From Leuctra nigra (taxonomy: Eukaryota > Arthropoda > Insecta > Plecoptera > Leuctridae): a stretch of 64,000 nucleotides of DNA. Each line of letters starts with the position of its first letter. The first letter of the stretch is position 1. Both the position numbers and the translations under genes were made by a program. This document shows, piece by piece, positions 1-64,000 of this stretch. The stretch covers positions 15,177,246 to 15,241,245 of the forward strand of contig OW203773.1 in the NCBI GenBank assembly GCA_934045905.1, in the 5' to 3' direction. The notes beneath the pieces are model-generated. The model saw only the letters and a program-made list of their open reading frames with translations. It was not told the origin of the DNA and ran no database searches.

Positions 1-277
1 TAAAAATTCAGCACTGAAAAGTAGTGATATCAAAAAATGGGCCAATTTAATTTAAAAAACCAAAATATACTTGGCGCATCGTATAAATAGTATAAATAGT
101 AATAGTAAATAGTAATAAATAGTAAGAAGCACAGTCAAAAATTAAATGTACCTAAACCTATATTAATATACCTAAAATGCCCTTAAAAACGATGCGCCAA
201 GTATATTTTGGTTTTTAAAATTAAGTTTTGACTTGGCCCATTTTTTGATATCACTACTTTTCAGTGATGAATTTTTA
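1..277. mobile_element. Foldback-type MITE (left end at window edge)
   Basis: The first ~80 bases and bases ~190-277 are imperfect inverted repeats of each other: both ends read TAAAAATTCA inward, and both arms carry the words GATATCAAAAAATGGGCCAA and ACTTGGCGCATCG. The ~100-bp centre is AT-rich and non-coding. This is the structure of a miniature inverted-repeat element with arms of about 80 bp. The left target-site duplication is outside or at the window edge, so the superfamily is unresolved. Confidence 0.7.
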
Positions 278-1019
278 GATTTCTTCTATTTTTTTTATAG
301 TTGAAGAGACTTCGCTGGTATTTTTACACGGAGTGTTTTTTTATGGGGATAGCACTTTTTTTTAGTTTATTTACACAACTTGTAACACATATCGAAGCAA
401 CAATGAATAATCCCTTTAAAAAAATACGCCATTTCCAAATTGGTTACTAAGAAAAATTGTGTTTGATGCTAAACATAAGTTTAAAGTATCATGAAGAATT
501 GCGAAAGCATCGTTCCAATTGGTCCAGCCGTTTACGAGTTATGGCGTCACTTTCAAAATGGCGGCTGAAATTACTGCCACCTAGAATTTTTTTCTATAAA
601 TGTTTTGTATCATTATATAAGCAAACTGAATAATGTAGTTATTGTAGTAAGAGGTGATTAAAGTCTAATTCTTTATTTTTATTACGTCATTTCCGGATTC
701 GCTGAAAGTATATTTCTTCTTTAACTTTTGATATTCCATATAGATGACCGTCTGAATCATTTGGCGCTAGTTTCATTCCGATCGGTCTAGCCGTTTTTGA
801 GATATGACGTCACTTCCGGTTTCAAAATGGCGACTTCCGGTTGGTTTTATAAAAAGGCACATCAGACGCCAAAAGTGCACATGTCGTAAAAATTTCAGGT
901 CGATCGGTTCAGCCGTTTAGGCTGTGGCGGTGATAGCGACGTTTCCTGATATCATCTTCATATAATCATCATCATCATCATCATCAGATACCTTTTAAAA
1001 AGGGTGTAATTTAACTGTT
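278..1019. repeat. Dispersed-repeat segment with three degenerate motif copies
   Basis: No gene is seen. A motif of the form GATCGGTCTAGCCGTTT followed by GAGATATGACGTCAC recurs in degenerate form at about 517-566, 778-840 and 899-935, twice followed by CAAAATGGCG. A (TCA)n run lies at 962-985. Motif repetition suggests a decayed transposon, but no ends or target-site duplication were found. Confidence 0.4.
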
Positions 1020-1776
1020 TTCACGGCCCTCTAGCCCACAAATGGCATAACCTATTGTTCCCAAATTTGGTATATGGGGTGGGGTGGGCCATAGCTCGAA
1101 ACTAAGATATTTCGCAACAATGTGATATTTTCCATTTTTAAGATCCAGTATGCCGAAATGCCATGTTGTTGCTTACAGTAAATGTGTTTGGTCTGCTCCT
1201 CAGTTTATTAGGCATTTACGGTATGTTGAGTGACTGTGAGTGTACGGTACGACTTGGCTGGGTGGAGCGACTGCTCCACTAGATTCGTACCAAGAAAAAA
1301 TCTCGGATGTAGAATGTAGTAGGCAGACAAAAATATTTTTTTAAATAGTTTGCTTAATAATATATACTATTGCAATTGTACGGTGGTGTATATTTTGGCC
1401 AATGAATGTTGCTCCATTTTACAGAATATTGTGGGTATACTTAACGTGGTACTACCTTTACTACATGAAAGTAAATAGTTAGAGAATGAGAGGTAGGTAC
1501 TTGAATCTGTACTCTCAAAACAAGATATCGGCACACGATTAGGTAATCGAATTAAGTATGTAAGCGTGACTCCACTTATCACAAATAACAGTTGTAGATA
1601 TTATCTACCAAGAAGTAGGCATTATGTAAAACCCGTTATGACTCACGTCTGATAAGCTATGTAACCTGATAGTGCATTATAACAGTCAGTTATTTGTATT
1701 TATAATCTCTATTTTAAAAGTTGCACTGCTCCAGAGATGGGTCAAGTTGGCTCAGGCATGAACTTGTACAGATTGA
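1020..1776. other. Gene-free AT-rich stretch
   Basis: I see no convincing exon, RNA gene or bounded repeat here. Short open frames lack family resemblance and codon structure. The right end may be decayed LINE sequence leading into the fragment that follows. Confidence 0.4.
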
Positions 1777-2010
1777 GGTGTATCCTCTCATGAATACAAT
1801 ACCAGACACAAGTATCTCATTGACGTTGATAAACATAAAACAGCACTGTTTGAGAAGGGACTGCGCTACAGCGGAGCCAAACTGTTTAATATACTCCCAA
1901 ACCACATTAGAGATCTACCATTAACTCAATTCAAATTTGCAATTAAAAGATACCTCCTGAACAATAGTTTTTATTCGATTGACGAATTCGCTGAAAAAGG
2001 TTTCACCTAA
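1777..2010 (+). pseudogene. LINE reverse-transcriptase C-terminal fragment
   Basis: Reading from 1777 to the TAA at 2008-2010 gives 77 residues containing SSHEYNTRHK and then KGLRYSGAKLFNILPNHIRD, the typical C-terminal tail of Jockey/CR1-type non-LTR retrotransposon ORF2 proteins. An in-frame TGA at 1774-1776 cuts it off from anything upstream, so it is a 5'-truncated dead copy. An AATAAA follows at about 2040. The superfamily call rests on these motifs only. Confidence 0.72.
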
Positions 2011-2339
2011 AATATGTCTCCTTATCAGTTGTAGCTTTGAATAAACCAAGTGTAATCACATGTATCATTATTGTATAATATTCTGTAATTTATTTTCAAC
2101 TGTAAATGTTTCTGTAATATATTTTATTTTAACCCTATGGCGACTGCCATCAACTCTGTCATATTCAGTATTCTATTGAATATTAAATACCAAATCTAAG
2201 TTTGAATGTATATTATAATTCATTAGAATTAAATTATTACTAAAATAAGAGTGTCATATATATAGAATATATAACATGAATGTACCAATTTCCTCGGAAG
2301 AGGGTCAAAGGTTACAAATAAACAAAAATACAAAAAAAA

Positions 2340-2790
2340 ATACAAAAAATATCCGCGGTTCCACACCCCCCGACGGCTGTCACCTTATCGCGGTGGTGGG
2401 GTTTGTGTTGGCCAATAATCCATTGCAGCTACGCCGGCGAGCATATGCTCATGTGTAAGGGCTACCCATGCCGGACAGGTCAGTGGTGAGGCCCAGACCA
2501 AGAGCAGCCAGGGTTGGCCTAACCATGCCCTCCCTTGAATTTGCGGTCCCCTCGGGCCGGCCTCCCCCCTCGAGATGGTGATCCCCCTGAAATCGGGTTC
2601 AGCCGGCCCGAATCCTCACACCCCCCGGTCCGTCCCCATTCCGGCCTGGCCTTACCACCAGTTCTGGACTCCCCCGGATCGGGCCCGTTAGGTCGACCCC
2701 CTCCCATTGCCCTCCAATTATGATCAACAAAGTTAAATATAACAAATAATGTGCGCAATATAACCTCGTCGCTGACGCGCCATTAAACCA
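2340..2790 (+). repeat. GC-rich dispersed repeat fragment (copy A)
   Basis: This strongly GC-rich block contrasts with its AT-rich surroundings. Its right part (about 2560-2785) is present again in inverted orientation at 11882-12120, sharing words such as GATCGGGCCCGTTAGGTCGA and AACCTCGTCG. It is most likely part of a retrotransposon (5' region or SINE/LINE tail). No ORF with family resemblance is present; the short frames across it are compositional. Confidence 0.55.
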
Positions 2791-2793
2791 AAG

Positions 2794-2795
<2 letters not shown>

Positions 2796-2852
<57 letters not shown>
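2796..2852. repeat. (TA)n microsatellite
   Basis: About 28 uninterrupted TA dinucleotides. It follows directly on the GC-rich repeat fragment and precedes a SINE-like body. Confidence 0.95.
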
Positions 2853-2859
<7 letters not shown>

Positions 2860-3035
2860 ATCCGCGGTTCCACTGAGTCTAGAGGCAAATGATGGGAAGG
2901 TACCCTACTAATAGGCCACGACCGCCTCCTTCCCACCGTCCACCTTCGCGTATTCTTCATCATCATCTCCCAATCATTATCATAATCATTCATCCGTCGC
3001 CATTAGCCTCGCTGTAGAACATTGCGACGCTAAAC
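2860..3035 (+). repeat. SINE body fragment, family with GCAAATGATGGGAAGG
   Basis: The block starting near GAGGCAAATGATGGGAAGG and running through CCACGACCGC, CATCATCATC and CATTAGCCTCGCTG recurs in the window near 5395-5505, 10178-10300, 50060-50150 and 50625-50700. The copy at 5320-5505 still has a tRNA-like head, so the family is tRNA-derived. This copy has only the body. Confidence 0.6.
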
Positions 3036-4285
3036 ATTACCTACCAAAAATTACACGCATTGAACGCAAATAGAAAGTATTTTTGGAAAGATGACAACAT
3101 TTTGCGATCGAATTCACGAATCTAAATTATTGTCTTATAAACAAAAGCAATAATAACAATAATTCCTAAAAAATTGAATCGATCCCTCTGTGATGAAAAT
3201 TTCACCAAATTGTTACGACACATAAAAAATAATCTATGGTAGTTAGATAAAAACATTGAAAATGCCTTTCAAATCTGTTTTAAAATAAATAGCTGGTTAT
3301 TGACCCTTCAAAATATTAATTTGTATAACTTCCCATACATTTTCCTGACTGTTCGTGTACATTTAACTACTGCCTTGTATGAAAGTGCTACGTAATGATT
3401 GCTGGCTTGACTGCGTCTAGCGTGCCGCATATTATATTGATTCAGGGATAACAATCTGATACACAACACGTTGATGTCAACACCTGCTGGTTGACACTTA
3501 GTTCTACAGCTGGGGGCGGATGAAGATGGAGGACCCCTCGACAGGACACTTTTAGACTTGCAGTCGTGGTGACTTGGTAGAGAACGAATGCTCTGAAATA
3601 ATATGATAATTTTTTTAAATCGCCTAAAATTTAAGAATTGACCAGTTTGAATTTTGTAAAACCGTTCATTGGAGCTATATTTTATAAAAGTGGCAAACTC
3701 TTCAAAGAGCTACTAATTCTCTACACGCTTCAATTGTCCACGAGACGGTCAAAATCTGAAAAATTATTAACCTCTTAGCTATGGCCGGAAGTAAATTTTC
3801 TCGATTTTGCGGAACTACCTTTTTTGAATGATAATCAAGCTCTGTCAACTGCCATTTGTTGACTGGTGATGTCTACAAAAACAGAAGTATTAAAAACAGA
3901 AGTCATTGTAATGGACTTACGACCTTCTACCTCTGAGGTACAGAGTGGCGTTCTGACGTCTCCCTGCCCGAGCAGTCTCAACAAATTCCGGCATAAATGT
4001 ATACCTTTATTGCATTTTAGTTCCCTTATTACCATTTTATATCTTCCTGATTTTATCGCGTACCCAAATAAAATCATTTACCCGGTATTTAACGTTAACA
4101 ACATTGCGTAATATATTTCTCTGTTATTATAGGTGTTATGTTCAATTAAGATCCTTCGATTGCATATTTAAGACGATCATTGTCGGTATGGTGCTAAATT
4201 AAATTAGTAATTGTTGTAACTCATAAAATATTACTCTTATATTCCCAGCGTGGGTAAATGACCTCTGTTTTGCGCACAATCAACG
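3036..4285. other. Gene-free stretch, no recognised element
   Basis: 1.25 kb with no exon, RNA gene or bounded transposon that I can support. Short open frames on both strands overlap each other and show no domain signature. Confidence 0.4.
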
Positions 4286-4489
4286 TACACTCCTGGACAC
4301 TGAAATTGGCCCGCGGTCAATGTTCAAGTGGCACTGCGGCATTTATTTTAATGCAATTTTTTGGCACAAAGACCGGATGGCTTTAGTGGGAGTTTAGGGC
4401 CGAAAAATTACGTAAAATAAATAAATAAATACTAGGCGTCGAGCCACTTGAACATTGACCGTGGGCCAATTTCAGTGTCCAGGAGTGTA
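4286..4489. mobile_element. TA-flanked MITE (Tc1/mariner-like)
   Basis: A 200-bp element (4288-4487) begins CACTCCTGGACACTGAAATT and ends with the reverse complement. The inverted repeats are about 47 bp with few mismatches, and a TA dinucleotide flanks each side (4286-4287 and 4488-4489). TA duplication plus CACTCC-type termini fits the Tc1/mariner superfamily. No coding capacity. Confidence 0.85.
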
Positions 4490-4706
4490 CAACGCTTGCC
4501 TTGACTTTTGTTTGTGAATAATGACACGCCTATATCTGATGTGTTGAACTGTGATATCATTCTTATCACTATTTCCTAACGCCTGACGCGTGCACTGCAT
4601 AGTGTCAATACAGTGTGCTCGGCCAAGGTGAAGGAAGAATCGCGGCTTGCCTCGTTCTAGGACATTCCATAGCGGTACGGCTGTGACAATATCATATTAT
4701 ACAAGT

Positions 4707-5142
4707 TCCAGTACTAGAGATGTAAAATTACCGGTAATTTAAATAATTGTAATATTACCGAGAATATTGTCGGGAATATTACCAAAATCTGGTAAAATTG
4801 GTAATATTGAAAAAAAAAAGTTTCTGGTACAAAACGATCATGGTTAATTTTCGAGCGACTTATCTCTGCCTTTATGAGTGCATACGACTAATACGAATTT
4901 CCATGTTCTTTCAATCTTTCATAAGATATTTGACTATTCTCAAAAGATTCAATGGGGATGGATTAACAATGTCCACCAATATTTGACGTGTTAACTTTAT
5001 AAGATCCAGTTTAAAATACAAAATGTGCAAAATGTGTAGGTACAAAATGTTACCTACTCCAGTAAACAAAAACAAAAAAAAATCGGTAATATTACCGTAA
5101 AATTGCTTGGTAATATTACCTATTTACATCTCTATCCAGTAC
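4707..5142. mobile_element. hAT-type MITE with 8-bp TSD TCCAGTAC
   Basis: The element spans 4715-5134 (420 bp), begins TAGAGATGTAAA and ends TTTACATCTCTA. It is flanked by perfect 8-bp direct repeats TCCAGTAC at 4707-4714 and 5135-5142. Subterminal GGTAATATTACC words are repeated at both ends. An 8-bp duplication with short inverted termini is characteristic of hAT elements. No transposase is encoded. Confidence 0.9.
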
Positions 5143-5319
5143 AAATAAATTTCGAATTTTGTATTTAATTCCAATAATTATTGACTAGTACTAGGGCGGT
5201 CTGTCACACCCGTAACGCTATAAATTAGCCGTTTTTCTTTTGGTCTAGTAGTTATTTTATGTGGGTGTGTCAACCGTCTGGAATGGTCTAGAATATTTGT
5301 GATATTGATTTGTGGGTGA

Positions 5320-5508
5320 AATTCGAAGGGGAGCTGATAGCTGCATGGTCTTGCACATTGGAGGCCCCGGGTTTGATTCCCGCTACCGTCCCGCAGTCGG
5401 GAGGCAATTGATGAGTAGGACACGGCCGTCTCCTTTCCACCGTCATCATCATACTCATTCATCCGTCGTCATTAGCCTAGCTGCAGAACAGTGCGACGTT
5501 CCTCATAG
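5320..5508 (+). repeat. tRNA-derived SINE with intact head
   Basis: The head (about 5330-5387) has an A-box-like GAGCTGATAGCTGCATGG and a B-box-like GGTTTGATTCC at 5370-5380, a spacing typical of RNA polymerase III internal promoters. The body that follows (GAGGCAATTGATGAG to CATTAGCCTAGCTGCAG) is shared with four other fragments in the window. It is a probable full or nearly full copy. Confidence 0.65.
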
Positions 5509-5594
5509 ATAAAACATATGCATGTTACTATTTTATTTTTAGATAATAAATCTCATGCGAATTGTATTTTATACATTTTAAATTACTTTTCACC

Positions 5595-5814
5595 TCAGAG
5601 GTAACCTGCGAAATAAAAACGCGCACCCTGACTGGGAATCGAACCCAGATCCTTCGGGTTACCGGCCCTATGCTTTACCATTAAGCTATCGGGGCGCATT
5701 CTTAATCAGCAGGTTGGGTTGCCATAAAACTCTTGCGAGTCCGAGTATAGTCCGAGTATCTGACCTACTCTTTTATTCTACTGATCTACTTTTTATTTCG
5801 CAGGTAACCTCTGA
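5595..5814. mobile_element. Inverted-repeat element enclosing a tRNA-like sequence
   Basis: Perfect 25-bp inverted repeats lie at 5595-5619 (TCAGAGGTAACCTGCG then AAATAAAAA) and 5790-5814. They enclose 170 bp, most of which is a minus-strand tRNA-like sequence. No clear target-site duplication was seen just outside. A second, unrelated-looking inverted-repeat element at 46505-46914 also encloses a tRNA-like sequence with the same D-arm words. Confidence 0.75.
5625..5695 (-). tRNA. tRNA-like sequence, anticodon GGT (Thr), probably a mobile-element component
   Basis: The 71 nt fold as a cloverleaf. The acceptor is GCCCCGA with TCAGGGT (one C-A mismatch, one G-T). The D stem is GCTT/AAGC, the anticodon stem TAGGG/CCCGA has one mismatch, and the loop CCGGTAA gives anticodon GGT. 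The T arm is CTGGG-TTCGATT-CCCAG. The B box GGTTCGATTCC is perfect. Against a working tRNA gene: position 33 is C instead of the near-universal U, eukaryotes normally use AGT rather than GGT for Thr, and the copy sits inside 25-bp inverted repeats. I read it as a tRNA-like pol III module rather than a housekeeping tRNA. Confidence 0.5.
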
Positions 5815-6000
5815 AACACCATCCCTAAGTGAGAGATTCACTAAAAATGTCCATCATTATCATACTTTTCACCTGTTTTCGTGACGTTTTCCTTTTTACT
5901 TGTTGATCCCAACCCCTCTAAGCACAGATCCGCCTCTGCGCAAAACGGCCACATCCCGCCCATGGAACATGTTTTGACTGTGAGTGCACTATTGGGTGAC

Positions 6001-6630
6001 GTTGCGTGTAGGGTTGCCATCCGTCCGGTTTTACCCGGACATGTCCTCTTTTTTGGGTGTCTTTTTTTGTCCGGGCGGCTTTTTAGGAATTTGACGGAAT
6101 GTCCGGGTTTTTGAATTTGTTGTTAAATATTGTACAAAATGCCATTCATGAAGTAGTAATGAATTAAAATTAATTATTTTCTCCGAATTTTATAGTCCAA
6201 AACGCATAGAAATGGCTCAAATTCATTTTTGAAATTCAAAATTTTCACGGGCCTGTGCGGCCCCGGACCCGCATATTGCTGAGGAGCCCAAAATTATGGA
6301 CATTTAGTGATAATTCATTTCTAGATGCTGCTAGAAAATGTCCATAAATGTGGAAATATCAGTTTTACGTAATATCAAAATCTCTGAAAATTATTATTCC
6401 AAAACGCATAGAAATAGCTCAAATTATTTTTTTAAATCCAAAATTTTCCCGGGCCTGTGCGGCCCGGACCCGCTTGCTGCTGGGGGGCCCTCCCCCCAGG
6501 CCCCCATTGGTGTTGTGAGCAAAGTGTTTTCCCCAGAATATCGTTTTTGGAGAGCACATTATACAATTTCCTTCTCGAGATCTGATGTCCTCTTTCCCGA
6601 GTCATGGCGTATGGCAACCCTAGCTGCGTG
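6001..6630. mobile_element. hAT-type MITE, GTCCGG family copy 1
   Basis: The element spans 6009-6622 (614 bp), with 12-bp ends TAGGGTTGCCAT and ATGGCAACCCTA. The flanking 8-mers GTTGCGTG and GCTGCGTG match at 7 of 8 positions, as expected for an aged hAT duplication. The interior is closely similar to 51458-52074 in the same orientation. No transposase. Confidence 0.85.
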
Positions 6631-6639
6631 GTGCTGACT

Positions 6640-6835
6640 ACTGATTGCACATGCATTGTCAGCCGTGTAATCACCACGGGTCCGCTATGCGTTCAAGTGC
6701 GCCACTTAGCTGATAAGCAGGCTGTGTGTCGTCCCGAGGAGCAAGCTGGCTCAGGCGGGGGTGTCGGGTTCGTTCCCCATAGCCGTCCCTGGCGACAGTC
6801 ATGCGGGGTAGCAGTCCTGGGTCCGGGTTACTTTT
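6640..6835 (+). repeat. Possible tRNA-derived SINE head
   Basis: AGCAAGCTGGCTCAGGCGG followed by GGGTTCGTTCCCC (about 6738-6780) resembles A and B boxes of a tRNA-derived promoter, with B-box core at 6768-6778. The rest is GC-rich and non-coding. Only weakly supported. Confidence 0.35.
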
Positions 6836-8240
6836 GGGTTTCATCCTCAGTAACTTTGGGAGTTACTAAGTTACAATTTCGACTAACTTGTAACTTAATT
6901 TTCGTTACTTTTAAGGGGGGATGCCCGAAATGTCGTCTCCGATAGATATCTGAATTTATATTCTTATTTAATAGATAATTCCCTTGTGCATTATATAAAC
7001 GCAAGAAAAAGTGGTCAAGCTGAACTAATTTCGAAGATATGTCATTTTATAATTTTGAGTTAGCCCATGGCAAGTCGAAAAAACACGGTAATTTTCCTAG
7101 TAAATATTAGATTTAAACTATTTGCCGCCGATAGATTTTTTCCAAAAACTAATATTATGTGCATTAGGAATTAAGGTATTTATTAAGATTTTTATACAAA
7201 CACCTACCTGTATAGGTTGTTAAAAGTTAGAAACCAATATCTGAATAATTTTCCTATAACTCCTGTGTTAAAATATCCTCATATTCTGAAGATATCAAAT
7301 TGAAAATCAATATAAGTCAAGAGTTGCAAGTTAAGGCTAGGCCACAATTGTCGTAATGCTTAATGTTTAAGGTTTAGTGTATAGTGCTTAATGTCTAATG
7401 CGTAAGGAGGGCCACAATAGGGTCTTATTTCAACTGCAGGAGCGCTAGTAGTACTACAAAATGCATGTAATTTCCAGAACCTCCTGAAGTTTTACAGCCT
7501 TCATTTGAAACAAAAATCTGCTATGAAAGTTCTTTAGATACTTATTTCATATAGTTTATTATTAATCTGCCACTTATCTGCAATTTTAACTGTAATTACA
7601 AGTTCTGAGTTTCTCCACGGCGCGCAGCAGTAGTTGTAAGTCTATTCTGATTGGCTTGTCGTAAGGTTTTGTTATAAGAAATGAATTTTATTCAATTCTT
7701 ATACCACTGTGACTAAACACTAATCACGATAACATATTGTGGCCCTTATCACATAAACCCTATAATCCATTTCTCTTAGACATTAAACATTAAACACTAT
7801 TCATTAAACATTATGCATTACGACAATTGTGGCCTAGCCTTTACAAGACATTTGATGAATCTGTTACCTTAAAATATAGTTGAAATGATGAAAAAATTAA
7901 TAAAAATTGTTAATTTCAAAAAAAATATTTTCGGGTACTTATCTCTACTTGGAAATTCCTCCTTGAAGTTAGGTGAAATATTTATTTGACAAATATAATA
8001 TTTTGGTGGAATGTCACATCTATCTTGAGAGAAAATCTAAGCCCAAGTTTTTTTTTAACATTTAGATGAGACGTTTGAAAAAGTTGAAAAGTAATTTTAA
8101 AATAACTTAAAGTAGGTAACTTTAATTTTTTGGTAACTATTCAGTTACTATTCAAATCAAGTAACTTACCAAGTAACTTAGATCCTTTTGAGATCAGGTA
8201 ACTTACAGAGTAACTACTTCCTTTTTACAAGGAACCTACC
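6836..8240. mobile_element. GTAACT-rich element remnant, interrupted by a nested MITE
   Basis: GTAACT/AGTTAC words are densely repeated near 6848-6910 and again at 8095-8215, in the manner of subterminal repeats of hAT elements. The sequence between is AT-rich and interrupted by the PIF-like MITE at 7331-7843. Exact ends were not found. Confidence 0.35.
7331..7843. mobile_element. PIF/Harbinger-like MITE, TTA TSD
   Basis: The element spans 7334-7840 (507 bp). It begins AGGCTAGGCCACAATTGTCG and ends with the exact reverse complement; the arms continue to about 38 bp with one mismatch. TTA trinucleotides flank both sides (7331-7333, 7841-7843), the TWA duplication used by PIF/Harbinger elements. 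Non-coding. Confidence 0.85.
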
Positions 8241-8264
8241 CTTCTCTGCTGAGCACGCGGAGAT

Positions 8265-8288
8265 GGGGGGGGGGGGGGGGGGGGGGGG
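8265..8288 (+). repeat. Poly-G tract
   Basis: An uninterrupted run of 24 G. It is a potential G-quadruplex and a likely length-polymorphic or error-prone site. Confidence 0.95.
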
Positions 8289-8744
8289 TAATTTGGGTAG
8301 AAGGAATAACATATTTTTTATCGTATTGAAATTAGTAGGTACAAGTTAAAGAATTTAGATGATCTAGCGACCAACATTTGATTCATTTGACCATTCTATT
8401 CAATCAAATGGTCAATTTAGAAGTCCTATAACCTGCATCTGCTGAACCTTGATTCTTGAATGCTCCACGGCGTGGAGCCTCTTTATGTAGATTCTATTGC
8501 CCATCGCTTGTGGTTTGTTGTAGGTACTGCTGAGAATGTACATAAACATGGGGCATTTTGTATCGTGGCATAATCAATAATACTAAAACATTTATCAGGT
8601 TGATCCTTGCATTGAACACAATTACAGGGCGATGAATAGCGTCAAAATATTGACGAATATTGATTGAAACTCCCCATGACTTTATATTGCATGTGCACAC
8701 GATTGAACGCGTCGATTCCATAAAGAAAATAAACAGTAGTTTAT

Positions 8745-9075
8745 AACACAGTGTAGTGTGACCCTTGAGTATTGGTGGGATTTTTCATGGACATTTTTTG
8801 TGTGAAATTTTTTATAAAATTTTCATAAAATTTTTCATGAAAATTTTCAATGTTTTGAATCTTGACGAAGGTAATTTTTAGTTTTATTATTATTTTTCTG
8901 GTAGGTGCACCGACATTTTTAAACGTATTTCTATCACGCATAATAATGTAACACACCTCCATTAATACTTTACAAAATAAAACAATTGAAAATATGCTGA
9001 AAGTCCTCTGTAAATGAGTATTTTCATGAAAATTTTCACCCTTGAGTATGGACCTCCATACTCAAGGGTGTGACT
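8745..9075. repeat. Inverted-repeat segment with a 15-bp perfect hairpin
   Basis: CCCTTGAGTAT occurs near 8761, 9039 and, inverted, at 9056-9070. At 9037-9070 two 15-nt arms (CACCCTTGAGTATGG and its complement) flank a 4-nt loop. Ends near 8748 and 9076 (CAGTGTAGTGTGACCC and GGGTGTGACTGTG) suggest a small transposon, but no duplication is clear. Confidence 0.45.
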
Positions 9076-9220
9076 GTGAAAGGGCTGCGACTATTTTGCA
9101 GGATGTTCAACATTTTTTCAAGACCATCACATTTTCTGGACTTTTTAATCAGAAAAATTGATTAACCCTACTTTTTTGTACTTCTTTTAATTTTTCGGGA
9201 TTTTATTCAATATGGTAACC

Positions 9221-9295
9221 CCAAGGAGGTTCTAAATATAGATCATATTATGATCTATTATGTTCATATTATGTTCTAAGTCATAACCTCCTTGG
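9221..9295. mobile_element. Tiny inverted-repeat element
   Basis: CCAAGGAGGTT at 9221-9231 is the exact inverse of AACCTCCTTGG at 9285-9295. The centre is AT-rich and contains GATCATATTATGATC, itself palindromic. Flanks share TAACC, possibly a duplication. Confidence 0.45.
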
Positions 9296-9382
9296 ATAAC
9301 CCTGGCCAAAATCTAACTAGTGAACAATCTCTCTTGTTATTTTATTTGATACCATTTCTGTCTTTTTAAATACCTTTAAAAA

Positions 9383-9756
9383 GCTGGGTAGTGAGTTTGA
9401 CCTTGAAGAGTTTTTTAATCGATTTCTATGAATATCTTTTACCAATGTAATTGCTAACAAAATAGGGCTTTGTAGTCTTTAGAACAGTTCAATGAAAATA
9501 ATTCCATAGCTTGTAATGGTTTATTATATTTACTTTGTCCTACAGATGTTTAGTGCCCGAAAATTAGTAAAATTATGGTACTAAACATCTGTTGGACAAA
9601 ATAAAACTAATAACTTATTCCAAACTATGAAATTATTTTCATTAAACTGTTCTGAATACTCGTACAGAGCCCTATTTTGTTAACAATAACATTGGTAAAA
9701 TATATTGATAAAAATCGATTAAAAATCTCTTCAAGGCCACGCTCACTACTCAGCCC
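9383..9756. mobile_element. Long-armed foldback MITE, copy 1
   Basis: Two arms of about 170 bp are inverted copies of each other. Shared words include GTAGTGAG, CCTTGAAGAG, AATCGATTT, AGAACAGTT and ATGTTTAGTNCC at the centre. The same element recurs at 42561-42917. Non-coding. Ends are approximate because the terminal few bases have diverged. Confidence 0.75.
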
Positions 9757-10177
9757 TCTTAACAACTGTATGTAAAGTACGATTAAAAACTATTGAAAAA
9801 TATCTTGTCCACCAAGAAAATAAACAAGCTTGAGTTCTGTTAAGTTTGGCATGTTTGGCATGTTTTTGCATGTTTGGCCGACGAATGCAAGGAGGCAGTA
9901 GCAAAGACACAACATCTTCGGCAGTAGTCACGTACCTACCTGGAATTCCTCTGTAACCGCTCCATCATGATATCTGATATCTGATACGGCATTAGCTTAT
10001 CAGTGTCACGTGCTATCAGTACGTAATCAAGTCCGTGGCGACATGTGGGAAATGGAATCATGTGAACTGAGCGAATCGATTGCATTGGGAAATGCGGAGG
10101 AATGTGGGAAAGTGATTTTGTGTCGCGGAACACATTAAATCGCAGCTGACCTTCCTGATAGAATGGCTTCCACGGTC

Positions 10178-10305
10178 ACGAGCAAATGATGGGAAGGTTC
10201 CCTACTATTAGGTCGCGTCCGCTTCCTTCCCACCGTCCATCCTCACCGATTGTCATCATCATCTTCCAAACATTTTCATAATTTTTAATTTTAATTGGAA
10301 ATAAA
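10178..10305 (+). repeat. SINE body fragment
   Basis: The stretch GAGCAAATGATGGGAAGG to CCACCGTCCATCC matches the shared SINE body described at 2860-3035. The tRNA-like head is missing. Confidence 0.55.
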
Positions 10306-10308
10306 TTT

Positions 10309-11256
10309 TTAAGGTGGCTGGATCGATCGATATCATAGTCTCAGATCTTCATAATTTTGTGTGTACTTATTGATAACCATGCCATACACAATCCCTTAAA
10401 AAATGAAACACTTCTCGTGTCTAGTTTTTGAGATAATTTGAGTTTTCTTCCCCATGTTATCTTACGGCAGCCAAGTAAAATTGTGTAATTTTTAAGCTAA
10501 AATTTAAAAAGTTTTTTTGTTAAAGTCTAAAGCTGGGTCCACATAGGCCGTTTTTTCCGTTTTGCGTTTTCCGTTTTTCTCTCTTGACCAATCACAAGCC
10601 CGCCGCACGCGGATTTTATCCTCGCCGCGCCGCATAAACTTCAACGAGGATTTTAAAAAAGACGTGCGGCGGAAGTGACGTAAAACTTTTAATAACCAAT
10701 CACGTACGACTACGTCACATGGTCAAATAACATGGCCGATCTGACACTAGATACATTATTTTAAAATTACATACCTGGGAAGAATATTAGCCAATCTAAT
10801 TACTCACAAACTGTCACTGACAGATATAAATAATGTTGAAGAACATTTTTTTGTTTTCCACGGCCTCCTGACATCTCAAAAGTAAAGTTTTAACCAGGCG
10901 GGGATCAAGGTGCTTAAAAAAGTTTTGTAGAAGACGCAAAACGCTCTATGTGGACAGTCCTACTAAAAACGGAGATGTTCAATGAGTAAAAACGGAAAAC
11001 TCAAAACGGAAAAAACGGCCTATGTGGACCCAGCTTAACGATACAAAAAGATTAGAACTCCATTTTAGCTTAAAAATGACACGATTTTACTTGGCTGCCA
11101 TAAGATAACATGGGGAAGAAAACTCAAATTATCTCAAAAACTAGACACGAGAAGTGTTTAATTTTTTCAGGGATTGTGTATGGCATGGTTATCAATAAGT
11201 ACACACAAAATTATGAAAATCTGAGACTATGATATCGATCGATCCAGCCACCTTTA
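10309..11256. mobile_element. PIF/Harbinger-like foldback MITE with a nested element
   Basis: Arms of about 210 bp (from 10312 and to 11253) are near-perfect inverted repeats beginning AGGTGGCTGGATCGATCG. TTA flanks both sides (10309-10311, 11254-11256). A second TWA-flanked MITE (10528-11038) is inserted at its centre. Non-coding. Confidence 0.85.
10528..11038. mobile_element. PIF/Harbinger-like MITE nested in a foldback MITE
   Basis: The element spans 10531-11035 (505 bp), with ends AGCTGGGTCCACATAGGCCG and the exact inverse. The arms are about 50 bp, rich in CCGTTTT repeats, and TAA duplications lie at 10528-10530 and 11036-11038. It sits at the symmetry centre of the surrounding inverted repeat, so it inserted after that element was in place. 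Confidence 0.85.
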
Positions 11257-11261
11257 GTAGG

Positions 11262-11378
11262 TACAGTCAGGGAAACTAGATGGTTCATACTCTACCTCTC
11301 TCTGACCCATAGCATAAACATGTTTTTATATGGAGCAGAGAGAGATAGAGTATGAACCATCTAGTTTCCTTGACTATA
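11262..11378. mobile_element. 113-bp TA-flanked mini-MITE
   Basis: CAGTCAGGGAAACTAGATGG at 11264 and its inverse ending at 11376 form arms of about 39 bp, flanked by TA at 11262-11263 and 11377-11378. The loop is about 35 bp. This fits a Tc1/mariner-type miniature element. It begins 6 bp after the preceding Harbinger-like element. Confidence 0.75.
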
Positions 11379-11881
11379 CACTCGGCCAAACAAAACTTGA
11401 AAGTTGACCAAATTTGAATGACTCCCATTTGACTTCCATTTGACTCCCATTTGGGACACTCCCATTTGAATGTCCCATAACCAATCAAAGCTTATTATTA
11501 TCATTGAAATGTGAGGTCACCTACTAGAGTGAGACAATGAGATCGCTTAGACTGACTTCTGATGGTATGATCTAACATTTTTCAGTCAATCAGATTTATG
11601 GCTCGATCAATTTTAGTTGTGACAAGTGTACCTACAAAGTATCTGCACAGGTGGTGGTAAAAAATTGCATTACTATCTTATCACTTACATTATTTTATGA
11701 GGATAAATATCTAATGTATTGGACATTGGCATTGCACATCGCACTTACCATACTCTGGATTAATTTAGGTTTCCCTGCAATTTGGTAAAATGGGCAAGAC
11801 GACATGATAAAATGTCTCACGTCTTTCAGATGTGACGTTAAGCCGTTGGCCCCTTGATTAGATTTTTAGATTAGTGTGGTT
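11379..11881. other. Gene-free stretch
   Basis: No exon, RNA gene or bounded transposon recognised. TTTGACTCCCATTTG-like words repeat near 11430-11470 as a short direct repeat. Confidence 0.4.
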
Positions 11882-12215
11882 TAATGGCGCGTCAACGACG
11901 AGGTTATATTGCGCACATTAATTGTTATATTTAACTTTGTTGATCATAATTGGAGGGCAAGGGGAGGGGGTCGACCTAACGGGCCCGATCCGGGGGAGTC
12001 CAGCACTGGAGGGAAGGCCAGGCCGGAATGGGGAAGGCCAGGCCGGAATGGGGACGGACCGGGGGGTGTGAGGATTCGGGCCGGCTGAACCCGATTTCAG
12101 GGGGATCACCATCTCGAGGGGGGTGGCCCCCTTGATATCTTTCGTCAGGAGTTGGCTACATGCCGGTACCGGGTTTCCTCTAAATCCCTTCACTCTAGGC
12201 ACCGAGTGTTCATAC
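11882..12215 (-). repeat. GC-rich dispersed repeat fragment (copy B)
   Basis: This is the inverted counterpart of the GC-rich block at 2560-2785, with an extra 21-22-bp tandem duplication of AAGGCCAGGCCGGAATGGGG near 12011-12053. Its right end (about 12135-12185, CTTTCGTCAGGAG to CCGGTACCGGGTTTCCTC) is shared, inverted, with the SINE at 37770-37830. These look like tails of one retrotransposon family. Confidence 0.55.
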
Positions 12216-12489
12216 CCCCAGCGCCACTAGCGAGAGAAATCGGCAAAGCTGTACGGCGAAGAATCAGCAATTTTATCTTCTCTCTGATTGGTCGTGGCCA
12301 AAGCAACCGATAAATATCAGCAGATGACTCAAAATATCTCAGAATTGGTAAAAGAGAGAAGCTAACTAATAATTTTATAAGATTCAGTGGAATTATTTAC
12401 TTTTCATACATTTTGCAAGCAAAATATCCTGTGGCGTATTATTGTAAGAATGCATACAATGAGTAATGTTTACTAACAGTTGCTGCAAC

Positions 12490-13650
12490 TAATACCCTGT
12501 TCACACTGAGAATTTGATCATGATCCAGTTCAATTACAATCGAAATCAAAATGGAGGCAAGATTGAACTTGAACTTTACTAGGAAAACGCTCTGTATAAC
12601 GCGTTGATGAGCGAGCACGGACACGCGCAACACCTCGAACCGAAAATAAGTCTATAGAAAATATCATTAAAAGCCAATAATTCTTGAAATTCGTCAGACT
12701 TGTAGGTATAAAAATCTCCAAATATTCCTAAAGTATTAGTCCCAATAGCCATGCAAAGTTTTAAGTTGATCGATTGAACCTTTATGATTAAAATGTTCCT
12801 TGTTACAATTCAAAAATCATAGGATATATTTAAAAAAATATACCTGGGACCACTCATATGATAAAAGTGTGTGTACTTACACAATATTAGAAGATCTGTT
12901 GAACGGTCATATTAGTTTCATACGTTTGAAAGTTTCTGCTCTAACTACCTTGGAACTATAAAGAGTCGAAGAAGCCGTGATCAACATTTTCGAGAAATTT
13001 GACAGATAACACGCAAAATGTCAGTAAAATGTCAATAACTTTTGGATTTAAACACAGATAAGTCTGAAAATTTTCAAAAATAGAGATAATGTTGGTCCCA
13101 ATGACCATGCAAAGTTTTAAGTTGATCGGTCGTACGGTTCTAGTTAAAATTTCAAATATCATATGATTTTTTTTTTAAATTTTAACCAATGGGAGGATTT
13201 GGCTGAAACTTTGTATGATTGGGTAAAATGTTAGTGGTATTGACTTGTCAAAATTTCAAATTGATAAAACAACCCAATCGAAAGACAATTATTTTAAAAT
13301 TTGAACCAATCACGGGATCCCGTTCAAAAACGATCCCAGGGACCGCATAGAGTACGTTAGTATGTGTACAAAATTTCAAATTGATTGCTTGAGCGGTTTG
13401 ACCTGGAGTGTGACCACAAAAAAAAAAAAAAAAACACACAGAGAAAGTGCCATAAGAGTACCGTGGTGACGCTCGCTCAATAATGCTTGTTACATGCAAA
13501 TTGGAGTAAAGCATTTGTAAATTTTAGTTTTTAAATTTCATGATTTCTTTTGTTTGACCTTGGGTTCGATCATGATTCAGATTTCGATTGCGTTCTTACA
13601 ACTCAATCGAGATTTTGGATCATGATCGAATCCTCAGTAAGAACAGGGTA
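12490..13650. mobile_element. TA-flanked inverted-repeat element, 1.16 kb
   Basis: CCCTGTTCACACTGAG at 12492 and CTCAGTAAGAACAGGG ending at 13648 are inverted. Subterminal GATCATGATCC and GATTTCGATTG words are also mirrored, and TA flanks both sides. The interior has degenerate copies of CATGCAAAGTTTTAAGTTGATCG (12753, 13107), a motif also seen near 47440. A segment at 12585-12650 is shared, inverted, with 63758-63826. No protein domain found. Confidence 0.55.
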
Positions 13651-13833
13651 TAAGGGTATGAGTATCAAGTCACGAGATGCTAATTTTTTCCACCCATCGC
13701 GCTGTCTCTCATTTTCAGAAACAAAAAGAGAGTCAACACTCGGTGCCTATAACATTCTCACTAGTAGAGCCTCGGCTCCGTTGAGAATATTGTATTGCGT
13801 TGTATTGTATTGTGTTGTGTTGTTTTGTTGCAG

Positions 13834-13973
13834 CTATCCACGAGATCAGCCACAACATGGCGTTCGGACACAAACACCCGCTGGCCAACCGGCTGCTGGG
13901 CTTCTTCGCGAATCTCCCCATCGGCTTCCCGTTCTCCGTCAGCTTCCGCAAGTACCACCTGGAGCACCATCGG
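13834..13973 (+). CDS. DEGS1: Sphingolipid delta(4)-desaturase, exon with histidine boxes 1 and 2
   Basis: The exon encodes [18 protein letters not shown] then a stretch ending YHLEHHR. HEISH (HX3H) and HLEHH (HX2HH) are the first two iron-binding histidine boxes of membrane fatty-acid desaturases, and the flanking residues match the dihydroceramide desaturase family (animal DEGS1, fly ifc). That family inserts the 4,5-trans double bond converting dihydroceramide to ceramide in the ER membrane. The acceptor is TTGTTGCAG and the donor is CGG|GTGAGT, a strong consensus. The exon starts in phase 1 (CT completes an Ala codon) and ends in phase 0. No upstream exon is visible in 13.8 kb, so about 85-90 N-terminal residues are missing from the window; family proteins are about 320 residues. 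The next residues expected are YQGDE, supplied by the exon that has been amplified downstream. Confidence 0.95.
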
Positions 13974-14208
13974 GTGAGTAGAGGCAGGCGGCTCGTAGTG
14001 TGACTTTCATGACGAGATTCCACAGAATTATTCAGGTCTACGTCTCAGAATGAATGTAACGCAATCGAGCTCCTGATCGTTCAAATCTTCCAGTAATTTT
14101 TCAGTAACTTTGGAGGTCAAAACACTAAACAGTAAAACAATATAACTGTCTATGCTTGAAGTCTTTTCTTTCCTTGATCAAAATACCCTCAAGTACAAAT
14201 GACTATAG

Positions 14209-14571
14209 GGGCTTCGCATAAAGGACGTCACGCTTCAGGGGGGAGGGGGGGTGCACCAGGAGACACAGTGTGACAGGGGGGAGGGGGGTACTGGAGGCAG
14301 TAAGACGTCACGTTTTGATACGTATTTTCAAACATTTTAAATTTCAGTCGATATGTCGGGACCGGAAATTACGCTAAAAACGATAAGTTCTGATACATTT
14401 TACAGTAAAAAATATTCTATTTAAGGGGGGGGGGGGGGGGAGGAGAGACAGATTTGTGACGTCCTTTTAGGGGGGGGGGGGTCACGAAAAGTGTGACACA
14501 GCGTGACAGGGGGGAGGGGGGGGGGGTCAAAATATCCCATTTTTAGCGTGACTTCGTTTATGCACAGCCCC
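14209..14571. mobile_element. Intronic MITE with G-rich core
   Basis: Within the desaturase intron, GGGGCTTCGCATAAAGGACG at the left and the approximate inverse (ending TTTATGCACAGCCCC) at the right form imperfect terminal repeats flanked by ATA. The core contains several long G runs (e.g. 14425-14441, 14472-14482, 14509-14526) and repeated GTGACAGGGGGGA words. Non-coding. Confidence 0.55.
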
Positions 14572-15102
14572 ATACCTAGAAAACAGTGTCTTCTGATGAT
14601 ATTATAGCGCCTTCAAGTTAACTAGGTAATGTATTCCATTCAATTTCAAAAGATAGGATTTCAATCACTTTTGTATTGAAATCAGTTTGTTCTACTTTCT
14701 TATGAAGGTATGGAAATGGTCAAGTCAATAAACGGCTATAGGAGAGCTTATATTGCCAAGTGTAAATTAGTATAAAATTAGTGTTTGATTAAATTACTGT
14801 AGAATGCCACAAATTAAAAATGGTGTGGTCAAATGATGCACAAAGTGACATTTAAATTGGTCTGAAAGAAAAGCTCAAGAAAAAATAAGCAGTAGGTACC
14901 TATATACAAAAGAAACCAATTTTGAATTTACTGAACTAACTCTGGTACTAACTTGTCATCTATCTCTAGTAGGTAAACTCTGATTTCATTAATAATAACA
15001 ATAATTGATTGTCAAGGAACCTGACCAGCAGCCAATCTGATACTTTCGAACACCATTTTTACATTGTTGAGTGAACATTGAAGAAGCTGCTTCAATATCA
15101 AT

Positions 15103-15136
15103 TACGCTGTAGAAACATTGTCTGTTCACTCTCCAG
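15103..15136 (+). promoter_or_regulatory. Ancestral 3' splice site in front of the first exon copy
   Basis: The intron end reads TACGCTGTAGAAACATTG, then a pyrimidine-rich stretch and CTCTCCAG just before copy 1 at 15137. The last 24 bases are the same in the spacers between array copies, except that here AGAAAC stands where the copies have AGTAAC. The TACGCTG just upstream resembles the exon end TACGCGCTG and marks the probable origin of the duplication. Confidence 0.8.
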
Positions 15137-18100
15137 TACCAAGGTGACGAGAAGCTGGACACGGACATACCGACGTACCTCGAGGCCAAGCTGTTCTGCA
15201 ACACGTTCGGGAAGTTCTGCTGGGTCTGCCTCCAGCCCTTCTTCTACGCGCTGTAGTAACATTGTCTGTTCACTCTCCAGTACCAAGGTGCCGAGAAGCT
15301 GGACACGGACATACCGACGTACCTCGAGGCCAAGCTGTTCTGCAACACGTTCGGGAAGTTCTGCTGGGTCTGCCTCCAGCCCTTCTTCTACGCGCTGTAG
15401 TAACATTGTCTGTTCACTCTCCAGTACCAAGGTGACGAGAAGCTGGACACGGACATACCGACATACCTCGAGGCCAAGCTGTTCTGCAACACGTTCGGGA
15501 AGTTCTGCTGGGTCTGCCTCCAGCCCTTCTTCTACGCGCTGTAGTAACATTGTCTGTTCACTCTCCAGTACCAAGGTGACGAGAAGCTGGACACGGACAT
15601 ACCGACATACCTCGAGGCCAAGCTGTTCTGCAACACGTTCGGGAAGTTCTGCTGGGTCTGCCTCCAGCCCTTCTTCTACGCGCTGTAGTAACATTGTCTG
15701 TTCACTCTCCAGTACCAAGGTGACGAGAAGCTGGACACGGACATACCGACGTACCTCGAGGCCAAGCTGTTCTGCAACACGTTCGGGAAGTTCTGCTGGG
15801 TCTGCCTCCAGCCCTTCTTCTACGCGCTGTAGTAACATTGTCTGTTCACTCTCCAGTACCAAGGTGACGAGAAGCTGGACACTGACATACCGACATACCT
15901 CGAGGCCAAGCTGTTCTGCAACACGTTCGGGAAGTTCTGCTGGGTCTGCCTCCAGCCCTTCTTCTACGCGCTCCAGTAACATTGTCTGTTCACTCTCCAG
16001 TACCAAGGTGACGAGAAGCTGGACACTGACATACCGACATACCTCGAGGCCAAGCTGTTCTGCAACACGTTCGGGAAGTTCTGCTGGGTCTGCCTCCAGC
16101 CCTTCTTCTACGCGCTCCAGTAACATTGTCTGTTCACTCTCCAGTACCAAGGTGACGAGAAGCTGGACACTGACATACCGACATACCTCGAGGCCAAGCT
16201 GTTCTGCAACACGTTCGGGAAGTTCTGCTGGGTCTGCCTCCAGCCCTTCTTCTACGCGCTGTAGTAACATTGTCTGTTCACTCTCCAGTACCAAGGTGAC
16301 GAGAAGCTGGACACGGACATACCGACATACCTCGAGGCCAAGCTGTTCTGCAACACGTTCGGGAAGTTCTGCTGGGTCTGCCTCCAGCCCTTCTTCTACG
16401 CGCTGTAGTAACATTGTCTGTTCACTCTCCAGTACCAAGGTGACGAGAAGCTGGACACGGACATACCGACGTACCTCGAGGCCAAGCTGTTCTGCAACAC
16501 GTTCGGGAAGTTCTGCTGGGTCTGCCTCCAGCCCTTCTTCTACGCGCTCCAGTAACATTGTCTGTTCACTCTCCAGTACCAAGGTGACGAGAAGCTGGAC
16601 ACGGACATACCGACGTACCTCGAGGCCAAGCTGTTCTGCAACACGTTGGGGAAGTTCTGCTGGGTCTGCCTCCAGCCCTTCTTCTACGCGCTCCAGTAAC
16701 ATTGTCTGTTCACTCTCCAGTACCAAGGTGACGAGAAGCTGGACACTGACATACCGACATACCTCGAGGCCAAGCTGTTCTGCAACACGTTCGGGAAGTT
16801 CTGCTGGGTCTGCCTCCAGCCCTTCTTCTACGCGCTGTAGTAACATTGTCTGTTCACTCTCCAGTACCAAGGTGACGAGAAGCTGGACACGGACATACCG
16901 ACGTACCTCGAGGCCAAGCTGTTCTGCAACACGTTCGGGAAGTTCTGCTGGGTCTGCCTCCAGCCCTTCTTCTACGCGCTGTAGTAACATTGTCTGTTCA
17001 CTCTCCAGTACCAAGGTGCCGAGAAGCTGGACACGGACATACCGACATACCTCGAGGCCAAGCTGTTCTGCAACACGTTCGGGAAGTTCTGCTGGGTCTG
17101 CCTCCAGCCCTTCTTCTACGCGCTGTAGTAACATTGTCTGTTCACTCTCCAGTACCAAGGTGACGAGAAGCTGGACACGGACATACCGACGTACCTCGAG
17201 GCCAAGCTGTTCTGCAACACGTTCGGGAAGTTCTGCTGGGTCTGCCTCCAGCCCTTCTTCTACGCGCTCCAGTAACATTGTCTGTTCACTCTCCAGTACC
17301 AAGGTGACGAGAAGCTGGACACGGACATACCGACGTACCTCGAGGCCAAGCTGTTCTGCAACACGTTCGGGAAGTTCTGCTGGGTCTGCCTCCAGCCCTT
17401 CTTCTACGCGCTCCAGTAACATTGTCTGTTCACTCTCCAGTACCAAGGTGACGAGAAGCTGGACACGGACATACCGACGTACCTCGAGGCCAAGCTGTTC
17501 TGCAACACGTTCGGGAAGTTCTGCTGGGTCTGCCTCCAGCCCTTCTTTTACGCGCTGTAGTAACATTGTCTGTTCACTCTCCAGTACCAAGGTGACGAGA
17601 AGCTGGACACGGACATACCGACATACCTCGAGGCCAAGCTGTTCTGCAACACGTTCGGGAAGTTCTGCTGGGTCTGCCTCCAGCCCTTCTTCTACGCGCT
17701 GTAGTAACATTGTCTGTTCACTCTCCAGTACCAAGGTGACGAGAAGCTGGACACGGACATACCGACGTACCTCGAGGCCAAGCTGTTCTGCAACACGTTC
17801 GGGAAGTTCTGCTGGGTCTGCCTCCAGCCCTTCTTCTACGCGCTGTAGTAACATTGTCTGTTCACTCTCCAGTACCAAGGTGACGAGAAGCTGGACACGG
17901 ACATACCGACATACCTCGAGGCCAAGCTGTTCTGCAACACGTTCGGGAAGTTCTGCTGGGTCTGCCTCCAGCCCTTCTTCTACGCGCTGTAGTAACATTG
18001 TCTGTTCACTCTCCAGTACCAAGGTGACGAGAAGCTGGACACTGACATACCGACATACCTCGAGGCCAAGCTGTTCTGCAACACGTTCGGGAAGTTCTGC

Positions 18101-21100
18101 TGGGTCTGCCTCCAGCCCTTCTTCTACGCGCTGTAGTAACATTGTCTGTTCACTCTCCAGTACCAAGGTGACGAGAAGCTGGACACTGACATACCGACAT
18201 ACCTCGAGGCCAAGCTGTTCTGCAACACGTTCGGGAAGTTCTGCTGGGTCTGCCTCCAGCCCTTCTTCTACGCGCTGTAGTAACATTGTCTGTTCACTCT
18301 CCAGTACCAAGGTGACGAGAAGCTGGACACGGACATACCGACATACCTCGAGGCCAAGCTGTTCTGCAACACGTTCGGGAAGTTCTGCTGGGTCTGCCTC
18401 CAGCCCTTCTTCTACGCGCTGTAGTAACATTGTCTGTTCACTCTCCAGTACCAAGGTGACGAGAAGCTGGACACGGACATACCGACGTACCTCGAGGCCA
18501 AGCTGTTCTGCAACACGTTCGGGAAGTTCTGCTGGGTCTGCCTCCAGCCCTTCTTCTACGCGCTGTAGTAACATTGTCTGTTCACTCTCCAGTACCAAGG
18601 TGACGAGAAGCTGGACACGGACATACCGACATACCTCGAGGCCAAGCTGTTCTGCAACACGTTCGGGAAGTTCTGCTGGGTCTGCCTCCAGCCCTTCTTC
18701 TACGCGCTGTAGTAACATTGTCTGTTCACTCTCCAGTACCAAGGTGACGAGAAGCTGGACACGGACATACCGACATACCTCGAGGCCAAGCTGTTCTGCA
18801 ACACGTTCGGGAAGTTCTGCTGGGTCTGCCTCCAGCCCTTCTTCTACGCGCTGTAGTAACATTGTCTGTTCACTCTCCAGTACCAAGGTGACGAGAAGCT
18901 GGACACGGACATACCAACATACCTCGAGGCCAAGCTGTTCTGCAACACGTTCGGGAAGTTCTGCTGGGTCTGCCTCCAGCCCTTCTTCTACGCGCTGTAG
19001 TAACATTGTCTGTTCACTCTCCAGTACCAAGGTGACGAGAAGCTGGACACGGACATACCGACGTACCTCGAGGCCAAGCTGTTCTGCAACACGTTCGGGA
19101 AGTTCTGCTGGGTCTGCCTCCAGCCCTTCTTCTACGCGCTCCAGTAACATTGTCTGTTCACTCTCCAGTACCAAGGTGACGAGAAGCTGGACACGGACAT
19201 ACCGACATACCTCGAGGCCAAGCTGTTCTGCAACACGTTCGGGAAGTTCTGCTGGGTCTGCCTCCAGCCCTTCTTCTACGCGCTCCAGTAACATTGTCTG
19301 TTCACTCTCCAGTACCAAGGTGACGAGAAGCTGGACACGGACATACCGACGTACCTCGAGGCCAAGCTGTTCTGCAACACGTTCGGGAAGTTCTGCTGGG
19401 TCTGCCTCCAGCCCTTCTTCTACGCGCTGTAGTAACATTGTCTGTTCACTCTCCAGTACCAAGGTGACGAGATGCTGGACACGGACATACCGACATACCT
19501 CGAGGCCAAGCTGTTCTGCAACACGTTCGGGAAGTTCTGCTGGGTCTGCCTCCAGCCCTTCTTCTACGCGCTCCAGTAACATTGTCTGTTCACTCTCCAG
19601 TACCAAGGTGACGAGAAGCTGGACACGGACATACCGACGTACCTCGAGGCCAAGCTGTTCTGCAACACGTTCGGGAAGTTCTGCTGGGTCTGCCTCCAGC
19701 CCTTCTTCTACGCGCTGTAGTAACATTGTCTGTTCACTCTCCAGTACCAAGGTGACGAGATGCTGGACACGGACATACCGACATACCTCGAGGCCAAGCT
19801 GTTCTGCAACACGTTCGGGAAGTTCTGCTGGGTCTGCCTCCAGCCCTTCTTCTACGCGCTCCAGTAACATTGTCTGTTCACTCTCCAGTACCAAGGTGAC
19901 GAGAAGCTGGACACTGACATACCGACGTACCTCGAGGCCAAGCTGTTCTGCAACACGTTCGGGAAGTTCTGCTGGGTCTGCCTCCAGCCCTTCTTCTACG
20001 CGCTCCAGTAACATTGTCTGTTCACTCTCCAGTACCAAGATGACGAGAAGCTGGACACTGACATACCGACGTACCTCGAGGCCAAGCTGTTCTGCAACAC
20101 GTTCGGGAAGTTCTGCTGGGTCTGCCTCCAGCCCTTCTTCTACGCGCTGTAGTAACATTGTCTGTTCACTCTCCAGTACCAAGGTGACGAGAAGCTGGAC
20201 ACTGACATACCGACGTACCTCGAGGCCAAGCTGTTCTGCAACACGTTCGGGAAGTTCTGCTGGGTCTGCCTCCAGCCCTTCTTCTACGCGCTCCAGTAAC
20301 ATTGTCTGTTCACTCTCCAGTACCAAGGTGATGAGAAGCTGGACACGGACATACCGACATACCTCGAGGCCAAGCTGTTCTGCAACACGTTCGGGAAGTT
20401 CTGCTGGGTCTGCCTCCAGCCCTTCTTCTACGCGCTGTAGTAACATTGTCTGTTCACTCTCCAGTACCAAGGTGACGAGAAGCTGGACACGGACATACCG
20501 ACGTACCTCGAGGCCAAGCTGTTCTGCAACACGTTCGGGAAGTTCTGCTGGGTCTGCCTCCAGCCCTTCTTCTACGCGCTGTAGTAACATTGTCTGTTCA
20601 CTCTCCAGTACCAAGGTGACGAGAAGCTGGACACGGACATACCGACCTACCTCGAGGCCAAGCTGTTCTGCAACACGTTCGGGAAGTTCTGCTGGGTCTG
20701 CCTCCAGCCCTTCTTCTACGCGCTGTAGTAACATTGTCTGTTCACTCTCCAGTACCAAGGTGACGAGAAGCTGGACACGGACATACCGACATACCTCGAG
20801 GCCAAGCTGTTCTGCAACACGTTCGGGAAGTTCTGCTGGGTCTGCCTCCAGCCCTTCTTCTACGCGCTCCAGTAACATTGTCTGTTCACTCTCCAGTACC
20901 AAGGTGACGAGAAGCTGGACACGGACATACCGACGTACCTCGAGGCCAAGCTGTTCTGCAACACGTTCGGGAAGTTCTGCTGGGTCTGCCTCCAGTCCTT
21001 CTTCTACGCGCTGTAGTAACATTGTCTGTTCACTCTCCAGTACCAAGGTGACGAGAAGCTGGACACTGACATACCGACATACCTCGAGGCCAAGCTGTTC

Positions 21101-22480
21101 TGCAACACGTTCGGGAAGTTCTGCTGGGTCTGCCTCCAGCCCTTCTTCTACGCGCTGTAGTAACATTGTCTGTTCACTCTCCAGTACCAAGGTGACGAGA
21201 AGCTGGACACGGACATACCGACGTACCTCGAGGCCAAGCTGTTCTGCAACACGTTCGGGAAGTTCTGCTGGGTCTGCCTCCAGCCCTTCTTCTACGCGCT
21301 GTAGTAACATTGTCTGTTCACTCTCCAGTACCAAGGTGACGAGAAGCTGGACACGGACATACCGACGTACCTCGAGGCCAAGCTGTTCTGCAACACGTTC
21401 GGGAAGTTCTGCTGGGTCTGCCTCCAGCCCTTCTTCTACGCGCTGTAGTAACATTGTCTGTTCACTCTCCAGTACCAAGGTGACGAGAAGCTGGACACGG
21501 ACATACCGACATACCTCGAGGCCAAGCTGTTCTGCAACACGTTCGGGAAGTTCTGCTGGGTCTGCCTCCAGCCCTTCTTCTACGCGCTGTAGTAACATTG
21601 TCTGTTCACTCTCCAGTACCAAGGTGACGAGAAGCTGGACACTGACATACCGACATACCTCGAGGCCAAGCTGTTCTGCAACACGTTCGGGAAGTTCTGC
21701 TGGGTCTGCCTCCAGCCCTTCTTCTACGCGCTCCAGTAACATTGTCTGTTCACTCTCCAGTACCAAGGTGACGAGAAGCTGGACACTGACATACCGACAT
21801 ACCTCGAGGCCAAGCTGTTCTGCAACACGTTCGGGAAGTTCTGCTGGGTCTGCCTCCAGCCCTTCTTCTACGCGCTCCAGTAACATTGTCTGTTCACTCT
21901 CCAGTACCAAGGTGCCGAGAAGCTGGACACTGACATACCGACATACCTCGAGGCCAAGCTGTTCTGCAACACGTTCGGGAAGTTCTGCTGGGTCTGCCTC
22001 CAGCCCTTCTTCTACGCGCTGTAGTAACATTGTCTGTTCACTCTCCAGTACCAAGGTGACGAGAAGCTGGACACTGACATACCGACATACCTCGAGGCCA
22101 AGCTGTTCTGCAACACGTTCGGGAAGTTCTGCTGGGTCTGCCTCCAGCCCTTCTTCTACGCGCTCCAGTAACATTGTCTGTTCACTCTCCAGTACCAAGG
22201 TGACGAGAAGCTGGACACGGACATACCGACATACCTCGAGGCCAAGCTGTTCTGCAACACGTTCGGGAAGTTCTGCTGGGTCTGCCTCCAGCCCTTCTTC
22301 TACGCGCTGTAGTAACATTGTCTGTTCACTCTCCAGTACCAAGGTGACGAGAAGCTGGACACGGACATACCGACATACCTCGAGGCCAAGCTGTTCTGCA
22401 ACACGTTCGGGAAGTTCTGCTGGGTCTGCCTCCAGCCCTTCTTCTACGCGCTGTAGTAACATTGTCTGTTCACTCTCCAG

Positions 22481-22597
22481 TACCAAGGTGACGAGAAGCT
22501 GGACACGGACATACCGACATAGTTCGAGGCCAAGCTGTTCTGCAACACGTTCGGGAAGTTCTGCTGGGTCTGCCTCCAGCCCTTCTTCTACGCGCTG
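22481..22597 (+). pseudogene. Exon copy 52 with in-frame TAG
   Basis: TAC CTC is changed to TAG TTC at 22520-22525, two adjacent substitutions giving a stop at codon 14 of the 39-codon unit. It is one of two array copies with a premature stop inside the exon frame. Confidence 0.9.
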
Positions 22598-25500
22598 TAG
22601 TAACATTGTCTGTTCACTCTCCAGTACCAAGGTGACGAGAAGCTGGACACGGACATACCGACATACCTCGAGGCCAAGCTGTTCTGCAACACGTTCGGGA
22701 AGTTCTGCTGGGTCTGCCTCCAGCCCTTCTTCTACGCGCTGTAGTAACATTGTCTGTACACTCTCCAGTACCAAGGTGATGAGAAGCTGGACACGGACAT
22801 ACCGACGTACCTCGAGGCCAAGCTGTTCTGCAACACGTTCGGGAAGTTCTGCTGGGTCTGCCTCCAGCCCTTCTTCTACGCGCTGTAGTAACATTGTCTG
22901 TTCACTCTCCAGTACCAAGGTGACGAGAAGCTGGACACGGACATACCGACATACCTCGAGGCCAAGCTGTTCTGCAACACGTTCGGGAAGTTCTGCTGGG
23001 TCTGCCTCCAGCCCTTCTTCTACGCGCTGTAGTAACATTGTCTGTTCACTCTCCAGTACCAAGGTGACGAGAAGCTGGACACGGACATACCGACGTACCT
23101 CGAGGCCAAGCTGTTCTGCAACACGTTCGGGAAGTTCTGCTGGGTCTGCCTCCAGCCCTTCTTCTACGCGCTGTAGTAACATTGTCTGTTCACTCTGCAG
23201 TACCAAGGTGACGAGAAGCTGGACACGGACATACCGACATACCTCGAGGCCAAGCTGTTCTGCAACACGATCGGGAAGTTCTGCTGGGTCTGCCTCCAGC
23301 CCTTCTTCTACGCGCTGTAGTAACATTGTCTGTTCACTCTCCAGTACCAAGGTGACGAGAAGCTGGACACGGACATACCGACGTACCTCGAGGCCAAGCT
23401 GTTCTGCAACACGTTCGGGAAGTTCTGCTGGGTCTGCCTCCAGCCCTTCTTCTACGCGCTGTAGTAACATTGTCTGTTCACTCTCCAGTACCAAGGTGAC
23501 GAGAAGCTGGACACGGACATACCGACGTACCTCGAGGCCAAGCTGTTCTGCAACACGTTCGGGAAGTTCTGCTGGGTCTGCCTCCAGCCCTTCTTCTACG
23601 CGCTGTAGTAACATTGTCTGTTCACTCTCCAGTACCAAGGTGATGAGAAGCTGGACACGGACATACCGACATACCTCGAGGCCAAGCTGTTCTGCAACAC
23701 GTTCGGGAAGTTCTGCTGGGTCTGCCTCCAGCCCTTCTTCTACGCGCTGTAGTAACATTGTCTGTTCACTCTCCAGTACCAAGGTGACGAGAAGCTGGAC
23801 ACGGACATACCGACGTACCTCGAGGCCAAGCTGTTCTGCAACACGTTCGGGAAGTTCTGCTGGGTCTGCCTCCAGCCCTTCTTCTACGCGCTGTAGTAAC
23901 ATTGTCTGTTCACTCTCCAGTACCAAGGTGACGAGAAGCTGGACACTGACATACCGACATACCTCGAGGCCAAGCTGTTCTGCAACACGTTCGGGAAGTT
24001 CTGCTGGGTCTGCCTCCAGCCCTTCTTCTACGCGCTGTAGTAACATTGTCTGTTCACTCTCCAGTACCAAGGTGACGAGAAGCTGGACACGGACATACCG
24101 ACATACCTCGAGGCCAAGCTGTTCTGCAACACGTTCGGGAAGTTCTGCTGGGTCTGCCTCCAGCCCTTCTTCTACGCGCTGTAGTAACATTGTCTGTTCA
24201 CTCTCCAGTACCAAGGTGACGAGAAGCTGGACACGGACATACCGACATACCTCGAGGCCAAGCTGTTCTGCAACACGTTCGGGAAGTTCTGCTGGGTCTG
24301 CCTCCAGCCCTTCTTCTACGCGCTCCAGTAACATTGTCTGTTCACTCTCCAGTACCAAGGTGATGAGAAGCTGGACACTGACATACCGACATACCTCGAG
24401 GCCAAGCTGTTCTGCAACACGTTCGGGAAGTTCTGCTGGGTCTGCCTCCAGCCCTTCTTCTACGCGCTCCAGTAACATTGTCTGTTCACTCTCCAGTACC
24501 AAGGTGACGAGAAGCTGGACACGGACATACCGACATACCTCGAGGCCAAGCTGTTCTGCAACACGTTCGGGAAGTTCTGCTGGGTCTGCCTCCAGCCCTT
24601 CTTCTACGCGCTGTAGTAACATTGTCTGTTCACTCTCCAGTACCAAGGTGACGAGAAGCTGGACACTGACATACCGACATACCTCGAGGCCAAGCTGTTC
24701 TGCAACACGTTCGGGAAGTTCTGCTGGGTCTGCCTCCACCCCTTCTTCTACGCGCTGTAGTAACATTGTCTGTTCACTCTCCAGTACCAAGGTGACGAGA
24801 AGCTGGACACTGACATACCGACATACCTCGAGGCCAAGCTGTTCTGCAACACGTTCGGGAAGTTCTGCTGGGTCTGCCTCCAGCCCTTCTTCTACGCGCT
24901 GTAGTAACATTGTCTGTTCACTCTCCAGTACCAAGGTGACGAGAAGCTGGACACGGACATACCGACATACCTCGAGGCCAAGCTGTTCTGCAACACGTTC
25001 GGGAAGTTCTGCTGGGTCTGCCTCCAGCCCTTCTTCTACGCGCTGTAGTAACATTGTCTGTTCACTCTCCAGTACCAAGGTGACGAGAAGCTGGACACGG
25101 ACATACCGACATACCTCGAGGCCAAGCTGTTCTGCAACACGTTCGGGAAGTTCTGCTGGGTCTGCCTCCAGCCCTTCTTCTACGCGCTGTAGTAACATTG
25201 TCTGTTCACTCTCCAGTACCAAGGTGACGAGAAGCTGGACACGGACATACCGACGTACCTCGAGGCCAAGCTGTTCTGCAACACGTTCGGGAAGTTCTGC
25301 TGGGTCTGCCTCCAGCCCTTCTTCTACGCGCTGTAGTAACATTGTCTGTTCACTCTCCAGTACCAAGGTGACGAGAAGCTGGACACGGACATACCGACAT
25401 ACCTCGAGGCCAAGCTGTTCTGCAACACGTTCGGGAAGTTCTGCTGGGTGTGCCTCCAGCCCTTCTTCTACGCGCTGTAGTAACATTGTCTGTTCACTCT

Positions 25501-28500
25501 CCAGTACCAAGGTGACGAGAAGCTGGACACGGACATACCGACATACCTCGAGGCCAAGCTGTTCTGCAACACGTTCGGGAAGTTCTGCTGGGTCTGCCTC
25601 CAGCCCTTCTTCTACGCGCTGTAGTAACATTGTCTGTTCACTCTCCAGTACCAAGGTGACGAGAAGCTGGACACGGACATACCGACATACCTCGAGGCCA
25701 AGCTGTTCTGCAACACGTTCGGGAAGTTCTGCTGGGTCTGCCTCCAGCCCTTCTTCTACGCGCTCCAGTAACATTGTCTGTTCACTCTCCAGTACCAAGG
25801 TGACGAGAAGCTGGACACGGACATACCGACATACCTCGAGGCCAAGCTGTTCTGCAACACGTTCGGGAAGTTCTGCTGGGTCTGCCTCCAGCCCTTCTTC
25901 TACGCGCTGTAGTAACATTGTCTGTTCACTCTCCAGTACCAAGGTGACGAGAAGCTGGACACGGACATACCGACATACCTCGAGGCCAAGCTGTTCTGCA
26001 ACACGTTCGGGAAGTTCTGCTGGGTCTGCCTCCAGCCCTTCTTCTACGCGCTGTAGTAACATTGTCTGTTCACTCTCCAGTACCAAGGTGACGAGAAGCT
26101 GGACACGGACATACCGACATACCTCGAGGCCAAGCTGTTCTGCAACACGTTCGGGAAGTTCTGCTGGGTCTGCCTCCAGCCCTTCTTCTACGCGCTGTAG
26201 TAACATTGTCTGTTCACTCTCCAGTACCAAGGTGACGAGAAGCTGGACACGGACATACCGACATTCCTCGAGGCCAAGCTGTTCTGCAACACGTTCGGGA
26301 AGTTCTGCTGGGTCTGCCTCCAGCCCTTCTTCTACGCGCTGTAGTAACATTGTCTGTTCACTCTCCAGTACCAAGGTGACGAGAAGCTGGACACGGACAT
26401 ACCGACATACCTCGAGGCCAAGCTGTTCTGCAACACGTTCGGGAAGTTCTGCTGGGTCTGCCTCCAGCCCTTCTTCTACGCGCTGTAGTAACATTGTCTG
26501 TTCACTCTCCAGTACCAAGGTGATGAGAAGCTGGACACGGACATACCGACGTACCTCGAGGCCAAGCTGTTCTGCAACACGTTCGGGAAGTTCTGCTGGG
26601 TCTGCCTCCAGCCCTTCTTCTACGCGCTGTAGTAACATTGTCTGTTCACTCTCCAGTACCAAGGTGACGAGAAGCTGGACACGGACATACCGACGTACCT
26701 CGAGGCCAAGCTGTTCTGCAACACGTTCGGGAAGTTCTGCTGGGTGTGCCTCCAGCCCTTCTTCTACGCGCTGTAGTAACATTGTCTGTTCACTCTCCAG
26801 TACCAAGGTGACGAGAAGCTGGACACGGACATACCGACGTACCTCGAGGCCAAGCTGTTCTGCAACACGTTCGGGAAGTTCTGCTGGGTCTGCCTCCAGC
26901 CCTTCTTCTACGCACTCCAGTAACATTGTCTGTTCACTCTCCAGTACCAAGGTGACGAGAAGCTGGACACGGACATACCGACGTACCTCGAGGCCAAGCT
27001 GTTCTGCAACACGTTCGGGAAGTTCTGCTGGGTCTGCCTCCAGCCCTTCTTCTACGCGCTGTAGTAACATTGTCTGTTCACTCTCCAGTACCAAGGTGAC
27101 GAGAAGCTGGACACGGACATACCGACGTACCTCGAGGCCAAGCTGTTCTGCAACACGTTCGGGAAGTTCTGCTGGGTCTGCCTCCAGCCCTTCTTCTACG
27201 CGCTCCAGTAACATTGTCTGTTCACTCTCCAGTACCAAGGTGACGAGAAGCTGGACATGGACATACCGACATACCTCGAGGCCAAGCTGTTCTGCAACAC
27301 GTTCGGGAAGTTCTGCTGGGTCTGCCTCCAGCCCTTCTTCTACGCGCTGTAGTAACATTGTCTGTTCACTCTCCAGTACCAAGGTGACGAGAAGCTGGAC
27401 ACGGACATACCGACGTACCTCGAGGCCAAGCTGTTCTGCAACACGTTCGGGAAGTTCTGCTGGGTGTGCCTCCAGCCCTTCTTCTACGCACTCCAGTAAC
27501 ATTGTCTGTTCACTCTCCAGTACCAAGGTGACGAGAAGCTGGACACTGACATACCGACGTACCTCGAGGCCAAGCTGTTCTGCAACACGTTCGGGAAGTT
27601 CTGCTGGGTCTGCCTCCAGCCCTTCTTCTACGCGCTGTAGTAACATTGTCTGTTCACTCTCCAGTACCAAGGTGACGAGAAGCTGGACACTGACATACCG
27701 ACATACCTCGAGGCCAAGCTGTTCTGCAACACGTTCGGGAAGTTCTGCTGGGTCTGCCTCCAGCCCTTCTTCTACGCGCTGTAGTAACATTGTCTGTTCA
27801 CTCTCCAGTACCAAGGTGACGAGAAGCTGGACACTGACATACCGACGTACCTCGAGGCCAAGCTGTTCTGCAACACGTTCGGGAAGTTCTGCTGGGTCTG
27901 CCTCCAGCCCTTCTTCTACGCGCTCCAGTAACATTGTCTGTTCACTCTCCAGTACCAAGGTGACGAGAAGCTGGACACGGACATACCGACATACCTCGAG
28001 GCCAAGCTGTTCTGCAACACGTTCGGGAAGTTCTGCTGGGTCTGCCTCCAGCCCTTCTTCTACGCGCTGTAGTAACATTGTCTGTTCACTCTCCAGTACC
28101 AAGGTGACGAGAAGCTGGACACTGACATACCGACGTACCTCGAGGCCAAGCTGTTCTGCAACACGTTCGGGAAGTTCTGCTGGGTCTGCCTCCAGCCCTT
28201 CTTCTACGCGCTGTAGTAACATTGTCTGTTCACTCTCCAGTACCAAGGTGACGAGAAGCTGGACACGGACATACCGACATACCTCGAGGCCAAGCTGTTC
28301 TGCAACACGTTCGGGAAGTTCTGCTGGGTCTGCCTCCAGCCCTTCTTCTACGCGCTGTAGTAACATTGTCTGTTCACTCTCCAGTACCAAGGTGACGAGA
28401 AGCTGGACACGGACATACCGACGTACCTCGAGGCCAAGCTGTTCTGCAACACGTTCGGGAAGTTCTGCTGGGTCTGCCTCCAGCCCTTCTTCTACGCGCT

Positions 28501-29392
28501 GTAGTAACATTGTCTGTTCACTCTCCAGTACCAAGGTGACGAGAAGCTGGACACGGACATACCGACGTACCTCGAGGCCAAGCTGTTCTGCAACACGTTC
28601 GGGAAGTTCTGCTGGGTCTGCCTCCAGCCCTTCTTCTACGCGCTGTAGTAACATTGTCTGTTCACTCTCCAGTACCAAGGTGACGAGAAGCTGGACACGG
28701 ACATACCGACGTACCTCGAGGCCAAGCTGTTCTGCAACACGTTCGGGAAGTTCTGCTGGGTCTGCCTCCAGCCCTTCTTCTACGCGCTGTAGTAACATTG
28801 TCTGTTCACTCTCCAGTACCAAGGTGACGAGAAGCTGGACACGGACATACCGACGTACCTCGAGGCCAAGCTGTTCTGCAACACGTTCGGGAAGTTCTGC
28901 TGGGTCTGCCTCCAGCCCTTCTTCTACGCGCTGTAGTAACATTGTCTGTTCACTCTCCAGTACCAAGGTGACGAGAAGCTGGACACGGACATACCGACAT
29001 ACCTCGAGGCCAAGCTGTTCTGCAACACGTTCGGGAAGTTCTGCTGGGTCTGCCTCCAGCCCTTCTTCTACGCGCTCCAGTAACATTGTCTGTTCACTCT
29101 CCAGTACCAAGGTGACGAGAAGCTGGACACGGACATACCGACATACCTCGAGGCCAAGCTGTTCTGCAACACGTTCGGGAAGTTCTGCTGGGTCTGCCTC
29201 CAGCCCTTCTTCTACGCGCTGTAGTAACATTGTCTGTTCACTCTCCAGTACCAAGGTGACGAGAAGCTGGACACTGACATACCGACATACCTCGAGGCCA
29301 AGCTGTCCTGCAACACGTTCGGGAAGTTCTGCTGGGTCTGCCTCCAGCCCTTCTTCTACGCGCTGTAGTAACATTGTCTGTTCACTCTCCAG

Positions 29393-29535
29393 TACTAAGG
29401 TGACGAGAAGCTGGACACGGACATACCGACATACCTCGAGGCCAAGCTGTTCTGCAACACGTTCGGGAAGTTCTGCTGGGTCTGCCTCCAGCCCTTCTTC
29501 TACGCGCTCAGTAACATTGTCTGTTCACTCTCCAG
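29393..29535 (+). pseudogene. Exon copy 100: TAA stop and the only indel of the array
   Basis: CAA is changed to TAA at 29396-29398, stopping the exon frame at codon 2. The spacer after this copy reads GCTCAGTAAC instead of GCTCCAGTAAC, a 1-bp loss that makes the unit 143 bp. This removes the spacer stop in the exon frame, but the copy is already dead. Confidence 0.9.
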
Positions 29536-32500
29536 TACCAAGGTGACGAGAAGCTGGACACGGACATACCGACGTACCTCGAGGCCAAGCTGTTCTGCAA
29601 CACGTTCGGGAAGTTCTGCTGGGTCTGCCTCCAGCCCTTCTTCTACGCGCTGTAGTAACATTGTCTGTTCACTCTCCAGTACAAAGGTGACGAGAAGCTG
29701 GACACGGACATACCGACGTACCTCGAGGCCAAGCTGTTCTGCAACACGTTCGGGAAGTTCTGCTGGGTCTGCCTCCAGCCCTTCTTCTACGCGCTGTAGT
29801 AACATTGTCTGTTCACTCTCCAGTACCAAGGTGACGAGAAGCTGGACACGGACATACCGACATACCTCGAGGCCAAGCTGTTCTGCAACACGTTCGGGAA
29901 GTTCTGCTGGGTCTGCCTCCAGCCCTTCTTCTACGCGCTGTAGTAACATTGTCTGTTCACGCTCCAGTACCAAGGTGATGAGAAGCTGGACACGGACATA
30001 CCGACATACCTCGAGGCCAAGCTGTTCTGCAACACGTTCGGGAAGTTCTGCTGGGTCTGCCTCCAGCCCTTCTTCTACGCGCTGTAGTAACATTGTCTGT
30101 TCACTCTCCAGTACCAAGGTGACGAGAAGCTGGACACGGACATACCGACATACCTCGAGGCCAAGCTGTTCTGCAACACGTTCGGGAAGTTCTGCTGGGT
30201 CTGCCTCCAGCCCTTCTTCTACGCGCTGTAGTAACATTGTCTGTTCACTCTCCAGTACCAAGGTGACGAGAAGCTGGACACGGACATACCGACGTACCTC
30301 GAGGCCAAGCTGTTCTGCAACACGTTCGGGAAGTTCTGCTGGGTCTGCCTCCAGCCCTTCTTCTACGCGCTGTAGTAACATTGTCTGTTCACTCTCCAGT
30401 ACCAAGGTGACGAGAAGCTGGACACGGACATACCGACGTACCTCGAGGCCAGGCTGTTCTGCAACACGTTCGGGAAGTTCTGCTGGGTCTGCCTCCAGCC
30501 CTTCTTCTACGCGCTGTAGTAACATTGTCTGTTCACTCTCCAGTACCAAGGTGACGAGAAGCTGGACACGGACATACCGACGTACCTCGAGGCCAAGCTG
30601 TTCTGCAACACGTTCGGGAAGTTCTGCTGGGTCTGCCTCCAGCCCTTCTTCTACGCGCTGTAGTAACATTGTCTGTTCACTCTCCAGTACCAAGGTGACG
30701 AGAAGCTGGACACTGACATACCGACGTACCTCGAGGCCAAGCTGTTCTGCAACACGTTCGGGAAGTTCTGCTGGGTCTGCCTCCAGCCCTTCTTCTACGC
30801 GCTCCAGTAACATTGTCTGTTCACTCTCCAGTACCAAGGTGACGAGAAGCTGGACACGGACATACCGACGTACCTCGAGGCCAAGCTGTTCTGCAACACG
30901 TTCGGGAAGTTCTGCTGGGTCTGCCTCCAGCCCTTCTTCTACGCGCTGTAGTAACATTGTCTGTTCACTCTCCAGTACCAAGGTGACGAGAAGCTGGACA
31001 CGGACATACCGACGTACCTCGAGGCCAAGCTGTTCTGCAACACGTTCGGGAAGTTCTGCTGGGTGTGCCTCCAGCCCTTCTTCTACGCGCTGTAGTAACA
31101 TTGTCTGTTCACTCTCCAGTACCAAGGTGATGAGAAGCTGGACACGGACATACCGACGTACCTCGAGGCCAAGCTGTTCTGCAACACGTTCGGGAAGTTC
31201 TGCTGGGTGTGCCTCCAGCCCTTCTTCTACGCGCTCCAGTAACATTGTCTGTTCACTCTCCAGTACCAAGGTGACGAGAAGCTGGACACGGACATACCGA
31301 CATACCTCGAGGCCAAGCTGTTCTGCAACACGTTCGGGAAGTTCTGCTGGGTGTGCCTCCAGCCCTTCTTCTACGCGCTGTAGTAACATTGTCTGTTCAC
31401 TCTCCAGTACCAAGGTGATGAGAAGCTGGACACGGACATACCGACATACCTCGAGGCCAAGCTGTTCTGCAACACGTTCGGGAAGTTCTGCTGGGTCTGC
31501 CTCCAGCCCTTCTTCTACGCGCTGTAGAAACATTGTCTGTTCACTCTCCAGTACCAAGGTGACGAGAAGCTGGACACGGACATACCGACATACCTCGAGG
31601 CCAAGCTGTTCTGCAACACGTTCGGGAAGTTCTGCTGGGTCTGCCTCCAGCCCTTCTTCTACGCGCTGTAGTAACATTGTCTGTTCACTCTCCAGTACCA
31701 AGGTGACGAGAAGCTGGACACGGACATACCGACATACCTCGAGGCCAAGCTGTTCTGCAACACGTTCGGGAAGTTCTGCTGGGTCTGCCTCCAGCCCTTC
31801 TTCTACGCGCTGTAGTAACATTGTCTGTTCACTTTCCAGTACCAAGGTGACGAGAAGCTGGACACGGACATACCGACGTACCTCGAGGCCAAGCTGTTCT
31901 GCAACACGTTCGGGAAGTTCTGCTGGGTCTGCCTCCAGCCCTTCTTCTACGCGCTCCAGTAACATTGTCTGTTCACTCTCCAGTACCAAGGTGACGAGAA
32001 GCTGGACACGGACATACCGACATACCTCGAGGCCAAGCTGTTCTGCAACACGTTCGGGAAGTTCTGCTGGGTCTGCCTCCAGCCCTTCTTCTACGCGCTG
32101 TAGTAACATTGTCTGTTCACTCTCCAGTACCAAGGTGACGAGAAGCTGGACACGGACATACCGACATACCTCGAGGCCAAGCTGTTCTGCAACACGTTCG
32201 GGAAGTTCTGCTGGGTCTGCCTCCAGCCCTTCTTCTACGCGCTCCAGTAACATTGTCTGTTCACTCTCCAGTACCAAGGTGATGAGAAGCTGGACACGGA
32301 CATACCGACATACCTCGAGGCCAAGCTGTTCTGCAACACGTTCGGGAAGTTCTGCTGGGTCTGCCTCCAGCCCTTCTTCTACGCGCTGTAGTAACATTGT
32401 CTGTTCACTCTCCAGTACCAAGGTGACGAGAAGCTGGACACGGACATACCGACATACCTCGAGGCCAAGCTGTTCTGCAACACGTTCGGGAAGTTCTGCT

Positions 32501-35500
32501 GGGTCTGCCTCCAGCCCTTCTTCTACGCGCTGTAGTAACATTGTCTGTTCACTCTCCAGTACCAAGGTGACGAGAAGCTGGACACGGACATACCGACATA
32601 CCTCGAGGCCAAGCTGTTCTGCAACACGTTCGGGAAGTTCTGCTGGGTCTGCCTCCAGCCCTTCTTCTACGCGCTGTAGTAACATTGTCTGTTCACTCTC
32701 CAGTACCAAGGTGACGAGAAGCTGGACACGGACATACCGACGTACCTCGAGGCCAAGCTGTTCTGCAACACGTTCGGGAAGTTCTGCTGGGTCTGCCTCC
32801 AGCCCTTCTTCTACGCGCTGTAGTAACATTGTCTGTTCACTCTCCAGTACCAAGGTGACGAGAAGCTGGACACGGACATACCGACATACCTCGAGGCCAA
32901 GCTGTTCTGCAACACGTTCGGGAAGTTCTGCTGGGTCTGCCTCCAGCCCTTCTTCTACGCGCTCCAGTAACATTGTCTGTTCACTCTCCAGTACCAAGGT
33001 GATGAGAAGCTGGACACGGACATACCGACGTACCTCGAGGCCAAGCTGTTCTGCAACACGTTCGGGAAGTTCTGCTGGGTCTGCCTCCAGCCCTTCTTCT
33101 ACGCGCTGTAGTAACATTGTCTGTTCACTCTCCAGTACCAAGGTGACGAGAAGCTGGACACGGACATACCGACGTACCTCGAGGCCAAGCTGTTCTGCAA
33201 CACGTTCGGGAAGTTCTGCTGGGTCTGCCTCCAGCCCTTCTTCTACGCGCTGTAGTAACATTGTCTGTTCACTCTCCAGTACCAAGGTGACGAGAAGCTG
33301 GACACGGACATACCGACGTACCTAGAGGCCAAGCTGTTCTGCAACACGTTCGGGAAGTTCTGCTGGGTCTGCCTCCAGCCCTTCTTCTACGCGCTGTAGT
33401 AACATTGTCTGTTCACTCTCCAGTACCAAGGTGATGAGAAGCTGGACACGGACATACCGACATACCTCGAGGCCAAGCTGTTCTGCAACACGTTCGGGAA
33501 GTTCTGCTGGGTCTGCCTCCAGCCCTTCTTCTACGCGCTGTAGTAACATTGTCTGTTCACTCTCCAGTACCAAGGTGACGAGAAGCTGGACACGGACATA
33601 CCGACATACCTCGAGGCCAAGCTGTTCTGCAACACGTTCGGGAAGTTCTGCTGGGTCTGCCTCCAGCCCTTCTTCTACGCGCTGTAGTAACATTGTCTGT
33701 TCACTCTCCAGTACCAAGGTGACGAGAAGCTGGACACGGACATACCGACATACCTCGAGGCCAAGCTGTTCTGCAACACGTTCGGGAAGTTCTGCTGGGT
33801 CTGCCTCCAGCCCTTCTTCTACGCGCTCCAGTAACATTGTCTGTTCACTCTCCAGTACCAAGGTGACGAGAAGCTGGACACGGACATACCGACATACCTC
33901 GAGGCCAAGCTGTTCTGCAACACGTTCGGGAAGTTCTGCTGGGTCTGCCTCCAGCCCTTCTTCTACCCGCTGTAGTAACATTGTCTGTTCACTCTCCAGT
34001 ACCAAGGTGACGAGAAGCTGGACACGGACATACCGACATACCTCGAGGCCAAGCTGTTCTGCAACACGTTCGGGAAGTTCTGCTGGGTCTGCCTCCAGCC
34101 TTTCTTCTACGCGCTGTAGTAACATTGTCTGTTCACTCTCCAGTACCAAGGTGACGAGAAGCTGGACACGGACATACCGACATACCTCGAGGCCAAGCTG
34201 TTCTGCAACACGTTCGGGAAGTTCTGCTGGGTCTGCCTCCAGCCCTTCTTCTACGCGCTCCAGTAACATTGTCTGTTCACTCTCCAGTACCAAGGTGACG
34301 AGAAGCTGGACACGGACATACCGACATACCTCGAGGCCAAGCTGTTCTGCAACACGTTCGGGAAGTTCTGCTGGGTCTGCCTCCAGCCCTTCTTCTACGC
34401 GCTGTAGTAACATTGTCTGTTCACTCTCCAGTACCAAGGTGATGAGAAGCTGGACACGGACATACCGACATACCTCGAGGCCAAGCTGTTCTGCAACACG
34501 TTCGGGAAGTTCTGCTGGGTCTGCCTCCAGCCCTTCTTCTACGCGCTGTAGTAACATTGTCTGTTCACTCTCCAGTACCAAGGTGACGAGAAGCTGGACA
34601 CTGACATACCGACATACCTCGAGGCCAAGCTGTTCTGCAACACGTTCGGGAAGTTCTGCTGGGTCTGCCTCCAGCCCTTCTTCTACGCGCTCCAGTAACA
34701 TTGTCTGTTCACTCTCCAGTACCAAGGTGACGAGAAGCTGGACACGGACATACCGACGTACCTCGAGGCCAAGCTGTTCTGCAACACGTTCGGGAAGTTC
34801 TGCTGGGTCTGCCTCCAGCCCTTCTTCTACGCGCTGTAGTAACATTGTCTGTTCACTCTCCAGTACCAAGGTGACGAGAAGCTGGACACGGACATACCGA
34901 CATACCTCGAGGCCAAGCTGTTCTGCAACACGTTCGGGAAGTTCTGCTGGGTCTGCCTCCAGCCCTTCTTCTACGCGCTGTAGTAACATTGTCTGTTCAC
35001 TCTCCAGTACCAAGGTGACGAGAAGCTGGACACGGACATACCGACGTACCTCGAGGCCAAGCTGTTCTGCAACACGTTCGGGAAGTTCTGCTGGGTCTGC
35101 CTCCAGCCCTTCTTCTACGCGCTGTAGTAACATTGTCTGTTCACTCTCCAGTACCAAGGTGACGAGAAGCTGGACACGGACATACCGACGTACCTCGAGG
35201 CCAAGCTGTTCTGCAACACGTTCGGGAAGTTCTGCTGGGTCTGCCTCCAGCCCTTCTTCTACGCGCTGTAGTAACATTGTCTGTTCACTCTCCAGTACCA
35301 AGGTGACGAGAAGCTGGACACGGACATACCGACATACCTCGAGGCCAAGTTGTTCTGCAACACGTTCGGGAAGTTCTGCTGGGTCTGCCTCCAGCCCTTC
35401 TTCTACGCGCTGTAGTAACATTGTCTGTATACTCTCCAGTACCAAGGTGACGAGAAGCTGGACACGGACATACCGACATACCTCGAGGCCAAGCTGTTCT

Positions 35501-36303
35501 GCAACACGTTCGGGAAGTTCTGCTGGGTCTGCCTCCAGCCCTTCTTCTACGCGCTGTAGTAACATTGTCTGTTCAATCTCCAGTACCAAGGTGACGAGAA
35601 GCTGGACACGGACATACCGACGTACCTCGAGGCCAAGCTGTTCTGCAACACGTTCGGGAAGTTCTGCTGGGTCTGCCTCCAGCCCTTCTTCTACGCGCTG
35701 TAGTAACATTGTCTGTTCACTCTCCAGTACCAAGGTGACGAGAAGCTGGACACGGACATACCGACATACCTCGAGGCCAAGCTGTTCTGCAACACGTTCG
35801 GGAAGTTCTGCTGGGTCTGCCTCCAGCCCTTCTTCTACGCGCTGTAGTAACATTGTCTGTTCACTCTCCAGTACCAAGGTGACGAGAAGCTGGACACGGA
35901 CATACCGACGTACCTCGAGGCCAAGCTGTTCTGCAACACGTTCGGGAAGTTCTGCTGGGTCTGCCTCCAGCCCTTCTTCTACGCGCTGTAGTAACATTGT
36001 CTGTTCACTCTCCAGTACCAAGGTGACGAGAAGCTGGACACGGACATACCGACATACCTCGAGGCCAAGCTGTTCTGCAACACGTTCGGGAAGTTCTGCT
36101 GGGTCTGCCTCCAGCCCTTCTTCTACGCGCTGTAGTAACATTGTCTGTTCACTCTCCAGTACCAAGGTGACGAGAAGCTGGACACGGACATACCGACATA
36201 CCTCGAGGCCAAGCTGTTCTGCAACACGTTCGGGAAGTTCTGCTGGGTCTGCCTCCAGCCCTGCTTCTACGCGCTGTAGTAACATTGTCTGTTCACTCTC
36301 CAG

Positions 36304-36517
36304 TACCAAGGTGACGAGAAGCTGGACACGGACATACCGACATACCTCGAGGCCAAGCTGTTCTGCAACACGTTCGGGAAGTTCTGCTGGGTCTGCCTCC
36401 AGCCCTTCTTCTACGCGCTGAGGCCGCTCATCGTCTACCCCAAGCCGCCAGAGCGACTGGAGCTGATCAACGCGGTCATTCAGATCTCCTTCGACGTCTT
36501 CGTCTACAAGTACTTCG
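36304..36517 (+). CDS. DEGS1: Sphingolipid delta(4)-desaturase, terminal (productive) exon copy
   Basis: Copy 148 of the array is the only one continued by normal coding sequence: after FFYAL it reads RPLIVYPKPPERLELINAVI and on to VYKYF, matching the family between histidine boxes 2 and 3 (a membrane-associated segment). The acceptor is CTCTCCAG at 36296-36303 and the donor is TTCG|GTTAGT at 36518, giving 214 nt, phase 0 in and phase 1 out. Its sequence equals the array consensus, with no private change. A full-length mRNA requires splicing from 13973 to this acceptor, past 147 equivalents. Use of an earlier acceptor would give a protein ending after FFYAL and lacking the third histidine box. 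Confidence 0.95.
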
Positions 36518-36585
36518 GTTAGTTCTACAGGTCTACAGGGGCCTATTACAATAGATATTATTAAGCGATTTTGCCACTTGTTGCA

Positions 36586-36816
36586 GGCACTTTTTTGGAT
36601 ACGATTAGAGACAAAATGGGTTGACGAAATGATTTGAATTTTTTTTGTGATTAGATAAAAGACAAACTTAGGGTTATCACTTGGTACATTTGTAATTTTT
36701 TGCTTTGTTAATTATTTAGTAATAATTTGTTGATTTTTGTTGAAAAATGGTCTATTCTGTTGTCTTGCTGGGTGTCGTAAGAAATTTAATTAAAAAAATG
36801 TGCCTAGTGATAACAT
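36586..36816 (+). repeat. Intronic direct repeat, copy 1
   Basis: About 230 bp starting CACTTTTTTGGATACGATT recurs in direct orientation at 38306-38536, one in each of the two introns after the array. Similarity is high throughout (GGGTTGACGAAATGATTTG, GATTAGATAAAAGACAA, CACTTGGTACATTT). It is either a dispersed repeat inserted twice or a local duplication. Confidence 0.7.
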
Positions 36817-37232
36817 TTTATTTAAGTTTGCCTTTAAATCTAATAACCACGGCCTTCTGAACGAGGCGTCTGACACATTTTTCTTGGCGCCTCGTTCAAA
36901 ACAATTGCAATCTGTCACATGGTTCTTTTGGTGGATAGACATCTAGTTCTCGCAAGAATTTGAATGAATTTGTGCTGTAATGAAATACGCCGATTGTATT
37001 TGATTGTTGTCACTAAGGTACCTTATTCATCAATTTATGTTATTTCGCAATGTAGTTAGGTATAACTTTTACTCAACTCTTTATAAGATTGACATGAAAG
37101 TGACTTGCCCACACCGCATGCGTACCAACTGAATTCAATCGCTCCCAAGATGTTAACATTTTACGCTAGGTGGCATATTGCAACTTTTAGTGTGGGATAT
37201 CTCTGTGAATGATTGTGGATGTCACATTCCAG

Positions 37233-37444
37233 GCGGCCACATGCTGGTCTACATGATCGTGGGCGCCCTGCTGGCCATGGGGATGCACCCCGTGGCCGGC
37301 CACTTCATCTCCGAGCACTACATGTTCCGCAAGGGCTACGAGACGTACAGTTACTACGGCTGTCTCAACTTCATCACCTTCAACGTCGGATACCACAACG
37401 AGCATCACGACTTCCCATTCGTCCCGGGCTCCAGGCTGCCGGAG
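37233..37444 (+). CDS. DEGS1: Sphingolipid delta(4)-desaturase, exon with histidine box 3
   Basis: The exon encodes [20 protein letters not shown] then [35 protein letters not shown] and PGSRLPE. HNEHH is the third histidine box (HX2HH), and the first part is a hydrophobic membrane segment. The acceptor is CACATTCCAG; GC completes the Gly codon split with the previous exon. The donor is GAG|GTCGGT, weak after +2 but GT-containing and in phase 0. Nothing is broken. Confidence 0.95.
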
Positions 37445-37546
37445 GTCGGTCAAGAGTATTCAGTTCAAGACTTGACTAGTTTAGCAATTTTTGTTAATTT
37501 TCAAAGATATCCAATATATCGTGGACGTTTTCGGAACCATCTTGTA

Positions 37547-37643
37547 ATGACATGGCAGTGGTGACGGTTTGTTCCGTTGGAGACGGAACGTTGGAGTTGG
37601 AGATTTGTTCCAACGGAACAAACCGTCACCACTGCCATGTCAT
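37547..37643. repeat. Perfect 35-bp inverted repeat in the desaturase intron
   Basis: Bases 37547-37581 (ATGACATGGCAGTGGTGACG then GTTTGTTCCGTTGGA) and 37609-37643 are exact inverse copies around a 27-nt loop. It could be a minimal MITE or a strong RNA hairpin in the pre-mRNA. It begins 103 bp after the donor of the third visible exon. Confidence 0.85.
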
Positions 37644-37731
37644 ATCCAATATACCTATTTAAAGTTTTAACCTTTCAACTTCTATGGAGGAGTAAATTCG
37701 TTTTCAAACATTTCATTATTAAGCCTATATT

Positions 37732-38105
37732 CTCAACGGAGCCGAGGCTCCACTAGTGAGAATGTAATAGAGAAGGGAGGAGAGGAAACCCGGTACCGGC
37801 ATGTAGCCTACTCCTGACGAAAGATACCAAGGGGACCAACGGCTTAACGTCCCTTCCGAAGGACGGTGTGACATTCACAGCACGGGCCTCCACAACCCGC
37901 GCCGTCGAGAGACTGATAACAGGTGGAGGGAGGTCGTCACACTAACCCCCAAACACCCCAGTCTCTCTGGCCCAACGGCAGCAACCTGGCAAGGCAGAGT
38001 TGAATGGTCACCCATCCAATCGCTGACCGCGCTCAATGTTGCTTAACCTCGGTGATCTAACGAGAACCGAGGTATCCAACACACCAGCCGTTGGGTTCAC
38101 ATAGG
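37732..38105 (-). repeat. 5S-rRNA-derived SINE (SINE3 type)
   Basis: On the minus strand, the 5' part (about 38100-38000) reads TTAGATCACCGAGGTTAAGC then GGTCAGCGATTGGATGGGTG, matching the 5S rRNA A box/IE region and C box (TTGGATGGGTGACC at 38006-38019). 5S-derived internal promoters define SINE3 elements. The 3' part carries a LINE-like tail (GACGTTAAGCCGTTGGTCCC) shared with the 11.9-12.2 kb fragment. The far end (37732-37772) is also found, inverted, at 13748-13792. Confidence 0.65.
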
Positions 38106-38305
38106 TAACATATAGGTAACACATTATATTTGCCCCTTTTCTTGTCAGTCAATCTTCATGAAATCAAAAATAGTATCTCCTGCCATTTTAATGACCTTTC
38201 GGTGGAGAACTATTTGGATGCTTGTTTTGTTGTACATATTTACGAATTGTTATGATTTTCTTTGTTAAGGTGCTGCACGCGCAAACAATTTTGCTGCTTT
38301 ATGTA

Positions 38306-38536
38306 GACACTTTTTTGGATATGATTGGAGACGAAATGGGTTGACGAAATGATTTGAAATTTTAATCATGATTAGATAAAAGACAATCTTAAGGTTTTCA
38401 CTTGGTACATTTTTCATTTTTTTCTTAGTTAATTAGTAGTAAGTATTTAGTTAATTTTTGGTGAAAAATTAGCTGTTTTCTTGTCTCGCTGGGTGCCGTA
38501 TGAAATTTAATTTTAAAAATGTGCGAAGTGATAACC
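38306..38536 (+). repeat. Intronic direct repeat, copy 2
   Basis: Second copy of the repeat at 36586-36816, in the last intron of the desaturase gene, about 410 bp before the final exon. Confidence 0.7.
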
Positions 38537-38944
38537 CTAAGTTTATCCTTGAACACACATTTGTAAAATTCGTAAAATTTTAAAATAAAGAGTGATGATT
38601 ATTGTGCAGAAGGCATTATAGTTTCAACATAGAGTATATTTTTTGTGTTATTTCTTATTTTCAATGGTTTTGGTATAATTTTGGGGTGTCAATTACTGGA
38701 ACACCGACTGCCAATTACTGGAACAATGTAATTGTTTTCAATATCTCTATTTTTTACTATAACATTTTTGAATAATTATGAGTAGGTATGTATTCCTAGA
38801 TGTACTATTCTTATTACTTAGTTCAAGTTAGAAGTTGATCTATCAATAAATCACTTTGTTATGATATTATCTGTTCTTGTAAGATGCTTAAGCTGCCAAT
38901 TACTGGTGCCTCTTCCCTCGTTTCAATCTCCCTCGGTGTTTCAG

Positions 38945-39085
38945 GTAAAGCGGATAGCGGCCGAGTACTACGACAACCTGCCGCACCACAACTCCTGGTC
39001 CGCCGTGCTGTGGGACTTCATCATGGACCCCGAGATCGGACCGTACGCCCGCATCAAGCGCAAGCACCGCGGGCTCAAGACCTGA
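38945..39085 (+). CDS. DEGS1: Sphingolipid delta(4)-desaturase, last coding exon
   Basis: The exon encodes VKRIAAEYYDNLPHHNSWSA, then DFIMDPEIGPYARIKRKHRG and LKT, ending at TGA 39083-39085. RLPEVKRIAAE-type sequence across the junction and the DPxIGPYxRxKR tail are family hallmarks. The acceptor is GTGTTTCAG, phase 0. The four visible exons total 707 nt, giving 234 residues plus one split codon. No AATAAA lies in the first ~1.2 kb after the stop; the first one I noticed is at 40378-40383, so the 3' end is uncertain. Confidence 0.95.
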   Translation, partial: VKRIAAEYYDNLPHHNSWSAVLWDFIMDPEIGPYARIKRKHRGLKT

Positions 39086-41075
39086 TCGGACCCAGGTTCA
39101 CGGGGCGCCCCACTCAAAATCGCATATCAGCATGCATTATTTAAATATATTTAATATTAAATTGAGTTTTTATGAGAGAGGGATTTTTTTCTTGAGAACT
39201 TATAGTGTTCAATTAAAAATCTCGATTTGCGAAAGTTTAAATAGTTTATTATAAATTGATATTTTCATTGTAAAGTTTTAAAACATGCTTAAAATTAGCT
39301 GTTTTTAATGATTATTTAATGTGAGCAAACTATTTTTGTTTGTGCGTAATTTTTGTGTTAAAAATTTGTATTCGCAGCTCCGTACCACAACAGAAATGGA
39401 ATACTAGAATATACAAAAAATTGTTCAATTCTTGAGGTTTGTGATAGTTTTTATGTCGTCAAAGAAAACAAGCAAACATGTGTACTTCTCTTCTCTTCTA
39501 AATGGACTTGGCCGCATAAATACTATCCAAACAATGGATCGTTTGATCTGCATTCTATTCCCCTTCTGGACTGGTACAAACAGTAAGAAACGCGTGGAAT
39601 TTCTCTGCGTCTTTGTAGTTCGAAAGAGCCGGCCTCTTTTCCCCTCGTCTACTCGCGACCTTGAACTTTGGCAGGTTGTTTAGTGTGCCAAACGCGCGGC
39701 CAGTACCTATTTTCCCTCCGCGACCACCGACGATTCGGCCAGTTGCAAGAGTTATCGTGTTTCATACGGCCGGAGTTTGTAGCTATGTGATCCTAAAACA
39801 TAAATTGGAGACGTTTGGAATGGATCTTGAAATTATATTTGATAGAAAGATTCAAAGAAACGGAGTACTATCTTTAAAGTAAATTTCACAATTTTATCCT
39901 TTTCTTTACAAACAAAAGAAAGGAATATAATTATTTATATTCATACAAATAATGTACCTACCTATCGGAATACTGTAATATTCAATGGTAGTACATATCA
40001 AAGGTCGTATTATAATTCTAAATTTTACGATGCCCATATATTTTTTTTAAATACCTACAGTTCATACTTGAATTTGGTATAATTTATATAATTGCTATTT
40101 TTCAATTTTAGTCTTAAGTATTTTTGTAACTACCTATTTTCATTTTCTTTATCATGAAGTACTAATTTAAATCGTAATTTGGGGAAAAGGAACTGTTTTT
40201 TTAAATTTATGATGCAGGAAAATTCAATTTTATACGCATTATAATGGTTACAAATGGATGGTTTGTGGTAAATGTTGGATATTATATAATCAGTGCAGAT
40301 ATTTTTAATCAGGCAGAAGGAAAATTGTGAAATTCACTTTAAAAAATACCCAAATTAATGTAAATTATTGTTGAAGTAATAAATATTCAAAGAGTAGGTA
40401 TTGGAAAAGTTCGTGATTCATGTGATAAGCGTTATGTTTGCATTGCCTTTGAAAATTAGGAAACAACAAATTACCTTGCTGGTACCAAACCAAATTATAC
40501 TTCGATATAAGTTAATTATAATTCCTATATTAATCGATACCTCTTGCTGTTGCGGCATTTAACATTATACGTTCATGTGTACGTATTTGGATATAAATAA
40601 TAAATAGCATGGTTAAATGTCCAAGTAAAATCTATAGAAGTGCGTACCTTTTCGTTGCGCTCGGTAAGGAAACTCAACAGTACTTACATTTAACAGGAAA
40701 TAAATTATAAACGGCATTTTATTTTTTTCTGTGACAATTTAATTAAATATATTTTTTTAAATCAAGTTGAATGCTTCTTTTGCTTCTACCTGTTGTTAAA
40801 TTATTTTCATTAAGTAATTAATTAAGTCATTAAGTGCAATCAATTTGAAGGTACTTAATTATTGATTATTAAAAATTATAGTTGATTTGATATAAAAATA
40901 CGTCGTGGAAATGAATTATGTTCACGAAAGCAATACCTATTGATACATTCCTGATGGTTACTTGAGTTTTAGTAAGAGTGCAAAAGAAGCATTCAAGTTC
41001 ATTGAAAAATAAGAAAGACTTAGGGTTTTTTAAATACCGAGTGATTGATACGATTCCGGTGATGTATTTTCTACC
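39086..41075. other. 3' flank of the desaturase, no further gene seen
   Basis: AT-rich sequence probably containing the 3' UTR. A more GC-rich patch at about 39620-39780 has short frames but no recognisable domain. I see no RNA gene or bounded transposon. Confidence 0.4.
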
Positions 41076-41431
41076 TACCGTATTTACTCGCATATAAGCC
41101 GCGGGTATATTCAATTATTCACTACCTTGAAATCCTACTGTGGCTTATATTCGTGTGCGGCTTATATTCGCGCGCAAAAACGATTTTTCCCATTTTGAAT
41201 GGGAAAAATCTGCGCGGGCGATTCGGGAGAAGGTTCTGGGGATTGCCTCATCGCCAGATAACTTCAGCCACCGCTTGTCAACCCTTGTCAATGTCCTCTA
41301 ATGACCTGTCACTCAACTACAGTGTATAATAGATCCAATATAGCCTGGTGCTATTTTTATTACATCCTGCGGCTTAAAAACAGGCGTGCGGCTTATATTC
41401 AGGTGCGGCTTATATGCGAGTAAATACGGTA
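41076..41431. mobile_element. TA-flanked MITE, CCGTATTTACTCG family
   Basis: CCGTATTTACTCGCATATAA (41078) and its exact inverse ending at 41429 form terminal repeats of about 25 bp, flanked by TA on both sides. GCGGCTTATATTC words recur inside (41152, 41166, 41390, 41405). Non-coding, 352 bp. Confidence 0.8.
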
Positions 41432-42560
41432 TTTTGTCATGAAACAATGGAAAATGGCCCTACAAATGTCTACATTTTAAGGGATTAAAGACGTGAAGGA
41501 GCGGTAGTTTTCACTGCGACGGGATTTTGATTTTCTAGTATTAATCACCGATGACAGGGTTCAGGAAGATATTGTGAATTATTTGGGATGTCCACTTCAA
41601 TTTCTAATCTTTGAAGACTTCGAAATATTTTCGTAAAGATTTTCGAGGAAAAGTACTTCAATTTGTTCTGATTCATTTTTTAAAAATCTAGAAGTCAGAA
41701 TCCAGTAAGAATTATTGTTTTTTTAATAGCTGTTGAATGTTTGCGTGACTTACAGCTTCTTGGAGCTTTTATTTACTCCTACAAATTGACATAAGCAACT
41801 AAAACCGGGCATGAAAATCCCAAAGAAATTGATTCTATCATCTTTTGTGGCACAATATTTGTGATAATAATATTTTCATAAGACTAGAACATAATTCATC
41901 ATATTTTGAATGGAATTGCATTTATTTCGATGTGAAGTCCTTGAAATGTGCTGTAACTGGACTCGGAAGCAAGCTCTTTGGAGTGACAATTCTTCACAGT
42001 TCTCAATATCTTCCCCGACTCTGTTCTCTTCTCACTCTTTGTGCCAAGTAAAAGTGGGAACTAAGCAGTATATAAATGTGCACAGGCGGGCCTAGAGTGT
42101 ACGCTCACATTACAGTACAATGTTGCATTTCACAAATCTTTACAAAAGAAATTAAATCTGTTCTGCCTTCATAGCAGATTTGATTGTAGCTTACAAAGAA
42201 ACTAGTAGCCGACAGCTTGTACATAAATAAAAATAACACATGAAAAACATACTTACGTCTTCATTTTAACAAGTATTGCTTTATGAGTTCTTTAATAAAA
42301 TATTTCATAAATAGGTGAGAAAAAATATCTTTGATGCAATTCATAATTTCAGGGACCGTATTTTTTTGCATTTCGATCTTTCCGATAACTAATATTTAAT
42401 TGAAATGAATTCCCTAACCTAGTCTATACCCAGGCGGGCGCATAATCGTCTGTAATTTAGCCGTAACTACTAACTAGTAACAGAATATATGAAGACACTT
42501 CTGCTATTCCTATAACTACATCTAGAAACCAAACAACATGTTTCTGTTTACCTGAAGACG
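41432..42560. other. Gene-free AT-rich stretch
   Basis: No exon with family resemblance, RNA gene or bounded repeat recognised. Confidence 0.4.
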
Positions 42561-42917
42561 GCTGGGTAGTGAGTTTAGCCTTGAAGAGTTTTTTAATCGA
42601 TTTTTATTAATAACTTTTACCATGTTACTGTTAACAAAATAAGGCTTTGTACGAGTCTTCAGAACAGTTCAATAAAAATAATTTCATAGCTGGAATGGTT
42701 TCTTATTTTTATTTTGTCCTACAGATAGTGCCTGAAAATTAGTAAAAATATGGTACTAAACGTCTGAAGGACAAAATAAAACTAATAACCAATTCCAAAC
42801 TATGAAATTATTTTCATTGAACTGTTCTGAAGACTCGTACAGAGCCTTATTTTATACAATTACATTGGTAAATGATATTGATAAAAATCTATTGAAAAGC
42901 TCTTCAAGGCCACGCTA
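42561..42917. mobile_element. Long-armed foldback MITE, copy 2
   Basis: Same element as 9383-9756 in the same orientation, sharing GCTGGGTAGTGAGTTT at the left and CTCTTCAAGGCCACGCT at the right. The last bases of the right arm have diverged. The arms are again inverted copies of each other. Confidence 0.72.
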
Positions 42918-45900
42918 TTTATCCTACTTTATGATTAACTATCAATTTAAACGCCCAAATCTAATTTTTCGGTGTATTTTACTCGAGTAAAGCAGAAGTG
43001 GACGCCGAACTTAGCACGAATGAATGCTTTTTGACTTGATGATTGCGGTTATAGATCTGATGGCGCGATCTTGTCGTATGCCTTCAACACAGGGTTGCAT
43101 TTATAACGGAAGTATTATCTAATCTGTCCGCTTGTTCTTCCAATGAAATCCGTCATTGGACAGATCTGAATCTTATAATGAGCTTTATTTTGAGACGACG
43201 GTTTTTGTTGGACTTACAAACGACCGATTCGAATCTTTTGCTGCGCCATTGCGGTTCGTTTTGAATTCGATTTTTATGATAGTCAAGTTGTTCTTGATGG
43301 ATATGTATTTTGAGAGATCTATTGAAAATTGTAGGAAGCACTTGAGTAAGGCTAAATATTTTTGGATTGATCTATGGAAGGTAAAAATTTTAAAAATGCA
43401 TATCCGTATTCGAATAGAGTTTAGTTTTCCAATTATATTTGTGTACATGAAGGGGTTGTATGGAAATTACGGAAAGTAAATGTTATATTTCATCTAAATA
43501 CTGTATTATACAATTACTGATTCAAAATTGCATGTATCTACCTACTTAATATTAAGTAAAATTTTCATGATTTTTCGGAGTAACTTTTCTGTTCAGAACT
43601 TTCTTCTTATCACAATCATCAGGTTTTGGCATTGCCACATCTTTCCGTCTAATGAATCCGAGATTTAATTTAAAATCTTACATATATGCCGTTCAAGTTG
43701 TACTCCCTTCTATCTAATCAATTTCAAGCTTTGTTGTAATTTGTAAACAAATACTTTTTGTGAAAACTGTTAAATGGAAAACTCACAAACAAAGAAGAAG
43801 TACATCTGCATTTGAACGGGTTCTCGCGATTACAAAATATTGTGTAAATACTAAATACTATCCGATTGTCTTGATATTATTACGCTGTGTGCTGTCTAAC
43901 TAATCAACAATCAATACTTATTGATGTCATCAGGGACCTTGCTTGAAGATTATCGAAGAGTTTTAACAGTTTGATGATTTGTTACATCAATACGAGTTCA
44001 TTCTACATTGCATCGCCAAGTTTGTTAGTTGGGAATTCTTTTCTATACCATTTCGTGTTGACTGTTTGTAAATATATTTGAGTTCAAGGGTATTGATAGT
44101 TTGTATTTTAAAAATGGACTATTATTATCATCAAATTACGTGTACCTACGTAGTTAGTGAATTATTTGCGTAGATAAAAATATCAGTAATAAAGTAGTAG
44201 TAATATACAATTTTTCTCAAATATCCTTAATTTTCTCAAATATTTTCGTCAATTATTTGAATTCAAATATTTAAGGGATATTGAACCAACATTTAAATAC
44301 AATCTCTTCAATCTATTCTAGGTGTCACATTATTCATGATTTTTAGTAAGATATTTTTGTCCACTGAATTTTGAAGAATTCACTTTAATATGTTTTTATC
44401 TGATATTTGTTTGGCGATGCAATCGTATTGAACTTGTATTGATCTTGAATCAATCATCTATTTAATTATAATTTAGCCAATCTCTAAGCACATCACTACC
44501 CTGATTTGTAAATATGATTTGTTTCAAAAGTGTGTACTTTCTTTTATTGTCGGTAACTACTGTCCGTACCACCAGAGAAAGGGACCAGCAGACGCTGCGT
44601 CGGAAGTTTGCTCACTCCAGCATTTTCAGTTACAATTTATGTATAAAAAATCCGTCATTATTTCGACAAAAAAGTTCACTGAAACACAACGGACTGCTCA
44701 ATATATTTTCACAAAGAAAATACTAGTGTTTGGTTAATCAAATTTAGCCAACCAATGTGAAACATTTTTTTAAATGTAAAAGTTGAGCTATTCTTTGTGA
44801 CATCAAAAAATTATTAATTTCAGTTGTTTTATTTCGCAATTGAGTGAATTCTGCAGCTTTTAATTTCTCTCGTGGCGCGGATAGTTGGTACCTTTCCAAG
44901 TATTTCGGTTCGGCCGTGTAGAAATGTGTAAAATGCTGTGTAAAATATGTTACTATTTGGAATTGTACCATGAATTAATAAAATAATGCTTTGATACAAA
45001 ATATCATACTCTCTATTTGTTTTTATTTCATAAATTAGGTTAAAAAAATAACAATCTAGTGAGCGATGGATAGCACATAAAACTGGCAAAATGCAATACG
45101 AAATTTTCTTTCCTTTCGCAGTTTTATAGGAATTATAATGTTCTTTTATAAATTCTTAGATATTAAAAAAATCAGATGGCCACATTTGGGCCTAGTGCTG
45201 TCCAAAATGCGAAGAAATTTGTATTTTATTTTTAGTGGATTATCAAACCTTTGCTAATTTTTTATTTGTGTAAGTATGATGGAATAACGGGTGGAGGTTG
45301 CAGGCAAGTGGATTGTCTAATCACCAGCCTTTGTTTTCAAGTTTGGAGATATCATAGGAAACTGTTTATTTATTCACATTGATAGCTGTGCATCTGCAAT
45401 AATTTTTTTTTTTTTTTTTTATGAACGTTATTACTAGCTATAATTATCAAATATTTAAATTACTAGGGTACTACATGATCTGGTTACTCTCTAAAAGCTT
45501 AGAATATTGGATCAGAGATTATTTGTTGCAAAATATTGTCAAAAACAATATTTAATTTTTAATTCTAATAATCAATAATGAAGAGATTTTCAATGTTCTT
45601 TATTTCATAAAAAATAGTGCATATTTAACAATGTGACAATAATTGGAAGACGTGTAAATACATATACATTGTTATGTCTAGTCATTGCCATCCGCTCTAT
45701 GCTGAATTTGGTTACTCTGCTAGTATAACGGCAGCGATGTGGCCTTTCAAATCTGAAATTATTTACTACCATTTACAGTATTTCAAATCAATGATCACCG
45801 GTCAAACTATAATATTAGACATCTCTAAGCATGTAAGATCCCAAAAATCGATTAAAAAAAAATAATTTGAATTATAGTCTGATTTTGATGGAAACAATTG

Positions 45901-46104
45901 GAACCGAAATAGAACCGTTATTTTCTTTTTTCCAGGAATCCGAACCGATATTTTTAAATACTTGGAACCGATATTCGTTTGGGTTTCAGTCCCTGATTTC
46001 ACTTACTATTTTACAAATTAACTACTAGTAGTAGTAGTATAAATAGCAGTGTTTCTTTGCTTCTCTCAGCCTGTTTTCAAGGTTGCTACACTTGTGAAGT
46101 CTGT
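42918..46104. other. 3.2 kb AT-rich stretch without a supported gene
   Basis: Contains a 107-codon open frame at 43156-43479 (+, starting at TTG) that I do not recognise, an imperfect inverted repeat (ATCAATACGAGTTCA near 43985 and GAACTTGTATTGAT near 44430) suggesting a decayed MITE, and a T run at about 45404-45420. The rest shows nothing I can name. Confidence 0.4.
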
Positions 46105-46428
46105 TCAGTTGTGCTTTGTCTCCGTACGTGAATACAAAATGGCGATCCACTTGATGCCCTGCGACATCTGCCCGTACAAGGTCATATTGACGAAGTTCTC
46201 GCCGATGCCGCCGCCGGTGACGACCGGAATGATTCCGGTTCCGTCCTCCGAGCGATCGAGGACGCGTATGCAGTGGTAGTATGCGCTGTTGGAGGCCATC
46301 GAGTTGCTGGTGTAGTAGGTGAACTGCGAGCCGATGTCAGGCGCCACACATATGCGCATGGTGAACGCGCCTTCGCCAGGCGCGATGTCCGTGCAACCCA
46401 GTTGGAGGTCGTGCGCGTTGGCAGCGCG
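46105..46428 (-). CDS. MBF2-like secreted protein, terminal exon
   Basis: On the minus strand the acceptor TTTTGTCCTTAG (46429-46440) is followed by 107 codons starting RAANAHDLQLGC and ending RTETKHN with a stop at 46105-46107. The middle reads SAYYHCIRVLDRSEDGTGII, then VTGGGIGENFVNMTLYGQMS and GIKWIAILY. The DxxxDGTG - GGxG - hydrophobic - QxSxGIxxxxxIY pattern fits the C-terminal half of the insect MBF2 family, small often secreted proteins first described as a transcription co-activator and also reported in saliva. GC-rich coding composition contrasts with the flanks. No upstream exon (signal peptide) was found; the neighbouring minus-strand DNA is a repeat element. Family assignment is from pattern memory and is moderate. 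Confidence 0.55.
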   Translation of the reverse strand, partial: RAANAHDLQLGCTDIAPGEGAFTMRICVAPDIGSQFTYYTSNSMASNSAYYHCIRVLDRSEDGTGIIPVVTGGGIGENFVNMTLYGQMSQGIKWIAILYSRTETKHN

Positions 46429-46504
46429 CTAAGGACAAAACTGAAACACAGCACTCGTTTCTTTGATATGATGTTCACGCAGGGATGCAGTGGGGCCAGG
46501 GCGG

Positions 46505-46914
46505 GAGAACTGAAACGACAAAGAGTCGCTTATGGGAGAAGCAGCTGATTGAGCTGATTTGCTTTGCTGCACAGTTGGGTGCGCATACGTATTACTGGGA
46601 AGCCTAAGGAATAAAACTCTAAGGGTAGACAAATTCAAACTTGTGAAAATTAAAGCTGGGCAACTTAAAAAAAATAACTCTATGGTATGGCAAAATTAAA
46701 ACTTGTGAAAATATAAAAATAAAGAAGTGAGACCGCGGCAGGATTCGAACCAGCGCCCACTTGCACCACAGGCCTATGCTTTACCTGAGCCATTGGGTCT
46801 GCGATGTCTGAATGCTTCATAATATACACAGCTTATGCGCATTCTACAGCGCAGCGAGCATCTCAGTGGAAGAGCTGATTCTCCCATAAGCAACTCTTTG
46901 TCGTTTCAGTTCTC
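46505..46914. mobile_element. Inverted-repeat element enclosing a second tRNA-like sequence
   Basis: Arms of 36 bp at 46505-46540 (GAGAACTGAAACGACAAAGA...) and 46879-46914 are inverse copies with one mismatch. Between them lies a minus-strand tRNA-like sequence (46731-46800). The layout parallels 5595-5814, although the arm sequences differ. No target duplication identified. Confidence 0.6.
46731..46800 (-). tRNA. Degenerate tRNA-like sequence
   Basis: On the minus strand there is an A-box-like TGGCTCAGGTAAAGCA and a perfect B-box GGTTCGAATCC (46741-46751). Acceptor ends AGACCCA and GCGGTCT pair at 5 of 7 positions. A convincing anticodon stem is absent, so this is a pol III-promoter relic rather than a tRNA gene. 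It shares TAAAGCATAGG with the tRNA-like sequence at 5625-5695. Confidence 0.4.
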
Positions 46915-46916
46915 GC

Positions 46917-47025
46917 ATCCAGGGCGGGCCAGGGCAGAGCCCTGGACCTTTTTTTGAAGGCAGGGTGGCACCCTGGCTTCTTTTTAGGAAAGGGCAGGGC
47001 AGGGCCCTGCCATCTTTTTCAAAAT
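46917..47025 (+). repeat. Three tandem GC hairpins each followed by a T run
   Basis: Degenerate ~33-bp units: CCAGGGCAGAGCCCTGG then TTTTTTT, GGCAGGGTGGCACCCTGGC then TTTTT, and GGGCAGGGCAGGGCCCTGCC then TTTTT. Each is a short GC-rich stem with following Ts, resembling a row of pol III or intrinsic terminators in form only. Confidence 0.55.
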
Positions 47026-47779
47026 CAATTAAATTCATCTATGGTTTACGATTGTATTCTTAAAAAGTGCAGTTAAATTGCATCTTAACTTTTTTTAAAT
47101 TAGGGAATTTTAAAAACTGTTTTAAAACTTGGTCCCAAATAATCATCACAAAAATAGTTAATTCTTCAAAAAATTCTCTCGGGGCCACCGTAATGAACGT
47201 TACGAATTTTGTTATTTTTCGGCGCCCTGACACTTATTTTACTAGGACTGCACACCTGTGTTCACGTGATCAGTCTGTTGTATATTACTATTAGTAGTCT
47301 TGGTTCGTGCCTTGTTCAATAGACGCCGGTTTGCATGTTCAATCGGAAAGGATTTGAGACCAATCCAGTGAACCAAAAAAATTAAATTTTTGAAATCATT
47401 TGTTCATGGGTGTCCTTGTACGGTGTCTTTGGTCTTGACCACCATGCAAAGTTTAAACTTAATTGGAAAACGATATTTTTCGGTCAATTGGAATGTAGAT
47501 AAATGTTTAGATTTGAACCAATTTGAGGATTTGGCTGAAACTTTGTAAAATTTTACATTTGGTTTTAATCACCTTGCAAAATTTCAAATTACTCAGGTAA
47601 ACCAATAAGATTTTTTTTAATTTGAAATCAACTGATTAAAAAAAAATTGGGTGGCAAAGCCCACAAATGGGTTGTACCAGCTTGATAGGAAAACCCCCCA
47701 AAAAAATTGAAATCGGGTCCATGCCAAAAGAGTGAAAAGGTGATGCTCGCTTCGTTCACTCAATAAACTTTTGGCGCAA
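47026..47779. repeat. Degenerate dispersed-repeat segment
   Basis: Between about 47390 and 47770 the sequence carries ACCATGCAAAGTTTAAACTT and related words that also occur in the interior of the 12.5-13.6 kb element. No gene seen in this stretch. Confidence 0.35.
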
Positions 47780-48067
47780 GTGTGATGGTGAGGGTGTGGG
47801 TGAAGGTTTGGTGAGTGGTAGAGACAGACGTAACAGGAACAACGGTTTATTAAAGGTAAAGTTACAGAGTTGTAATGGCGGTGCACGTCTGTCCCTCTCG
47901 ATGTTCTGAGACCGACTGGCAATGGCTGCCTTGATAACGAAGAAGGTGATTGGTCGAGACGGCGAGCGCGCTGCATGTTGGGGCTGCCGGTAGGGTTGGC
48001 AGACCTGTGCCGTCTGTTGGTATGCATGCTGGGCGGGAGATTCGACAGGGCGAATCGAACCGCCACA
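47780..48067 (-). repeat. Possible solo LTR
   Basis: On the minus strand this GC-richer block starts TGTGGCGGTTCGATTCGCCC and ends near CACACTTG. It contains CTTTACCTTTAATAAACCG (AATAAA signal) about 85 bp before its end, as in many LTR R regions. The short frame across it shows no domain. I could not find a convincing flanking duplication, so this is tentative. Confidence 0.3.
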
Positions 48068-48590
48068 AACTCAACGTTTATCCATAGACATATGGTTTAT
48101 CCTATCTTCCAAATTGTTCGGTAAAACACCGTTGTTATTACAGCTGGCTCATTCCATTCTGGTTCTCCCAAAGTCGTTGCGCATAGAATTTTGATTTTTT
48201 TTATATTTTGCACAGTTGTTCCTACATATAAGGTGATGTAAAATCTCTAGTTTCAGTTCGTTTCAAGTCGCCCTTCTCAAATTACAGATATTTAAAGCTG
48301 GCGCGGGCGGCAAAATCTGGGTTTTTAAGCTTCCAGGAGAAATGCTGGCATTTCTATACCATTCAAGATAACAGGAAGATCTTTATGGCGTTTTGTTAAC
48401 AAAAGACCATTCTAGAAATTTGTATATGGAACCCTTCATCACGGAATTAGCCCTCAAACTTGGACTTGGAACTTGGAATAAACTTGGAATAATGAGACAC
48501 TCCATAATTTTCTTGTAGATTAACCTTATATATGGTAATAGATATTTACACTTATTTGTTAAATTTTATTATTTGATTATGCCAAAACAA

Positions 48591-49029
48591 ATATCGTCGG
48601 CTACACGGCAAAACCTCGTAAGTGCCATTTTGCAAAATGTTCAGGAGAGACAAAAAACATCACAATTTGAAAATATAGGTATAACAAAATTATTTTTATT
48701 GGTAAATTCATGTAAAAATATACTACACATACTAATTGACTCAAAACTTAAAATATTTTTTAGTTCCTATTATATAAAGCACTGACGTGTTTTTACTCAC
48801 GTTAACGTATCAGTTTTAAGCACTTTACGCCATTACACAAAGGCACCTGCGTGGTTTTGCTGATTACTTGGTTTCATATATTATGTTAAATAACAAGGAT
48901 TTCCATTGGTCAAAGATTTTTGCGGGAATATTCAAATGCAGGAATCATTATTAAGCTATTGAAAAAACTTAACAGTCCATTTTTGGCCAAAATGGCACTT
49001 ACGAGGTTTTGCCGTGTAGCCGACGATAT
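48591..49029. mobile_element. MITE with perfect 42-bp inverted repeats
   Basis: Arms 48591-48632 (ATATCGTCGGCTACACGGCA...) and 48988-49029 are exact inverse copies; the central ~355 bp are AT-rich. Short frames inside are not gene-like. Target duplication unclear. Confidence 0.75.
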
Positions 49030-49416
49030 GGAAAATCGCAATTTTCCAAAAAAGTACCATTTTTGGTACCATTTTCTTCAGGCGGGGGACCAGATAAAAA
49101 TTTGCATTTAACGCCAAAAGAACAAGCATGTTTTTTTGTATAAGTGCTTTCTGTGCACTTATAATACTCTGTTACTCTACATACTCTATATAATCTATAC
49201 TCTATAATCTATATATATACTCTATTTAATACTCTGTGTTATTTAGAATTATAATACTTTTTTATGTAACAATGTAATGCCATATATAAATATACATGGA
49301 ATGGAATAGTTCTATTAAGTTTTGGCTAAGATACACGACAATTAGAGGGGAATAAAGAAGGCTGGAAGGAGTCCTTACGGCTTCAGAAGTTATGCAATAT
49401 GTGGCAAATAAATAGC

Positions 49417-49808
49417 ATAGGTATCAGGGTTGGAAAAAAACTGGGTTTTTTCAAAATCAATTTCCCTAGTGGGTTTTTAAGTGAGCTTTTTCGGGATTTT
49501 GGGTTTTTTCAGATTTTATTTATTTTGTATTAATTTTTGGAATTATTAACATTTTAAGTAATTTTGAATGGAAAATGTTCTGAAGGAGTGGGATATCGAT
49601 GTAATTCACTTGTCTTTATTAATTTGAGAAGTGTTTGAAATTGAAATAAATATTGGTTAAATATCTTAACTTATAAGACTTATTTTCATGATTTTTTTTT
49701 TGGAAAAAACCCACTTTTGTAAAAAAAAAAAAAAAAGGTTTTTTTCACGTGGGTTTTACCCGAAAAAATCCGCCGGTCGGGGAAAATTATGGCAACCCTG
49801 ATAGGTAT
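49417..49808. mobile_element. hAT-type MITE with perfect 8-bp TSD ATAGGTAT
   Basis: The element spans 49425-49800 (376 bp), with ends CAGGGTTGG and CCAACCCTG-type (right end GGCAACCCTG). It is flanked by identical ATAGGTAT octamers at 49417-49424 and 49801-49808. GGGTTTTTTC words repeat inside. Non-coding. Confidence 0.9.
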
Positions 49809-49974
49809 ACTTATAGCTAAATTTTGAGTCGATCTTTGCTATAAATACTAACTTGGACTATGTGCCCAAACTTGTGGAGATATCAGAAAAAATATAATGA
49901 AATATAATAACAGATTTTCCACAAGGTATGAGCACAATCAATATGTATTAACAAGACGGTACTTATAGTCTCAG

Positions 49975-50150
49975 GTATAGTCTCAGGTGTGGTAACACTT
50001 TGGACTTGCATTACAGAGGTCCCGAATTCGCTTCCCGTGTTCGACCATCATGCATTTTCGTGGTCTCCCTCGTTTAACAGGCAAATGCTGTGACGGTTCC
50101 GTTCCTTCCTACTAATAGGCCATGACCGCTTCTTTCGCAGCGTCTACATG
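49975..50150 (+). repeat. SINE copy
   Basis: A tRNA-like region (GGACTTGCATTACAGAGGTC, then TTCGCTTCCCGTG) precedes the shared body words AACAGGCAAATGCTG and GGCCATGACCGCTTC. It belongs to the family seen at 5320-5508. Confidence 0.55.
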
Positions 50151-50159
50151 GGCGTCCAC

Positions 50160-50560
50160 AGGGGGGGAAGGGGGGGGGGGCAAGGTGCCTGGATGTCAGG
50201 AAAACATAAAATGTTTGTAATGTTAATTACGAATAATTTCAGTTTGTAAACAAACATAAAAAATCAAAAAATGACTTTCAATGTTTAAAAAAATGCCCTG
50301 CGGGACATAGTGACCTCCATAACCCCCAAAGTGTCAGATTTTAAAAAATTATAATTTTTCAACAAAAACCTACACACAAAACCTCCCAAAATAGATTTCA
50401 AAGTGTCAAAAGAATCAAAACACGTCCTACGGGGCAGGGTGAAGGGCGCGTCTCCCCACCCCCCCTTAACCCTTGGAAATTGATTTCCTTGTCCCCCCCC
50501 CTGACAGAAATCTTGCCGGCGCCCAAGGGATAGTGCAATATTCTCACTTAATATTCACTC
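50160..50560. other. Stretch with G/C homopolymer patches
   Basis: G-run-rich start (GGGGGGGAAGGGGGGGGGG) and C-run-rich region near 50455-50505 are roughly inverse, suggesting the ends of another decayed element. CGCCCTGCGGG-type words recur here and at 51170-51190. No gene. Confidence 0.35.
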
Positions 50561-50697
50561 CGCTTTGGACTTGCACTCCCAAGTCCATCTTGACCAAGGT
50601 TTTTTCGCAGTCTCCCTGAGGCAAGAGGCAAATGATGGGAAGGTTCCATTAGGCCACGACCGCTTCTTTTGCACCGCCCATCCTACCTTATTCATCC
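50561..50697 (+). repeat. SINE copy
   Basis: TTTGGACTTGCACTCCCAAG leads into the shared body AGAGGCAAATGATGGGAAGG and GGCCACGACCGCTTC. The hAT element that follows inserted at its 3' end. Confidence 0.55.
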
Positions 50698-51360
50698 ATC
50701 TAGATCAGGGGTAGGCAACCTGCGGCTCCGGAGCCGCATACGGCTCCTTGATGATTCTTGAATGGCTCTTTATAATTTAAATATAAAGACCTGGAATCGA
50801 AAAATTTTAAAATTCGAAAAAAAAAACGAACGCCCTATAGACCATTTTAAATATTATCTCGGTGGCTCTGCTTTCTAAGAAAAATCATATGCAGTTTGAT
50901 TTCCAGACACCTTAGTCCCTGTTTCAACAATGGGTAAAACAGGGACTAAGTTGTCTGGAAATCAAACTGCATATGATTTTTCTTAGAAAGCAGAGCCACG
51001 GAGATAATATTTAAAATGGTCTATTCAGTTTGTTCATTTTAGAGTCCCAGAAACACTTTTAAATTGTTGCAATTATAAAAAAACGCCCTGCGGGGCAACA
51101 ATTGGAATGTTATTGATTCAGTTTGTTCATTTTAGAGTCCCAAAATCACTTTTAATTTGTTGAAATTCTGAAAAATCGCCCTGCGGGCAACAACTGGGGG
51201 GCTTCGTCAGATTATATAAAAATTAACTATTAATTCAAATTATTATTTTCGGTGTATTATATTTGATATCCTCTACTGCGGCTCCCATTATTATCTAATT
51301 TATTAATTATTGGGAAATTGGCTCCTTCACCAAAAAAGGTTGCCGACCCCTGATCTAGTT
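50698..51360. mobile_element. hAT element remnant with long internal hairpin
   Basis: The element spans 50706-51352 (647 bp). It begins CAGGGGTAGGCAACCTGCGG and ends AGGTTGCCGACCCCTG, the CAGGGGTnGGCAACC termini of a widespread animal hAT group. Flanking octamers ATCTAGAT (50698-50705) and ATCTAGTT (51353-51360) match 7 of 8. The interior holds a hairpin with ~86-bp arms (50838-51022) and an ~100-bp tandem duplication (about 51022-51205). Confidence 0.85.
50838..51022. repeat. Near-perfect hairpin with ~86-bp arms
   Basis: The left arm (AGACCATTTTAAATATTATC...) and right arm are inverse copies with only a few differences, separated by about 11 nt. It lies inside the hAT element. If transcribed it would form a long duplex suitable as small-RNA precursor. 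Confidence 0.85.
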
Positions 51361-51449
51361 GCAGAATAGTGTCAAGCAAGCAAATATTGCAGATATTTTA
51401 TCGCAGAAATAGCGCAGATCTGTGACAGATGTTTCAACGGGAACTTTCC

Positions 51450-52082
51450 CCCCTCCCTAGGGTTGCCATTCGTCCGGTTTTACCCGGACATGTCCTCTTT
51501 TTTGGGTGTCTTTTTTTGTCCGGGCGGCTTTTTAGGAATTTTACGAAATGTCCGGGTTTTTTAATTTGTTGTTAAATATTTATAAAAAAATTCCATTTAT
51601 TAATTAGTAATGAATTAAAATGAATTATATTTTCTCAGAATTTTATAGTCCAAAACGCATAGAAATGGCTCAAATTCATTTTTGAAATTCAAAATTTTCC
51701 CGGGCCTGTGCGGCCCCGGACCCGCATGTTGCTGAGGGCCAAAAATTATGGAAATTTAGTGATAATTCACTTCTAGATGCTGTTATAGAAAAATTTCCAT
51801 AATTGTGGAAATACCAGATTTACGTAATCAAAATATCTGAAAATTATTATTCCAAAACGCATAGAAATAGCTCAAATTAATTTTTTAAATCCACATTTTT
51901 CGGCCTCTGCGGCCCGGACCCGCATGCTGCTGGGGGGCCCTCCCCCCAGACCCCCCATTGGTGTCGTGAGCAAAATGTTTTCCCCGGAATATCGTTTTTG
52001 TATAGCACGTCATATGCAATTTCCTTCTCTAGATCTGATGTCCTCTTTTCGAGTCATGGCTTATGGAAACTCTCCCCCTCCC
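51450..52082. mobile_element. hAT-type MITE, GTCCGG family copy 2
   Basis: The element spans 51458-52074 (617 bp), homologous to 6009-6622 in the same orientation and starting TAGGGTTGCCATTCGTCCGG. The right terminus has decayed to ATGGAAACTCTC. CCCCTCCC octamers flank it at 51450-51457 and 52075-52082. No transposase. Confidence 0.8.
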
Positions 52083-52296
52083 CCAACATTAAGCCCACGG
52101 CAATGACCTTCGCGTTTCGGGAACACGTCACTGAATGACGTCATTGATCACGTGAGTGTCTGGAGGAAGAATGGGGAGGTCTATCTTCACATAATTCCGG
52201 CGACAACATGGCCGCTATCAAAACCGAACATTGTCGAATGAGTGACCACGTGACTACTACAGACATTTGGCGCGGAAACTGCAAACGTCAAAAAAC

Positions 52297-55200
52297 ATGT
52301 CTACTACAGGAATTCCTGGACTCTTGGCTAATTTATCTAATTTCACTAGCCATGAATCTTCCTACAGTGGGTTTTTTGGTGGTGGTGAAGAAAGGTTCAA
52401 TTCTTTTAATGAAGACCTTCGAAAGTTGGGATATTCTTTTGTAGTAAGAAATAGCATTCAACGAGAGGAAAAAGGTTGGTTGATTGCTTGGTTTTCATAA
52501 TAACTAGTATCTACTTGTACTTGCAAACATTATAATAATTGCTAACTCTATACCTGTAGAAGATTATTGGTACTAACATAAACTTAGAAAGCTATGAAAT
52601 CTAAAAGTATGTAACTTTAAACCTTCGGTAAATGCTGTAGCGGCTAGTCTAACACCGTATAACAAGAAGCTTCTGCCATTCAGCACAAACATAATTTAAT
52701 TCCAAACATGAATCAATTACCTACTCCACGAATAAATCAGTTAGGTAGTACTTACTATTTTTCACGAAACTATGTAATTACCTACATGGCATACCTAGTC
52801 CATGATCATTCTGCCGACAATAATTTCAAGTTTGTATCAATGTAGGTACCTACCTAAATAAAATTGTATCAATTTTTAACAATTAGGTACCTACCTACTA
52901 ATTGTTATTGAGTTGTCAACTTCAGTCAAGAATTGACTGAATTGAATTGTCAAGAAAGGTTTCTATCTGCTAGCTTGTCAGTTTTAGTTTGAAATTGAGC
53001 GTGTGGAGTATTTCCATTCAACACTTGTGGTACTCACATTTTTATACTTATTATTGGCATGCATGTTTTGCGATTTGAATTGTATGATTTATTCAGATTA
53101 CATTTCTCAAAATTTGATGTAGTAGGTACCTAGTTAACATCATTCATAAATCATAATGGTGTTGTCCATTAATAACAACAGACTAGTTTCAATCGCTGTT
53201 CTGTTTTTAATTTTATTTCAAATCCATTTTTCACATTTACCTATTATATTTCATACAAAATGCACAAATCACAAAGTGTATAACATGAACCTATGTAACA
53301 AGTCAATTATATACATTATTTATAACGTACGTTGTTACATTCATACTCCCTACATATTGTAGAATCCACAAGATTCCTGTACTCCTTCGATCGAGGCGAC
53401 TGCAACATTCCATTTTTTGGGTCACCCTTTCAAGTAATAAAATATTATGACATGGAATGTTCACAAGGATCCAACTACAAAACCTCTGATAAGTCTACAG
53501 CAGCCAATCCTCCTCATCTGGTAGGTACAAAATATTTTTTCAGTTTTTAAAAAACAAAAATGTTTCAGATAAACTTTTATAATCAATATGTAACTAGATG
53601 AATTCCTATAATGATTAATAAAATTGACAGTTCACATTCAATGTAACAACCTGTAAATAATGTATCAATGTAGGATGATCATCCATCTGGTCAGAAAAGA
53701 CGTCAATTGATTCAATCTACAAAGCGGATTGGCTGTCCTGCGAAATTGACAATTAAAATTGTTAAAGTATTTCTTGGATATGAAATGAAAGAAAACAAGA
53801 AGAGCCGCGAGAAGACCCTAGTAAGAAATTTATGTAATGTACAGTTTATAGAGTACATAGTTATATTAGGTAGGTAGGTAATGAAAGGATCGTAACATCA
53901 CTTTCCATTATTCAGTAATGAACCGCTTTGGGGCTAGATTCACAAAACAAGTAAAAATACTATTTTTAAACAGTACATTTTTATATTACTTTGCAGCTCA
54001 TCAAGCAGCTTAAGGAAGACATGGACAACAAAAAGCTGATTAAAACAGAAGAAAGAGTGTATATTAATGTATCCAAAGAAAGCATCCATTCACATCCCAC
54101 AATATCGTCAATCCTAAATCAACAACTTCATCCAGTTCTAAAGGCAAAGATCAGAGAACTCGTACAGAGAAATGTGTGCTCTATACGCAGTATCAAAATC
54201 CAGCTGGAAGAATGCGTATTGAACATGTTCAAGAATTCAACTCCTCCCCATTATTTAAACCGGTGCTACTTTCCTACTGATAAAACCATAATTAATCACA
54301 TGTACAAGGCTAACTTCCAAATAAAAAAGAACAAATTTGATCAAGAGGCATTGGAAGAGATGATCAAGACCTGGAAGACACAATCTCCTCTAGACCATAT
54401 ATTTTTCCGTCCCTATCATGAATCTGCTGATGAAACCGAGGATGAATCTACTCCTAGTCGAACACTTCCACTCTTATTTTGCCATCAAACAAAGTGGCAA
54501 CAAGACCTAATGGCAAGATATGGAAATAATATTTCCTTGCTCGACGCCACATACAAGACCACAAAGTACAGTTTGCCACTCTTTTTCATTGCAGTCAAGA
54601 CCAACGTAGGATATACAGTAGTGGCTTCATTTGTGGTTCAGACCGAGTCAGCTCAGAATATAAAAGAAGCACTGAACATGATTTCCTCATGGAATGCCTC
54701 ATGGAACCCTCAGTTTTTCATGACTGATTTCTCCGAGGCGGAGATCAATGCTGTAGAAGATGTTTTCCCCAATTCTACAGTGTATTTGTGCGCATTCCAC
54801 CGCGAGCAAGCTTGGAATCGCTGGCTGAAGAAAAGTGGAAATGTTCTTCCAGGCAGTGAGATGACCATCAAGCAACTGTGGCGAGCAATAGCAAAGTCAA
54901 CCAACATCGCAGATTATGAAGACAGCCTCACTGCTTGGAATACCAGCGATGCCTTCACATCAAACATCAAGGCTCAGGAATACTTCTCACGGCAGTGGAT
55001 ACCTCATGTACACCGCTGGGTTCCAGCACTGCAATCCCAGGATTTTCTTTGGAAAGTAACGACAAACAATGGCATAGAAAATCAAAACCGAATCCTCAAA
55101 CACAAATTCTTACACCACTCATTTGACAAAACTCTTTCCGGAATGATCAGAGTAATTCTTGAACAGTTTCTACCTGACTCAATCAAAAAGTACATATGCT

Positions 55201-57304
55201 CAAATGCCCAAATGGATCCAAAATATAAATCATTCAACAGCAATCTTCCAAACTTTCTTCATAACAGGCCTATAAATTTCATCAAGCACATCTGGAAAAG
55301 ATTCAAAACAGCTGAAACAGAGTACAAATTGAACTTGATTGTATCATTTGACAGTCTGGAGGAAGCAGAATGTGGGATATTTACAGTCCGGAGTGAGAAC
55401 ACCACAGACAGCAACTACATAGTTGACTTCAATGCTCCATCTTGCAGCTGTTTTGATTTTCAAAAATGGAAGTTACCGTGCAAACACATGTGTGCAGTTT
55501 TCATTTACAAACCAAATTGGTCATTTGAAAGTCTTCCTGACACATACAAGAACAATCCATACTTCTTAGTAGATATGCAATATTCTGCTGGTACGTCCTA
55601 CTTTCAGTACCTACTCTTTATTAAATAAATGTACTAATACTTAGGCTTAAGTGATAGGTACCTATAATCTAGGGGTGAGATTTATTATTAGACATGGACT
55701 CAGATTTTTTCCGCAAATTCTCACAGACAGATTTTAACATGAATGTCGTAATTATCTTTGGTAGCGCTTTATGGTAATTAGTACTTTCATTACCTCCTGG
55801 TACTGGACCCCTATAGTCTGTCCCCATTAGACCGAGATAGTTTTAACATAGTAATTACATTTGAAGTCCAATAATATTGCTTAGATGTAGATTCATTGTT
55901 TGACTTGAACATGAAAGCCACTCTTTCACTAACACCGGACTAGTGTGGGGCTATTGTGGACTGTTTTCGTTTTTTTTAACTGAAGCCTAAAACAAAATCA
56001 TGTTTTGGTTCTGGTTGTTTTGGATAAGTCCACAGAGGCGTTTGTGACACTATGAAATGAACTTAATGTTAGTTAATGATCCTGAACTATAGATACATTT
56101 ACTACCTATACTTACATAATAATAGAAAATAAATAATAATAATAATAACTACTTCAATTATCTTGGATTAAAATGAATCCTATACAAGTTCCAATTCATT
56201 TAATTTTCATCCATTTCTAATTTTAACAACATGCCAGGAAGACAATGGATATATTTTTACTTTTTTTCAGGTATTGTTGGCTGTATACCCGGCATAGAAG
56301 CCTCTGGTGAAGATGCAGAAGAAATTCCGGAACCTTCACTTTCTGACGAAGAAACACTAATCATAGCTGGAACTCCAGAAAGACGAACAACCCTCACAGA
56401 CAATGAGGCCGGTACTCCTAACGTCAACTTCTCCGGCACTCCTGACGACGACATGTCTGGCACTCCTGACGAAGACATGTCAGGCACTCCCGAAGACAAC
56501 TTGTCGGGCACTCCTGACGATGACTTGTCAGGCACTCCTGAAGACAACTTGTCCGGAACTCTTGATGACGACATGTCAACCACTCCCGACGACGACTTGT
56601 CAGGCACTCCTGAAGACAACTTGTCCGGCACTCCTGAAGACAACCTGCCATCAGAAGAAAAGGTTTTAAAGGCACAAGTTCATCTTAGAGAGAAACTGAA
56701 GATTCTGATGGATTTGTCGTATACTATGCCAAATAAGACTGTTTTGGATAGTGCAGCGCAACGACTGGAGATGATAATAAAGGACGTCACACAATCATCC
56801 CCTAAATCCAATGAGGGACTTTTACTTCTCCAAGACACACAATCTTCTAGTTCCTGTACCACAACAAAACAACTACGGCATACCATATCCATTACCAAGA
56901 GGTAGGTTACTTAGTTTATTTTTTACGGGGGTATGATCATTGTGCTTTTAAAAGACTGTTCATTCAGCACAGTTTTTTTTGCAAATATTCTTCAGTTTAC
57001 TTAGGAACTAAATTGTGGGTGAGGGTGATAGGTACTTATCTACACTACAGCATAAAATAATTTGAAATTGAAGCATACCTAAATGCAAAAATTAAAAGTT
57101 TAAAAGAAAAAAGTTGTGTGAAAAGTTATTGTAATTATATTTTTTAAATAACAATTAATGCCTTTCCATTGCAGAGTTAAGCAAAAGTATTTAAACCTAC
57201 CATCACGGAGCAAGAAAAGTAAGACAGCCATGAAGTGCAGTAATCGTGTTGGTGCAGTAGCTGACATGTGGAGGATGGCCGGAGATTGTCATGTCGGAAA
57301 TTGA
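52297..57304 (+). CDS. MULE transposase, six exons, 945 residues
   Basis: Exons: 52297-52474, 53363-53520, 53674-53820, 53997-55590, 56271-56901, 57175-57304; all introns are GT-AG and phases agree throughout (2838 nt including the TGA at 57302-57304). The ATG at 52297 is the first after an in-frame TGA at 52243-52245. Residues ~30-161 resemble the FAR1/FLYWCH-like DNA-binding zinc region of MULEs (Cys92, Cys133 in IGCPAKLTIK). The core has candidate catalytic Asp344 (LLDATYK), Asp405 (MTDFSEAE) and Glu522 (NNGIENQNR), with the CX2H pair Cys426/His429 (LCAFHRE). A SWIM zinc finger CXCX9CXH lies at 644-658. An acidic tail has nine 8-residue repeats of SGTPDDDM type (747-818) and a basic C-terminus. 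The protein should bind the 61-bp ends and move the element. ZSWIM3-like animal proteins are domesticated relatives; the intact ends here indicate a transposon, not a domesticated gene. Confidence 0.88.
56432..56647 (+). repeat. Nine 24-bp repeats coding the acidic tail of the MULE transposase
   Basis: Nine in-frame copies of a 24-bp unit encode SGTPDDDM, SGTPDEDM, SGTPEDNL and close variants (one SGTLDDDM, one STTPDDDL). It is a coding minisatellite, likely length-variable between element copies. The function of the tail is unknown. Confidence 0.9.
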
Positions 57305-58009
57305 CTAGTCAGGCAGGCTACCTACATCAGCAAACCTGTAAAAATACATATGTTGAACCTACTACCTACGTAAAACCAAGGATTGTAAAACCTAGGACGG
57401 TAACGGTATATGACTACTAGTATTCATCATTAATGTCTCTACTAATTTATGACATATTAGGATCAATTTATCTATTCAACCATAGAGACCTACTGAACTC
57501 CATTCAACGTTCTATCTAGTATCAATGGGTAGGTATCTATGTCAATTCTATCAAACACAACCTGTCGCTTGTACTCAAGTAGGTAGATACTACCTACATA
57601 GGTAATAATTAGTAATTACGAATTTATGTGAGGTAATTTGTTATTATTGTATAGTTACAGTGGTTCAGTGCTTTTATCATGATGATATTATGTTTAGCCT
57701 TAGGTAAACATAGGTAGTTACCAGATAGTTACCAGAGTTTATTGGCTACGCCTAGGTGATATTAAATAATAATAATATAGAAGAATTTACCTTGTATTTA
57801 TTCCATAATGTGGGTATTTCATAATATATTGCTGGTTCTTTTATTATGAAATAAAATTATCTACTTATCCGCACATTAACCTAACCTCAACCATTGACAC
57901 TGACAGATGAGAGCGGTGTCATCATATTTTCGGCTTCGGCAATGTTCGGTTTTGATGGCGGCCATGTTGTCGCCGGAATTATGTGAAGATAGACCTCCCC
58001 AGGAAGAAT

Positions 58010-58844
58010 GAAAGTGAGATTAGGTTAGTCGGCCTATGAAGACGGCTGGTGAATAAGCGGGCAAGTAAGTGCGCTGTTATTGTTGTGCTATGTCGTCACC
58101 TTACACTCGGACAGACGTTTTAAATTCAGTTAATTGATTGTTTTCATATGAATGTAGATGTTATGGAGCTGGTTGGAGCAAGGACGCCGCGGAATTGCAA
58201 TTATCTCTTACAAATTAAATCATTTTGTCACCAATAGTTGAGCCATTCGCCAGCGTGATCCTACTTTCAATGTAAAAACTGTTTGAGTTGATATTTAGTA
58301 AGCTTGCTTTTAAATATCAACTCAAACAGTTTTTAGTCCGTAATTCATTTTATTCGATCGACGATTTTATCAATATGAAATAATTGTGCATGCGCTTTTT
58401 GAATGTAAAAATTATTGTGTTGTATTGTAAATGTATGACGTGTCCAATATTATGTATGTAATCACAAGGACAAAATAAAACAAATATCAAATATCAAATA
58501 TGTTATAAAAATAGTATTTTTTGTGTTTCAGATACAGCCCGATTTGTCTTCAATTTCATGTAATCTTGCTACACTTTTCTGTCGCGAAGTTATTTACATA
58601 GAATCTAGGACGATTAAAATTTGAGAGTGTTGTGAACAGGAGGATGTGGAGTGGAATGAAGATCACCCGCCGGAAGTGATATGAAACTTACTTTTATTCT
58701 CTCAACCAATGAGGCAGTGTAAAAACCTACTGCAGTACATGAACAATAACTTGTAATTTGTGAAGTTTGAAATAATACTCGACGACGTGGTGAGTGAACT
58801 TAAATAAAGCAATCTTTCCTTATAGTAGGGGAGCAAATGTAATT
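58010..58844. other. Gene-free stretch with one hairpin
   Basis: At about 58274-58334 AAAAACTGTTTGAGTTGATA and its inverse flank a short loop (~24-bp stem). Otherwise AT-rich with no recognised gene. Confidence 0.5.
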
Positions 58845-59521
58845 CCGCTCGATTAGAGTGCCGAAATTGATTTTTTCATAATTACCGATTGTTTACATCA
58901 TTCTTAATATTACCTGACGTGCCTTCAATTTTTTTGGTGGCCATCTTGGAAAATATGGCGGAAAACAAGCGGAAAACATAAATTTTACAAAGTATTTATT
59001 TGTTGGTAGAGGAAAGGTTGAAAAATTATGTAATATATCACTAAACCTAACTCAAATATAGGAACGTGAAAAAAAAAGCCATAAAAATTTTTTTTTTGAA
59101 AAAAAATATTTTTTAAAAAATATTTTAATTACTATTTTTTTTAATATTGCATATTGTTCACAATAAAATTGTCTTCAAATTTTAATTCCACATATTTTAG
59201 TCTAAGTCCACGCGTTTCATAATAAATTGAGAGCAAAAAAACACAGAAACGTGATTGGTCAATTCCAACAATGAAAAAATAAAATTCGTTCACGGCGTAT
59301 TTTTTTTTCAAGTCCCCATGTTTGAATTAGTTTTAGTGAATTATTTCATAATTTTTCAACCTTTCCTCTACCATCAATTAAATACTTTGTAAAATTTACG
59401 TTTTCCGACATATTTTCCAAGATGGCCACCAAAAAAATTGAAGGCACGTCAGGTAATATTAAGAATGATGTAAACAATCGATAATTATGAAAAAATCAAT
59501 TTCGGCACTCCAATCGAGCGG
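58845..59521. mobile_element. Long-TIR foldback MITE
   Basis: Arms of about 180 bp are inverse copies: CCGCTCGATTAGAGTGCCGA at 58845 and the counterpart ending CAATCGAGCGG at 59521. Shared blocks include TGACGTGCCTTCAATTTTTT and GGTGGCCATCTTGG. The centre is non-coding. Target duplication not resolved. Confidence 0.75.
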
Positions 59522-59679
59522 AAAGCATTTTTTCTACACTTGAACCTACACTATTACTAATACATTTGTTTTTTATTATTATAGTTGTCACAAAAAGTGC
59601 TTGAAACTGAAGTCCGGTTTAAAATAAAATCTTCACATTTTCCTGTAATATACCTCAAACAATAACAAATGTAAATACG

Positions 59680-59835
59680 AAAAGATTTTTTTTTTTTTTT
59701 TTTTTTAACTCCTTTATTATACACATACACACAAACATCACACAATCCACAAAGCTCAGGGAGCTCATCTGTGGGAAAAAACAATATGAAAAGAAAGAAC
59801 AGATAATGTTTTAGGAGCGTAAGAGAACAATACAA
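59680..59835 (-). repeat. Poly(A)-tailed retroposed 3' end
   Basis: On the minus strand TATAATAAAGGAGTTAAAAA is followed by a run of about 20 A (plus-strand T run near 59686-59706), i.e. an AATAAA signal 12-20 bp before a poly(A) tail. This is the signature of a LINE or retrocopy 3' end. The short upstream frame is not recognisable. Confidence 0.5.
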
Positions 59836-60419
59836 AAAAAAGAATTAATGAAGTAACTTAAGAATAATAAGATAAAGAATAAATATTACATAATAATCAC
59901 ATAGCATGAACATTAAAACACTTGCTACTATCAAATAAGGGTGAGATATTCTTAGGTTCTAAAGTGGTTCTATAGTAAACAACCATCAAAGAGAATTAAT
60001 AAAAATAACTCTTGAATAATAAGAAAAAGTGAATACAATAACACAAAAAAGAATGTATAGATTAACTCAAGATAAAGAAAAGTGAATGTATAATAATTCC
60101 TAATAATGACATAAATAATCAAAAAAATAACATTCACCATACGTTATAAAACTTTCATACAAGGTTGAGAAAAGCATAGGTTCAAAAGTGGTTCTAAAGT
60201 GAACACCCATCGAAAAGAATAAATACATAACCTAAATAAAAACATAAATAATAGCAATATGAGCATTCAACCTTCAGACAAGGTTGAGAGAAGCCAATGT
60301 TTCAACGCAATTTTAAGGATAGAAAATGATTCTAAATTTCTGCAATTTTTGGGAATTAAGTTAAATGTTTCTGGAACAATAAAATCCAGTCTTCGTTTAC
60401 CATTTTTGTTACGCCAGGC
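59836..60419. repeat. Degenerate tandem-like repeat segment
   Basis: Blocks with CTTCAGACAAGGTTGAGAGAAGC, TACAAGGTTGAGAAAAGCATAGG and CAAATAAGGGTGAGATATTC, each followed by GTGGTTCTA-type words, recur at roughly 110-260 bp spacing (about 59935, 60160 and 60270). Diverged and AT-rich; no gene. Confidence 0.4.
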
Positions 60420-62095
60420 AGGTGTGACGGTGTATTACTAGTTGGTATATGTTCAAACGCGTGTAAACATATACCGGTCTAAGCTCAATTGCAATACATA
60501 TAAACCGGGAGATGATTACAACAATCTAGTAAATGGGTGTCCAAAAGGCGAATTACAAAGAGGTCAATAACCTTTTACAAATATACAGGGTAATGATTAA
60601 GCAGTATACATAAAACGGGAAAACATTATTAGAGTCAAATAAATTGGTAAAAAATAATAAAATCCCGTGATATTATTACTGCATGTTAAATTAAACCAAA
60701 AATGAATACCAACCCCTAATACCAAGGATATACAAAATGAATGTATAATATTAAACCGCGTGATATTATTACTGCACTTGGTTTTAAACCCCAAATAGAC
60801 ACAACCCTTAAATACAAGGGTGTATAAAAGAGTGTATAATAATAACCCTCGTGATATTATTACTGCACTTGGTTTTTACCAACAAATGGACACAACCCTT
60901 AAATACAAGGATATACAACAGAGTGTATAATAATAAACCGCGTAATATTATTACTGCACTTGTTTTTTAGCTACAAGTAGACACAACCCTTAAATACTTG
61001 GATGTACAAAAGAGTGTATACTAATAAATTATTATACACTCTTTTGTATATCCTTGTATTTAAGGTTTGGGTCTATTTGTGGTTAAATACCAAGTGCAGT
61101 AATAATATCACGTTGTTTATTAGTATACACTCATTTGTACATCCTTGTACTTAAGGGTTGTGTCTATTGTAGTTAAAAACCAACTGCAGTATTAGGTAAT
61201 ATCACGCGTTTTTTATACATACATTTTGTATATCCTTGTATTTAAGGGTTGTGTCTTTTAGTGGTTTAAAACCAAGTGCAGTAATAATATTACGCGGTTT
61301 ATTATTATACACTCTGTTGTATATCCTTGTATTTAAGGGTTGTGTCCATTTGATGGTAAAAACTAAGTGCAGTAATAATATCACGCGGTTTATTATTATC
61401 CATACATTTTGTACATCCTTGTATTTAAGGGTAGTGTCTATTTGTGGTTAAACACATCTTGGAATAATAATATCTCGCGGTATATTATTATACACTCTTA
61501 TGTACACCCTTGTATTTAAGGGTTGTGTCTATTTGGGGTTAATAACTATTTGCAGTATTAATATCACGCGGTTTATAATTATACATACATTTTGTATACT
61601 TGTATTTAAGAGTTGAGTCTATTTGTTGTTAAAAACAAGTGCAGTAATAATATCACGCGGTTTATTAGTATACACTCTTTTGTATATCCTTGTATTTAAG
61701 GGTTGGGTTAATTTGTGGTTAAAAAGTAAGTACAGTAATAATATCACGCGGTTTATTAATATAGTTACACTCGTTTGTAAATCCCTGGATTTAAGGGTTG
61801 TGTCTCTTTGTGGTTAAAAACCAAGTGCAGTAATAATATCATGCGGTTTATTATTATACATACATTTTGTATATCCTTGGAAAAAGTTGTTTTTAAGTGA
61901 ATAATCATATCCTGGTATATTTGTACTACTTTTGAACTTAATATGGAAGATGATTACTATGTTAAACATATACCAGTATATGTTTATTGCCCTACAATTA
62001 ACCCAGTATATGTTTAAATGCACTAATCATCTCCCGGTTTATTTGTATCGCGTTGAACTTATACCAGCAGTACTAATATTCCGTTACACCGGGAC
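60420..62095. mobile_element. Foldback-type element with tandem ~90-bp repeats in both arms
   Basis: Left part (60640-61020): about four direct copies of a ~90-bp unit with GATATTATTACTGCACTTGG and TTAAATACAAGGATATACAA. Right part (61025-61870): about nine copies of the same unit in opposite orientation. Outside these, ACATATAAACCGGGAGATGA (about 60497) is mirrored at 62020-62044, and GGTGTGACGGTGTATTA (about 60420) is mirrored at about 62075-62092. Inverted arms built of tandem subrepeats define foldback (FB/Galileo-like) transposons. No transposase is present. Confidence 0.7.
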
Positions 62096-62451
62096 GGAAA
62101 AATTGCTGAGTAAAGACAATCTAGTTTGAACTGGGTGATTTTGAAGAATTTTATGCTCATCAGAAAAATAGAATTTTAATATTAACCGATAATTATAAAG
62201 AAGGGAAATTGGTAAAAATTTACAAAGTTCATAAGGACTTCTGGAATCGCAATTCAAATTATTTTTTGAGTGTTCAGGAATTAAATTTTTGATTATTCTG
62301 TCTTGCAAGTAAACAATTTTTTGTATAAGATATGGAGAGGCATTCCCCCAAGCTAATTGAGCGAGCGAAGCGAGCGTCTCCTTTTGGCTCATTTGGCACG
62401 GACCTCTGTTTTTTTTTTGTTTTTTTGTTTTTTTGTTTTTGTGTTTTTCTG
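62096..62451. other. Gene-free stretch
   Basis: AT-rich; includes GAGCGAGCGAAGCGAGCG near 62360 and T-rich runs at 62408-62450. No exon or RNA gene recognised. Confidence 0.4.
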
Positions 62452-63045
62452 TTACTGACGATATACAGGTCAGAGTTTTTCTTCGATCGAGCTGAAATTT
62501 TGCACACGTGTTTGGACATTCTCTGGGCGTTGCAGACCCTAATTTTTTTGATATCTACTGATTGGTTAAAATTTAAATCAACATCTCCTGATAGGTTGAA
62601 CCCTTGTACTCAAGGGTTGAACAGTGAAAATGGTCTTCGACAAATCTGATCAAACTCATATTTTGGCTATACATGTCTAGAGTTTTTCCTCGATCGAGCT
62701 GAAATTTTGCACACATGTAGAGACAAACTTTTCTGTTTGCAGACCCCAAATTTTTTTGAAATTTATTAATTGACTAAAATTTAAATAAACATCTCCTGAT
62801 GGTAGGTTGAAAAATGAAACTGGTCTTCGATAAATCTGATCAAAATCATATTTTGGCTATACAGGTCAGAGATTTTCTTTGATCGAGCTGAAATTTTGCA
62901 CACATGTAAAACCAACCTTCTCTGTTTGCACACCATAATTTTTTTTGAAATCCATTCATTGGTTAAAATTTAAATAAATATCTCCTGATAGGCTGAAAAA
63001 TGAAAACGGTCTTCGATAATTCTGATCAAACTCATATTTTGCATG
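62452..63045 (+). repeat. Three tandem ~190-205-bp repeats
   Basis: GATCGAGCTGAAATTTTGCA occurs at about 62487, 62692 and 62881. Each is followed by AATTTTTTTGAAAT, GGTTAAAATTTAAAT, CATCTCCTGAT and GGTCTTCGA-type words in the same order. It is probably the tandem core of a decayed transposon. Not coding. Confidence 0.7.
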
Positions 63046-63265
63046 ATCATTAAGACCAATATTGTCTCTTATTTTACAAAATTTCATCCCAATCAGTTAA
63101 AAACGTATGAACTTATTGACATTTTTAATATCTGTCAGTAATGAAGTATCGAAATGAGTGTTTTCCAGTGCCAATTGAATTGATTCTGATTTGCTTTATG
63201 AACCAGGTGCTTAGATGCTATTTTAAAGTTTCGATGAAAAGCATAATACCTACTTTTAAGTTGAT

Positions 63266-63704
63266 ATCATAATCAGTGCTCGAAGAAGGCCGGTATGGGA
63301 CGGTATGATATACCGGTACTTCTTTACACATTTGATTTCATATCGTTACTTCTCAGAAAAAACGGAATGCTTAAAATCAGATATTCTTGGAAATTTACGT
63401 AATTTTAGATTCTAATTTACTCGTATTTCATGGTTATCTTTTGACTGCATATTTCAAGCATAACTGTGAACTATGAACATCCACTACAAGATAAAGTAAA
63501 ATTCATTATTTAATTTAGTTGTTTCATCAAGGTAAAAGACTAATCTAACTAATGACATGACAATGGTTGTCAGTGTAATTCTGGAATCTGGACCCTCATC
63601 TAATATCGTACCCCCCCCCCCCCTCCCCCCCCCCCACCGCACGTGGTATTCTTATGTTACCATACCGCCACTATTTAATTCCTACTTCGAGCACTGATCA
63701 TAAT
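63266..63704. mobile_element. hAT-type MITE with perfect 8-bp TSD ATCATAAT
   Basis: The element spans 63274-63696 (423 bp), with ends CAGTGCTCGAAG and CTTCGAGCACTG. It is flanked by identical ATCATAAT octamers at 63266-63273 and 63697-63704. GGTATGG/CCATACC and GGTATNATACCGG words are near the ends, and an interrupted poly-C tract lies at 63610-63635. Non-coding. Confidence 0.9.
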
Positions 63705-63795
63705 CAATTCAATATGGTTGTATATGTTTTCTGTGCGTTGTGTACGCATTTCCGGTTCGAGAATTTGCACGTACCCGTGCTCGCTCATCAACGCG

Positions 63796-64000
63796 TTACA
63801 CTGAGCGTTTTCCTAGTAATCCATATAACAAATGAGATTCTACAAGAGCCGAATACACTGTACACATTAACTCAAAAGACAAAATATATTTTAACCTGTA
63901 CATAGAAAAGGCACAAGAGCGAAGTTTGTTACAAACCTTGTTTATGTGAGGTTTCCAATTAAAAAACCTATCCACGGTTAATCCAAGACAAACAATCTCA
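63796..64000 (-). pseudogene. LINE reverse-transcriptase fragment (runs off window)
   Basis: On the minus strand the frame entering from the window edge reads EIVCLGLTVDRFFNWKPHIN, then KVCNKLRSCAFSM and ending YSALVESHLLYGLL. The LGxTxDxxxNWKxHIxxVCxKL pattern is the conserved region C-terminal to the catalytic core of Jockey/CR1-type reverse transcriptases. After YGLL the sequence switches to a repeat shared with 12585-12650 and stops at TAA (63796-63798), so the element is interrupted here. Confidence 0.75.

Follow-up and report, generated by a model that had tools for sequence, protein, structure and literature searches.

How can a gene that appears to work carry 148 near-identical copies of the front of one of its own coding exons, and how might they have arisen? 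The question is raised by a DES1 gene of the insect Leuctra nigra, in a window of 64 000 nucleotides (the whole stretch of DNA analysed, C12:15177246-15241245) on a 26.8-Mb contig, C12, of an assembly comprising 536 Mb in 144 contigs. A preliminary description, made from the letters of the window, had placed a 148-copy exon satellite inside its own DES1 gene at 15137-36420. On this point Tandem Repeats Finder (TRF), an independent segmentation and the joined 321-aa coding sequence agree.

The array and its host gene

TRF found one dominant array, which spans 15105-36420 and has a period of 144, with 148.0 copies and 98% matches (score 41197). The independent segmentation recovered 148 exon copies with starts running from 15137 to 36304, spaced by 144 bp in 146 cases and by 143 bp in one (unit 100). 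It also bore out the composition of the unit given in the preliminary description, namely the last 27 bp of intron 3 (TAGTAACATTGTCTGTTCACTCTCCAG) followed by the first 117 bp of coding exon 4 (YQGDEKLDTDIPTYLEAKLFCNTFGKFCWVCLQPFFYAL). The features of the gene and the array are as follows; positions are those of the window unless prefixed by C12.

C12:15170976-15171057 (upstream of the window), plus strand: DES1 exon 1 (joined coding sequence)
C12:15171701-15171877 (upstream of the window), plus strand: DES1 exon 2 (joined coding sequence)
13834..13973, plus strand: DES1 exon 3 (AIHEISHN...LEHHR), donor GTGAGT (tblastn; exon boundaries, joined coding sequence)
13974..15109, plus strand: unique part of DES1 intron 3 ahead of the array (breakpoints, exon borders)
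15105..15109, plus strand: microhomology CGCTG on the left side of the junction at which the array was born (5 bp common to the right breakpoint)
15110..36420, plus strand: DES1 array of 148 tandem units, each with 27 bp of intron end and 117 bp of exon 4 start (TRF, segmentation, breakpoints)
29393..29535, plus strand: copy 100 (143 bp), whose second codon in the DES1 frame is a stop (segmentation, frame reading)
36304..36517, plus strand: functional DES1 exon 4, consisting of copy 148 (36304-36420) and the unrepeated remainder, donor GTTAGT (segmentation, joined coding sequence)
36416..36420, plus strand: right microhomology CGCTG, end of the repeated part of exon 4 (breakpoint comparison)
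37233..37444, plus strand: DES1 exon 5, containing NEHHDFP (tblastn, joined coding sequence)
38945..39085, plus strand: DES1 exon 6 and stop codon (tblastn, joined coding sequence)

The 27-bp intron end carries a branch-like TAGTAAC (judged by eye), a pyrimidine-rich tract and CAG, and the acceptor AG is intact in 146 of 146 scored units. Copy 1 is preceded by unique intron with the tail TAGAAAC rather than TAGTAAC. Copy 148 shows no departure from the consensus, and no other copy continues into AGGCCGCTC and the remaining exon 4, as had been described. Copies differ from one another by 1.5% on average, with 46 distinct units among 147, and the GC content of the array is 54%, compared with 27-49% per kb in the window flanks. 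In its length of 21.3 kb and its near-identical monomers arranged head to tail, the array resembles satellite DNA. Tandem duplicated alternative exons have their own acceptor and donor in each copy; the DES1 units carry an acceptor and no strong donor motif. The earlier statement that the copies are without donor sites holds for strong donors, as a motif scan of the unit found none, but not for weak donor-like strings, which can be picked out by eye (AAG/GTGACG, and CT/GTAGTA at most junctions). Higher-order repeat structure was considered and rejected, since over lags 1-59 units differ on average at between 1.99 and 2.39 sites, almost regardless of how far apart they are.

The host gene is complete: six exons encode an unbroken 321 aa, 80.7% identical to DES1 of the termite Cryptotermes over 321 aa. 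A 188-aa part gave 2186 protein matches at E ≤ 0.001, the best being a Schistocerca DES1 isoform (84%), with Cryptotermes at 80%. The NEHHDFP motif in exon 5 is presumably the third histidine box. Exon borders are ordinary apart from a weak exon 5 donor, GTCGGT. The array expands intron 3 from approximately 1.2 kb to 22.3 kb. Were the copies spliced in and read through, 145 of the 148 would stop after 39-40 codons, copy 52 after 13 and copy 100 after 1; the early stops predicted from copies 1-147 all precede the histidine box in exon 5. The array also contains open frames of 4823 and 4808 codons, on both strands, which exist because the 144-bp unit has no stops in those frames. As neither is in the DES1 frame, a protein-coding meaning for the array was rejected, and annotators should be warned that it yields chance open frames of more than 4800 codons on both strands.

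A DES1 search of the same genome gave at least 156 matches (124 of 172 candidates scored); among the matches listed, the array copies all fall within this DES1 gene. At least three diverged DES1 paralogs lie on the same contig, at 6.32, 14.65 and 14.67 Mb, with identities of 51-66% for the paralog exons. In the 3.2-kb stretches examined at these paralogs the homologous exon is present once, with no tandem array; judging from these sequences, exon 4 was very likely single to begin with.

Other features of the window include a tRNA-Thr (GGT) gene at 5623-5695 on the minus strand and, at 53970-55628, an open frame of 552 aa in which MULE transposase and SWIM zinc-finger domains are recognised. 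A stretch at 37990-38090 on the minus strand resembles by eye the 3' part of 5S rRNA, with no Rfam match at gathering score; we take it to be perhaps a 5S-derived SINE. At 60653-61879 a 91-bp repeat occurs in four copies, immediately followed by nine copies of what is, by consensus units, apparently the same 91-bp unit inverted.

Exon-edge arrays elsewhere on the contig

The preliminary description spoke of a single amplified exon. In a wider scan the event proved not to be unique: four further arrays built from an exon edge and its splice site were found on C12. TRF was run over 304 kb (the window and 240 kb of flank), keeping arrays with a period of 35 or more and at least 1.8 copies (n = 34). 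The three longest of these 34, the DES1 array and those labelled B and C below, all repeat an exon edge with a splice site; among the other arrays in the 304 kb, some look coding (units of 93, 219 and 57 bp) and others look unrelated. Arrays D and E came from a CD36 family search of the same genome, which gave 113 matches on contigs C6, C7, C12 and C13 (92 of 227 candidates scored).

C12:15303178-15311142: array B, trypsin-like exon end SDSSPLVYGGVVTSLEHIPWHAGIWKPNGPRYEHLCGGTLIARDLVVTG and GTGAGTAA with donor, 71 copies of 107-113 bp (TRF, unit scoring)
C12:15326560-15328405, minus strand: array C, CD36-family exon end of 41 bp and 30 bp of intron with GTAAGT, 26 copies of approximately 71 bp (TRF, Pfam)
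C12:15863124-15864298, minus strand: array D, CD36, 16 bp of intron end TCATGATGTGTTACAG and 131 bp of exon start, 8 copies of 147 bp (CD36 family search)
C12:5760735-5762413, minus strand: array E, CD36, 40 bp of intron end and 95 bp of exon start, approximately 12 copies of 135 bp (CD36 family search)
C12:15134980-15135068, minus strand: candidate F, two identical 44-bp copies ending in GTAAGTAATTCCCT, with GTAAGT (TRF flank scan)

Arrays B and C both lie within 152 kb of the window start. In array B the first copy is joined to the exon start, and 17 of 71 units depart in length from 113 bp. Its functional copy departs from the consensus at four positions, a point against the reading favoured below. 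Of 70 scored units, 68 retain the donor GT and two have it changed. The exon gave a Pfam Trypsin match at E 0.0036, below the Pfam cut-off, and PDB matches to 26 distinct sequences at E 0.002-0.01, of which 25 are urokinase and one elastase. Array C matches Pfam CD36 (E 9e-9, above the cut-off), with GTAAGT in 25 of 25 scored units; a search of the PDB with the CD36 exon piece found no chain.

Array D has the same plan as the DES1 array, its last copy continuing into the full exon and donor. In array E the remaining exon does not follow, and the next CD36 match among those listed (92 of 227 candidates scored) is approximately 105 kb away. The gene of this array seems to have been lost while the array persisted, unless exons close by lie outside the scored candidates. 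Candidate F, which has no Pfam family above the cut-off, may be a newborn exon-edge duplication in putative coding sequence. Together the DES1 array and arrays B to E represent several independent cases, with 8 to 148 copies, on one insect contig. All arrays seen lie on C12, which also makes up most of the sequence examined. A search of the genome for myosin heads gave 93 matches on C1-C5, C7 and C13 (65 of 157 candidates scored), none of them in an exon-edge array; a cluster at C1:19366964-19370357 resembles the usual alternative-exon cassettes of muscle myosin.

Variation, origin and splicing

In the DES1 array, the exon variants present in six or more copies are all synonymous (5 of 5), whereas the singletons, with 6 synonymous and 14 nonsynonymous changes, are close to the synonymous share of 21-27% expected at random. 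Array B leans the same way (6 synonymous to 4 not among frequent variants, 3:11 among singletons), but alone is not significant (p 0.067), and in the eight copies of array D the three variants shared by two or more copies are all synonymous. Pooling frequent variants (six or more copies in the DES1 array and B, two or more in D) gave 14:4 synonymous to not (14/18), against 9:25 (9/34) for singletons from the DES1 array and B (Fisher p 0.0005), or against 18:42 for all rarer variants of these two arrays (p 0.0004). These thresholds were picked after inspecting the data. The first of them (10 or more copies, DES1 array only) gave 4:0 versus 8:16 (p 0.024), while all variants of the DES1 array and B in two or more copies gave 20:21 versus 9:25 (p 0.04). 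DES1 unit 100 (143 bp) and arrays C, E and F were left out of the test. The predominance of synonymous changes among frequent variants suggests that the arrays exchange sequence with the working exons, where selection would remove harmful changes. Singletons in the DES1 array have similar densities in the exon part (0.17 per bp) and the intron part (0.22), which, along with their random-looking synonymous share, indicates no visible protection of the acceptor context apart from the AG.

The pattern of variation also bears on whether the array is real. The preliminary description had named an assembly expansion as the alternative. On that reading the true locus would have a single copy or a handful, the remainder being a product of assembly or polishing. 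Four frequent variant sites in the DES1 units are almost unlinked (six pairs, |r| 0.04-0.24), and the similarity of adjacent units exceeds that of shuffled ones by very little (p 0.03). Near-zero linkage within units fits conversion, but base-by-base polishing of a noisy assembly could mimic it. Blocks duplicated by an assembler would, however, be long and exact, whereas the longest exact repeat in unit register within the 21.3 kb is 640 bp, which argues against a misassembled expansion; with repeats of this size and 46 distinct units, long reads of ordinary length would overlap uniquely. Other genes carry comparable arrays at both donor and acceptor edges. The worry thus finds no support in the letters themselves, and we regard an artefact of assembly as very unlikely.

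If the array is real, it could be useful, with the copies serving as decoy acceptors whose unproductive splicing reduces DES1 expression or sets its timing. The retention of the acceptor AG in every scored copy, with early stops from 147 of the 148 if they were used and read through, means that copy number could tune DES1 output. Yet the AG is all that is visibly protected, with singletons about as dense in the intron part as in the exon part and their synonymous share looking random, and the presence of arrays in unrelated genes, some with donors, suggests a mutational process. We consider a regulatory role improbable and think that the array is tolerated rather than useful. Conversely, it might have disabled this DES1, with paralogs taking over, and the paralogs on the same contig would be available for this. 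The gene nevertheless has six open exons with nearly all borders ordinary, its product is nearer to termite DES1 (81%, full length) than the paralog exons are (51-66%), and its functional copy is identical to the consensus, all of which make loss of function unlikely.

We favour instead a reading of the DES1 array as a real, young expansion of the front edge of exon 4 with its 3' splice site, probably one case of exon stuttering that recurs on this chromosome. Its edges (left intron ...AATTACGCTG/TAGAAAC, right exon ...TACGCGCTG/AGGCC) have CGCTG (5 bp) in common, so a join between short homologies on either side of the intron/exon border readily accounts for the first duplication. In this first step, the one visible in outline, a duplication over the intron 3/exon 4 border would have joined the exon CGCTG to the intron CGCTG, giving a 144-bp unit with an acceptor and no good donor. 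A point against this reading is that microhomology, of 5 bp at DES1 and 6 bp (CTTTCA) at array C, amounts to 0-1 bp at the junctions of B, D and F. Secondary structure was rejected as a general driver, as single-stranded DNA folds of the DES1 117-bp exon piece and the protease unit are weaker than those of shuffles (z +1.1 to +2.0); the array D unit, with 8 copies, is alone in having a stronger fold than shuffles (z -2.1, -2.4). The later rise to 148 copies may be due to unequal exchange, conversion or replication slippage, which would also keep the copies and the functional exon similar.

For splicing, no strong donor lies nearby except the one that closes exon 4; exon definition would match it to the nearest acceptor, which belongs to copy 148, and the other 147 copies would leave as part of the 22.3-kb intron. 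DES1 would still work, since the copy chosen in exon definition would be the one that has the opposite splice site as its partner. Where flanking introns are large, the splice sites closest across the exon are reported to be preferred (PMC9225289). Such a rule predicts that the last copy is used in acceptor arrays and the first in donor arrays. All four gene-attached arrays fit: the copy joined to the remaining exon is the last in the DES1 array and D (acceptor) and the first in B and C (donor). We infer that splicing here follows the closest-across-exon rule.

More tentatively, the chromosome may have an ongoing amplification, biased to splice edges, that reaches satellite size, with arrays continually exchanging sequence with the working exon and some outliving or leaving their gene. 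If so, exons would evolve in concert with dozens of untranslated copies, selection filtering them via one copy, and the orphan CD36 array would mark a path that leads straight from a coding exon to satellite DNA. Three questions become testable at this locus: what gives rise to a satellite within a gene, why 147 near-identical acceptors are passed over by the spliceosome, and whether untranslated copies and a working exon can evolve in concert.

Comparison with known systems

Repetition of a coding exon within one gene is shared with Dscam-type alternative exons and myosin-like cassettes. In those genes each repeated exon is complete, has an acceptor and a donor, and is separated from the next by an intron, whereas the DES1 array repeats part of an exon with a single splice site, one unit directly after another. 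In the gigantic introns of Drosophila Y genes, too, a functioning gene carries intronic tandem DNA on the scale of a satellite. That DNA is not known to derive from a coding exon edge of its host gene, as the DES1 satellite does.

A closer parallel is the exon or sequence stuttering reported mostly from chicken dot chromosomes (Genome Biol Evol 2026, PMC12954441), an event of the same type; the preliminary description knew of no such satellites having been described. In chicken, 115 genes have exon copies in 236 introns, 190 of these on GC-rich dot chromosomes (an association, not the authors' criterion). Copies number 1-44 (median 4), with exon parts of 20-187 bp and spans of 112-23 555 bp; the copied sequence usually touches an exon border, intron length varies strongly among individuals, and gerbil genes are given as an exception outside birds. 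Our literature search, with most subscription journals outside it, found the same anatomy only in this paper, and no insect case; a passage of PMC7757076 proved unrelated.

The likeness lies in the plan, an exon edge with the adjacent donor or acceptor tandemly repeated through the neighbouring intron while the functional exon stays intact, and in size (117 bp of exon and a span of 21.3 kb for DES1, against up to 23.6 kb in chicken). The copied part spans an exon border with its splice site in the DES1 array, B and C; the source exon is intact, with copy 148 matching the consensus within an open 321-aa coding sequence; and three further genes and one orphan array share the chromosomal environment on C12. 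As read from the assembly, the anatomy of the DES1 array accords with the criterion stated in PMC12954441. The chicken clusters are, by contrast, imperfect and of few copies, whereas DES1 has 148 regular 144-bp units with 1.5% divergence, approximately three times the top chicken copy number of 44, and lies on an insect contig rather than a GC-rich dot microchromosome. The anatomy of exon stuttering thus extends beyond GC-rich bird microchromosomes, and what is new relative to that study is the insect host, the copy number, the regularity and the lower-GC surroundings.
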